DNA of 64,000 nucleotides, taken from contig NC_088712.1 in the NCBI RefSeq assembly GCF_963576615.1, positions 53,487,114 to 53,551,113 of the forward strand, given 5' to 3'. The notes under the pieces were generated by a model. It was not told the origin of the DNA. It saw only the letters and a list, made by a program, of their open reading frames with translations, and did not search any database. Shown piece by piece: positions 1 through 64,000 of this stretch (position 1 is its first letter; the number at the start of each line of letters is the position of its first letter). A program made the position numbers and the translations under genes. This DNA is from Watersipora subatra. Taxonomy: Eukaryota; Bryozoa; Gymnolaemata; Cheilostomatida; Watersiporidae.

Positions 1-1474
1 TGTAATATCCTAGACAATGGAATTGTCTTCCTTATTGCTGCGTTTGTAAACAAATTAATCGCCATAGATATGACAGGATACAAGCCTCATTTTGAAGTGA
101 AAGTCAGCATATTATGCGGTCCTATTATTTGAGCATCCTCTTTGAATTGCCGATGCCGAGCTGGGTATTTTTGAATCTTATTATTATGTGAATTATTATT
201 ACATACATCTGACACTTATATAATTACAACGATGTTATAAGTGTGAATACATTTCCAGTAAGCAATGCATGGCTGATCAATCTATCAATAACTTGTCCGC
301 TCGTTTTCCTGTGTGATTTCTATTGACTTTGAGATCCTGAAGAGAATATAAAAAAGATCCGTAATTAAAACAGATCATATTATAACAGATCCCAAACAAG
401 TGTGAAAATTGGTCTCAGGTTGGTTGACCAAATCATATTAAGACTGACATAATTTTTCCAGCACATCTTCCTTTGAATGCATTTCTATGAACAGCCCAAT
501 TCTGATAATGATCTTGAACTACTGCCATTCTCGTTGTCTCTTTCTCTCTTGTCAAACAACGCCAACATGCCATCTCTCATTCAGACGCCTGTACTTCTTA
601 GGCATCCAGGCAGAATTGAGCTCTCAAGCAACTTCTTGCAAGCCTTAGGGGAAGTTTCTAGCACTTCCATGAATAATTTCATGAGATGAAGCGCATGTGT
701 AACATTTCATCGTCTGTTTTTTTCTGATCGTCGTTTTTCTTAAATCACAGATGGCATGAGACAAAAAGCTGATGATGTCTTGGTTTGTGGTGACGGCGTT
801 TGTTTCCTCTTTTACCACAGCTTTGGTGCCCATTGTTACATTTTCCATGTCTCAAATTACTTCCTCACATGCTTTAGAGAGGTTGTGGTGCCAATCCTCA
901 TTTTGAAAAACCCGATCGTGAAAGCCATTGATGTATTTTTCCTTTTCGCAAGGGTGACCAGACTAAGGTCTTCTCTAGTCGTAAAAATAATGAGTATATC
1001 ACTGTTTTTAATAATCTTAATTTATGTGCAGTAGATTTGTTTTGAGAGTACCAAATAAATTCAGCATAATGCACAGCAGGCTTGCGGAGGCTCGTGTATG
1101 CGTGTAGTGTAGCGCCTCCATAGGTGCTCTATACACGAGGTGTTTTATTCCTTTAAATATGCTACTTGTCGTTGCACACTTCTCACCAATGTACTGATCA
1201 AACCTCAAATCTGTATCAGCACACAAGGATATTTTATACAGTTATTCCTGACAAGGGTTGAGCCCCCAGAGTGTAGTCTGCTTTAATGAAAGCTTTGGTA
1301 AAACTTTTTCTGGCATTTTCCATTATTTTGATTAGTTGTGTACAACATTGATGTAAAAGCCTAAAATCTTACAAATCATAGACAGTTTAGTAAATAAGTA
1401 TGTCATCAGCATAGAAACCAACACTGTCTTAAATCATCTGGAATATTATTAATGTAGCAGAAATAGTGATTGGG
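1..1474. other. Non-coding flank, no gene recognised
   Basis: AT-rich DNA without a convincing exon. A minus-strand open frame near 645-848 looks faintly protein-like but has no recognisable family, no conserved splice context and several stops in its extension, so I do not call it a gene. Confidence 0.5.
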
Positions 1475-1482
1475 TATTAATA

Positions 1483-2148
1483 TAGCCTGTCTTGACAAGT
1501 TGTTGTTTTTGCGTAGTTGTCCCCCGTCGAGCGGCGAGCAACAACGGCTTGTCACAAGACGTTCTGCACCTGATGCATCAGCTGCACTTATAGGGAGTTG
1601 TTCTCTTCCGTCTACGCGGCTTGGCCGTGATGTTATGTCGGTCGCTCCATTGGTAATCATAACGGATTTCACGCAAAAATTTATGTAGAAAAAAACAAGA
1701 TTGCAACGTTTAACCAAAGACCAGTTTCTGTGATAAACTTTAGTAGAACTTAAGAATAAAATAAACTTAAAATAAAATCCATAAGAACAAATAAAACTGA
1801 CTGATACAAAAATAGAAATAAAACTGACTGAGCGCACAAAAAACGACATGTTTCGTCGCTGTTGTTGCCTAAGTTCTCAAATTCTAATAATGTTTACTGC
1901 AGAGAGGGGTCGCCAGTTAAACGTTCTTATCTTAATTTTTCTACATAAATTTTTGCGTGAAATCCGTTATGATTACCAATGGAGCGACTAGAATAACATC
2001 GCAGCCAAGCCGCGTAGACGGAAGAGAACAACTCCTTATAAGTGCAGCTGATGCATCAGGTGCAGTACGTCTTGTGACAAGCTGTTGTTGCTCGCCGCTC
2101 GACGGGGGGACAACTACGCAAAAACAACAGCTTGTCAAGACAGGCTAG
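1483..2148. mobile_element. Foldback (long inverted-repeat) DNA element
   Basis: Two arms of about 210 bp (1483-1693 and 1936-2148) are near-perfect reverse complements around a ~240-bp AT-rich centre. Both ends begin with (C)TAGCCTGTCTTGACAAG, and both flanks carry the 8-bp direct repeat TATTAATA (1475-1482 and 2149-2156), which looks like a target-site duplication. No transposase is present, so this is a non-autonomous foldback or MITE-like element. The target sequence is itself palindromic and contains TTAA, so 8-bp (hAT-like) and 4-bp (TTAA) duplications cannot be fully separated. Confidence 0.8.
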
Positions 2149-2254
2149 TATTAATACAGAGCCTTATGATACCTCGTGAAAACAATAGTTTTGTGAGCTT
2201 GCTCAATTTAGTACTACTTTATGCTGTCTACTTTAAAGAAACCATGAACCCAGT

Positions 2255-2660
2255 TTAAGAGGTACCATCAATACCAAGAATATTCTGTAGCTTTTGCAGC
2301 AGTAGTAGTTGTGGCACTTTGTCAAACGCTTTCTTGAAGTTAATAACTATGGCATGTGTGGTCTGTCTATGATGGGAAAATGCAACTAGGCCTTTGTAAG
2401 TGGTAAAAAGCCGAGTGTAACAAACGACCACTCTTAAAGCTATGTCATCTATGGTAGAGTTGTTTGCTTCTTTGGGGTAATGCATGAATTGTGTTCGATG
2501 TGTTTGCATGGAATGAATGTAAGCGGTATTGGCCTGTAATTGCTACACAATTCAGTGTTACTCCTCAGTGTATTGCAGTTACATTTGCATAGCTTCATTA
2601 TTTTGCTAGTTTTTGAGAATTTAGGAAAGCTTGTAAGAACAATGAAAAACACAGTCATAT
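2255..2660 (-). pseudogene. LINE (non-LTR) reverse transcriptase relic
   Basis: Two minus-strand frames carry the reverse-transcriptase signatures of non-LTR retrotransposons in the right order: an N-terminal NYRPI.LT.IPCK..EH block (about 2510-2560), then after a frameshift INFKKAFDKVPQ (about 2305-2345), the palm block normally written DFSKAFDKVPH. The aspartate-containing DFSKAFD block has Asn for the catalytic Asp, and the frame is broken, so the copy is dead. Jockey, CR1 and related clades share these blocks and cannot be told apart here. DNA to about 3.0 kb may belong to the same element but shows no clear motif. Confidence 0.75.
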
Positions 2661-4037
2661 TATGTAGTCAATAAGGTATTAGGTTTTCTGATTCCATCGG
2701 ACCCAGAAGATTTTTCATCAGAATAATCTTAAATGAGATTAGACCCTTCTTTTAATGAGATATCAGGGTGTGTAAAATCTGTTGAGCTCATTAGCAAAAA
2801 ATCTAGGCTAAAATTGACTAGTAAAGAAAAGGTTGAGAAGCTCCGCACAATTTTCTGCGTCATATTTGAGAATGATTTGGCTTGACTTTTTGCTTTTATT
2901 TGCTGTAGGTACCTGTAGAAAAGCTTAAATTTACCTTCTTAAGTGGTTAATATACTCTATTAGCATAGTAGGGTAGTCGGATGACTTGCAGCTCTTTTTT
3001 TCTCATCCACCTATTTTGCCTATGTAGGCCCCATATAGTTATCGGAATCATACGAGATGTGCTTTTCTTTATTATACACTTTATGTTGCTTTTCAAGTTT
3101 TAACAGGCTTTTTGTTAAACTACTCTGATATGAAAATATGTAGGTACATGATAGTGAGTATTTGTTGCAAAGTATTGTTGATTAATACTCATGTATTTAT
3201 ACCTTTTGTGTGATCTCTTGTTACGGTCACTCCACTTATGTTTGACTAGTTCCTGTTGATCTTTTTGTTTATTGTAGTACTTGTGAGTGTATCAAGTAGG
3301 CTTTACTATAAAAAGATCTGAACATATACATTAATGACTTATTCCTCATACAAACATCATATATCTGTCATACATAAACATGTATACTACAATGGTCCCG
3401 AATAACTCAGTTTTTCAAGTTTAGTGTGCATTCCCTGCAGATGATCGCTGAATATTCTCATCAGCTTTCCTATAGAACTTAACTTTTCAAGTGGCTGAAA
3501 ATGAATTGTTGACAATATGTTTGATTAACAACATCATTAATGAATGAGTGGTAACTGAGCCCATGAGAAACACTTTCAATAGAATGAACGTTTGCTAGAT
3601 CACTGGTGCACAAGGTCCAAAGTATTCCCTAATGTAGGCCTACATGTATGTGTTGCAAGAGTTGCAATCTGTTGTAAATTGCGCCTACAGAGTGTATACA
3701 GAGACTCTTAATGCAGGTATCTGTGGATGGATGATGGCTTTTGAGAACTTGAATCATGTAGTTTCAACGTAAGATTTAAACAACTTCTCGAGTAAAGCGA
3801 TCGCTTAAAACTACGTCAGTTTTCTATAACATTGTTTGCTTTGACCATTAACACCTTCATGATGATTTAGATCATTTTCGCAGCGAATAAACTTTGTGCG
3901 TTCATGGAATAGAAGCTGGCCTTAATACTTCAACGGAAAACTTGGCCTGAATCATTAAATTTTTTAATATAAGTAAACTAAACATATAAATTCAGTAACA
4001 TGTTAGAAATTGATAGATTTACGTGTACAAAGCCTAC
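2661..4037. other. Non-coding, nothing recognised
   Basis: AT-rich DNA with no exon, repeat array or transposon terminus that I can support. If the minus-strand exon at 4038-4079 is real, this is its first intron. Confidence 0.4.
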
Positions 4038-4079
4038 CAGAATTTCTTCATCTGTTAGGTCTTCTGCAGCAGCTGCCAT
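4038..4079 (-). CDS. Candidate first coding exon, unidentified minus-strand gene
   Basis: On the minus strand an ATG at 4079-4077 opens 14 codons reading MAAAAEDLTDEEIL, followed directly by a consensus donor (CTG|GTAGGC). The alanine-rich start, acidic helix-like content and slightly GC-richer surroundings resemble a genuine N-terminus. No continuation exon could be identified in 1-4037; without splicing the frame ends after about 17 more codons. I do not recognise the family. It could be chance. Confidence 0.35.
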
Positions 4080-6912
4080 GACGAGCGGCAGTGGCTATGC
4101 GTATTACTTTCGCTTTCCAAAGTTCAAACCATAAAGTCAATTCGTAAGCGGACAAGCCCATAGAGGTATAGGCTCGTAGTACTCGTGTTCGTTAGGTCTA
4201 AAATTATACAGTAATAAGCTGGCAATTATATTATGCAGCGATATAAAAATCGTTTCTATGGGACAGTGCCAACGATTACATTTTCCTGACCGATTGAATG
4301 ATACAGAATGATATTGAATGAATAGCCATCACGCCCTTGATGCCGAGTCTGACGTTTCGATTCAGTAAAGTTTGGTAGCCTAAGAAACTAACAAAATTCA
4401 TTTTAGTTGGAACTAAGCGACTCAGCGCGTTGTACGGTTTCCTGTAAATGTGGCTACGAATACAGTCCAATTACGCTACTCCTTTCTCTGATACCTATAC
4501 ACCGTAGCGTTAGTGTAAATATTGTTATTACCTCGTTCGTAACAGACTTTGGTGGTATGCCTTTGGATGCTTTTAAATACCGCATATTTCGAGTACTTAG
4601 AGTTAAGCCATTTCAGTCTAACTAAACGTTAGAAAAACTTTAATGGTTTGGATATTCCTTTGACGAAAAGAAATGTTTTCAACCATTTTTTCTAACTTAT
4701 ACAAAGCTTTTTGTAGTCATATGTGTATTAGTCATGGCTATAGTTCTAGATGTTTTGTAAACTGGTTACAGTTTATCTTAGCTTTTTTCTTTTCACGTGC
4801 CATAGTGGAATAAAAATCTAATTTGATTTGCTAAAACAGAGCTTCAAAAATGTAAATAATGACGGTTTCTTATGTTTCGTTTTTGTGTAACCGTTCTGAC
4901 ACAGCGATGGCCTTTGGTCTGGTTATGTATGGAGCGATACCAACAATTGACAAATCTATACAGATAGATTGTTCATCATAAGAATGTTGCAATAAAATAG
5001 TTATACAGAAATGTAGACACATCAAAACTGCAATGTTTCAAGCTACAAAAACCTTCAGAAGTCATACATCGACCGATATCTTTAGGCACACCTTTACCAA
5101 ATTGGTGCAGTTTTAATATGTATGATTATCCTTAGTAGTACAAACTCATCAACTAACTGATAGGTTATTAATGGTGGAGAACAAGCTATCAACATTTACT
5201 ATTTTTCGGTACTGTATTATAGACATTTGATTTATAAAGTCTTATGCAAAAATCATTATGCATCTCTTATCAAAAAGGTAAGGTTTTGTTGTTGAAGTTT
5301 AAAATTTACAATATCAAGGCAACATCTGTAAGAGAAGATAACCCATGTTTCGTAAGTTGTGAGTGTTCTATTAAATTTACCACCTCACTCCCACTAGGCC
5401 CATATAAAAAATTCTATTAAACGCATTCAGGTTTACGACGATAATTTATGTAGCTAACAAGATTAAGTAATATAGTGACATTTTACGGCAAAGAATAGTT
5501 ATGGTTATAGTGATTTTTGTTCAGCGGTAGAAAATGGATGATAGATGATAATTCCGAATAATATTCTTCAGTAATGTCTTTAGAGTGAATCAAGGTTGAG
5601 TTGCCAAAAATCGAGGACCATCAATTGATTTTAGGACTAGTCTTAAATGCCACAGAACCGGACAGCTGATTGGCTCATTATTGGTTTTAGAACTCTCAGT
5701 TCACACTAGCCAAATGACTTCACGACTGAACTAACCCATTATCTAAGGCCAGCCTAGGTTGAGTGATACTCCAGATACTAACCAGATAGACACTCGTCTG
5801 ACTTTTCTCCGCTGAAACTCATCCTGTATGTGTGCAGGTTATGTAACTCAATTGTTGTAGGGTAGTTGAAATTTGCCATCCTGATTGGACGGTTTATTTC
5901 AGCTCACTGGTTTTTTGTATGTTCATTTTTTCACTATTCTGGTGTATCCCTAGACATCAGAGTGATGCAAACGTAGATGGTTAATGTGTCTTAAACTTAC
6001 AGTTACGCTTACAAAAAGCAAAATATGTGTAGCATTTGATAATTCAACAACATCCTTTGCATGAAGCTGTTGCCTCCAACATTCTCAGACCAAGTATTAT
6101 TGCGCAATAACAATAAATAAATATTGTAGGATTATGGGAAATTTGCAGTGTGCTAAGCAGAGCGAGTTACCCAATGTTTCCTTTTTATTTTAAGCTTTGT
6201 TTTTTGCTATCTTTGCGAATGTTGACTCGGGATTATTTTAACTCTGTTTGTACACCAGTACATCAAACTGATGGGACCAAGGTCACACTAAGCAAATGAA
6301 CGACAATGACATTGCTAGTAGGAAAACAAATCACAATATATTGTGATGCACATCTTTAGTAAATGTGAAACAAAAAGGTAACTTAACAATTTTGTTATTC
6401 TTGTGTTCAAGTATCATTCTGAAATTAGAGGAGGTTTTAGGTGCTTGAAGTAGATAGATAATTTTTAAGGGTAATGATAGCCACATACTACTAAAACTCA
6501 CTTATTGTCACTGCAACTTTTGGTGTTTCTAAATGGACTAATGCTGTTAATAATATCTAAAAGGGAACACAGTTAGAAAAGGGTCAGATAGAGATAAAGT
6601 GCTCCATTTTACAGATAATTTTCAGTGAAACATGGAACATGTTTAATCGTAAAAACCAGTAATGAGATAGTGAAAATTAGCAAACCGAAACCTATAATGA
6701 GGTAGGAGGAAATTAACAATCAACTTTTGATAAGATAGTGGGAAGCTAACATAATATTGTGTGATTAAGATATTTTTAGTATACTAATATGGGTCTAGGA
6801 TAACAATAGGTGACCAATATATGTCAACGCATTATAGTTGATGACTTGCCTGTACTTAACATATAGCTGAAAGTAAACTCTCATGGATAGAGCAAAAGTT
6901 CAGAAGACTTGA
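4080..6912. other. Upstream region of ZIP9, non-coding
   Basis: No exon or transposon recognised. The ZIP9 promoter and 5' UTR must lie in or near the 3' part, but I cannot place a TATA box or start site. An in-frame TGA at 6913-6915 precedes the ZIP9 start codon. Confidence 0.4.
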
Positions 6913-6939
6913 TGATCAACTAACCAAATAGCCTGCAGG

Positions 6940-7035
6940 ATGGATGACTGGCTGGTTGTGATCTCACTCTCGGTGGCAATGCTTGTTGGTTGCTATTTGG
7001 CTGGATGCATTCCCTTGGCCTTTTCTTTTTCAGAG
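6940..7035 (+). CDS. SLC39A9: ZIP9 exon 1 (membrane segment 1)
   Basis: Thirty-two codons from ATG to the donor GAG|GTGAGA, ending in phase 0 with PLAFSFSE. This reproduces the conserved ZIP9 N-terminus and first transmembrane segment. Confidence 0.95.
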
Positions 7036-10000
7036 GTGAGACCATTGATAGTTGTCCTTGGCCTGATTTTCTAGGGATGAAATAGTAAAAATCTTTTTTT
7101 TAAATCATAAATATTCTTTTCTTTCAGTCTGTTGCAATAATAAGAAAATATAAAACCAAATTATTGGTTTTGTTTTAATACCTTGTTAGTTTCCTTTAGT
7201 TCTTAAAACTTATTGTGATTTTTAATATAATAGAGACCATTTTTTTCAATAGAAAGTCATGTTAGTTTGCAACCATGGCAACACAGTATTTCACAGTGAT
7301 TATCTTTTCAAGGTGGTGTGCTCACTCCTTAGGGTCATGTGAATACTCCTTAAAGAATGATTATAGCAAAAGGTCTACATACGCATATAAAAAATAGACT
7401 GAAATTCTTTATGGTATACAAAATTTTAAAGATATATTTGGTTGATTTTACTGGAAAAAGTAAACATTTTACTAAACCTTGATTTTAGCTGTTGTGTGCA
7501 TGGGCCTTAACTGTCATTACATTCATTCCTTGAAGCTTGTTTTTAAAAAATAAGCCACAAAATGTGGTGCATTTTATGAGTAGCCTGTGCGTCATATATC
7601 GCCAAACCGTACAAGTGTCATGAGTAGCCTGTGCGTCGTATATCGCCAAACCGTACAAGTGTCATGTGTAGCCTGTGCGTCCTATATCGCCAAACCGTAC
7701 AAGTGTCATGGGTAGCCTGTGCATCGTATATCGCCAAACCGTACAAGTGTTAGTTATCTAAACGCTGAGACTAGATGCCAAAGTAAAATTCACCATAGGA
7801 ATGTTATTTACATGGTAAATCTTTACCATGCTACGAAATCTACTTGGAAGTCTTAAAACTCGCCCAGGTGTTTCACTGCCCCTTTCTCTTCCTCTCTCTC
7901 TCTCCCCCTCTTTCTCTCCCCCCCCCCTTCTTTCTCTTCCCCTCTCTTTCTCCCCCTCTCTCTCCCCCTCTCTCTCCCCCCTCTCTCTCTCCCCTTTTCT
8001 CTCTCCCTCTCTTTCACCCTCTCTCTCACCCCCTCTCTCCTCCTCTGTCTCTCCCCCTCTCTTTCTTTTTCTTCTCTCTTTCTGTCGCTCCTCTCTCTTT
8101 CTCTCGCACCTCTCTCTTTCTCTCGCACCTCTCTCTTTATCTCCTTCCTCTTTATCTCCTCCTTCTTTCTCTCTATGTACAGAGGCTGTAGAGTATATAT
8201 TGCCTCATCTGACGTTCCATGTTCAACCGTTCCTCAATTTTTTTACGAGTATCCAATTGCATACAACATACAGGTTAGTACTTGCCTTTAGCGAGTAGAA
8301 TTCTGTAAAATGTTCATAGATTTGTCTTATATTTTAAACAGTTTTAGTAGAACTTCTTCGAAGGTCTAGACATTGTTTGTTATCTAAAGTAATGAAAATG
8401 ACTCGATGCTATTGCACATATTATCACACTAACCTTAGGTTTGCCTAAAACTTTTCGAACAATTTGAAGGTAGGCGTGAAAGAGACACTACTTATGTGAT
8501 TCGTTGTCTAAGCAACTAGTACAGCAATTCTATATACGTTTTCATCTCCAAACCTCTACGACTGATGAGGGCAATCTCACACCCCCTGGTTTAGAGCTAA
8601 ACAAAAAGGGTTCAAAACATAATAAAAAACAGATATATTCAGAATATATGAAAACAACATGTTACGTATTGGAAGGTCATTCTAAGAAGAGTCTAACATG
8701 TTTAACTGGCAGCAACATAAAAAACAGCTCATTTCATGATCTTTAACTTTTTTTGCCTCTTCTCTGATATTATCTGATTGAAATGTGGTTTCTTGTGGGC
8801 AAGTGAAACGCACATATTATTTTCAAGATTGATGGCATTACGATATTTATTTTTGATCTATAAAAGAGAGGAAAGTCAGGCAGGTTGTTGCGACGATAAA
8901 TACACTTTTTTCATCCTCACGATTGATTTCTGCACCCCCGCCAACGACATCGCACACCCTTAATCAGGAAGCCTTGAACTAGTAACTACTATGTGTTAAA
9001 GCTGATGCTTAAAATATTACTTATTCAATATTATAATAGCCTGCAGATTTCTTTTTCAGTGAGCCGATGTAACTAATTCTAAAAGCTAAAATATTTTGTT
9101 TTCGTTAGTAAGTGGTATATGACTATTTACACAGGACAAGCTTAAGCTGCTGACAATATTTGGAGCTGGCCTGCTAGTTGGTACAGCATTAGCTATTATC
9201 ATACCCGAAGGGATAAATGCCATCTATTCTGATATCACTCCTCATACGCATTCTAAGCATGGAGGTACGTTGACTTACATCACTCCTTATACACATTCTA
9301 AGCATGGAGGTACATTGACTTACATCACTCCTTATACGCATTCTAAGCATGGAGGTACGTTAACTTACATCACTCCTCATACACATTCTAAGCATGGAGG
9401 TACATTGACTTACATCACTCCTTATACACATTCTAAGCATGGAGGTACATTGACTTACATCACTCCTTATACACATTCTAAGCATGGAGGTACATTGACT
9501 TACATCACTCCTTTTACGCATTCTAAGCATGGAGGTACGTTAACTTACATCACTCCTTATGAACATTCTAAGCATGGAGGTACATTGACTTACATCACTC
9601 CTTATACACGTTCTATGCATGGAGGTACATTGACTTACATCACTCCTCATACACATTCTAAGCACGGAGGTACATTGACTGACATCACTCCTTATACACA
9701 TTCTAAGCATGGAGGTACATTGACTTACATCACTCCTTATATACATTCTAAGCATGGAGGTACATTGACTTACATCACTCCTTGTACGCATTCTAAGCAT
9801 GGAGGTACATTGACTTATATCACTCCTTATACACATTCTAAGCATGGAGGTACATTGACTTACATCACTCCTTATACACATTCTAAGCATGGAGGTATGT
9901 TGACTTACATCACTCCTTATACACATTCTAAGCATGGAGGTACATTGACTTACATCACTCCTTATATACATTCTAAGCATGGAGGTACATTGACTTACAT

Positions 10001-13000
10001 CACTCCTTATACGCATTCTAAGCATGGAGGTACATTGACTTATATCACTCCTTATACACATTCTAAGCATGGAGGTACATTGACTTACATCACTCCTTAT
10101 ACGCATTCTAAGCATGGAGGTACATTGACTTATATCACTCCTTATACACATTCTAAGCATGGAGGTACATTGACTTACATCACTCCTTATACGCATTCTA
10201 AGCATGGAGGTACATTGACTTATATCACTCCTTATACACATTCTAAGCATGGAGGTACATTGACTTACATCACTCCTTATACACATTCTAAGCATGGAGG
10301 TACATTGACTTACATCACTCCTTATACGCATTCTAAGCATGGAGGTACATTGACTTACATGGTGCACTATATGCTTTCATGCCGAGGAATAATAGTTAAT
10401 GAATTGCCGCAATAAATTAAATCCAGTGGTGTGCGAAGTATTTTAGACTTTGTTGTTTGGGTTTGCGATAAATTTTTTCCTCATCTTTTTTTCACATTCC
10501 ATGGTTATTTTTTTCGAGTATATTTTTCAGCCCCTCGTGAACCTCTCTCTAGTGACATGGATATCATTGATACCTTTTAGTTATCTGATAAATTAAAGAC
10601 TCGGCAACTGATGGTCTTGTGTATGCCACTAATAGGTTTTACGGATTTCTTAATTTTAAACCATGATTTGGAGTTGCACTGCTTCATGAGAAAACAATTT
10701 ACATGCAAACAAAGTATTTTTGACTTATTTGTTTTTAAGTACTGATTAAAAGATAATTTAAATTTTATTCGTTTTAGGCCTAAAAATATTTGTCAATCCT
10801 GTTTGAGTTTCCTAGAAATATCTCTCCATTCTGTTTCCTTTCCCTAGAAATATTTCTCCGTTCTGCTTGGCTTCCCTAGAAATATTTCTCCGTTCTGTTT
10901 GGCTTCCCTAGAAATATTTCTCGTTCTGATTGGCTTCCGTAGGAATATTTTTTCATTCTGATTGGCTTCTCTAAGAACATTTCTCCATTCGGATTCGTTT
11001 CCATAGAAATATTTCTCCATTCTGAGTCATTTTTATATAAATATTTTTCGATTCTGATTGGTTTCCTTCCCTATTAATAATTCTCTTTTCTGATCGGCTA
11101 TCCTAGGAATATTTCTCCATTCTTATTGAATACTTGAGTTGTACAATAGCATTAATTACAGAGTTACATTTTGACTAACAGTATGATTTCTATGAAAGGT
11201 CTTCTCTGCAGTTATTTATCATGCATTGTTGCTGCTAATTTTAATTTGTTCGGTAATAACAGCCCCTTGATACTATTACTTACTATATTTCTATATATAG
11301 TAATATATATGTTATTTCTCTTATATCTACATTTCTTTTTTTTCAGTCAATTTTATTTTCCTGTGCTTCGTTTTTTGCATTGTTAGAGTTTTTCACCTTT
11401 TCACAATAAAGGTCATAGCTAGCTGAAAAACTGATTTCCAGAGCTAGTCTTTTGGACAATGTGGTTTTCCCCAAATTGATGCAGCTTGTCTTATGGATCT
11501 GCCCAGTTACACAGTTAATTGAAATCGGAAATCGCTTCCTCTTTTGTCAGAAGTCAAGGTGATTCTCTGGTTTTTTCACCAAACCCGACTATTGGTTAAT
11601 CAGCGTTGTATAAGATTCCATCTACTTCAATTACTGGTCACTTTGTTGTCTTCTGGCAGAGTCACGTTCTGTCATGAATGTTAGCTGGTCAGGTTGGTAA
11701 TCGAGCACAAGATTTCATTCCTCATCTTTTCTTGCAGCTCAATTATATGTAACGCTTATTTAGACTCCATGGGACTAAAGTTTACTTAAGAAATCTAAAC
11801 TTGCTCTCACAATGCCATTCGCTTGAGAGAACCTTCATTAGTTCTGTCTCGCTAACACACATCGATGTGTCCATCTAACCTAGTTTGTGACACCACTTGT
11901 TTTCATCGTATGTCTGTTGCTGTTATAGTCTGGAGGTAAGGCTGTGTGGCATGTTGGAAGAATCCAACAGTAAAACTTTGATAGTAAACATACACTATGT
12001 TTCCATTGCGCGGAAGATGCGGTTTTGGAGTTGTGCACACTTTGAGCTACCCTGTGATAAGTGTGTCAATGGGCATTAGCATGTTGTGGGTTAACGTGGG
12101 TGCTTTGTTAAACGAGATGAGGAATTTTATGCCAGAGGTCGTGGCGGTGCACACCTGTCTCGCTTAGCAATGCACTTTTAAAATAGTCATTACTCAAGTT
12201 TGAAAAATGTTTAAAATGGAATACCTGTGTGCGGCATTTTCTTGTGTATCATTCGCAAGTGCCGGTTCCATCTTTTGCAAACATGAAAAATTCGATAAAA
12301 AATAGTAACAAAACTTACAGGTTTTTGCCGTTTCCATCTCGTGGATGACCCAAACTTGCGGATTAATCGCATCAGGAAATAGCGATTGAGAGGAGCTGAC
12401 TGGATATAGGGAAGTGAGGCTGGATGGTATACCATGTATAATTTAGACCAAGCACTTTAACAAACTGTGAATAGAGAGATGTGGTTTAATGGTGAGGGCC
12501 TGTATCAACTGTAAAATATTCTGGGCGAATATTGTACCATTGAATTCCCTAGATGCGGAGTTTTTCAATTTAGGGTCATCCCAGTTCGACTATTGTACTG
12601 GTTCCCCATTTATATGTCATGCTTTTGCATTTACAGCAGAGGAAGTAGAGATCGCTTTGCCACCAGTAGAAACCGTTGTCAACCGAAAACTGCGGCAGTT
12701 GGCTAAATCAGATGATCTGCCAGCTGTGGCAAAGGCACCAGTTTCTAAGCTACATGATGAGCCAGTGAACCATGAACATAAGGGGCATGATGATCACCTT
12801 GAACTTGATAAAAAGCAGGGGGAGCATCACCATGGGGAAGAGCACAAGTCTATAGGAGTATCCCTTGTAGCCGGTTTTGTGTTCATGCTTGTTATAGACC
12901 AGATAGGAGGAGGCCACTCCCACGGCTCAGGTGCTGCTGGTATGTTTGTTAATAGCTGTTCCTTCTACATTTGCTGTTTTTAGAAATTTCAGTCATGCTT

Positions 13001-16000
13001 TTGGAGAATATGGCGGGGATTAATCACTGGGATCATGTTGTATTCAGAGCAATCTACTGTCTGTTCACAATTACCTTTTACTTTAGAATGGCTCGATAGT
13101 TTTGTTTTGTACAAGTCTTGCATTCCCATATCTTCACATTGAATATTCACAAGGAATGGAGTGCTTTGAATACTCTGCGTGCATCAATAAACTTTGTTTC
13201 TATAGATTTCATATCTACATGTAGGAGCGATCTTGTGGCTAATAGGACAACTTGGCTATTGGATTGGTCAATGTTAGTGGAGACCCAGTTATATGTTTAG
13301 TAATTTTCAATAGAGTTATTATCATGGAAATTTATAATAGTTGGTGAAACACTAAATCTGCTCACTATAGGGTTGGAAAAGGAAAGATTTTTAGAAAAAA
13401 TTAGATTTTTATTTGAATCGATTTTTTTGAAATTCGATTTGAATTGGATTCCTTTTTCCATTTCTGCTCATGCAAATTGTCTGTGAATTGTATCGCGCAT
13501 CAAAATTTTGGTGAAGTCACTTTTCAGTGTTAGTGACTCACACGCTTTAGTTTGACTACTTCTTACATTTCTTGCATTCATCCACCATATAAAATTATAA
13601 TGTGCAAACTACATGTAAGTTAGTGGAGTAGAGCTGCTAGCAATTTTACACATAGTGCGAATAAAAGCCAAAGGCATAAAAAACAATGAAATATTTGAGC
13701 ACATTATTTCCTTGATTTGATCGATACAGTTGATCATAGAAAGTATAAATACCAGCTTGCCGGTTTTATAGTACTGGTCCAGTTTTTGATTTTCGGTTGT
13801 AGCTGGTTGGTTTGTAGATCTTGTCTAAAGGTTGGTACGCACTATATCGCAGTACATCGGCTGTAATTACACAATACTTCTGTGATTGTTTGTGATAACG
13901 TTGTTCACATTATCACAAACCTATCCGCGTCTATTCAATTATTCTAATTATACAATGCAGTCGCTGAAATGATGACACACTAGTCTCCGTAGTAACTATT
14001 ATGATGGGAAATATAGATCATGCAACACAAACGTGACACCCAATCACAAATGTCAAAGCATGCACATTGCACAGACTGTCATGAAGCACTTTAAAGTATT
14101 GGAAAAATTTGACAGCTGCAATGTTTTCCGACATATCTGTGTTGCCTCGATGATGTCATTGGTTTGCAGGGTGCATAGTGTATGAATAATCACTGAGAAG
14201 ACAACTCCGATATACTATGATAGAATGCGTACCTACCTGCCTTTAAGATGGTTATCAAAACCCTCATTATTGTGTGGAGTCGCTTTGTTTCAAAATGAGC
14301 TAAATAATTTGCCATAAATGGCCTAACGTGGTTTGTTAACTGTTAGCATCATAACATGGCTTTATTTACAACTATTTACAACTAGTTAAAAAATCGAGTT
14401 CTTTGTGGGTTTTCTATCGAATTTCTTGATGTTCTGACCACATGGTACGTGAAATTGTTGAACAAATTGACAGAAAATGGCAGTTCGGCTGCAGAGACCT
14501 CCAGTAGTGTCTTCCCAATAACATGACCGCCATGCCTGGGCTAACATTGTTTCCATATGATTGGCTCGATGCTTATAGCAAGTCTCGGTAAATGCTAGAC
14601 TGCAGTTTACCATCTCTCTAGAGTCTAGACAGCTGTCAACTGTATCTAGCTAAGCTTTGAATGATCCCAGTCTAGTTACAGCTGTCACATATGTATGACG
14701 CAAACAGTTGTCATCCATGGCTGAATAAATTCTACCTTAGAACATATTAGAACATGGATTTTAGAACCTGAGCTTGAAACAAACGATAAATGCTAGTAAA
14801 GAGTTTAGCTTTATAATAATGTCCTTTTATTGTTGTCTGAGGAGAAAGCAGTAGAATTTATACTACTGAGTCCATCGATTATTTATAGATTCGGAGTCCA
14901 ATGGTGTCCATCATTCAAGAAATAAAGTAACTGCCACTCTTGGTCTATGCGTGCACGCAGCAGGTATATACATGTAGTTTTACTATAATCTTTGGATTAT
15001 ACTTGTTGTACGAAACTTTTTAAGAGTTTAGCATATAATTAACAGCAAGCCTGACGATGCCCGTAATTTTTTTATTATCAATCAGATGCCCGTAGGTGGG
15101 TGGTGCTCAGGAACCAGATGGAGTTTTAAAATCAAACATTTTTAGCAACCTGGCGGTAGGCACGGAGCACAGGCATTTGAAGTTTTAATGGAATCGACCA
15201 AAAAATAGCCAAACGCGAACTAGCGGACACGCACACTGACATAATGGGATTTATTAATATAAATTAACATAGTCTGGTCCTTCCCTCAACTCGTTAGTTT
15301 TTTAATTTGTTAGCTGGCAACAAGAACTCTTGAATAGTCAGAAAAAATGATTTTCTTATGTCCTCATTTTGTGGAGTCGCTTTGTTTCAAAACGAACTAT
15401 ATTTTAACTTTTCTTTGTTTTCATTTCAATTTTTTTGCATCTTCACTTATATGAAATTTTAAAAAATTAGTGAATTTCAAGCTTCATAACTGAAAATGCC
15501 TTTGGGGATTGAAAATTGGTGAGTCGCGGCAATTGTAAGCAAAGGCTTGAAGATAGTTGGTAGTATACTTACACTGTAAGTCACCTAATCAAAGATTTCA
15601 ACTTGCACGACTTGCTCTTCAGGATGCTGTTTTTACAGCTTTTGTAGTGTGTACTTTTCAAATGTTTGTGTTGTCTATACTAGCACCTTAGAGATCTTCA
15701 GAGTACCTGAGAGATATTTACAAACTATTGCCTTGTATATTCATATTTATCATAGCTATAAAACTGCATAACATTTTGATGACTTTCTCATCTATAGCCT
15801 TATTTCTTGCAGCTGATGGTATAGCTCTAGGGGCTGCGACTAGCGTCTCACACACTGGTCTCACTGTCGTGGTATTTGTAGCAATAATGTTACATAAGGT
15901 TGGTATTATGCTCATTTTATCGTTTGACGCTAGGCAATTTTTCAGCCAGTAAATACTTCAACTTCTAAAATTCATTTAAACTTGCTTGTCAGTGACTTAT

Positions 16001-17928
16001 TAGACCGCATTTCAAGAAGCACCTGGTGAGGAGTGTCATTTTCATAAAAGACTATCATGTTGTTCTACACCAGTGCGAAAATTCATTGCTATCATGTTCT
16101 CTTGTCATTTTTATACAGGAACGTTTCCTAATTTTTTTATGAGTAACATTTCTGTCTTTTCATAAATAAATATATTTTAAATAATACTACAGTCTGTAAA
16201 TTAATTGTCACTATTTATAGCCTTTTGTCCTGTCATCACTGCGGTGATGACTTGTATTGTCATTGCTCAATTGTTGGTCATAATAGTAGTAATAATAATA
16301 TTATTAGTAGGCATACGCTTATTGACATAATTAAAAGTTAGTTTCTAATTGAATGATGCAGGTGAGTTTGTTTCGAAGTTACATTCTGATAAAATAAAGA
16401 TAATATGATAAAAAATAACATCAAATGTCCCTCAAAGCAATCTGTAGAAAGTGTTAAGATTTTGGGCCAAACTTGTTTGGCCATTTTGCATTGTTATGTT
16501 GTTATAATTTAGGCTCCTGCGGCATTTGGCCTCGTCTCATTTCTATTGCATGATGGACTAGATAGAGGACGAATAAGAAAGCACCTTCTTCTATTCTCAG
16601 CTGCTGCGCCTATAGGAGCCATCATTACTTTTGCGGTATTGAACCATGTGAGTAGCGTGATGACTGATCATTTCCTAGTTTTTTAGTAGAGACAATCCCT
16701 GACTCCTCTTAATCTTAGTCTACTAATATCCATCATTTTAGTTTCCTTAGTTCTATAGTGTACCAGCATTCAGAAGGTCGACGCTCGCCATTTCTTTCAT
16801 TTTTAACACAAATTCCTTCATGACAAAAAATCTATGAACACGTATATTGAGCGCAATTGTCCTCAGTGCATGGGAAGACGAATTCTGAAGTTTCTAATCA
16901 GATAGATTGGGGCACATTTATACGAAAAATGAAAGTTCTAAGATTGCTGATTGAGACCAGCATTGGTTAAGTAGGACTGTTTTTGCACATTATAGAAGGC
17001 GTAGTGAGTCTGTTCTTATAATCCTTCCATCACTTGTTAATGTCACGAAATATCACTCTTATTACGCGCAAGATTATTCTTCAACTTCTGAATGCGTTTG
17101 GGCGGCACAAGTGCTAGACTGTCGGTTTCCCAATTTAGAGTTTCAAAGGTTTCAGACTCGTAGAAAGCAGTATTTTATAAAGCACTTTAATTTCCCCCAT
17201 ATCATTTCTTCAGTGCAACGATTTCATGCAAGATTACAAAGCGAGAGTGTTATAATATAAAATATATTATTGATCATCCTCATTCTCTAACTTACCTAGT
17301 GATGACGAACTTCTGTGTTGTTAATCAGAATCCCTGATAGCATGTGATCCTACAATGGTGTTAGGGTAAATTCCTTGTTTACTCTGTATGCAGATCGCAT
17401 CTGTTTTGCAAAATTGTACTCTGCAATTCTTAGACATAAAGTTGGTAGTACACGGATGAGTAAGTTTTTTTTAAAAACAGTTCTTGTAGAGAAATAAACA
17501 ACTGCATGGTGATTGACAATTTATAAACATGTCATGAGTTAGTCTTATAGTTTTTTGTATTGTAAGTTTCATTGTTTCTGCTATCGTGTTGATAAAAACT
17601 TGCCTCTATCGTTTCAAGCCATTACTCCATCCTTAAAATCTTTTCTCATATCTCATTCCTGTTTTATGCATTGTAGCAAAGCAAGGAGGCTTTGGCATAC
17701 TACAACGCGACAGGCATCGCAATGCTCTTTAGCGCTGGTACATTCCTCTACGTGGCCACTGTTCACATATTGCCTGAGGTCTCTAGCAAGACGAGTCGCA
17801 CTACGGCCAGTGACGGTAGTGTGATCGTACGGGAACATAAGGGCTTCACTAAACTGGAGCTTTTGGCAATAATTATAGGCTCACTGCTGCCTGTAGGTAT
17901 ATCACTCGGGCACGGTCATAGTCATTGA
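6940..17928 (+). CDS. SLC39A9: Zinc transporter ZIP9 (SLC39A9), seven coding exons
   Basis: Plus-strand gene with exons 6940-7035, 9135-9264 (or a later donor), 12637-12939, 14889-14963, 15813-15898, 16513-16647 and 17677-17928. Intron phases are 0,1,1,1,0,0, and every junction has GT/AG. The shortest isoform is 358 residues, against about 307 in vertebrate ZIP9; the excess lies in the His-rich loop between membrane segments 2 and 3. Hallmarks in order: N-terminal MDDW...[11 protein letters not shown], membrane segment 2 with [11 protein letters not shown], a His-rich loop, [53 protein letters not shown], and [20 protein letters not shown]. The HxxxD and HK motifs form the metal-binding centre in this family. 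ZIP9 moves Zn2+ from Golgi lumen or outside into the cytosol; in vertebrates it is also reported as a membrane androgen receptor. The start is supported by the upstream in-frame TGA at 6913 and by homology from residue 1. Confidence 0.95.
7576..7750. repeat. 44-nt tandem repeat, four copies
   Basis: Four head-to-tail units starting at 7576, 7620, 7664 and 7708, each with the core TATATCGCCAAACCGTACAA. They differ at one to three positions. The array lies in ZIP9 intron 1. Confidence 0.9.
7877..8178. repeat. CT-rich (polypyrimidine) low-complexity tract
   Basis: About 300 bp of almost pure pyrimidine built from CTCTCT, CCCC and TTTCTCT runs. Long open frames across it on both strands are composition artefacts. 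Confidence 0.95.
9135..9264 (+). CDS. SLC39A9: ZIP9 exon 2, shortest form (membrane segment 2)
   Basis: Starts after the acceptor ACAG at 9131-9134 and encodes [20 protein letters not shown] and on through [14 protein letters not shown], ending HTHSKHG plus one base at the first donor GGAG|GTACGT. It ends in phase 1, which matches exon 3 exactly. The exon does not meet a stop at this donor: its frame stays open through the whole adjoining minisatellite to the TAA at 10413-10415, so the 3' boundary may lie at any of 25 equivalent donors spaced 45 nt apart. Confidence 0.9.
9220..10363 (+). repeat. 45-nt minisatellite spanning ZIP9 exon 2 end and donor
   Basis: Twenty-five GGAG|GTAC junctions recur at exactly 45-nt intervals, the first with GGAG at 9261-9264 and the last at 10341-10344. 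In the ZIP9 frame each unit encodes [15 protein letters not shown], with sporadic variants (TRSMH, YEH, PCTH, TDIT). The unit consists of the last ~30 nt of exon 2 plus the first ~15 nt of the intron. Since 45 is divisible by three and the unit has no stop, splicing at any unit keeps the frame into exon 3 and adds 15 residues, up to 360. The reverse strand is also open for 275 codons, but that is a by-product of the unit length. Confidence 0.95.
10416..12636 (+). other. ZIP9 intron 2 downstream of the minisatellite
   Basis: Contains a degenerate ~32-nt tandem repeat (listed) and otherwise AT-rich DNA. A minus-strand open frame at 12211-12435 has no recognisable homology. Confidence 0.6.
10785..11130. 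repeat. Degenerate ~32-34-nt tandem repeat
   Basis: About ten diverged units built on CCTAGAAATATTTCTCC followed by GTTCTGTTTGGCTT. Similarity between units falls towards the 3' end, so this is an old array. Confidence 0.85.
12637..12939 (+). CDS. SLC39A9: ZIP9 exon 3 (His-rich luminal loop and membrane segment 3)
   Basis: Follows TTTACAG and starts with CA, which completes an alanine codon with the terminal G of exon 2. It encodes about 70 loop residues with a strong histidine cluster ([19 protein letters not shown]), then the conserved [17 protein letters not shown] segment and [11 protein letters not shown]. The donor is GCTG|GTATGT; an alternative GGCTCAG|GTGCTG nine bases earlier has the same phase. 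The first ~45 loop residues ([16 protein letters not shown]...) have no counterpart in the vertebrate protein as I know it. Confidence 0.93.
12940..14888 (+). other. ZIP9 intron 3
   Basis: Holds an inverted-repeat MITE (13826-14245, listed) and, at 13370-13450, an isolated AT-rich stretch that resembles a decayed transposon end. The 75-codon minus-strand frame at 14386-14613 is not recognised. Confidence 0.6.
13826..14245. mobile_element. MITE with AAAGG(T/C) termini
   Basis: The left end AAAGGTTGGTACGCACTATA and the right end, read inverted, AAAGGCAGGTAGGTACGCAT are imperfect terminal inverted repeats. Related DNA lies in the intron 2 of two Ly6 genes (about 33025-33311 and 40190-41040), sharing ACTATATC, CAATACTTC.G.GATCGTCTGT, and ACAACTCCGA blocks. 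Flanking TAA/TTA suggests a PIF/Harbinger-like 3-bp target, but this is weak. Confidence 0.6.
14889..14963 (+). CDS. SLC39A9: ZIP9 exon 4 (start of membrane segment 4)
   Basis: Lies between TTTATAG and the donor GCAG|GTATAT, phase 1 on both sides. Encodes [20 protein letters not shown] then CVHAA; the histidine is part of the conserved metal-binding HAAAD motif whose last residues are in exon 5. Too short for ordinary ORF detection but an unmistakable match. Confidence 0.93.
15813..15898 (+). CDS. SLC39A9: ZIP9 exon 5 (metal-site segments 4 and 5)
   Basis: Acceptor CTTGCAG, donor AAG|GTTGGT, phase 1 to 0. Encodes [17 protein letters not shown] and then [11 protein letters not shown]. The D and H residues complete the ZIP binuclear metal centre. 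Confidence 0.95.
15899..16512 (+). other. ZIP9 intron 5
   Basis: AT-rich intron with a short imperfect ATA-rich stretch near 16280-16310; no other signal. Confidence 0.7.
16513..16647 (+). CDS. SLC39A9: ZIP9 exon 6 (membrane segments 5 and 6)
   Basis: Acceptor TTTAG, donor CAT|GTGAGT, 45 whole codons. Encodes [20 protein letters not shown], then [20 protein letters not shown], closely matching vertebrate ZIP9. Confidence 0.95.
16648..17676 (+). other. ZIP9 intron 6
   Basis: About 1 kb AT-rich, GTGAGT donor and TTGTAG acceptor; nothing else seen. Confidence 0.7.
17677..17928 (+). CDS. SLC39A9: ZIP9 exon 7, C-terminus
   Basis: Encodes [35 protein letters not shown], a polar loop, then the last membrane segment ending [10 protein letters not shown] and TGA. 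Vertebrate ZIP9 ends in a similar GHxH tail. The 3' UTR follows. Confidence 0.95.
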   Translation, partial: QSKEALAYYNATGIAMLFSAGTFLYVATVHILPEVSSKTSRTTASDGSVIVREHKGFTKLELLAIIIGSLLPVGISLGHGHSH

Positions 17929-18553
17929 CGATATCTACTCCATTACTGTTTCCATTCTCTAAATGTTACAAGGTGTTTTATCAACTGAAGTCTTTCTATT
18001 TATCCGAATTATTTGAAAATGGATGTACATGCATGTACTAAATTTGTAGTTTTATACTTGAAAGATGTTTGCTAATGTCGGAGGCATAATATTAGCTCCT
18101 ACACTTATTATTTTACACTAGAAAAAATTGTTTTACTATAGACTATCTCCTTGTAGGTATCACTTTGATGCTGTATCACTGAAAATCGTCAAATATTCAG
18201 TTTGTTTTAAAAATGGTAAACATAGGATTTTGCTATGCATGAAAAAGCCATGCTTAGACACTAACAATCTGCTGTAGCTACACATGTATGTACTACGTAC
18301 ACTGTAACATTGATTGTCTAGTTCTGTTTTAATAGTATTGTTTCCTATTTAAAACCAGCTCAAGAAAGTGGCCTGTTATTCTGTGTAGACAGGCTATTGG
18401 AATGAGCTGAGATTGTGATAGTCATTTTTACAAAACTATCATTGAGTGAAAACTACGTAAGATAAATGATCCCGTCATCAGACTCTGTATCGGAACTATT
18501 TTGTGATGTTTTTACTTGCTACGTTCACTACATCTAGTTAAATAAGTAATAAA
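17929..18553 (+). other. ZIP9 3' UTR
   Basis: No exon or repeat until an AATAAA at 18548-18553, the most likely polyadenylation signal; a SINE begins just after it. Confidence 0.5.
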
Positions 18554-18564
18554 TTCCTAGAGAG

Positions 18565-18860
18565 TAGTCGTGGCCTAATGGTCTAGACCCACTGATCTGC
18601 AAACAACAGGTTGAGGGTTCATTTCCCAACAAAAACTACCGGTGATGACAGGAATGGCATCCAACCTTTAAGTTACTCTGTGCAATTGGGCGTGTCTCTG
18701 ATCGTTGAGGTTTGTTTGGCACTGGACTCAGACAAGTCTAGCCAAGATGACAGAGACATTGTTTGTGTAAAAATGGCTCTTAAAAACAAGCACAGCGTCT
18801 GCTTGCAGTAAAATAAGTAGACATCACATTTAATCTTGGAAGATTTGCTTACACAAATAA
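18565..18860 (+). mobile_element. tRNA-derived SINE, copy 1
   Basis: Begins with a tRNA-like head carrying both Pol III internal promoter boxes: A box TGGCCTAATGG at 18571-18581 and B box GGTTCATTTCC at 18616-18626. About 230 bp of body follows and is shared with the copy at 18960, including CACTGGACTCAGACA and TCTAGCCAAGAT. The head is not a functional tRNA. Confidence 0.85.
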
Positions 18861-18958
18861 GAAAAGTCTAGGACAATTTGGTGTCATGAACCATTGCAAA
18901 GAACATGCCACTGACTTGATATGAATCTTATAAAAAGTTTTTCATTTACACAATTTAC

Positions 18959-19235
18959 CACCGTGGCCTGGTGGTCTCGACCACCTGTCCTGCTAACAAC
19001 AGGTTGGGGTTCTATTCCCAACAAAAGCTACTGGTGGTGACAGGAATAACATCCAACCTTATATTGTTCTCTACATCTGGGCATGTTTTCGGTCATGGTT
19101 CTCTTGCCACTGGACTCAGACATGTCTAGCCAAGATCACAAAACCATTGTTTGTCCAAATAGCGCTTAAAAATACGTCCAGCTTCTGCAGACACCATCCT
19201 CAATCGTAGAGGGATTGCTTCATACCCGTATATAA
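18959..19235 (+). mobile_element. tRNA-derived SINE, copy 2
   Basis: Same orientation and family as the copy at 18565. A box TGGCCTGGTGG at 18964-18974, B box GGTTCTATTCC at 19008-19018, then the shared body. The two copies differ at many positions, so they are independent old insertions rather than a recent duplication. Confidence 0.85.
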
Positions 19236-20436
19236 AACTGTAAAAAAGATAGAAGTGGATATGATTTGCACAGGGTATTTCAGACTGGTAGGGCAGTAGT
19301 CATATCCTGAGTGTAGTTTCTCTCAGTGAGGTGAAATTTAATTATGCTTGTGACAGCTTGTCGCCCCTAAAATTCATTCACAAGGCAGAATCTGTAAAGA
19401 ACATAGGTTTTCACATAAAAACCTTCTTGGATACATAATCCAGTAAACTAAAGCGATTCTGTGATAATATCTGATAACCACCATAGATTAAAACTAAAAA
19501 AGCTATGAATTGTTGCACACAAATCATAAGCCATCAGGGCTTTATTTGCCACCCTCTCCTATCCCCATTCTCTCTTTTCCCTTTCTCCAAAGAAGAAGTG
19601 AGAAGGGGAAAAGAGAGAAGAGGGAAAGGAGAGGGGGGCAAATAGCCCACCCCCTCGAAGCGCCAGACCCTGGCTAGGTGAATAGACTAATATCTTGCTG
19701 AACTAAACATGACTAAATATGATGAGTATGCAAGTATGTCTTAAGTCAAAAATGAGACAGAATGATTATTTTACAGCTGGCTATGTAGCTGGCTAGGTCA
19801 CCAAAGCTAAGTGTAATGATTGTTTCACTCGCATCGTGGATGTTACTAACTATGATGTAAACCAAGCAACGAATTCCTTAATCACAGTTTAGAATCGTGG
19901 TGGCTTGACTTTGTCTTCGCCTGTGGTGATGGAGGTTTGCAACCAGTGAGAAAGCGACGAGAGTGTTGCTTAGTAGGGCTGGACTGGTGAAAACTTTCCC
20001 AGGCTAGCACTAATTGCCACCATGGAGAAGTTGCTGAGATTCAACATCATGCTATTGTTTAAGGGTAATCATCAAGCTAGTAGCCTAGCTCGTGAGATAG
20101 CAAAGAGATATATTTCGATTCGAGCGCATTATGAAGCTAAGAATAGAGCTGGCACGGGTAGCTCGTCTGGTCTTGACCCACCGGGTCAGAGGTGCTCGGG
20201 TCAGGCCACCTGACCCTCGGGTCTTCCTTTACAAAGACACAGGTAGGTTTATGGCTAAACAACAGTGGTTGTATATCGCTTTTTAAGTGCGATTGAAATT
20301 GAGTCGCATATGGTCCTAGAGCGGAAGGACAAGGCGAAATAAAACAAGGTGAGTCAAGACTATATTTTTACGTCTGCGACAATAGTCTTTGGACTATAGG
20401 TTTCACAACGTTTTTTGGCAAGAAATAATAAATGTA

Positions 20437-21500
20437 TCGATGGTCTGGGAGTTCATGAAGAAGCCAGTCACGAAAGGAAAATACCAAGTTATTTGTACAA
20501 TATGCAAAAGCAAGTTAAAGGTTGACTTGCAACAAAATTCACATTACAGTTATTTGGTATCATAAGATTCACCATGTCTTACTCTGTTGTGTTGTAGATG
20601 CCAAACACTCTGCTGTGTTGTAGGTGTGAAATATGTGGAAATGTGATTACAAGCTCTTAAACGCTAAAAAAACGAACAGTTAATCGTAGCCACACGAGAC
20701 CGTCGTAGTTTGGATTCTCTTTCCAAAACAGCTCAAATGGGCTGTAGTTGTTACAGGATGGTTTCTGTTTACACTTTCAAGCAACCTCATTCGTCGAAAT
20801 ATTTTCACAAATATACTTCACGCATTCAATAAAACCATGTCTATTGTTCTTACGCGTCTGTTTTATCGTCATCATAATGCTGTCACTTTTAGCACTGATA
20901 TCTTATAACTTACCGTAAAAATTCGTTAAACTTTTTAACCTTAGCTCGAAGGAGTACATATCATTGTCTAATAATTATGATGAGCCTGTTGGTCACCTGT
21001 GATAATCGAAAAGTGCTGCAAAAATTATTTCCAAAGTATTGGGTCACGTGATCAGATTACGACTTCACGATTGAATAATGCCAAAACAAAACTGTAAAGT
21101 AGTGAGCATCTATATTTGATACGGGGTATTCGGTAAAACCCGGAGTGTTTGTCATAAACTAGTGCTACGATAAGTTTTATATTGAGCTTTTTATTGGCTT
21201 TTCAATTCACGCGAGATCATCACGTGACAAGACGATAACCAAACTGTAATGACTACGTCAGATAAATAAACAGATTCCAATCTACGGCGGCTTTTCGTTT
21301 TTGAGCTTTTAAGAGCTTGTAATCACATTTCCACGTATTTGGCACCTACAACACAACAGAGTAAGACATGGTGAATCTTTTGATACCAAATAACTGTAAT
21401 GTGAATTTTGTTGCAAGTCAACCTTTATGCTACAAAGAAGGGTCCACCTCAATACTATTGAGGCATTTACAATGAGGGCATCTTGAGGAACTTAAAAGCG
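20437..21500 (+). pseudogene. BED-type zinc finger relic, split by a MITE
   Basis: The 5' part reads SMVWEFMKKPVTKGKYQVIC then TICKSKL; the 3' part reads CYKEGSTSILLRHLQ, a stop, then GHLEEL. Together they give the BED pattern of an aromatic VWxF start, C-x2-C, STS and H...H that heads hAT-family transposases. The frame is continuous across the insertion at 20518-21424, showing the finger existed before the MITE landed. One in-frame TGA lies between the two histidines. DNA downstream to 21600 may be more of the same gene but is not readable. Confidence 0.7.
20518..21424. mobile_element. TTAA-target MITE, copy 1 (~0.9 kb)
   Basis: Terminal inverted repeats over 100 bp long begin AGGTTGACTTGCAACAAAAT at the left and end with its complement at the right. 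The left flank is TTAA and the right flank TTAT. No transposase. Kolobok and piggyBac both use TTAA targets; the superfamily is not decided. It interrupts the BED finger. Confidence 0.8.
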
Positions 21501-22116
21501 CGTCTAAGAACCTTCAATCCAGCAAATTTATTTTATTTTTAGTCTCTTTCACTAATACCAGAAGTTTTAGGGAAGTGATAGATTTTTGCTTTTCACTATG
21601 CTGGGTTATCTATTTCTATATTTGTAAAGTATTTCTTAACTAATCTCTTGTTGATTATAATAGCAGTTGGAAGTAAAATCTGTAATAAAAACACTAGCCA
21701 AATCATGCCATTAATCTATCACCTATTGAATAGCATTGATCTACCAATGTCTAGCCATAAATTGTAGATTGAATTTATAAACCAAGCCACAAAATATAAT
21801 GATTGGTGTGATAATGGTTTCTTTTATCTTAGTTTATTGATGTAACAACATTAGCCTGTAATAGAACTATCTCTTAACCGTGAATGAATAAAAAATCGCG
21901 CGCCGTGCTGACCCCGTCCAACCCAATCTTGGCCTTCTTTGCTGACCCTGAGTCTGGTCCGACCCTGCATTTCTTGATCTCGTTCCAGCTCTAGCTAAGA
22001 AAGCCATTGATTCCATTTCCCTGATCAGATCAAAACTGCACAGGCTTATCATATTTAGTCATGTTTAGTTCAGCATGATATTAGTCTATTCACCTAGCCA
22101 GGGTCTGGCGCTTTGA

Positions 22117-22250
22117 GTGGGTGGGCTATTTGCCCCCCTCTCCTTTCCCTCTTCTCTCTTTTCCCCTTCTCACTTCTTCTTTGGAGAAGGGGAAAAGAGA
22201 GAATGGGGAAAGGAGAGGGTGGCAAATAAAGCCCTGATGGCTCATGATTT
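22117..22250. repeat. Polypurine/polypyrimidine palindrome in right arm
   Basis: A stem of about 60 bp: TTTGCCCCCCTCTCCTTTCC on one side pairs with the GGAAAGGAGAGGG run on the other around CACTTCTTCTTTGGAG. A matching palindrome is in the left arm at about 19540-19680. Open frames across it are compositional. Confidence 0.75.
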
Positions 22251-22371
22251 GTGTGCAACATTTCATAGCTTTTATACTTTTAATCTATGGTGGTTATCAG
22301 ATATTATCACAGAATCGCTTTGGTTTACTGGATTATGTATCCAAGAAGGTTTTAATGTGAAAATATATGTG

Positions 22372-23350
22372 ATTTTGTCATCTTCTCCTGATGAGCTGCA
22401 TTGTTAATAACAGTGCAGTCAAGCATGAGGTACAATACAATGACGTTATGTCGTGCTATTTAAGTCTGACAGGCTTTTTTCCTATTGGCCCATCTAGGTT
22501 TATATATCTATGGTAAAGAAGCAGTGAGGGCATCCACACGCCACAAATATTTCTCTTTGGATGCAATGCTATAATAAAATTTGCATTTGTAGCGTTTGCC
22601 TTATTTCAAATAAATGAAGACTGGTTTATTATGAGCAAATCAATCCAGCCGAAAAATGAGCTGCATTAGAAAGATAGAGGGGTGAGGGTTGTCCTATTGG
22701 GAATAACATGTACAGTGCATTCAAATACATACCTATTCTCAGTATTTAGGACCAGCTCTTGGCTGAAGTTTGGCAGGATGTTTGTGATAGTTGTCAAGGT
22801 AAAAACCTGGTCATCACCACACATAAACCAGTCATTCTGTCTCCAAGTGACGAATAGCTCTATAAATGCTTTAAGGTGCCCATAAGCTAGGCACACCAAA
22901 ATGTTCAAGTCAAAGGCTATTGCGATATTGCCTGTTATATTATTATACTGTCTGTTATAGCCACCAAATTCCTGTATACGCTGTTTGGTGTGATGACATT
23001 GTCAGACAAAGCAAATGTGTTGAACCGAAGCGGCAACATCGGTTAGATTCCTAGCTGAACTGATTACAAGCTGTTTATTTAATACACATTTTAATGAGGT
23101 GTGCGAAGTGGTTATTAAACTGTTGAATATTGCATGATGATGTATTCAAAATTTTATTACAACACTAGAACTAACATAACTACGTGATCAGCAGTTTAAT
23201 GCAAATGCTGACTTTGAATCTCAAAGTCCTTATTTTCTGGATTTTTTCAAATTGATCAAACGCACAATGACAAACATGCGATGATCAAAACAGGGTGAAT
23301 AAAACATACTATGAATACAAAAACGCTGAACTTATCAAACAAGATTGCGC
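22372..23350. other. Non-coding, nothing recognised
   Basis: AT-rich DNA without a supported exon or element end. Confidence 0.5.
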
Positions 23351-23354
23351 TATA

Positions 23355-24060
23355 ATGTACAGTTCAACCTCTGCTTTTGAAACATTCAGATCTTGAAAAA
23401 ATCTTGAGTTTGGTAAAAGAACAAAATTTTTTGTTGCAAATACCAAACAGAAATTCAAAATTCGTATACCTTTGAGATGAGCCAAAAAATCCAATGGTGT
23501 GACTTGGTTGCCCATTGATCTTGAGTTGTTAACCATTTGTTTGAGTTTTGGAAATACTGACTAAATTTTGTGTGGTCTGTTAACTTCTAATCTTACCTCA
23601 TAAGAAGGTAAACGCAAGTAGTAAAGCTGGTGGTGGCAAGAGTAGTGAGTAAAATAATCGAGTTTAAAAAACTTTCTAACAAAAATTGAATTAGTTAGCT
23701 AAGGAGTTTGGTATTGTGAATTGACTATTAGTTCTACCATAAAACTAGGACTCTCTTAAAACGAGTGACTTTGCTGAAGGATTGACTGTGTTTAGCCAAA
23801 TTACTCCACGAATATCAGCGGATGTGGAGGAACCTGTGTGTATTCTCATGAATGAGCAACAGTTACTTGGGGTTAGTGTTAGCAAAGATGGAAAAACAAA
23901 ACTACTGCGTGAAGATTTGACAAAAGAGTCTCTTGCCTGGTAGGTGTGATTTCAGAACAAGAAGAGGTTTACAGGATTGCCATGAAAAGGCCGAACTTTT
24001 TATAAAATATGTTGAAGAGGAGCTTAAAGTTAATGGAGAATGACTTGTCCAGAAATTTTT
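23355..24060 (+). pseudogene. Possible pogo/Tigger-like transposon relic
   Basis: Starts near TACAGTTCAACCTCTGCTTT, which resembles the CAGT.GAACCTC terminus of pogo/Tigger elements. About 340 bp on, plus-strand codons read LAKEFGI (from 23695), the helix-turn-helix signature of Tigger/pogo transposases. A further open stretch near 23755-23940 reads KTSDFAEGLTVF and SADVEEP. Several stops and frameshifts. I could not find the other terminus. Confidence 0.35.
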
Positions 24061-24283
24061 ACTTGTTTCATCACACATCCGTTTCGAACTTGAGAGTTTT
24101 CAATTTTTTAAGAGATTTAAATCTTTTAGATTTTTTGCAAAAAAAAATGCTGTGAGTGCCCTACATCACACATGAAAGCCGCTGTACCACTCCAGGCTGA
24201 GTATTCCACAGTATATACTACTCTATTAGTAGTGTTTATGAGAAATTCAGCCAACTGTACATACATGTAGTACCTTGTTTTAA

Positions 24284-25154
24284 TTAAAGGTTGACTTGCA
24301 ACAAAATTCACATTACAGTTATTTGGTATCAAAAGATTCACCATGTCTTACTCTGTTGTGTTGTAGGTGCCAAATATGTGGGAATGTGATTACAAGCCCT
24401 TAAAAGCTAAAAAACGAACAGTTAATCGCAGCCACACGAGACCGCCATAGTTTGGATTCTCTTTCCAAAACGGCTCAAATGTGACGTAGCTGTGGTAGAT
24501 GGTTTCTGTTTACACTTTCATGCAACCTTATTCGTCGAAATATTTTCACAAATATACTTCACGCATTCAATAAAACCATGTCTATTGTTCTTACGCGTGT
24601 TTTATCATCATTGTAATGCTGTCACTTTTAACACTGATATCTTATAACTTACCGTAAAAATTTGTTCACTTTTTTAACCTTAGCTCGAAGGAGTACATAT
24701 CATTGTCTGATAAACATGACGAGCCTGTTGGTCACCTGTGATAATCAAAAAATGCTGCAAAAAATTAATTACGAAGTATGGGTCACATGATCAGATTACG
24801 ACTAGACAATTAGACCAAACCGAAACAAAACTGTAAAGTAGCGAGTATCTATATTTGATACGGGGTCTTCGGTGAAACCCAAAGTGTTTGTCATAAACTA
24901 GTGCTACGATAAGTTTTATATTGAGCTTTTTATTGGCCTTTCAATACATGTGAGAACATCCCGTGACAAGACGATAACCAAACTGTAATGTCTACGTCAG
25001 ATAAATAAACAGATTTCAATCTACGGCGACATTTTGTTTTTGAGCTTTTAATCGCATTTCCACATATTTTGCACCTACAACACAACAGAGTAAGACATGG
25101 TGAATCTTTTGATACCAAATAACTGTAATGTGAATTTTGTTGCAAGTCAACCTT
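24284..25154. mobile_element. TTAA-target MITE, copy 2 (~0.87 kb)
   Basis: Same family as 20518-21424: left end TTAA|AGGTTGACTTGC, right end GCAAGTCAACCT|TCAA. The body is shared, for example ACGAACAGTTAATCG and TTTGTCATAAACTAGTGCTA. Both copies keep TTAA at the left and a one-base variant at the right. Confidence 0.85.
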
Positions 25155-25550
25155 CAAGGTAGGCCTACAGTTAATAATGTAAAGCAATAGTTGCGAACAA
25201 CTGCTCCTAGTAAAATTACTCTACTCTCCCCTGGGCAGTTACCCCCCAATTGTTCCCACAGGATAACTGCCTCTTTGTAAATAGCAAATTTTACAAATAA
25301 TTTTTATTTTTTGGTTCAAAGTGCAATAATCAAGAGCCAGCGCAAACAAGAGTTACCACTGATCAAAAGTTGTCTTTTAGTTTTGGAGTGGGATAAAATT
25401 ATTTGCATTACTCGCAATGAGTTAAATCAACGTGTAGTTATCACTCTAGGGGGAGATAACTCTATGGTTAAATCAACCTTCTGCAATGAATTGTGATCAA
25501 AAACCGAAGATAAATTGCATCTATATATATAATTCTCAAACTTTAAGTGT
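25155..25550. other. Non-coding, nothing recognised
   Basis: No supported gene or element. Confidence 0.5.
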
Positions 25551-25559
25551 TTCCTGTCA

Positions 25560-25940
25560 ATCGCTGTGTCCATCTATAGATAATAAAATCTCGGATTGAA
25601 GAATCCGTATCGCCGAATATTTCTTCTTAGAACCTTCCATACCCTAAGGCGTTACGCTAACCCATTGAACTATGCAAGATTGATGGATTCATTGGGCGAT
25701 ATGACTCGTTATGTCAGTTGAAATAGCATGGCGACCCTGCATTACGTTACAGCTCTACGTCAGTAAAGCTTGCTCTCACATCTCTCATTAGTAAGTTTGA
25801 CAATTGGGATACTAGCTTACTCAAATTAGTCAGTGGTAATGTGTCAGATTAATTAATGGCAAGTGGAAGGCAACTGCATTACCTGAAAACTGTTTATTAT
25901 CTGTTTTTAATACCCGTGCAACGCCAACCATTCGGCAGTT
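25560..25940 (+). mobile_element. Helitron-like non-autonomous element, copy 1
   Basis: Shares GAAGAATCCGTATCGC, a GCGATATGACTCG-like block and an AATGGCAAG.GG.AGGCAACT block with the copies at 45187 and 51190. The 3' end is CCCGTGCAACGCC followed by TTAG, one base from the CTAG found at the other copies. The GC-rich subterminal hairpin plus CTRR end fits Helitrons. Confidence 0.6.
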
Positions 25941-26024
25941 AGAATATATTTAGTATTGTTCTACTATAAAGAGCCTATCAACAGAGCTAAATGTTCTTCT
26001 ACAGTTGAGAGTTGTATATTACTA

Positions 26025-26085
26025 CTAGCTGTGCCTTCCAGCGTTGTTCGGGTGTTAAAAATCAGCTTATAAACTATGTAAATTA
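26025..26085 (-). mobile_element. Helitron-like 3'-end fragment
   Basis: Inverted fragment of the same family: CTAGCTGTGCCTTCCAGCGT and then GTTCGGGTGTTAAAAATCAG mirror the 3' end of the other copies. Only about 60 bp is left. Confidence 0.6.
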
Positions 26086-26483
26086 GTAAGCTTGCTAACT
26101 CTAAGCTAGTAATTTCAGTAAGCTAGTTAATAGGCGCTAGGTTTCTAATGATAGCAGGCCATGATGTTAGGTCAGCATTGTTGTCCAGCTACAGCTATTC
26201 TAATAATAGTTACAGCCAAATGACAGCCAGACCTACTTTGAGAAATATATATTAATATGAAAATATGATTAAAGCAAAAAATAATTTTTGAGAGAAAAAA
26301 TGACTGATGGTAAAGTTTGCTATTATGAAAATTGATCAGAGCAAGAGTTATGCTCTCATGTCCTTAATCAAATTTTCTCTCAAATGTGCTTTTGGACAGC
26401 AAGCTGCACAATGTCCTCTCCATTTCTTAGATATATAAACTTAGTCCCTACTCTTAAAGTTCATTCAGCAGATGCTTTTGCGC

Positions 26484-28247
26484 AGGCCTGTATTCACTGG
26501 TTGCAAGTTGGGGCGGCTAATGTTCGGCGATTAGTTATGAACACCTGGGGGTGTTGAGGGGGTGGTGTAAGCCCCCAACTGGTTTTTCTCATGTAGGGCC
26601 TCAGCCGGGCCTCTCATGTGAAGTTTTTAAAAAATTTATCAGAAAACATCAACATTTTTCTATTTTTTGAGATTGGTTTTGTTTTAGGTAAATGACGAGA
26701 CATTTTAAAATTGACATAGGCAAAATTTGACCGCAGTTAAAACGCTCAGAAAAAAGACATCTTTTTCTTTTGAGCGTTTTAGCAAAGATCAATTTTGCCG
26801 ATTTTATTTTAAGTTCATACGGAGGTTTCCACGCTTTCGGTGGGACATGGCCAAGCAGATGTTTGGTGAAACTTGATATTTTGCAAACCTTTATAAAGGT
26901 CGTTAACAAGAATATTTTGCCACTGATGATGATAATAATGACGCCTAAGAACTACTAAAAGTTGATGTTTGTCTCTATGGCTTGGAATAAAGTGATATTG
27001 AAGTGAATTTTTGCGCTTGCCTTTCATTAATATAGTGACTTACGGCACTTACGATTACTACTAAGTGGGTTCTGGTTACAAGTAGTCTTACACCGAATGA
27101 GTATTAGCTCTCATGCACAACTATAATTGTTGCAAGATGACTCGTGAATGAGTATGGCTCTTTATTTCACAAGCTAAAGCTGCACAGAGATTAATTAATG
27201 TTCAAATAATCCACAAATGTCCATATATAGTAATCCACAAATGTCCATATATAGTAATCCACAAATGTCCATATATAGTAATCCACAAATGTCCATATAT
27301 AATAATCCACAAATGTCCCTATATAATAATCTACAAATGTCCCTATATAGTACTCCACAAATGTCCATATATAGTACTCCACAAATGTCCATATATAGTA
27401 CTCCACAAATGTCCATATATAGTAATCCACAAATGTTCATATATAGTAATCTACAAATGTTCATATATAGTAATCTACAAATGTCCATATATAATAATCT
27501 ACAAATGTCCATATATAATAATCTACAAATGTCCATATATAATAATCCACAAATGTCCATATATAATAATCCACAAATGTCCATATATAATAATCCACAA
27601 ATGTTCATATATAGTAATCCACAAATGTTCATATATAGTAATCCACAAATGTTCATATATAGTAATCCACAAATGTCCATATATAGTAATCCACAAATGT
27701 TCATATATAGTAATCCACAAATGTCCATATATAGTCTCGTCGCTTGTAGACAGTATCTGGTGCTCTGTACTCTTTGTTCTTCCGTCTCACTAGTGTATCT
27801 TCCTTCGTTACTTATTCTTACCCATTCTGGTCTACGATGCTTTACATATCCTTATATACAGTGTTATGTGATAGTCCATTGGCTTTCCATGAAAGCTGGC
27901 TTGCATATTACTATGCTAATCCCATGGTAGCTTGATGCATGTGGCTATTACAAATAGTTGAGTTTAGCAAATCCATCACAATATTCTACAGCGATAAAAA
28001 CCGTCTCCATAGCCATTGGCCAAACAACTTTTCAAATAAATGATGTTGAGGTCGAGTTATCTGAAGCAATTTATCATTGCAAGGGAACGGACCAAACAAA
28101 TCCGTTCGAGTTAACCATGTGTTTGAGATGAAATGTTACATTTTATTCGAGGGCGAGTTATGCGAGTTTGACTGCACTTAGCCACGGAAAGTTCCTAAAA
28201 GTTTGGGACAGCTCAGCCGGCCAGCCGCCCCAGAGAATACGGGCCTG
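26484..28247. mobile_element. Non-autonomous hAT transposon, 1764 bp
   Basis: The left end CAGGCCTGTATTCACTGG and the right end, inverted, CAGGCCCGTATTCTCTGGGG form a terminal inverted repeat, with GGGGCGGCT repeated inside each end. A perfect 8-bp duplication CTTTTGCG flanks it at 26476-26483 and 28248-28255, the hallmark of hAT transposition. No transposase frame is recognisable inside. It contains the 24-nt minisatellite at 27207-27735. Confidence 0.9.
27207..27735. repeat. 24-nt minisatellite, ~22 copies
   Basis: Unit AATCCACAAATGTCCATATA plus TAGT, with variants ATGTTCA, ATAATCTAC and AGTACTCC that occur in runs of neighbouring units, as expected from local duplication. Both strands lack stops in some frames because the unit is divisible by three. 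It lies inside the hAT element. Confidence 0.95.
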
Positions 28248-28317
28248 CTTTTGCGTGATTTGAATTTATCTCTCTGGTGTAATTACTTTTTTACACTAGT
28301 TTGACATCAGTGCTCTG

Positions 28318-28372
28318 CATAGACCTATTAACTGTACTATATAACTATACTATAGTTGATAGGTCTATAATG
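28318..28372. mobile_element. Ultra-short palindromic insertion (55 bp)
   Basis: CATAGACCTATTAACT... pairs with ...AGTTGATAGGTCTAT, and the 8-bp repeat GTGCTCTG lies on both sides (28310-28317 and 28373-28380). A near-identical palindrome sits at 59832-59889. Confidence 0.65.
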
Positions 28373-30187
28373 GTGCTCTGGCATAGGCTTATTGATGACT
28401 CAACTAGTGGGCATCCATTGTGAGTTGGTGTTTCCATTAATATAAAAACTGTTACTTCGATAAATCTGCAAGTCATTGTTCAAGCAGGTAAGTTTTAAGG
28501 CAGGTAAAGCGATACCCAATGGTGAAGTCCTTGAAGAATGTCAGCTACTTCATAAAAGTTTGCTCAGGGAGAGTTGGTAAATGCCGACTTTGAAACATTG
28601 ATAAAGGGCTTACCATCAGTGGAGATCATTTCTAGGTAACAAGATCTCATTGTAAAAAGAAGAAAAACTCCTGATGTTTTGTTGAAACTTCCAATTTCTA
28701 CTGTCTGAATGGTAAAACTACCACTACAACTGTTGTAGTGGTTTTTAGCAATTTGTTTGTATCTTCTGGCAAATACCTTGTTATTTACATATTTTTGGGA
28801 CACCTTAAAACAAGCCTAGCTATTGCTCTGTTGCCTAGCCCATTCTTAACATTTGGTCATACTCGAGCAGCATTTTTGTATTATAATAACAATAATATTA
28901 ATAGCAATAATATTAATAACAATACTACTAATAACAATAATATTAATAATATTACATTTATAAAAATAATATTTGTTCAGTGGGCAAGATAATAATGGAA
29001 TTCTATTACAGTAATTAACCATCCACTATAGCAAAGTTGAGAGTGGTTACGACGGCAGGGTTACGCTAGCGCCACCTGCCTGTCTATGTCAGATAAATAA
29101 GCAGATATGCTATGCCTATCATTGTGTGCATGTCTAGCTCTCTGATTACCTTAATTCCATGGTAGACCTAGGCTTGTGTGACAGCAAATTGATGCTAAAA
29201 TTAGTTTTGCCACTGAATGACTTTAAATATTATCTATTTTTCTCAACAGTTAATGCTAGACAAGAACTAGTCAGAGTTTTAATGCTTTCAAATAAATATT
29301 AGAATCAGAAGTTTCTGGTGTAAGGATCAAAGTGTTTAGTAACTACACTCAACAATTCATTTTGATGATCGTCTTTGTTTATGCTTCATCACTGAGCAAC
29401 ACTCGGTTGCTGCAAGTCGGCGAGTGTCGTTGGTCTGCTTAGGGACTGTCTTTTACCAAAGCATTGCGAGTGAGATTATATTTCATCAGCCAAGTCCAAG
29501 CAAAAAATTAAAGGAGACTACTACTAGCGTTTACAATAGATTTTGTTGTGATATAAGGATGTGATGTTCATCATTTTATATAGTGCATCATGACAGTAAT
29601 GAAGCTCAGCAGGCTAATGTGACTCATTGCTGTAAAAACGTCTGCCAATCCATGAGATGGCCATTCAAGTAATATAAGTTGCTATACAATCACTACTTAA
29701 AATTTACTGTTGGGCGAGAAAAGAAATACAATAATAGGAGTTGTGTTCTTTAGACAGGTTTAGGTGACTCCAGAGTTTCTCTGATATGTGAGGTCTCTGA
29801 GTTGACACTATCAACATCAATGATGAGCCCTAAAAAGTCAACTATATCTGACTAAAAGAGGGCTAACATGGTATCATTTTTGATTCAATCAACCTGACTC
29901 ATATTGTCACCTGTTGAGGTCTTCTCACTGACAAAACTAAACACAAAATCATTATTCGAAAAAATACACTGAGAAAGTCATTTAGCGTCTTGACAATGTA
30001 CTGCTGTCAAATATCATCAGCCTTCAGACATCTAAAATGCTTTGATCAAAAGTGTTATAAAGCAGCATATTTGTTAGTTTGTTTACAAAAAATATCAGCT
30101 GTTTCCCAATTAGAGAAGCTTAAGTTATTTTTATTTTGGCTCAATTATCAATAATCAATATTAATAAATCCTACTTTGTAATTGTGC

Positions 30188-30322
30188 ATGTGCATACGTG
30201 TGTGTGCGCGGGTGTGTGCACGCGGGTGTGTTTGCGTGTGTGCACAAGGTGTGTTTGTGTATGTGTGCATGATCGTGTGCGCGTGTGTGTCTGTGCGCGT
30301 GCGTGCGAATGTGTGTCAGTTA
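30188..30322. repeat. GT/GC-rich microsatellite
   Basis: Runs of GTGTGTGCGCG and relatives; shorter counterpart at 38230-38302 in block B. Confidence 0.9.
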
Positions 30323-31768
30323 TTTTGCATAAATAATGTGCGTTTCCACAGTGTTTAGCAAATTTTAACCAAACTCTATACGCACATATACTCTATAGTT
30401 TTTGCCAAGTCACCAAAGATATTTGGCTTCAAAACGCCGTATTCATATGCCATATGAATCTGCCTTCTAAACGCCAACCTGATTGGAAACACAAAAATGC
30501 GCTTTCGCATGCATCAGGGGCAATTGCCTTCAATAAATCCATCATCGATTGCTGTTATGAAAGCAGTCTAGGAATTTGCACCGAAAATCTACAGGCCTAA
30601 TAACAAACACAGACAAAATCTACCGACAAAAGACAAACAAAATCTACCGACAAATAACACTCAAGCTATTACATATGAAATATTGGTTGCTATTTCTGGT
30701 ATAAATATATTTCTAAAATTGACAGACACTTATATTGGCGTGATTACGTACAAGGTTAGTAAGGATAATCTTTACAAAGGATAAAATGGTAGATGTGAAT
30801 AGAAGTGTGTTTCTATTGGGAGGCACTAAACGCTTTTGCTTACTAGATTCATGCAATGAACACACAAGCTTTGCAAAGTTTCTGTGATTATTTTCTACAG
30901 TTATGAAACTTCTATATATACGCAGTGAAAGACAATCCAGATAGAATCAAATATGTACACTTTAACCTATCAAAGTTAAACCAGTTCAACGGTTTGATGT
31001 TTGACGCGTATGCAGTCATAGATCCATTTAACCAATTTTTTTTGTAGTAGTTTACAACCAGCCAATAAAAGGGGTGCTTGCTGAAAACACTTTTGTATAC
31101 CTCTTGGTATATTGGAAAAATATGCTAACACATCAAGTCTGCTTATAGAAAGAGAACGCAATTCCCAATGATGTAACTGATCTAGAGATATTCCACTGTT
31201 TGGAGCCATCAAGATCTTAATTATTATTGGATAGCTGAAAAGCAAACCGGACATTCTAAATAGTAAAAATTAGCTACATACAAGTATTTGTATTCTATTT
31301 TAATTTGTTAAAGCTTCAGTGGTATTTTGATCTTTGTTAACAATAACAGTTAATAAGCAAGTTAACGTTGGCAAGCCAGTATCTTTGCCAATCCAAGCCA
31401 ACCTTTTTCCTTTGGCCAATGCAAATATACTAGACAGAAGACACACTTATAACTTAGGATTTATCCCCTCCTTGTTTGTTGATTGGAGTAAATAAATGTT
31501 CTTACAAGATATTAATTTATGAATAACATGGTAGGAGGCTGCAGGCTTACCATTTTGTAATGTGTCAAAATTTGCTAAAAGCTTCACTTTATGTGGTCAG
31601 GTAATATACTTAAGACTTTGTATGCATAGTTGTTTTTATGTTACTAGGTTACGAATGGTGCAATTCTGGATTCCACAGTTTCATATTTTTAGACTAGTGA
31701 TGACTTGCAAGAAGAAGTTATATCATGTTCATACATGTGTCCACCTAATAAACTCATATCTGGCAGCA

Positions 31769-31828
31769 TATTGGCTGATAGCTGACAGGCTCCGCCCATT
31801 GTGGTTATTAACAGCTACTATTTATAAT
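31769..31828 (+). promoter_or_regulatory. Conserved promoter-like module, copy 1
   Basis: ATTGGCTGATAGCTGACAGG, then CTCCGCCCATTG, then TATTTATAA, in that order on the plus strand: inverted CCAAT box, TGACAG/E-box-like sites, GC box and a TATA-like element. Repeated at 38949, 49266 and 53402 beside other Ly6 copies. It lies just 3' of the Ly6 polyadenylation signal and points antisense into exon 3. Function is inferred only. Confidence 0.35.
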
Positions 31829-31861
31829 CAACTAATTTAATAAAATATTAAACAAGTTTTT

Positions 31862-34800
31862 TTTATTGTTTAGTGAACCTTTTTATGAATTGAGCAAAAC
31901 TGTTTGTTTATAAACAGGATATATGGACTTGAATTGTTCATGCCTTCAATGAAATCATATCGAAAATTGTGCAGTCTTTATATGAACGGAGCTACATGAC
32001 CAAGTAGGAAAGCCAGTATCTAAAAGAGATATTTGGCTACAGCAGCAGCGATGACAAGTCCAGTAGAATATACAGCCTTGTTACTACTGTTGCACAAATC
32101 TCCTGTGCATGAACAGAAGTAGCTGTGGGTTTTGATTCCAAAGACATCGACTTTCACCTTGTTGCTCTCCAGGCAGTTGGTATTGTCATATTCTTGAGCA
32201 CATTTCCGATCAACTACAATGTTAAAATATCTTAGTATACTTAATATATTTAGTTTTTCTATAACAAAGTTATGGTCGAGTAAGTTCTCAGTCTATGAAC
32301 GACAACTTGAGTAAGTCCTCAGTCTATGGACGGCAACCTGAGTAACTCCTCAGTCTATGGACGGCAACCTGAGTAAGTCCTCAGTCTATGGATGGCAACC
32401 TGAGTAACTTCTCAGTCTATGGACGGCAACCTGAGTAACTCCTCAGTCTATGGACGGCAACCTGAGTAACTCCTCAGTCTATGGATGGCAACCTGAGTAA
32501 CTCCTCAGTCTATGGATGGCAACCTGAGTAACTCCTCAGTCTATGGACGGCAACCTGAGTAACTCCTCAGTCTATGGACGGCAACCTGAGTAACTCCTCA
32601 GTCTATGGACGGCAACCTGAGTAACTCCTTAGTCTATGGTCATCAACCTATTGATTAATTATGGAGCTTAGGCTATTGATTTACAATACATTTGATTAGA
32701 CCATAGAGTAGATAGGCATACTAGGTACTGTCCAATTAGTTTTCAGCTAGGATTCACATTCGGATTACGTGACATTCTCCATTTTTATATATGATGAAAA
32801 TTTAACTGCACGACTCAGTGTGTAGCTATGCGTTTTTCTGTTCTCTTGTTACACTGCATTTAAATCGAGTTATCCTAACGGAACGGCCACCTAGACACAC
32901 CCTCCGTTGTTAAATTCCAACCCTTAGTGAGTACCCTTCACTGCTAATACTCAGCAAGAAAGCTATACATGTTCTGCGACCAGCTGCTAGCTTTCTGTAA
33001 ATAGACATAGTTGTCCAAGCCTGGCTGCTGGTTAATCGCTGGTTCACACTATATCACCGCATGTCAGTGTTAACCGTGCAATACTTCGGCGATCGTCTGT
33101 AATAACATTGTTTACACTGTCAAAAAACCATCCACTTTTACATCAGCAAATAGTCCATGGCATAGCGTTTTCATAATACAATGTAGTGGTGGAAATAACG
33201 AAATACTAGTCCCACAGCAATTGTCATGAAAAAAATATAGTCGATGAATAAACACTGAGAGGACAACTCCGAAATGTTGTGATACATTGTGAACCAGCCT
33301 TTAGCGATAACATAAACCAGGATTCATACAACTTTAACTGTTTCATCCAGCCTAGCAGAGCAGCTATCATTTTGCTACACTGATAGCCTGAGCGCAAGTT
33401 CTTTGGAAACCCTTTGATGTAACATGGTTATATTTTTAGTGATCATTAAGGTTTACTCAGCTATCTGTAATAACAGAAGACTTCCATAAGTCTGCCAGTA
33501 AGATGGAAGAGTGAGAGAAGATAAGTACTTATTCCAACTTACTCAGCTATATTACATAATAATAATTATATTAATGATAAAAATAGGCTTTTGTAATACT
33601 TCTATGTCCTTTCAAACCTACGTATGCTTGCTCAAATAATTCTAAGTGCACATTTTTGCTTGCTTGTTACATGAAAAACATCTTAAGAAAATTCAGAATT
33701 TTAACCTACAATGTTGAAATGACCTTGACTAATAGAGAAAACGGGATAGGCTTTATCCATAGATATATATACCTATATATATCCATATATTTATCCATAG
33801 ATATATATATAGGTATATATATCTATGGCTTTATCAGATTTTATTAATGTAGTTTATAACAGGTTAAACGTTAATGTATACCTGTCTCTGACCAACTTCC
33901 TAAAAGCTTGACTCGGATCTTGGCCTTGCTGCAACCACCATCCTCATCCGAAGACAAAAGACTCTGTGAGCAGTCCGTCTCATGGGAACTGCTTACGACA
34001 TAGCCAGTATCACCATCATTACATGAGGTATCAAGGATACTACACTCGTAGCACATGGTGGCCATAGAAACTGCCAGCATGCCTACAACACAAATCAACA
34101 ACAACTATTATAAACACTTGTAGAGGAATAGAATAAAATGATTCACTAATTATCTAGTTTTGATAATATGGATATCCTCTAGTAGAACCCTCTGTGAAAC
34201 AAGAATAGCAGGCTCAGATAATAAATTTTTTCATTTAGTTTAAAGCAATATTTTTTATGACTTTATAAACGCTTCAAACTTTTAAATTGACTATGTGGCA
34301 AAAATGTTTCTAGAATGAAATAGAAGTTGATATTTAAGGAGTATTCTCCAAATAGGTCAAGTTGTAAAACCTTTTCCTGATAACTTTTTAGTACAGCATG
34401 ATTGTCTAATAACATTTATAAATCATACCCAGCTTTACAAAAATAATTATATCTTTGCATCTAAAGATAGTATATTCTTTGGAATATACTAGCTTTACTC
34501 CAAAGAAAATACAAAAATAATTATATATTTGTATCATTATATTTGCATTCCTTATATCTATAATATCCAGTGATATTATTGGATTATTATGTAAAAATGT
34601 TTAGGGTCTCTCATAATTAACCAAGACTTTGTTATATTCTAGTGATGATGATTACATAATATATTATATTTATGCATAGGAATATATAAATAACCTGAAA
34701 GCACGAGAAAGACGTAGAAAGATTTCATGGTGATCAATGAATTGAGATGTTTGATATTGATATTGATGAATTGTTTGAACAACCTAATCAAATCAAGGGC

Positions 34801-34922
34801 TGAACAGTATTAGGTTGACACTTTTTTATATTCTAGTGATGAAGATTATATAAAATATTATATTTATGTTTAGGAGTATGTTACCAACCTGAAAGCACGA
34901 GGAAGGCATAGAACGACTTCAT
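31862..34922 (-). CDS. Ly6/uPAR-like (three-finger) protein, gene 1
   Basis: Minus-strand gene: exon 1 at 34695-34728 or 34889-34922, exon 2 33882-34082, exon 3 32020-32213, both introns phase 1, AATAAA on the minus strand at 31867-31862. The product is 142 residues. It has a signal peptide (MKSFYVFLVLSG..AVSMA), then ten cysteines in Ly6 order starting CYEC and ending YFCSCTGDLCN, then a polar NSSNK and a hydrophobic tail (AVYSTGLVIAAAVAKYLF) typical of GPI attachment. Family members act at the cell surface or as secreted ligands; partner unknown. Two first exons exist: the upstream 34889-34922 gives MKSFYAFLVLS, the inner 34695-34728 gives MKSFYVFLVLS. Confidence 0.85.
32278..32648. repeat. 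31-nt minisatellite in Ly6 gene 1 intron 2, 12 copies
   Basis: Unit GAGTAACTCCTCAGTCTATG plus GACGGCAACCT, with small variants at the ends. The equivalent intron in gene 2 has six copies (39453-39638). No unique spacers, so not CRISPR-like. Confidence 0.95.
33025..33311. mobile_element. MITE relic in gene 1 intron 2
   Basis: Related to 13826-14245: CTGGTTCACACTATATCACC at one side, GAACCAGCCTTTAG at the other, with shared interior blocks. Confidence 0.6.
33757..33828. mobile_element. AT-rich palindromic insertion (~70 bp)
   Basis: CCATAGATATATATACCTA pairs with TAGGTATATATATCTATGG. GGCTTTAT occurs at 33749-33756 and 33827-33834. The matching place in block B (about 41506-41520) reads AGGTTTTTATCAG without the palindrome, i.e. 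an empty site. Confidence 0.7.
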
Positions 34923-35055
34923 GGTAAGTTTTATCCTAAGTTCTCTGCAGCAAGTCTAACCAATTTGAGTAGGAGAGAGAGAGAACTGCCTTGGTCTGTG
35001 ATAACACGAAGTAATGATTCCTGTTACGTTGCCGAGAAAATGCAAAACAGAAAAG

Positions 35056-35095
35056 AATTATAAGCCATAACGACGAGCAACATGATTGTGATTGG
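35056..35095 (-). promoter_or_regulatory. Putative Ly6 gene 1 promoter
   Basis: On the minus strand CCAATCACAAT (35095) is followed 30 bp later by CTTATAATT (about 35063), a CCAAT plus TATA-like pair 140 bp upstream of the outer first exon. The CCAAT box is kept in gene 2 (42575-42571); gene 4 has CCAAT boxes near 56253 and 56270 in a related upstream region. Confidence 0.4.
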
Positions 35096-36361
35096 CTGAT
35101 GCTAGACTTGGCAACAAATTGCTTTGGATACTTTTGTGCTGGGTGATGTAATACATCGATTGAATTCTTCATATAGGTCAGTAACAGAAAATAATATGTG
35201 AAAGACGATTACGCAGTGTTGGAAAGACGGTTATGATGTGGTAAAACTGTAAGCCTCTATGCAAAGGATAAAACAAAGTTTAGTGCGTACGCAAGAGAAA
35301 TTCAAAGAAACTATATTTACAATTATTTTTGTGTTTGTTACGCACAAACTGTAACCTGAACAAAATTTTCAAAATGCTAAAATAAAAGAATCTAAACAAA
35401 TAGTATGTAATATTTTTGTTGTTCAGCAAGCTTATACAGTAAAGATTTGATAGGCTCTTAAATGTAACAGTAAAATGGATCACTGATTTCTCTCGTGTTA
35501 CAAATAATTTTTACCAATTTTGATGTTTTTGTTTCATGACCTAATCTGCTTTAAACAGCATGACTGGTTGTAATAAAGTTCATATCTGTTTATTTCCAAT
35601 TTACAGGCTGACCCTTTTTGTCAGACAATATTGACCCTTGCATAGCAATTAAACACCTGGTTCATTACAGGGTCTGTGTATGAATTTGTAATAGTTTCCT
35701 CAGAGATGACAACTTCTCTTCTTTATATCAATAGTGTTTTGGACATCAAGTAGGAGAAGATCAAAAACATAGAAATATTAAAACGGGCAGGTCTATCATC
35801 CATGACTGACTTCTTTATTGTAAAAAGTCTGAGGTGAGTCATGAACACAGAATAGAACAAGACCATCATCTTAGTCAACTATTACAAGCCAATTAGGTGA
35901 TGTTAAGCAAAATCAAAGAAGGCCTAGAGACCGATATAAAGAGGTAGCTTAGATGAATTTAAGATGGACGCAGATCAATAGATACTCATGACAGACGGAC
36001 TGCTTGTAATTGAGCTGAGTGGAGATCTGCTAACATATGTAGGTTACAGTAACCTACATATGTTAGCAGCATAAGTAGGTCACAAGCGCAGACAGTGCTA
36101 GTCACTTCGACTGACTGAGAGAGAAAATGGGAAAGTATTTGCTATAATACTCCCATTCAGAGGCATATGATAAACCTTTACAGTTTCTCATGAGTTGGAG
36201 AGTTAAGCTGCCATTATGCCTATGGCTGAAATAATTAGCTAACACATATCTCAGACTTGCGCTATGGCGGCACACTCCAACACAAGTTATTGATGCATCG
36301 CACAAACACATAAGTCGACTAATAGGTTGACATCTTTTTGGAGTACTTTTTATTTTCATTA

Positions 36362-36476
36362 CCTCGGCATTAATGACGGATTATCTCAGCATTAATGATG
36401 GATTACATCAGCATTACTAACAGATTACCTCAGCATTAATGATGGATTACCTCAGCACTAATGACGGATTACCTCA
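36362..36476. repeat. 22-nt minisatellite at end of block A, ~5 copies
   Basis: Unit ATTACCTCAGCATTAATGAC plus GG. It ends exactly where block B sequence starts. Confidence 0.9.
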
Positions 36477-38948
36477 GTCACTCAGCTAGTGACCATTCAT
36501 TGTCAGTTGGTGTTTCCATTAAGCTAAAAACTGTTACTTTGCCAAATATTCAAATCAATGTCCATGCAGGTAAGTTTCAATGCAGGTAAAGTGATTCCCA
36601 ATGGCGCAGTCCTTGAAGACTGTCAACTACTCCATAAAAAGTTTGCTCAGGGAGATTTTGTAAAAACTGACCTTGAGACCTTGATAAAAATCTTACCATC
36701 AGTGGATATTATTTCTTGGTAACAAGATCTCATTGTAAAAAGAGGAAATAACTCTTGTCGCTTTGTTAAAATTTCCAATTCCTGCTGTTTGAATGGTAGA
36801 ACTGATAGTTGTAGCACTTTTTAGCAATTTGTATCTTTTGGCAAATACCATGTTATTTACATATTTTTGAACACCTTAAAACAAGCCTAGCTATTGCTCT
36901 GTTGTCTAGCCCATTCTTAACATTTGGTCAGACTCGAGCAGTCTTTTTGTATTATAATAACAATAATATTAATAGCAATAATATTAATAACATTATATTA
37001 ATAATAATAATATTTGTTCAGTGGGCAAAATAATAATGGAGTTCTATTACAGTAATTAACCATCCACTATAGCAAAGTTGAGAGTGGTTACAACGGTAGG
37101 GTTACGCTAGCACCACCTGCCTGTCTATGTCAGATAAATAAGCAGATATTATATGCCTATCATTGTGTGCATGTCTAGCTCTCTGATTAGCTTAATTCCA
37201 TGGTAGACCTAGGCTTGTGTGACAGCAAATTGATGCTAAAATTAGTTTTGCCACTGAATGACTTTAAATATTATCTATTTTTCTCAACAGTTAATGCTAG
37301 ACAAGAACTAGTCAGAGTTTTAATGCTTTCAAATAAATATTAGAATCAGAAGTCTCTGGTGTAAGGATCAAGGTGTTTAGTAACTACACTCAACAATTCA
37401 TTTTGATGATCGTCTTTGTTTATGCTTCATCACTGAGCAACACTCGGTTGCTGCAAGTCGGTGAGTGTCGTTGGTCTGCTTAGGGACTGTCTTTTACCAA
37501 AGCATTTCGAGTGTGATTATATTTTATTTTTTGCCAGCCAAGTCTAAGCAAAAAATTAAAGGAGATGAGTACTAGCATTTACAATAGATTTTGTTGTGAT
37601 ATATGGATGATATTCATTATTTTATATAGTGCATCATGACAGTAATGAAGCTCAGCAGGCTAATGTGACTCGGTGCTGTTCAAAAATCTGCCAATCCATG
37701 AGATGGCCATTCAAGTAATAAAAGTTGCTATACAATCACTACTTAAAATTTACTAAGTTGGGCGAGAAAAGAAATACAATAATAGGAGTTGTGTTCTTTA
37801 GACAGGGTTAGGTGACTCCCCAGTTTATCTGATATGCGAGGTCTCAGAGTTGACACTATCAACGTCAATAACGTGCCACCAGAAGTCAACTATATGTCTA
37901 TATCTGACTAAAAGAGGGCTAAAATGGTATCAGTTTTACTTCGATCAACCTGACTCATATTGTCACCTGTTGGGTTCTTCTCACTGACAAAATTAAAGAC
38001 AAAATCGCTAGTTGATAAAATACACCAGAAAGGTCATTTAGCGTCGTGGCAATGTACTGCTGACCAGTATCCTCAGCCTTGACACATCTGAAACATTTTA
38101 ATCAAATGTGTAATAAAGCAGTATATTTGTTAGTTTGTTTACAAAAATTATCAGCTTAGTTTCTCAATCAGACATGCTTAGTTACTTTCATTTTGGCTTT
38201 GCTATCGCTATTAATAGTTCTTACTTTGCTGCGTGTGTGTGCGTGTGTGTGCGCGTGTATCTGTGCGCATGCGTTTGCTTGTGCGTGTGTGTCAGTTATT
38301 TTGCATAAATGATGTGCGTTTCCACAGATTTTGGCGATTTTTATCTAAACTTCATACACACATATATTCTATGCTTTTTGCCAAGTCACTAAAGACATTT
38401 GGTTTCAAAGCGCGATATGGTTCCTGAGAATAAACCTCCTAAACATCCACCTGAGTAGAAACGCAAAAATGCACCTCGCACGCATTGAGGACAAATGCCT
38501 TCAATAAATCCATCATCGATTGCTGTTATGAAGGTAATGTAAGTGTTTGCACTGAAAATCTACAGACGAACCAACTTTCAACCTTCTTCCTTTGGTCAAT
38601 GCAAATGTACTAGACAGTAGACACACTCATAACTTAGGATTTATCCCCTCCTTGTTTGTTGATTGGAGTAAATAAATGTTCTTACAAGATATTAATTCAT
38701 TAATAACATGGTAGGAGGCTGCAGGCTTACCATTTTGTAATGTGTCAAAATTTGCTAAAAGCTTCACTTTATGTGGTCAGGTAATATACTTAAGACTTTG
38801 TATGCATAGTTGTTTTTATGTTACTAGGTTACGAATGGTGCAATTCTGGATTCCACAGTTTCATATTTTTAGACTAGCGATGACTTGCAAGAAGAAGTTA
38901 TATCATGTTCATACATGTGTCCACCTAATAAACTCATATCTGGCAGCA

Positions 38949-39008
38949 TATTGGCTGACAGCTGACAGGCTCCGCCTGTTGCGGTTATTAACTGCTACTA
39001 TTTATAAT
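38949..39008 (+). promoter_or_regulatory. Conserved promoter-like module, copy 2
   Basis: Same order of ATTGG, TGACAGCTGACAGG, CTCCGCC and TATTTATAA as at 31769, here beside Ly6 gene 2. Confidence 0.35.
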
Positions 39009-39041
39009 CAACTAATTTAATAAAATATTAAACAAGTTTTT

Positions 39042-42000
39042 TTTATTGTTTAGTGAACCTTTTTATAAATTGAGCAAAACTGTTTGTTTATAAACAGGAT
39101 ATATGCACTTGAATTGTTCATGCCTTCAATGAAATCATATCGAAAATTGTGCAGTCTTTATATGAATGGAGCCACATGACCAAGTAGGCGAGCCAGCATC
39201 TAAAAGAAGTATTTGGCTACGGCAGCCATGATGACAAGTCCAGCAGAATAAACAGCCTTGTTGCCACTGTTGCACAAATTTCCTGTACATGAACAGAAGT
39301 AGCTGTGGGATGCGATTCCAAAAACACTGATCTTCAACTTGTCGCTCTCCAAGCAGTTGTTGTTGTCATATACTTGACCACAGCTCCGTTCAACTACAAT
39401 GTTAAGATATCGTTGCAAGTATGTTTAGTTTTCATATGACAGTACTATGGTTGAGTAACTCCTCAGTTTATGGACGGCAACCTGAGTAAGTCCTCAGTCT
39501 ATGGACGGCAACCTGAGTAACTCCTCAGTCTATGGACGGCAATCTGAGTAACTCCTCAGTCTATGGACGGCAACCTGAGTAACTCCTCAGTCTATGGAGG
39601 GCAACCTAAGTAACTCCTCAGTCTATGGACATCAATCTATTGATTGATTATGGAGCTTAGACTATTGATTTACAATACATTTGATTAGACCATAGAGTAG
39701 ATAGGCACACGAGGTACTGTCCAATTAGTGTTCAGCTAGGATTCACATTTGAATTACGTGACATTCACGGATGCTCCATTTTTATATATGATGAAAAGTT
39801 CACTGCACGACTCGGTGTGTCTAGCTATGCGTTTTCCTGTTTTCGAGTTTTTGAGTATATCGGATTAGACCATAGACTAAATAGGCATACTAAGGTACAG
39901 CCCAATTGCCCAATTAGTGTGCAGCTAGGAATGCGTGACTTTCACAAAGTCACATTTTTATTTATGATAAAAACTTTGCTACATGACACAATGTGTAGCT
40001 ATGCTCATTCCTGTTCTCTCGTTACACTATATTTAAATAGAGTTATCCTAACGGAACGGCCACCTAGACACACCCTCCGTTGTTAAATTCCAACCCTTAG
40101 TGAGTACCTCTCACCACTAATACTCAGCAAGAAAGCTATACATGTTCTGTGACCAGCTGCTGGCTTTCTGTAAATAGACATGGTTGTCCAAGCCTGGCTG
40201 CTGGTTAATCGTTAGTTCACGCTATATCACAGCATGTCAGTGTTAATCGTGCAATACTTCGGCGATCGTCTGTAATAACGTGGTTTACACTGTCAAAAAA
40301 CCATCCACTTTTACATCAGTGAATAGTCCACTGCATAGCGTTATCATAATACAATGTGGTGGCAGAATACCAGTCCCGTAGAAAATGTCGGGATAAAAAT
40401 ATATATCACGCAATCTGTAACAGCTAGTCGCCATCGCCGAAATAGTGTGCATTGCACGGGCAGGACTATAGAGAAAGTTTAACAGCTGCAATCTTTCATC
40501 ACATATCCGCATTGTCTTTCCAGGGTTGATACTCTCCTCCAAAAGACCCATTAGGCTCGGCCCAAATCACGTTTTAGGGCATTTTCAGACCATGGGGCAC
40601 TGTCAGAGAATTTGCTACTTTAGGGAGCGTTTCCACAGCCAAGCCAGTGAAAGGGCCCATGTTTCTCATAGCTTTCTTCACACTGTTCAATGGAGATTTT
40701 GAGGTCAATTATTTTTAAAGCTTCTGAATCATATTGGATATTAAGCGGGGCGTGGAACCTGGGTGCCCCTTAGGGAACTTCCAGTGTTTAGGGGGTTATT
40801 TCAAATTGACCAACCAGGTGATTGGGGGGACAATATTCAAGTCTGGGCCTAGCCAGGTGGGTTTTTCTTTCAGAGTATCAACCCTGGGATTGCCTTACTG
40901 ATGCCATTGATTTACTGTGCACATAGTCGATGAATAATCATTGAGAGAACAACTTCGACATACGGTGTTGTCCTCTCGATGTCATGGGATGATGATACAG
41001 TGGGAACCACCACTCGATGATACAATGGGAACCAGCCTTTAGTGATAGCATAAACCAGGATTCATACAACTTTAGCCATTTCATCTAGCCTAGCGGAGCA
41101 ACTATCCTTTTGCTACACAGATAGCCTGAGTGCAAGTTCTCTGGAAACCCTTTGATGTAACATGATTATATTTTTAGCAATCATTAAGGTTTACTAAGCT
41201 ATGTGTAATAACAACAAACTTCCATCAGTCTGCCAGTAAGATGGAAGAGTGAAAGAAGATAAGTACTCATTCAAACTTATTCAGCTATATTACATAATAA
41301 TAATAATGTTACATAATAATAGTAATAAGATTTTTTTTAACCTTCAATAAAACTTTAATAACCGTTCCAACCTAACCTACGTATGCTTGCACAAGTTACA
41401 GTTGAAAGTGCACATTTCTGCTTGCTTGTTACTTGAAAAACATAGTAAGAAAATTCAAATTTTTAACCTACAAAGTTTAAATGACCACGAATAATAGAGA
41501 AAACGGGATAGGTTTTTATCAGATTTCATAATATAGTTTATAACGGTTAAATATTAATGTGTACCTGTTTCTGTCCAACTTCCGAAAACCTTGACTCGGA
41601 TCTTGGTTTTGCTGCAACCACCATCCTCATCCAAAGAAAAAATACTCTGTGAGCAGTCCGTCTCATGGGAACTGCTTCCGAAATAGCCAGTGTCATCATC
41701 ATTACATGAGCCATCAAGGTTATCACACTCGTAGCACATGGTGGCCAGAGAAACTGCCAGCATGCCTACAACACAAATCAACAACTATTATAAACACTCG
41801 TAGAGAAATATAACAAAATGGTTCACTAATTATTTAGTTTTGATAATATGAATATTCCCTAGTAGAACCCTCTGTGAAGTGATTCTTTAATTGAGTTTAT
41901 TATAATATTTTCTGTCATAGCTTTATAAACACTTCAAACTTTTAAGTTGGCTACGCGCCAAAAAATTGTTTCTAGAATGAAGCAGAAGTTGATATTTAAA

Positions 42001-42403
42001 AAATATTCTCCAAATAGGTCAAGTTGGAAAACTTGTTTGTGATGACTTAATTTTTAGCACAGCATGGATGTCTAATAACATTTATAAATTATACCCAGCT
42101 TTACAATTATATTTTATTTTTGTATCTAAAGATAGTATATTCTTTGGAATATATTAGTTTTACTTCAAAGAGTATGCAAAAGTAGCTATACCTTTGTATC
42201 ATTATATTTGCATTCAATATTTGTATTCTTTATATCTATAATATCTCGTGATATCATTGGAATATTATCGTAACAATGTTTAGGGCCTCTCATTAACTAT
42301 TACTTTTTTACATTCTAGTGATGAGGATTATGTAATATATTATATTATTTGCAGGAATATATTACTAACCTGAAAGCACGAGGAAAGCATAGAACGAATT
42401 CAT
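39042..42403 (-). CDS. Ly6/uPAR-like protein, gene 2
   Basis: Exon 1 42370-42403 (MNSFYAFLVLS), exon 2 41565-41765, exon 3 39200-39393, polyadenylation signal 39047-39042. Complete frame of 142 residues: signal peptide, CYEC start, exon 2 cysteines in GSC, TDC and GGC contexts, exon 3 with RSCGQ, NNNC, YFCSCTGNLCN and a GPI-type tail AVYSAGLVIMAAVAKYFF. Compared with gene 1 the signal and tail are nearly unchanged, while loop residues differ (for example CDNLDGSCNDDD versus CSILDTSCNDGD). Intron 2 contains a 31-nt minisatellite and nested MITEs. Confidence 0.88.
39453..39638. repeat. 31-nt minisatellite in Ly6 gene 2 intron 2, 6 copies
   Basis: Same unit and position as 32278-32648, half the copy number. 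Confidence 0.95.
40190..41042. mobile_element. MITE relic in gene 2 intron 2
   Basis: Counterpart of 33025-33311, longer because it keeps interior DNA lost from block A and because a hAT-like element is nested in it. Confidence 0.55.
40519..40888. mobile_element. hAT-like MITE, 370 bp, nested
   Basis: CAGGGTTGATACTCT at the left and AGAGTATCAACCCTG at the right are a perfect 15-bp inverted repeat. ATTGTCTT (40511-40518) and ATTGCCTT (40889-40896) form a one-mismatch 8-bp target duplication. Absent from block A. Confidence 0.85.
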
Positions 42404-43811
42404 GGTAAGTTTTATCTTAAGTTCCGCAACAGTGTAACCAATTTGAGTAGGAGAGAGAGAGAGAACTACCTTGGTCCGTGATAACACGAAGTAATGATTC
42501 TTGTTACGTTGCTGAGAAAGTGCAAAGCAGAAAAGAATTAAAAGACAAAACGACGAGCAACATGATTGTGATTGGCTGATGCTTGACTTGGCAACAAATC
42601 GCTTTGAATACTTTTGTGCTGGGTCATTTAATACATCGATTGAATTCTTCATATAGGTCAGTAACATAAAATAATATGTGAAAGACGATTACGCAGTGGT
42701 AGAAAAACGATTATGATGTGGTAAAACTGTAAGCCTCTATGCAAAGGATAAAACAAAGTTTAGTGCGTACGCAAGATAAATTCAAAGAAAGTATACTTAC
42801 AATTATTTTTGTGTTTGTTACGCACAAACTGTAACCTGAACAAATTTTTAAAAATGCTAAAATAAACGAGGCCAAATAAATAATATATAATATTTTTGTT
42901 GTTCAACAAACTTATACAGTAACGATTTGATAGGCCCTTAAATGTAACAGTAAAATGGATCACTGATTTCCCTAGTGTTACAAATAATTTTTACCAATTT
43001 TGATTTTTTTGTCTCATGATCTAACCTGCTTTAAACAGCATGACTGGTTATAATAGAGTTCAGATCTTTTTATTTTCAATTTGCAGACTGACCCTTTTAG
43101 TCAGGCAATATTGACCCTTACATAGCAATTAAACACCTGGTTCATTACAGGGTCTGTGTGTGAATTTGTAACAGTTTCCTCAGAGGTGACAAACTTCTCT
43201 TCTTTATATCGGTAGTTGTTTTGGACATCAAGTAGGACAAGATCAAAAACATAGAAATATTAAAACGGGCAGGCCTATCATCCATGACTGACATCTTTAT
43301 TGTAAAAAGTCTGCGATGGGTCATGTTCACAGAATAGAACAAGACCGGCATCTTAGTCAACGATTGTACGCCAAGCCAATTACATGATGTTAAGCTTAAT
43401 CAAAGAAGGCCTAGAGACCGATATAAAGATGCAGCTAAAATGAATTTAAAATGGATGCTGATCAATAGAAATTCATGACAGACGGACTGCTTGTAATTGA
43501 GCTGAGTGGAGATCTGGTAACGTATGTAGGTTAAAAGCGCAGACAGTGCTAGTCACTTCAACTGACTGAGAGAGAAAATGGGAAAGTATTTGTTATAACA
43601 CTCCCATTCAGAGGCATATAATAAACCTTTACAGTTTCTCATGAGTTGGAGGGTTAAGCTGCCATTATGCTGTATCGCTGAAATAATTAGCTAACACGTA
43701 TCTTAGACCTCCGCTATGGCGGCACACTCCAACACAAGTTATTGAGGCATCGCGTGAACACATAAGTCGACTAATAGGTTGACATCTTTTTGGAGTTCTT
43801 TTTATTTCCAT

Positions 43812-44517
43812 TACCTCAGCATTAATGACGGATTACCTCAGCATTAATGACGGATTACATCAGCATTAATGACGGATTACCTCAGCATTAATGACGGATT
43901 ACATCAGCAATAATGATGGATTACCTCAGCATTAATCACGGATTACCTCAGCATTAATAACAGATTACCTCAGCATTAATGACAGATTACCTCAGCATTA
44001 ATAACAGATTACCTCAGCGTTAATGACGGATTACATCAGCAATAATCACAGATTATCTCAGCATTAATGACAGATTAACTCAGCATTAATGACAGATTAC
44101 CTCAGCATTAATGACAGATTACCTCAGCATTAATGACAGATTACCTCAGCATTAATGACAGATTACCTCAGCATTAATGACAGATTACCTCAGCATTAAT
44201 AACAGATTACCTCAGCATTAATGGCAGATTACCTCAGCATTAATAACAGACTACCTCAGCATTAATGACAGATTACCTCAGCATTAATGACATATTACCT
44301 CAGCATCAATAACAGATTACCTTAGCATTAATGACAGATTACCTCAGCATTAGTGACAGATTACCTCAGCATTAATCACGGATTACCTCAGCATTAATGA
44401 CATATTACCTCAGCATCAATAACAGATTACCTCAGCATTAATACAGATTACCTCAGCATTAATGACAGATTACCTCAGCATTAATGACAGATTACCTCAG
44501 CATTAATCACGGATTAT
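43812..44517. repeat. 22-nt minisatellite at end of block B, ~32 copies
   Basis: Units of ATTACCTCAGCATTAATGAC plus AG or GG; variants ATAACAG, ATCACGG and CATATTACC cluster in adjacent units. Expanded about six-fold over block A. Confidence 0.95.
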
Positions 44518-45186
44518 GGTTAGAAAGAAGAAGACAGCATGTTCATTATAAAATCTGTTTAAAGATGACCTTACACAAATTTTGTGTATATTTTATCAGA
44601 GAGTGTCGATATTTTTACCATTTGCGATTGTTTCTATCATTTGCGATTGTTTTTGATGTTTGAGCTGATCTGACTGCTAAGATGTTTCTAGATTAAAATT
44701 GATAAAACCTGTTGTTGTTAAAACACTTCAAAAAATACATGTGCAAAATGACATCACTAGTCGTTATCGCTGCTATAGTTGATATCGGCTATTACGTTGA
44801 AGTTGAAGCGTTACGTGTCTCTATTTTGTCGATCTCTTTGCAACTATAGATGCCGTTATCACACTTTTGATTGATCATAACGTTTTAATTACTATCAAGT
44901 TTCACCAACTTTAATTTTGAAATATTCTGGCAAACAGATCACCTTAAACATTAAAAACATTAGCAAATGACAGAAAAATGCCAATATTGTCTGATAAATT
45001 CTACAAAAACTTTGTGTGAGTTCATTTTTAACTACAAACAAATATACATAATAGTTCACCAATATCAACAAGAGAAAAAAGTGCAGTTTCAATAGATGTT
45101 GTCAACAGAATAATTATCATCAAATGTTTTAAGAGAGGTGTGAAGTGACACTAATGACATTTCAATACAAGTGTTTATGTATATAC
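44518..45186. other. Non-coding, nothing recognised
   Basis: AT-rich DNA after block B; a 65-codon minus-strand frame (44895-45092) is lysine/phenylalanine-rich by composition only. Confidence 0.5.
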
Positions 45187-45545
45187 TAGCAGAATTTCCA
45201 GCGTTGCACGGGTATTAAAAACCAGCTTATAAACAATGGGAGGTAATGTAGTTGTCTGCCACTTGCTATTAGCCTGGCACATTTATAATAGCTAATTTGG
45301 GTAAGCTTACTAATATGAGCTAACTACTCGCTCTCACGGAAGAGCAAACATAAAATTATGTTGCGCCATAACGGAGAGCGGTAGCGTATTTTCACCCACA
45401 TAGCGATGGCGTATATAGTCAATGAAATAAATCATCCTCTGAGATCAAATCTTCTGCGATACGAATTCTTCTTTCCAATATTTTAATAGCTAGAGCTGAA
45501 CAAACGGAACTACATGCGCACAGATTTTGAGATTTATATATAGAT
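45187..45545 (-). mobile_element. Helitron-like non-autonomous element, copy 2
   Basis: Minus-strand copy. Its 3' end is the complement of CTAGCAGAATTTCCAGCGTT; read on the minus strand it is a GC-rich CCCGTGCAACG block, then CTAG immediately followed by T, as expected for insertion between A and T. The 5' part has GTATCGCAGAAGATTTGATC. Confidence 0.65.
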
Positions 45546-47300
45546 ACTTGCTTGTATGAAAGCAATTATCTATTGTCATCATTCAAGCACTAATACTAAT
45601 TAAACTAGCTTGTGATAGAAATCAATAAGATTGAGGTATTAAGTTTGTCCTTCATTTGCAGTTACATTAGCTTCTACCGTGTCAATGTAAACCAACATAT
45701 TCAGTTCGACGCAACACATTGTACACCTGTTGGCAATGCAGGCGATGCTTGGTTACACAAATTTGTATAATTATGCATTAATCTAATACAAGGAAATATA
45801 TCATATACGTATATATATCATATATAGGCCACATAGACGATATATATATATTTTATATATGCATATACAATTGTATATAGACTTAGAACTAGTACTCTGG
45901 TAGTCCATTGCACCGTAAGATACCATCAGGTGTAACAACTATCGGCGCAATTATTGTAAAATCCAGCAAGGAAGCTGATTTCATAACCTGTATGCATGGT
46001 TTCAGATGAATAGACGAGCATGACTCTATTATAGTAAAAATTATTATGTCATGTTTTCTGTTTAAAACTTACCTACAAGCTCACTTAGCTCTTACCGGAG
46101 TAAAAAATGGAACTTTCCACTTGCATTGGTCTTTTTAGTGCTGTGTAAAGCGTTGAACTGTTGCATTCGTTTGACGCTTTTGGTCCACGGTTTAAAAAGC
46201 ACCTATGTTCTCATTCCTTAATTTTAAATTCACTGTTTCTTCATCGGTCTGTTGGCAGATTTCAATAGAATTCTGACACTTTTTTGTGAAAAATTCTTTG
46301 TGTCTTCATTTGAAATGTCCAATTTCATGCAGTTGAAAAATTTAAAAAACTTCATCCATATTTTGTTAGTTTGCGTCGTTTGGAAAACGTGTGGAGTATT
46401 TATTTTGGACTTTTTTCCTTTTTTCTGAGAGTGTTGTATTTTTAAAAACTCATGTATGGCAGAAAAAAAAGTTGTATTGGCCCCTATGCCAATTTCGAAG
46501 AATGAACTTGGCTAATGCGATTCGCAATAGGTGAGTAAACAAAATTGATTTAATTATTTGAATTTTATATTTCTGTTGTAGTTGGTGAATATTAACATAT
46601 AAAATCTTCATTTCCTTCTTAACTCGTTGCATGCCATGAGCTGTGGAGTACGGCTTGGCACGGCTTTTGCATATGGCCAAGAGCTACATGGTGTGGCTTA
46701 TGTAGGCTTCATACAAAACATTTCTGATTAGTGAGTAGTAGTTTAATTAACCTGTAGTTACATGAAACAATCTTTCAGCCATATTGATTGAATGAAAAGC
46801 ATGTCTACAGTCCAGTCGACTTTTACATAGCAAGATTATTAAAATTTAATCGCAATTCTTTTTACCGATGATCACACGCATTACAGCTAAGGGCGTTTCA
46901 CTGGTGGTAGCTTTATGGACCTGTGATGATTTTCTACATATTATAATAGAACAAGTGTCAATGATTATGTTATTTTTAACAACAACAACAATAATGCCAC
47001 AACCCGTAATAATAGTGATAACTCTTCTGACTCAGAGCATGCTCAAGTTGTTACTCACGATAGTACGGGAAAGGACAAAAAATAGGTTCGATTTCTTTCT
47101 TCAGTGCGTTTGCAGGTTTTGTATGGCATAAACTGGTGTATACCTTTATTCTGAATAACTTTGTAACAAAATCTTTTTTACAGACCTTATGGTCAAAAGT
47201 TAGGTTTAATGAATACTTAATTACCTTTGAATAAAACAATTAATTTGGTAGCGAAAAAGTTAGGCAGTTCAAGACGCGATTAAAAAACTGCCTTGAAGTT
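45546..47300. other. Non-coding; no gene supported
   Basis: Contains an AT microsatellite near 45795-45885 and scattered short open frames (46450-46680, 46868-47131) with no recognisable family. Confidence 0.45.
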
Positions 47301-47315
47301 GCTGAGTGTGTGAAA

Positions 47316-47992
47316 AAAAGGCGAGACAGAGAGGCAAGAGAGGGAGAGAGAGAGGCGAGAGAGAGAGAGAGAGAGAGGCGAGAGAGAGCGAGAGAGGTGA
47401 GAGAGAGAGAGAGACAAAGAGGCGAGAGAGAGGCGAGAGAGAGGCGAGAGAGAGAGAGAGTCGAGAGAGGGGAGAGAGAGAGGCGAGAGAGAGGCGAGAG
47501 AGAGAGAGGCGAGAGAGAGAGGCGAGAGAGAGAGGCAAGAGAGAGAGAGGCGAGAGAGAGAGAGGCGAGAGAAAGAGAGAGAAAGAGAGAGAGAGGCGAA
47601 AGAGAGAGAGAGTCGAGAGAGAAAGAGAGAGTGAGAGGGAGAGAGAGAGAGGCGAGAGAGAGAGAGGGAGAGAGAGAGAGGCGAGAGAGCGGCAAGAGAG
47701 AGAGAGAGAAGCGCGAGAGAGAGAGAGGCGCGAGAAAGAGGCGAGAGAGAGAGGCGAGAGAGAGAGTCGAGAGAGAGGGAGAGAGAGAGAGAGAGAGGGA
47801 GAGAGAGAGGCGAGAGAGAGGCAAGAGAGAGAGAGAGAGAGAAGCGCGAGAGAGAGAGAGGCGCGAGAAAGAGGCGAGAGAGAGAGAGGCGAGAGAGAGA
47901 GAGAGAGAGAGTCGAGAGAGAGGGGGAGAGAGAGAGGCGAGAGAAAGAGAGAGAGAGAGAGAGAAAGAGAAAGGGAGAGAGGGAGAGAGAGA
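47316..47992. repeat. GA-rich (polypurine) tract, ~0.68 kb
   Basis: Nearly pure purine built of GAGAGAGAGGCGAGAGA units of irregular length. Open frames over 190 codons on both strands (Arg/Glu or Ser/Leu-rich) are compositional. Confidence 0.95.
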
Positions 47993-48550
47993 ATGTTCAT
48001 TCTTGTATTACAGCCAGCGCTGCCACTAAACAATGTGCTGTAATCTCCATTGGAACATGATACAAACTTGCCACCAACTGCTACTGTTTACTCTCACGCA
48101 AGCATATTTGTTATAGGATAAGGCTGAAATACAATTGGGATTTTCAAGTGATTTTCTTACTTGCACTAAGCGGTGAAGTGGCTAGAGAGCTCTGTAGATC
48201 ATTTGATGTCTGAGAACATTGCTTAGCTTCTGAGAAAGTTTCACTTATAGCAATGGAAAATTAGATAGCAGTATTACTAGACTGCGTGTAGACCTCATTG
48301 GCTGATATTCTTTTGACTAAGATAAAGGTTATTAATTTGTTATTCGGGCTAAAGTGTTGCTACTTGTATTTTGTAGTGCATACCCTCAACTACTGCGTGA
48401 TGTATAATGGCACAGCATTTGTAACAGAATAGACTTTATTTTATTTACATAAAATCCCTATATGACAGCTTAATACTTTCCTTTTTTAGAAGGTGCTAGG
48501 TACTATCAAGACATGTCAGCACAAGTTGCAAATGTATTTAAACGCTATTT
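47993..48550. other. Non-coding
   Basis: No supported feature. Confidence 0.5.
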
Positions 48551-48562
48551 GTGTATGTGGTT

Positions 48563-48735
48563 CAGCTCGTCTGGCTTGTCGAGCTTGTCCAGGTTGTCCA
48601 GCCCATCTATCTCGTTGGGCTTGTTCGGCATGTTCAACTCATCTGTCTCACTGGGCTTGTCCAGCATGTTCAGCGTGTCCGACTTGCTTGTCTCATCGGA
48701 CTTCCTGGCTTATCCGGCTCGTCTGGTTTTTGGAA
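48563..48735. repeat. Degenerate GC-richer short-period repeat
   Basis: Irregular repeats of GGCTTGTCCAGCATGTTCA and CATCTGTCTCACTGGG; higher GC than its surroundings and open in all three plus frames. Confidence 0.6.
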
Positions 48736-49265
48736 GCATGAAACGAGCATATAATAATTTTGATCTCCTCGTGCCTATTTACCCTTAGTATTATAAATAT
48801 TGACTAGTTTGTATAACTTTAATATCAAAATGTTTCCTTGCTTCTAAAATACACTTTTTAAAAGTCGTTATTGCTTTGAAGGCATGATTTCAGGTAATGT
48901 TTCACGTTTCCATACAGTCAAAAATAACTAGATTTTATCCATTTTACCCGGTTGTCATTTGAAAGCTCTCTCATTCAAGAGCTCAGTGATCACTAGGTAT
49001 GTATTTCATTAGAAGGCCTGTTTGTCATTCGAAAGCTCTCTCATTCAAGATTTTTTGTCACTTGGTATTTATGGTGGAATGCTTCAATCTCTATGGTCAG
49101 GCAATATAGGTCCTTAGTACTTTGTATGCATAGTTGCTTTTATGTTAAAAAGCATGGTCCAATCGTGGATTACACAGTTTTATATTTTCAGGTTGCCGAT
49201 GACTTGCAAGGATTGATGTAATGTTCATACATGTTTTCACCTAATAAACACATACCTGACAGCTT

Positions 49266-49324
49266 ATTGGCTGACAGCTGACAGGCTTCGCCCACTGTAT
49301 TTATTAACAGTTACTATTTATAAT
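49266..49324 (+). promoter_or_regulatory. Conserved promoter-like module, copy 3
   Basis: ATTGGCTGACAGCTGACAGG then CTTCGCCCACTG and TATTTATAA; same arrangement as at 31769, about 0.9 kb from the orphan exon 3. Confidence 0.35.
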
Positions 49325-50209
49325 CAGTGGTTGTGATATTATATTAGATAATTTTGTTTACTATTTGGTAAAAGTTTTTTAATGAATTGAGCAAAACTGA
49401 TTGTCTCTAAACATGATATGCTCAACACTTTCAAGCCCGGGCTCAAAACATTTGGGGAGTTGTGTTCCCATCTGATCTTATGCACGAGTAAACTCAGCCG
49501 CGTAGTTTTGTGGTGTTTTCCATACTTGCGGTTTAAGTAGAGCCATTAAATTCACAAAACTCTGCTCAATTTGTACTTAATACGTGTAGATTAGGTATAG
49601 CTCTAGAGTTTCAAGTTGGTTAGATTAGATATTCATGCCATAATTCTGGGGCAGTTTTAAGCGGCCAAGAAATGAAAAATGGTTGCTGACAGAACTTTGG
49701 CTTTTAACGGCACACTGATTGAAATTTTAGGTAATGAATAATCAAAAAAAGAAAAAGCTAGAAAGCTTGTTCTCCTCAACAACAAGAGCTTTACACGAAT
49801 ACTGTTTTATTTTTTATTTATACCAAAACTATTTTACTTTTTATCCATAACAAATATACACTCTATCAGACTCAGTATTCTGCAATCATTACGTTTTTTC
49901 AAAATATAAAATATCACTTCCTTAAAAGAGTGTCAAAAAACTATTTGCTTTATTTGATTTTTGTTTTTTATTGAGTTCTATATGCTTGGAGTTTCAATAT
50001 GGTATTTAGCTCAAAAGGAATCGTGTTATCCTGAGTACTTTCACGGTTGATTAAAAGTTGGTAATACTGTCTGGGATCAGGGGACTTGCTTTTGTATACA
50101 AAATTAGGCTTTGGTATTAAATTGTTAATAGCTTCAATAAAATAAAATTGAAAGCTACGCAGTCTTAGTGTAAACAGAGCGTAACATGATCAAGTAGGAG
50201 AGTCAGTAT

Positions 50210-50400
50210 CTATAAGAGGTGTTTGGCTACGGCAGCAGCGATGACAAGTCCAGTAGAATACACAGCCTTGTTACCACTGTTGCACCAATTTCCAACACAT
50301 GAACACAGATAAGAATGGGTTACGATTCTAAAGATATCGACCTTCAACTTGTCAACTTCTTTGCAGTTGTTGTCATACTGTTGAGCACAACTCCGATCAA
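50210..50400 (-). pseudogene. Orphan Ly6 exon 3
   Basis: An intact third exon with a TTGTAG acceptor: RSCAQQYDNNC, YLCSCVGNWCN, GPI-type tail ending AKHLL and TAG. It is one codon shorter than its relatives. No exon 2 or exon 1 is present in the 1.5 kb upstream, where a Helitron-like element and unrelated DNA are found; Ly6 5'-flank-like DNA reappears at about 51900-52230. It may be dead, or used as an alternative last exon of the gene at 53793-56089, which has the same phase. Confidence 0.7.
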
Positions 50401-51140
50401 CTACAATGTTAAGATATCACTAGAAGAATTATGGATGTTGCAAAGTAATTTGAATATTTGATCAGAAAAACTATGTACTTCAAATCAAGCGGCGATTCTA
50501 TATTTATTCTAGAACAAGTTCTAGATTTGGCTTTAAGATTCTATATAGTAAACAGAGCGACACTTCATCTGGAGTTGTCAATCACTGGCTACAAAAATGT
50601 GGCACAATGAGTTCCATGTCCAAAATAAAATATACAGGTTTAGTTTCCTTATAGACTCACAATACAGTTGAATTTGAGTGAAAAGCAGCAATGCTTTAGT
50701 CTAAATTTGATTTAATGAAGCATTGTGCTTTTTAAAACTACCAAAATATCAAAGGACAAACATTCCATAGAACTATTCATAGCTAGTCAATACCTTAACA
50801 AGAAGGCATGCTTAAAGATTTTCACTCCCATAATCCCTCAATAGACTGTCTCATTTTCAGTTCAGAGTATTTGGTTTCTTCATAGCATACAATATCACTC
50901 ATCCTTATCTGATAATTCAACTGGTTTCTGTGTCCTTGTGATTTTGTTGTGAATGAACACATTCATCCTTTCACTAGATCTGACTATTATGAGTTTGCTT
51001 GACATTAAATTGTCTATCAATGCGATTATCTGCAGGAATTTATAGATATGCGCAGCTTTAGAAAGTTGATTATTCTCTGACAGTATCTGACCAGAGCATT
51101 TCTTTCACAGCCAAAGATGGATTTTACTCCTGTGATATCT

Positions 51141-51145
<5 letters not shown>

Positions 51146-51219
<74 letters not shown>
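51146..51219. repeat. (TA)n microsatellite
   Basis: Near-continuous TATATA for about 70 bp, at the 5' end of the adjoining Helitron-like element. Confidence 0.95.
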
Positions 51220-51225
<6 letters not shown>

Positions 51226-51564
51226 AAGAATCTGTATCGCAGACGATTAGAAGATTTGATCTCGGAACCTCTCACTCACCAGACAAATGCCTTACCATTT
51301 TAGCTACGCGAGATTGATGAAGTCATTGGGCGATATATGTCGCTATGTGAAGGAAAATACGCTACCGCTCTGTGTTACAGGCAACGTAATTTTATCCTTG
51401 CTCTCCCATGAGAGCAACTAGTTAGCTCTAATTAGTAAGCTTACTCAAATTAGCCATTGGCAATGTGCCAAGCAAATGGCAAGCGGCAGGCAACTACATT
51501 ACCTCTCATTGTTTATAAGCTGATTTTTAAAACCCGTGCAACACCGGGCATTCTCCTAGTTCTT
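51190..51564 (+). mobile_element. Helitron-like non-autonomous element, copy 3
   Basis: Best-preserved copy: AT-rich 5' end, GAAGAATCTGTATCGCAGAC, a GGCAAGCGGCAGGCAACT block, subterminal hairpin CCCGTGCAACACCGGG, and the end CTAG followed by T. It occupies the place where Ly6 exons 1-2 would be expected for the orphan exon at 50210. Confidence 0.7.
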
Positions 51565-51899
51565 TATTATAATAAGGGCATAATAATATTTATGTTTGTC
51601 TGAAGCCACAGTTGATGGTTGATATAAAGGATCGCTGTCAATGGGAATCAAGCACATGAAATCCAGCTTTATAGACAAACAGTCAAACACTTGCACCAAT
51701 CAACCACCTGCTGAATATTTTAGAATAGTTGTGCATATACTTATTCTCCGTACTTTATCAGCACACCTGACAACCTGTCCCAGTACACGAGATTGTCTGA
51801 GCACTAGTGATTATGAAAATGCATTACGTATCTATGTAACGTTTTGTATGTCGGCAGGAGTAAGGAATGACCACTGAATTAAAATATATTGTAGTAACC

Positions 51900-52230
51900 T
51901 GATTGATTCGAGCGCCGTACATTGTATTAAGTGTGTACTTAATAGCTGAAAGTGATATTACAAGCGTTGTTGCTAAGAACCCACAACACTTAAAAATATA
52001 ACTGGTAGCAAGCATTTGATTGGTCGTCTGTGCTACCCTTGGCAACCGCTTATTATGGATACTTTTGTGCTGAGCTAATTGTTCACATATCGATTGAAGT
52101 TTCCATGCTCCGCACGCTATTGTTTCTGCTTTCTTAACTACTGCAAATTTCATAGTCAATGAAAGATATGTAGACAGCAAGCTAGTACTGAATAGGTCTT
52201 TTGTTTGCTAGCAGTATGTAGTCATAGCCC
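51900..52230 (-). other. Remnant Ly6 5' flanking region
   Basis: Matches the upstream region of the gene at 56056-56089 (about 56120-56440): CATTTGATTGGT, GGCAACC.CCTATTATG, ATACTTTTGTG, and TGAATAGGTCTTTTGTTTGC. The exon 1 that should follow is gone. Confidence 0.65.
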
Positions 52231-52239
52231 TATACAGGA

Positions 52240-53280
52240 ATGGCCTAAGTCTTTGGCCCCACCACTATTTTCATGCGATTCTGTTGTTTTTGGCCTCTAA
52301 ACTTACTTTTCTCTATCTGAATACTTGTAAACTGTACATCAGCTTGTAGCAAATAAGGCTAGGAACATAATGAACAAAATAATAAAACTCAAAATAATTT
52401 CAGTGTATTTTGTTGATGATTTAAACAACGCATGTTTAAGCATGCTTTCTATCAATGTCTTTTTGGTGATTGGTTTGTTTCCTGCTGCATTTATTTCTAT
52501 TTGCTGCAACAAACTCTCAATTGAATTGAAGTCTAGAGACTTCTTTCCAAACTGGTTTTTACAGCACTTTTCAGTGTTACAAGGGCATTCTTGAATTGAA
52601 AATATCTACTCCTGCCAGCCATAAAGATCTATCTGCAGATTTCACCAGCTGGTAATTTATCTCCATCAGATATTTCTCAGCATTCATTCTAACCTCACGT
52701 GCTTGTATCTTTGTATCTACACGACCGGCTCATGCGCAGAAAAGCATCCCCATATAGTGACCGATAAAGGCTGCTTCACATATTTGTGCTCTTTATATTT
52801 ATATATATAGTTATATATTATTACATAGACCCCATATATACTGTATATATAATTATATATAAATCTTATTAAAAAAGTCAGAGAACCGCAGTTGATGAGT
52901 ATCAGTGTCAAAAATATTTTTACACTTTAGTTAAAATTAACTTGTATGTTGTATTGGGCTGTGCATCATCTTTTTAACATGAAAAATTATTTTTGATTTG
53001 ACAAAGGTTGTTTTATAGGCATTTGGCGGTGACTATTTTCGCAAAGGTTTTCCATACATTTGCACAATTTCTCTTGAGCATCCTGTCATTTTCCAAAGAA
53101 AATATTTTTATACGGCATAACTTTGTTTCCGTTTTGTTTTTTTTTGTTTGCAGCATGGTCAAGGCACTTCAAATGACATTTGTGATTGTGTCTAATCTAC
53201 TTCTACAACACTTACAATACAGTTAAAAATTGATTTCTTGTATTGATTTTAAAAAAAACAAGTAAAAGTTTTAATTATAT
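52240..53280. other. Non-coding, nothing recognised
   Basis: AT-rich; a TATATA-rich stretch at about 52795-52865. Confidence 0.5.
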
Positions 53281-53401
53281 CACTAGGTTACGAATGGTGT
53301 AAATGTGGATCTGTTTCATATTTTTTGGTTGACTATGTCTTGCAAGGATTGATATAATATTCATACATCTTTCCAGATAGTGAACTCATATCTGCCAGCA
53401 T

Positions 53402-53461
53402 TATTGGCTGACAGCTGACAGGCTCCGCCCATTGTGTCTGCTAGCAGCTACTATTTATAAT
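53402..53461 (+). promoter_or_regulatory. Conserved promoter-like module, copy 4
   Basis: ATTGGCTGACAGCTGACAGG, CTCCGCCCATTG, TATTTATAA as at 31769, about 330 bp from Ly6 exon 3. Confidence 0.35.
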
Positions 53462-53792
53462 CATTGGTTTTAACAAGATATGAACCAGTTTTATTTACTG
53501 TTTAGTAAACATTCTCTTGAATTGAGCAAAGCTGGTTATTTATGAACGCAACACACTTACATTATTAATATCTTCTTAAAAAATAACCATTGAAAGTTTA
53601 AAATTTTAGTATCAGTCAATAAAAAACAGAATTGAAATATATAAATTGTGACCCTTAACGGCATCATAAATAAAACGTCGCGCAAGAAAGTATAAAATTC
53701 ATCGTCTAAAAGATGCTGACTCTCATAAAATCGCAGACTATGCAGTCTTACTGTAAACAGAGTGTCACATGACCAAGTAGGAGAGCCGGCAT

Positions 53793-56089
53793 CTAGAAGA
53801 GGTGTTTGGCTACAGCAGCTGCGATGACAAGTCCAGTAGAATACACAGCCTTGTTACCGCTGTTGCAGTAACTTCCGACACATGAACACAGATAAGAATG
53901 GGTTACGATTCCAAAGACATCGACCTTCAACTTGTCAGCTTCCCTGCAGTTGGTGTTGTAATAATCTTGACCACAGCTCCGATCAACTACAAAGTTAAGA
54001 TATCGCTACAAGAGTTATGGATGTTGCAAACTAATTTGAATATTTGGTCAGAAAAATTACTACAAATCAAGTAGCCTAAGTTCTAGATTTGGCTTTAAGA
54101 TTCTATATTGCAAACAGAGCGACATTACATCTGGAGTTGCCAATCACTGGCTACAAAAATATAGCACATTTATTACTATATCCAAAATATGACATACACG
54201 TTTAGCTTTCTTGTTGACTCATAATACAGTTTAGTTTAAATGAAAAGTAGCAATGCTTTTCAAAACTACTAAAAATCTTGTTTTATCCAATTTCTCAGCC
54301 AATCTACTTGCAGCATTATAAAGTCAGGTGATCAACTTTAGAACGTATATGAACATCGATGGTAAAAAGATTTTATTTTAGAGCATTAGTTAAATTTATT
54401 TGGTATTAATATCATTTCCAGAAAAAAGATTTTTGTTACCATTGAAAACATCTAAATTTAAACAAAAGAAAAATAATGTGACAAGTTAGACTTTAGGAAA
54501 GGTACTCTCTGAATAACTCCAATCTACTTGAGGAGATAAGCACACTCTATCAGACTAGATGTACTGCAATCGTTATGTTTTCTCAGTTACTTCTAAAACA
54601 TCACCTTCTTGAAAGATTGTGAAAAACTCTATTAAAATCCATTTTATTTTTAGTTCTTTCATTAGGTTCTGCAATCTTAAAGCTTCCAATTAATATTTGT
54701 TTCAAAAGGAGTTGTACTCTCTTAAGTGCTTTCACGGTTGATTAAAAGTTGTTAATACTGCCTAGAATGAGGGGACTTAGAGGTGGAACGAGACAGGTTT
54801 TTCAAGTTCGAGACGAGACTCGAGACACTGTCTTGTAAAAATTCGAGACTCGAGACACGAGACAGTAAAATAATGAGCATTTGGTGATGATTTCACTACA
54901 CAAGTACTAGCTACTTGGTATATATAAAATTAATAAAACTATTTTTAAATTGAATTTTCACCTGGTGTAAACGATTTAAATACAACAATTTAGGATGAGG
55001 GGACTTGCTTTTGTATACAAAATTAGGCTTCGGTATTAAATTGTTAATAGCTTCAATAAAATAAAATCGAAAGCTATGCAGTCTTAGTGTAAACAGAGCG
55101 TAACATGATCAAGTAGGAGAGTCAGTATTTACGTAAAAGAGGTGTTTGGCTACGGCAGCAGCATATAGTTGCTAGTATATACTAGACTAAGCTACAAAGT
55201 GATAACTTACAAAGTTAAAATTACCAGAACTAACAGTGAAAATGAAATAGATCTTTATCGGATTTCATTAATGTCGTTGTAACAGTTAAATATTAATGTA
55301 TACCTGTTTCTGTCCAACTTCCGAAAAGCTTGACCCGGATCTTGGTCTTGCTGCAACCACCATCCTCATCCGAAGACGAATAACTTTCTGAGCAGTCTGT
55401 CTCATGAGAACTGCTTCCGAAATAGCCACTGTCACCATCGTTACAAAAGCTATCAAGGATATCACAATCATAGCACATGGTGGCCAGAGAAACTGCCAGC
55501 ATGCCTACAACGCAAATCAACAACTATTATAAACACTCGCAAAGAAATGGAATAAAAGAGTTCATTATTTATTTAGTTTTGATAATATTGATATCCCCTA
55601 GTAGAACCCTCTGTGAAGCAATAATAACATTCTCAGATGGTCAATCTTTTTAATTTAGTTTATTGCAATATTTTCTGTTATTTTAAACGCTTCAAACTTC
55701 TAAATTGGCTGTTTGCCAAAAAATGTTTCTAGAACAAAATGGAAGTTGATATTTAAAGAATATTCTCCAAACGGGTCAAGTTGTAAAACTTTTTTCTGAT
55801 ATGTTCCTACACTACTGTACAATTGTCTACTAACATTTATAAATTATACCCAACTTTAAAAGATAATTATATCTTTGCATCATTATAATTATTTGTATCA
55901 TATTTGTATTTGTTATATCAATAATATCCAGTGATACTATTGATACATTACCCTAACAATGTTTAGTGTCCCTCATAATTAACCAAGATTTAGTTACATT
56001 CTAGTGATGAGGATTATATAAAATATTACATTATTCGTAAGAATATATTACTAACCTGAAAGCACGAGAAAAACGTAGAAAGATTTCAT
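53793..56089 (-). CDS. Ly6/uPAR-like protein, gene 4 (apparently chimeric)
   Basis: Exon 1 56056-56089 (MKSFYVFLVLS), exon 2 55304-55504 (CYDC, DSFCNDGDSGYFG, ETDCSES, GGCSK), exon 3 53793-53986 (RSCGQDYYNTNC, YLCSCVGSYCN, tail ending AKHLF). Splice sites and phases are intact and predict 142 residues with ten cysteines, signal peptide and GPI signal. Odd: intron 2 contains 3' flank DNA and the last ~28 bp of another exon 3 (55134-55163), so exons 1-2 seem to have lost their own exon 3 and been joined by deletion or unequal crossing-over to a neighbour's. Confidence 0.83.
54779..54998. mobile_element. 220-bp insertion with CGAGAC repeats
   Basis: Starts AGAGGTGGAACGAGAC with several CGAGAC/GACTCGAGACA motifs. 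GGGGACTT is found on both sides (54771-54778, 54999-55006), and the related sequence at about 50080-50100 lacks the insert. Looks like a hAT-like terminus or small MITE. Confidence 0.6.
55134..55163 (-). pseudogene. Ly6 exon 3 terminal fragment
   Basis: Only the last codons (GCTGCTGCCGTAGCCAAACA then CCTCTTTTAC) remain, with TAC replacing the stop; preceded by matching 3' flank from about 54600. Marks the recombination junction in gene 4. Confidence 0.75.
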
Positions 56090-56439
56090 GGTGATCAGTG
56101 AACTGAGATATGTTATAACAACCCAATAGAATCAAGTGCTGGACAGTACTAAGTTGAAACTTGATAACTGAAAGTTTTATTAACTGCGTTGTTGCTAAGA
56201 AGCTCCAAAACTAAAAAAGCGATTTGAGGTCATGGTAACAGGCATTTGATTGGTTGTCTGGCTATTATTGGCAACCACCTATTATGAATACTTTTGTGTT
56301 GAGCTTGTTGAGATCATTTGAAGTTTTTATGCTCCGCATGCTAATGTTTCTGCTTTTTTAACCTCAGCAAAATCCATAGTTAATGAAAGATATATATGCA
56401 GCAAGCTGGTACTGAATAGGTCTTTTGTTTGCTGGCTTG

Positions 56440-57075
56440 GTGTAGTCATATTTGTTGAATACGACTACACAAACCTTATAATGCAAAGGAAAAAGACTAG
56501 CCTACTGTATATACACAAATATGTAGAATATAAAAATGTAAATCTTTGAAAGAGATGGCCAGCTTTTTAACTTTCACAAATCTAAAACACTTATTGAAAC
56601 CAAACAGCAGTGCAAATGTATAGCAGCAAAGTAAGCAGGTGAAAGGGACCAATTTGCTCCAGTTAGTGGATAATGCTCGATGAAAGGTTGAGTGATTTGA
56701 AGAGTAGGCCTATATTCTGCTCTAAAGCAAACAGCTCTTATTACACACAATGTAAGAAGCCATTTAATATGTTTTATTAAAAACATGCGACCATGAACGT
56801 TCAGCATATATTTCAAGTCGTATCAACTGCACTACAAGCTAGACATTGTATTACTTTACAGTTGTGCGTCTGAACACAAACTTCTGAAACGTACATTAGA
56901 GACATCGTATCTGCTTTGTGACACAGCTTCACACAATTGGCTTTCACAAGGAAAGGGTGTTAAAAACGGCATTGAAGCCTGTAATGCAGTGTCATTGATT
57001 TATGGATTTACCTTCTGCAAGGACCCCAAAATTCATCAATAGAGAGGTTTCCTGAAATGGTTTTGAGAGGTTCCT
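56440..57075. other. Non-coding, possibly tail of the ZBED relic
   Basis: No Ly6-like sequence beyond about 56440. The 3' end of the hAT relic may reach into this stretch, but motifs are unreadable. Confidence 0.35.
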
Positions 57076-57079
57076 GAAA

Positions 57080-58150
57080 TGTGAAATTGTTTCCTGAAAA
57101 ACTGTTCTTACAGATCCCCACACTTCTTGAATGGAATTCTGGTTAATTTAATCAGTCTCTTGGTTACTGCTTACTGAGAGAATGTATCTATTAAGCTTCT
57201 CTTGTAAAGCAGCTAAATGAGTTGCTATTCTTTCTACCATGGAACTTGAGACAGCATTCTCAGTTCTCCCGTCTAGTTTCTTCAAACATGGAAATAAGTG
57301 CACATTTCCAGCTTGCAACCAGTTCTGCGACAACTTTAATTTGTCTTTAAAATCGTTGATGTTGTCATGTGCTGTCAGTATATTTTATTTGACCTATTTG
57401 AACCTATTGATTGATCTCATTTAGGACATCTAGAAATGCCAGTTAAATAAGCAAAACTTGTTTCAAAGTCATCCTGCAACATTGTAGCCATAAGTTCCTC
57501 CTCTTTTTGGTCAGTAATCTTTTCCTTGCCAGTATAATGCCTTATTTGCGCCATCTTATCTCTGTATGGAATGAGAGTGGAGTGAGTAGCATCCAAATCT
57601 CTACAGAGCTTTTCAAATAGTCTTGAGTTCAGTGCAGACTCTTGATATATTTGACAGAGTTAACTGCAGTTTTAGGATGATCATGAAGCAGTTTTGAAAG
57701 TGTTTTTGTTTCTGTATATAAAGCGATGAATGTTTTGTACCAGAGGGTTCTTCTGTTTTACCATTTGCACAAATGTAGAATTGGAACCTTAGCATAGCCG
57801 AAGCTCCATCTGGGCCATCTGTGCAGACGGTGACTAGCTTTTTCCAATTTAACTCTCCCAAAAAGTAGTTTCTGTTTGTATTGGGCGACAAAAGAGAAAC
57901 TCCTTTTTAATAGCCTTTTTCTGAATATATCGAGCAAATATAATTAACTGAGAAACGCTTGCAACATTGTTTCATCTAGCCAAATGGCAAAGCAGGGATT
58001 TTTTTATTTGCTCATTGACACGGGCTTGTACATGTATATTTGAAGAAATGCCATTAATTATAGAGCGAACATTTGAGAGGGGATTTTGGCAATTTTCTTA
58101 GCAGCGGTTTCACCAAGTAGAGTACTTAGTTTTTCACATTCCAGCATTCA
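57080..58150 (-). pseudogene. hAT transposase relic, ZBED5-like
   Basis: Minus-strand blocks appear in the order seen in ZBED5/hAT-derived proteins: CHLA...NNVASVSQLIIFARYI (about 57925-58000), LNWKKLVTVCTDGP..ASAML (about 57785-57865), SNISRVCTELKTI (about 57613-57650) and WLQAGNVHLFPCLKKL (about 57270-57325). Frameshifts and stops separate them. A CTDG motif is kept. It inserted 3' of Ly6 gene 5. Confidence 0.65.
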
Positions 58151-58316
58151 TGGTTTAATTAATAATTACATTACATTGGTAATATCATCAAAGAAATAAA
58201 AGTTGAAAGTTTAAAATGTTAATATAAGTCAATAAAAAAAAATTGAAATATATAAATTGTGAACAATGGTGGCATTGTAAACAAAACATCACGCAAAGAA
58301 GTATGATAGTCGGTAT

Positions 58317-60644
58317 CTAAAAGAGGTATTTGGCTACGGCAGCAGCGATGACAAGTCCAGTAGAATAAACAGCCTTGTTACCACTGTTGCAGAAATTTCC
58401 AAAACATGAACACTGATAAAACTCGCTCTTGAATCCCAAGAAATTGACCTTCACTTTGTCAGCTTCCTTGCAGCTGTTGTTGTTATACTTCTGACTACAG
58501 GTTCGATCAACTACAAAGTTAAGATATCGCTACAAGAGTTGTGGATGTTGCAAACTAATTTGAATATTTAGTCAGAAAAATTACTTCGAATCAAGTGGCC
58601 TAAGTTCTAGATATGGCTTTAAGATTCTATATAGCAAACAAAGCCACACTACTGTTGTCAATCACTGGCTACAAAAATATTGCTTATTGAGTACCACATC
58701 TAAAATATGACATACACGTTTAGTTTTCTTATAGACTCAAAATACAGGATAATTTTAATGAAAAAGTAGCAATGATTTAGTCTAAATTTAATTTACTGAA
58801 GCATCAAGCTTTTCAAAGCTACTAAAATATCAAAGGTCAAATATATTATAGAACTACTCCTCACTAGTCAGAACCTTAACAAGAAGGTATGCTTAAAGCT
58901 TTTTACTCCCGCAATCCCTCAATAGACTGTTTCATTTTTAGTTCAAAGTATTTGGTTTTTTCATAGCATACAAAATCACCCATCCTTATCAGATAGTTAA
59001 ACTGGCTTCTGTGTCCTCGTGATTTTGTTGCAAATGAACACTTTTATCATTTCATTAGATCAGACTATTATGTGTTGCTTGGCAGTGATTTTTTCAAAAT
59101 TACTAAAAGACCTGTTTAATAAAGAGTTGCAAAACATTTATACGATATTCATATATATTATATATATTATATATATTTATATTTCTCAGCCAGTGTACTT
59201 ACATCGTTTAAAGTGATTACTGACTTTTATTTAACACGCATAAGAATGTCGATGGTAAAAAGATTGTACTTTAGAGCCTTATTTAAATTTATTTGGCATC
59301 AATATCATCTTCGCAAAAAAAATGGTTTTTGTTGCCATTGGAAACACCTAAATGTAAACAAAGAAGAAGGAATAAGACAAGTTAGACTTTAGAGAAAGTA
59401 CTCTTTGAATAACTCTAATGTACTTAAGTCGTAAATTAAATATAGCAGTAAAACTAGTAATGGTATTATTAATTGTGTCAGTAGCAGAGAAAAGTAAAAG
59501 CTTGCTTGTTGCATGAAAAACATCCAACAGAGAAGTTCTAAATTTTAACACTTTGGAGCCTGGGTTCGAGCCAATCCGGCGAAGTGTTTTCCCACCCAAT
59601 CCTATATGCAGGAGTAGATTAGGCTGCATAGTTTTGATGTGGTTTCTGTATTTGCGGTTTATGTAAAGTTACGAAACTTTGAGTCATTTTGTGTTTAGTA
59701 TGTTTTGAATGCAGTTCCAAAATTTCAAGTTGATTAAATTAGTAGTTTTTAAGATAACGCTATAATACTGGTGGCACTTTTTTGAGCGGCCAAGAAATGA
59801 AAAATGGTTGCTGATATAACATTAGTTTTTAGCATAGACCTAATAACTATACTATAGTTAATACTATAGTATAGTTGATAGGTCTATAGTTTCTAGTAAT
59901 ACTCTGATTGAAATTTTTGATAATCAAGAATCAAAATAGACAAAGCTAGAAAGCTTCTTCTCTCCAGCAAGAAGATCTTTACACTAAAACTGTTTTGTTT
60001 TCTATTTATAAACATAATAAATATACACATTCTATCAGACTCAGTTTACTGCAATCATCATGTGTCTTCAGTTACCTTTAAAACATCACTTCTTTGAAAG
60101 AGTGTGGACAAAAACTATTTACTCTATTTGATTTCCGCTTCTTTCATTGAGTTCTACAGAGCTTCAATATGATATTCAGTTCAAAAGGAGTTGTGTTATT
60201 ATAAGTGCTTTTACAGTTGATTAAAAGTTGTTAACATAGTAATATGTTGTTAACATAGTAATATGTTGTTAACATGGTAATAACATGGCTCTAGGAACTT
60301 GGGTCCTGCTATAGTATATACTAGACTAGGCTACAAAGTGTTAACTTACAAAGTTAAAATTACCTGAACTAATAGAGGAAATGGAATGGATTTTTATCAG
60401 ATTTCATTAATGTAGTTTATAACAGTTAAATATTAATGTATACCTGTTTCTACCCAAACTCCAAAAATCTTGGTCCGCGTCTTGTACTTGCTGCAGCCAC
60501 CATCCTCATCCGAAGACAAAATACTCTGTGAGCAGTCTGTCTCATGAAATGAATTTCCAAAATAGCCCCTGTCACCATCATTACATGAGCTATCAATGAC
60601 ATCACATTCGTAGCAAAAGGTGGCCAGAGAAACTGTGAGCATGC
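58317..60644 (-). pseudogene. Ly6/uPAR-like gene 5, first exon missing
   Basis: Exon 2 60444-60644 (FCYEC, DSSCNDGDRGYFG, ETDCSQS, GGCSKYK) and exon 3 58317-58510 (RTCSQKYNNNSC, YQCSCFGNFCN, tail ending AKYLF) are open, with intact splice sites. The first intron is recognisable to about 61125, but where exon 1 should be a 5'-truncated BEL element begins. Unless an exon 1 lies beyond the element outside the window, this copy has no signal peptide. It is the most diverged member, with changes at loop positions (KSEFYQCSC versus THSYLCSC). Intron 2 also holds duplicated 3' flank DNA (59550-60300). Confidence 0.75.
59832..59889. mobile_element. Ultra-short palindromic insertion, second copy
   Basis: ATAGACCTAATAACTATACT pairs with AGTATAGTTGATAGGTCTAT around TTAATA; same ends as 28318-28372. 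The related sequence near 49700 lacks it. Confidence 0.65.
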
Positions 60645-61129
60645 CTACAACACAAATCAACAACTATTATAAACACTCATAAAGAAATAGAACAAAATGA
60701 TTCACTAATTATTCAGTTTTGATAATATTGTTATTCTCTAGTAGAACCCTCTGTGAAGCGAGAATAACATTCTCACATGGTAAATTATTTGATTTAGTCT
60801 TTGGCAATATTTTCTGTCATGAAATTATAAGCACTTCAAACTTCTAAATTGGCTATGCGCCAAAAAATTGCTTTGTAGAATTGAATGGTAGTTGATATTT
60901 AAGGAATATTCTTCAAATAGGTCAAGCTGGAAAACCTTTTTGCTGATATGTTTCTGTAGTACTGCACAATGGTCTACTAACATTTATAAATTATACCCAA
61001 CTTTACCAAGATAGTTATTTAGTGATATTATTGGATTATTATGTAAGAGCAATTAGTGTCTCTCATAATTAACCAAGACTTTGTTACATTTTAGTGATGA
61101 TGATTACATAATATATTATATTTATGTTT

Positions 61130-64000
61130 TAATGATAGATGAGAGAATATAGAAATCCTAAAAAAATTGTCACTCTCTGTTGGATCCAGATGGGTCAAAT
61201 TAGCCACACAAATCAAGACAAGCACTTTAAAATTTTCCTCAATGCAGGATTTTTGTCAATTTCTAGCTAGTGAGGCAAGCATTGCTAAGAGCAGCCTGAA
61301 CAAAACTTTGAACAAAAAGGGCAATGATGATGCAAAATCTACCAAATCACACAAGATTCACAAATCACACAAAAACCACAACATTGGCCACCTCTGAAAA
61401 TAGAAACAATACTAGCAATTCTTTATTTTCAAAGCATACAAGGTACTTTTTTAAGAACTGTCAGTCTGATAACCACACCACAGGTGTTTGCTCCAAGCTT
61501 TGTGCACTGCCCGACCATGCCGTACAACAATTCTTTTCAAGCCACAATTTATGTTTTGCTTGCTCCACACCTGGCCACAGAATGGATGTTTGCAGACATC
61601 CAGAAACCTGCACTAAAAGATATTGTGGAAAGCAGCACCCTACAGTTTTTCATGAATACCACAACAGAGGCATTAAAAATAAGACCTCATCATTAATGAC
61701 AGAGGCAACAAATCACATCAACAAACACAAAACAGAAACTGACTCACCTGCAACAGTACTGCAACAGTACGCAACTGCTCAACTAGACCCACCAAACTTA
61801 CTTCATGGACCATACTAGTCTATTTGTCCACAATAGAGAATTTAGAAAAAAAAATCCTAGTATTTTCTCCTCTGGATTCTGGCTCTAGTCGCTAATTTAT
61901 TACCAACAAAACTCTGAACAATCTGAATTCAAAAACTAAAGTTCACAGTGTTAATATAAGCACCCTTACTGGAACCAAAGGTTGCGAGTCTATGAGAGAA
62001 CATGTTTCAGGTCTGCTTATCCGTGGCTAAAAAAGCCCAAAGATTGTACTACTGCCTGACTAGATAAGTCAAGATGAAATTTCATCCAACCAAAAAGAAA
62101 TCCTAACAGCTATTTCAGCACAAGACTGGCCTCATCTTCAAAACATTGAACCAGAGCTAATACCTTAAAAAGATAGCAAATCTATTGATCTTGGGCTACT
62201 TATTGGTGCTAATCTTCCACAAGTATTCATATCTAGAGAGGAATGGGTTGGTGGTTATTATGAGCCATTCGCTCGACTGACAAACTTAGGGTGGATCCTT
62301 ATAGGAAATATCAAAACCAACAGGCTATACTCGCAAAGCCCACCTATAAGCAATGTGGCACAAAGTATTATCAGTAGAGTAGTGACAGTACCAGCTAACA
62401 GAAAACGAACCACGTTCAACGTTGACCTTGCCATACATGATGACAGCCTAGAAAAAACAATTCTCCAGTTTTTCAGTGCAGGCTTCTAGTCTATTACCTC
62501 AGAAGGCACAAAAGTCCTTTCAGTTGATGACTTACAGTTGTTAAAAACAATGAAGAAACAAATTCAAAACTCAAATGAAGCTCCTAAACACTTTATCAAC
62601 CGTGGTTTCTACATTGATGGCGGTCTTACTAGTATGACAGATACTGTTTCTCCCAAAAGATTTGTGAAAGATGGCATTTCCATTTGCCAAGAAGGCAACC
62701 TCTGGTTTCACAAGTTTAGTTTCAACTCACCCAAGATCCTTGGATCACTGCCAGAGTCAGAAAGAAATTTGCAAGGTCTAGAACTGCTAAACTCTAGTTC
62801 AAGTTCTCAGCCTCAGGAACAAACGCTAGGTCCCTCAAATCAAAGTGCTTTCAGCTTTCATCTTCTTTGAAAGCAACCCCAAACACCCGTAGAGGTGTTT
62901 TGTCAACCATTGCTTTTGTTTATGACCCACTTGAATTGCTTTTCCCATTTATTCCCAAAGACAAAAACATTTTGCAGGACATGTGTAAGATTTTTGCCTC
63001 ATGGGATGATTCATTGGCTGTTGCCTTGTTGTCAAGGTGGGAAGACTGAAAAACCTTACTTTCTACTTTTTCTGACCTAGCCATTTCTCGGTGTTATAAG
63101 CTTAACAACTTTAGCACTGGAAATAAAGCAGAAATACATCAATTCTGTGATGGTAGTACTCGTGGATATGGTAGTGTCAGCTACCTATGGTTAGTTAATA
63201 CTGAGAACCAAGTACACTGCACCCTCAGAGCAAAGCCAACAACTCTTCAAATTTCTTCACTCCCACGAGAGAGATCTAGTCAATCTGCTCCATTTACCTA
63301 TTGCAGAGTGGATTGTTTTGTACATCTTTTAGTGAAAGATAGACGAACAAAGCTTAAGCGTTATGGTCTCATTATAATATTCCTTGCAAGTTGAGCAGCT
63401 CACACCGAGCTGTCCGGCGACATGACTACTTCATCATTTATTGATGCCATGCGCAACGTGATTGTGATAAGAAAACTAACCAGAGAGATCTGGTGTGCTA
63501 AAGGAACAAACTTTGTTGGTGCCATGCCAGAACTATCAAATAAGGGGGTTCTGGAGTTCAAGTTAAAACCTCCTAATGCTAGTCATATGGATGGTGTGTG
63601 AGAGCAATTGATAAGAACTGCCAGGACTGCTTCAATCCCTTCTGAGAAACAATGGTGGGAGGCTTAACACTCTAGAGGCCTCAGCACTTTAATGTATGAA
63701 GAGATGGCAGTCATAACTTTCTGCCCATTCTCTACAGTCACTGAAGAAAACATTCCTCTCTGTCCTAAATCGCTTTTAACTATGAAATCGGACATCATTC
63801 TTCTACCTTCTAGTGAATTCACAGGCAGTGACATTTATAGACGCAAACGCTGGCGTGTAGTGTAACATCTCACTAACAACTTCTGACAGCACTGGAGAGC
63901 AGAGTACAGACAACAGTTACAAGCCTGTCAGAAGGGGGTAACACCCAAGCCTAACCTTAAAGTGAACTCCATGGTGCTAGTAAAGAGTGATAATACCCCT
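61130..64000 (+). mobile_element. BEL/Pao LTR retrotransposon, truncated and decayed
   Basis: Plus-strand domains in BEL/Pao order: Gag C-terminal helix region (RWVKLATQIKTSTLKF, from 61176), two zinc knuckles (CFACSTPGH..VC and C..RYCGKQHP.VFH, about 61545-61660), protease LDSGS (61871-61885), the LLIGANLPQ..REEW segment (about 62190-62250), reverse transcriptase tail FYIDGG (about 62606-62623, where YVDD is usual), RRGVLSTIAFVYDPLELLFP (about 62890-62950), RNase H CDGSTRGYGSVSYL (about 63150), and integrase GTNFVGA, PPNASHMDGV and DIYRRKRW (63505-63860). Most of the RT fingers and palm is deleted, several stops and frameshifts occur, and an active-site Asp is lost. No 5' LTR; the 3' end is outside the window. 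Confidence 0.9.

Follow-up and report, generated by a model that had tools for sequence, protein, structure and literature searches.

Minisatellites that repeat a splice donor are already known as a kind, from the human genes IFI6 and ABCA7. The IFI6 unit, 12 nt in length, sits where exon 2 ends and contributes four residues. This minisatellite of human IFI6 (6-16, G1P3) was reportedly described by Turri, Cuin and Porter in 1995 (NAR 23:1854). As told in the passage of PMC4526556 that cites Turri et al., two of its downstream repeat units act as donors, giving rise to three mRNA species. In ABCA7, the passages of PMC5954066 bearing on the repeat describe an intron 18 VNTR of 25-bp units (23.7 copies in the reference) whose first two bases form the exon 18 donor, and whose length differs among people. 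As the unit measures 25 nt, use of the copy 2 donor breaks the reading frame; retention of exactly one unit was found in about 2 ± 1% of transcripts, a figure measured where the frame breaks and decay acts. According to the same passages, this retention is independent of array length, and longer arrays are associated with lower expression and with more frequent skipping of the exon that follows. More generally, human segmental-duplication genes carry variable internal tandem repeats at exon–intron boundaries, which accounted for 27 intron modifications after manual inspection and can yield alternative transcripts (PMC2812944).

Here we describe a minisatellite in a ZIP9-like gene of Watersipora subatra in which the tandem unit likewise takes in the splice donor of the exon before it. 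Like the cases in PMC2812944, it is a minisatellite at an exon–intron boundary that can change gene structure; those units, however, average 30 bp in four copies, stress there lies on novel introns made from repeats, and a serial donor array is not described in the passages bearing on boundary repeats. With IFI6, as far as the cited passage goes, it shares the repetition of a splice donor within a minisatellite, but it differs in its 45-nt unit, in the unrelated gene and in that its downstream donors are predicted from sequence. In contrast to ABCA7, as portrayed in the same passages, the unit holds 31 nt of exon and the frame is preserved, and unlike both human arrays the present one also mixes stronger and weaker donors. 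No ZIP9 donor array is named among the matches listed from the open-access literature, as judged by titles and the starts of abstracts. Set against these excerpts, what is new is the gene and the 45-nt, frame-preserving unit. A sequence-only reading had called the array unusual, which holds in part only, since the human IFI6 and ABCA7 arrays also amplify a splice donor.

The gene model, rebuilt in this analysis on the forward strand of the window (the whole 64,000-nt stretch of DNA analysed), comprises seven exons: 6940–7035 (coding part of exon 1), 9135–9264, 12637–12939, 14889–14963, 15813–15898, 16513–16647 and 17677–17928. It forms a single open frame of 358 residues, with six internal introns that are all GT–AG and of consistent phase. 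Exon 1 ends in phase 0 at the donor GAG/GTGAGA (the slash marking the exon end). Exon 2, 130 nt long if the donor of the first repeat copy is taken, ends in phase 1. The 303-nt exon 3, in phase 1 at both of its ends, opens with CA, which closes the split codon G/CA (Ala) as had been proposed from the letters alone. The exon 3 acceptor, TTTACAG/CAG, is of the NAGNAG form. The Zip profile PF02535 matches the 358-residue protein end to end (E 6.2e-41; protein residues 6–350 of 358, profile positions 3–322 of 323), and on such sequence grounds the gene is a member of the ZIP (SLC39) zinc transporters. In tblastn, a human ZIP9 probe aligned with exons 1, 2, 5, 6 and 7 at 51–70% identity, with exon 3 at 31% (E 8e-7, the alignment starting upstream of the exon) and weakly with the short exon 4 (E 0.13); the label ZIP9-like refers to this comparison with human ZIP9. 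Among solved structures, BbZIP was the sole match, and a weak one (E 0.027). Searches with Rfam (gathering threshold) and ARAGORN (bacterial settings) returned no match anywhere in the window.

Tandem Repeats Finder reported a single array at 9234–10360 (period 45, 25.0 copies, 94% matches, 0% indels), with the full units spanning 9234–10358 on the forward strand. The array first noticed at 9220–10363 is thus real, whereas its start had been placed wrongly. As the earlier reading had it, the unit joins the end of exon 2 (31 nt) to the start of intron 2 (14 nt), and GGAG/GT is intact in all 25 copies at exact 45-nt spacing, with donors running from 9265 to 10345. The copies fall into 13 sequence types, which differ by 15 distinct changes at 13 of the 45 positions, spread across the array. 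Such diversity throughout the array, together with the presence of other minisatellites in the window, argues against an assembly artefact, and we regard it as extremely unlikely that either the array or its number of copies is unreal. Tandem arrays are nevertheless often mis-sized in assemblies, and the copy number given here may be off.

Between-copy similarity at lags 1–10 did not exceed that of shuffles (lowest p 0.18), lending no overall support to a super-unit such as the 90-bp one that copies 18–23 had suggested by eye. Elsewhere in the window, the 45-bp unit found matches of 11–14 bases alone (E at least 0.27). A 20-base core of the unit, sought as an exact match, was absent from viral and prokaryotic genome collections, which hold no eukaryotes and are uninformative on conservation; pieces of the ZIP9 protein gave 21 and 181 pattern matches in the viral and prokaryotic collections, with none confirmed by tblastn.

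As the unit length is divisible by three, all 25 donors of the array share phase 1. When each was joined to exon 3 by script, every one of the 25 choices gave a single open frame, with products of 358 to 718 residues, bearing out the expectation of an in-frame ZIP9 lengthened by anything from 0 to 24 units of 15 residues. The frame stays open through the whole array and on through the unique sequence 3′ of it (10359–10415, forward strand), ending at a TAA at 10413–10415, so that a transcript using no array donor would encode a truncated protein. Three extra phase-1 GTs occur between the start of exon 2 and this stop, two of them inside the array by point change (9610 and 9784) and one upstream of it (9181). 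In simulations that kept unit positions 1–33 fixed and drew the last 12 at random from the window composition, 75% of trials were stop-free. Multiplied by an assumed one-in-three chance for the length, frame safety would be roughly a one-in-four accident, and selection acting on harmful arrays would be expected to spare frame-keeping ones. Each unit also contains AG at two places, neither suitable as an acceptor by inspection (unscored): splicing to the first would disrupt the reading frame, and no pyrimidine tract accompanies the second. An intron within the array, or recursive splicing, was set aside.

The 25 donors share GGAG/GT but are not alike in strength, and to call them equal would be too strong. 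Intron position +5 is G in four of the 25 copies (1, 3, 7 and 15) and A in the other 21. Scored with a human donor matrix, copies 1 (9265–9270), 3 (9355–9360) and 7 (9535–9540), all GAG/GTACGT, reach 8.23 bits, and copy 15 (GTATGT, 9895–9900) reaches 8.59 bits, the top score in the array. The remaining 21 copies, GTACAT, have 4.42 bits; the last of them, copy 25 (10345–10350), would yield the 718-residue form. The gene model's other five donors all lie above these (5.82–9.83 bits), and an alternative exon 6 donor at 16636, outside the model, has 1.11 bits. For comparison, 44 of 596 GTs lying outside the array between about 7000 and 18000, real donors included, score at least 4.42 bits, and 12 of 596 at least 8.23.

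Duplex energies with the U1 end rank the array donors as the bit scores do, yet with small gaps (–6.5 kcal/mol for copies 1, 3 and 7, –6.9 for copy 15 and –5.7 for the GTACAT copies). The exon 3 donor, at –5.3, is weaker than the GTACAT copies by this measure, and the exon 4 donor, CAG/GTATAT, has no +5G either. By these sequence measures the GTACAT copies appear poor as donors but may still work, and are not clearly dead. Predicted RNA accessibility did not favour copy 1, the chance of being unpaired being very low for the 25 array donors and the five other donors of the gene. Competition between donors is also shaped by position and by bound proteins such as SRSF1, according to the parts of the DOK7 work that treat it; the intron-proximal donor preferred there also had the greater strength, and those parts show no position preference between equal donors.

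From the letters, we consider it probable that copy 1 is the main donor and that most of the array is intron; if minor in-frame isoforms are made, copies 3, 7 and 15 are their likeliest sources. Copy 1 fits the gene model and the phase and carries +5G, the other 24 copies fitting the phase equally well. The spliceosome would most likely take copy 1 in most transcripts, and copies 2–25 would leave with intron 2. As most downstream copies have A at +5, they should be weaker donors. Occasional use of the +5G copies 3, 7 or 15 would add 30, 90 or 210 residues (isoforms of 388, 448 and 568 residues), presumably to the loop that follows membrane helix 2 of the ZIP9-like protein. Because 45 is a multiple of three and the unit contains no stop, mis-selection of a donor would keep the frame, which would make the array tolerable and leave it free to drift in length. 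Copy 15 outscores copy 1 (8.59 vs 8.23 bits), an observation that speaks against copy 1 as the main site.

A stronger version, put forward from the letters at the outset, is that many or all of the 25 donors are appreciably used, so that a change in copy number shifts the length distribution of ZIP9. Its geometry and frame safety stand: all donor choices are in frame, GGAG/GT is intact throughout, three downstream donors (3, 7 and 15) equal or exceed copy 1, and IFI6, in the passage cited above, uses two downstream units. Use of all 25 donors is weakened, however, by the lack of +5G in 21 copies and of strong protein-level constraint (below), and the intact GGAG/GT is unsurprising where changes touch just 13 of 45 positions. 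As far as the cited passages describe them, the human precedents also use only two extra donors (IFI6) or one (ABCA7), the latter unchanged by array length. Overall, we think such a ladder of isoforms unlikely. Slightly less doubtful, on the same sequence grounds, is a loop variable in 15-residue steps, both within the cell by choice among +5G donors and among individuals by copy number. If this were true, a weak-donor unit spreading from copy to copy would damp the longer forms.

Twenty-five near-identical donors of one exon, set apart chiefly by their +5 base and by how far they lie from the acceptor, and harmless to the frame, make the locus a ready test of donor strength versus position. 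Should several copies be used, minisatellite instability would be tied directly to protein length; should copy 1 alone be used, the gene would show how an exon end is kept defined beside 24 look-alike donors.

If the repeat were read as protein, its changes might carry a trace of constraint. The 15 distinct changes comprise five synonymous and ten non-synonymous ones, with no stop in any copy, and the synonymous share of 33% compares with a neutral expectation of 26–33%. With omega set to 0.2 and a transition bias of 4, a count of at most five synonymous changes would have P = 0.005, while omega 0.5 gives P 0.21 for the same count, a range in which the test has little power. The sequence of the unit thus gives no hint of strong constraint at the protein level, and moderate constraint (omega 0.5) is compatible with it. 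Counted copy by copy, 19 of 32 differences are synonymous; synonymous changes are commoner in this tally because the variants common to several copies are mostly synonymous, so that the events are not independent.

AlphaFold2, given the read-through frame as one sequence, returned a regular model with one strand per unit (mean pLDDT 65.4, pTM 0.65), whereas helices came out (pLDDT 39.9, pTM 0.18) when, as a control, a reverse-strand frame covering most of the array was modelled. These models bear on the possibility that most of the array is exonic, with one of the late copies as the regular donor, and that the second loop carries an extended repeat domain built, perhaps, of stacked beta-strands. 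The whole array is open in frame, which would suit such a domain, and the unlike control mildly counts against dismissing the solenoid model. But AlphaFold2 gives confident yet unrealistic beta-solenoids for perfect repeats, according to the part of PMC11795689 that treats them, and the present model is of low confidence and built from one sequence; a beta-solenoid-like domain was set aside for these reasons. Copies 16 to 25 are moreover all of the weak GTACAT form, and non-synonymous changes are not depleted. Taken together, a mainly exonic array appears improbable. A match of the read-through frame to a phage tail-fibre model (E 0.019) fell below the cut-off of that model and was taken as chance.

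The array might also act otherwise, by increasing exon 3 skipping or lowering output as it lengthens, with the extra donors minor. ABCA7 offers the precedent in the passages cited above, and since exon 3 measures 303 nt and runs from phase 1 to phase 1, its skipping would keep the frame. The product would, however, lose the stretch that aligns with human ZIP9, and we hold this possibility to be very improbable. We take the lost stretch to be the third membrane helix of ZIP9.

As for its history, the array probably arose when a 45-bp segment across the junction of exon 2 and intron 2 was tandemly duplicated and then amplified to 25 copies. Copy 1 would still be the exon end and would have kept the stronger donor GAG/GTACGT, while most downstream copies would have come to carry A at +5, probably through CpG loss; the CpG observed/expected ratio of the window is 0.57. 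GTATGT, the form in copy 15, lies a single step away from GTACGT but two steps from GTACAT. GTACGT is therefore probably ancestral, and GTACAT would be a variant that arose by CpG loss and went on to spread among the copies. As +5G occurs in four of 25 copies, possession of the ancestral form by copy 1 could be chance (16%).

Eight minisatellites, with periods of 22–45 bp and at least four copies, cover 5.5% of the window. When eight such units were placed at random, one or more of the ZIP9 gene's 12 junctions were spanned in 4.4% of trials; a donor-spanning minisatellite in this window is therefore not very unlikely. Two collinear pieces, 28418–36477 and 36500–43929 (36500 being the edge of the stretch compared), are 78–92% identical and lie 7–8 kb apart. 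Between these halves, a 31-bp minisatellite differs in copy number (11.7 vs 5.8), as does a 22-bp one (5.5 vs 32.2). Minisatellites of this genome thus change length, and by analogy a change in length of the ZIP9 array is likely.

Introns 1 and 2 of the ZIP9-like gene, a seven-exon zinc-transporter gene on the forward strand, each carry a further minisatellite, one with a 44-bp unit in 4.0 copies (window 7576–7750, intron 1) and the other with a unit of about 32 bp in 10.9 copies (10779–11128, intron 2), making the gene minisatellite-rich on either side of exon 2. The acceptor of exon 3 (12634–12639, TTTACAGCAG) is of the NAGNAG form. Splicing at the second of its two AGs would preserve the frame and yield a protein one residue shorter.

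Elsewhere in the window, a minisatellite comprising 22.0 copies of a 24-bp unit (27207–27735) harbors long open frames on both strands, exemplifying how cheaply such frames arise across minisatellites whose unit length is a multiple of three. Downstream, the segments 28418–36477 and 36500–43929 consist of duplicated collinear pieces spaced 7–8 kb apart and sharing 78–92% identity. Both halves contain 31-bp and 22-bp minisatellites, the copy numbers of which differ strongly between the halves.

Towards the end of the window, an open frame of 168 aa with cysteine-histidine motifs (61312–61818) resembles a retrotransposon gag protein; a Pfam search of this frame returned zero matches above the Pfam cut-offs. 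Long open frames were also observed on both strands of a degenerate, AG-rich tract of 670 bp (47323–47992).
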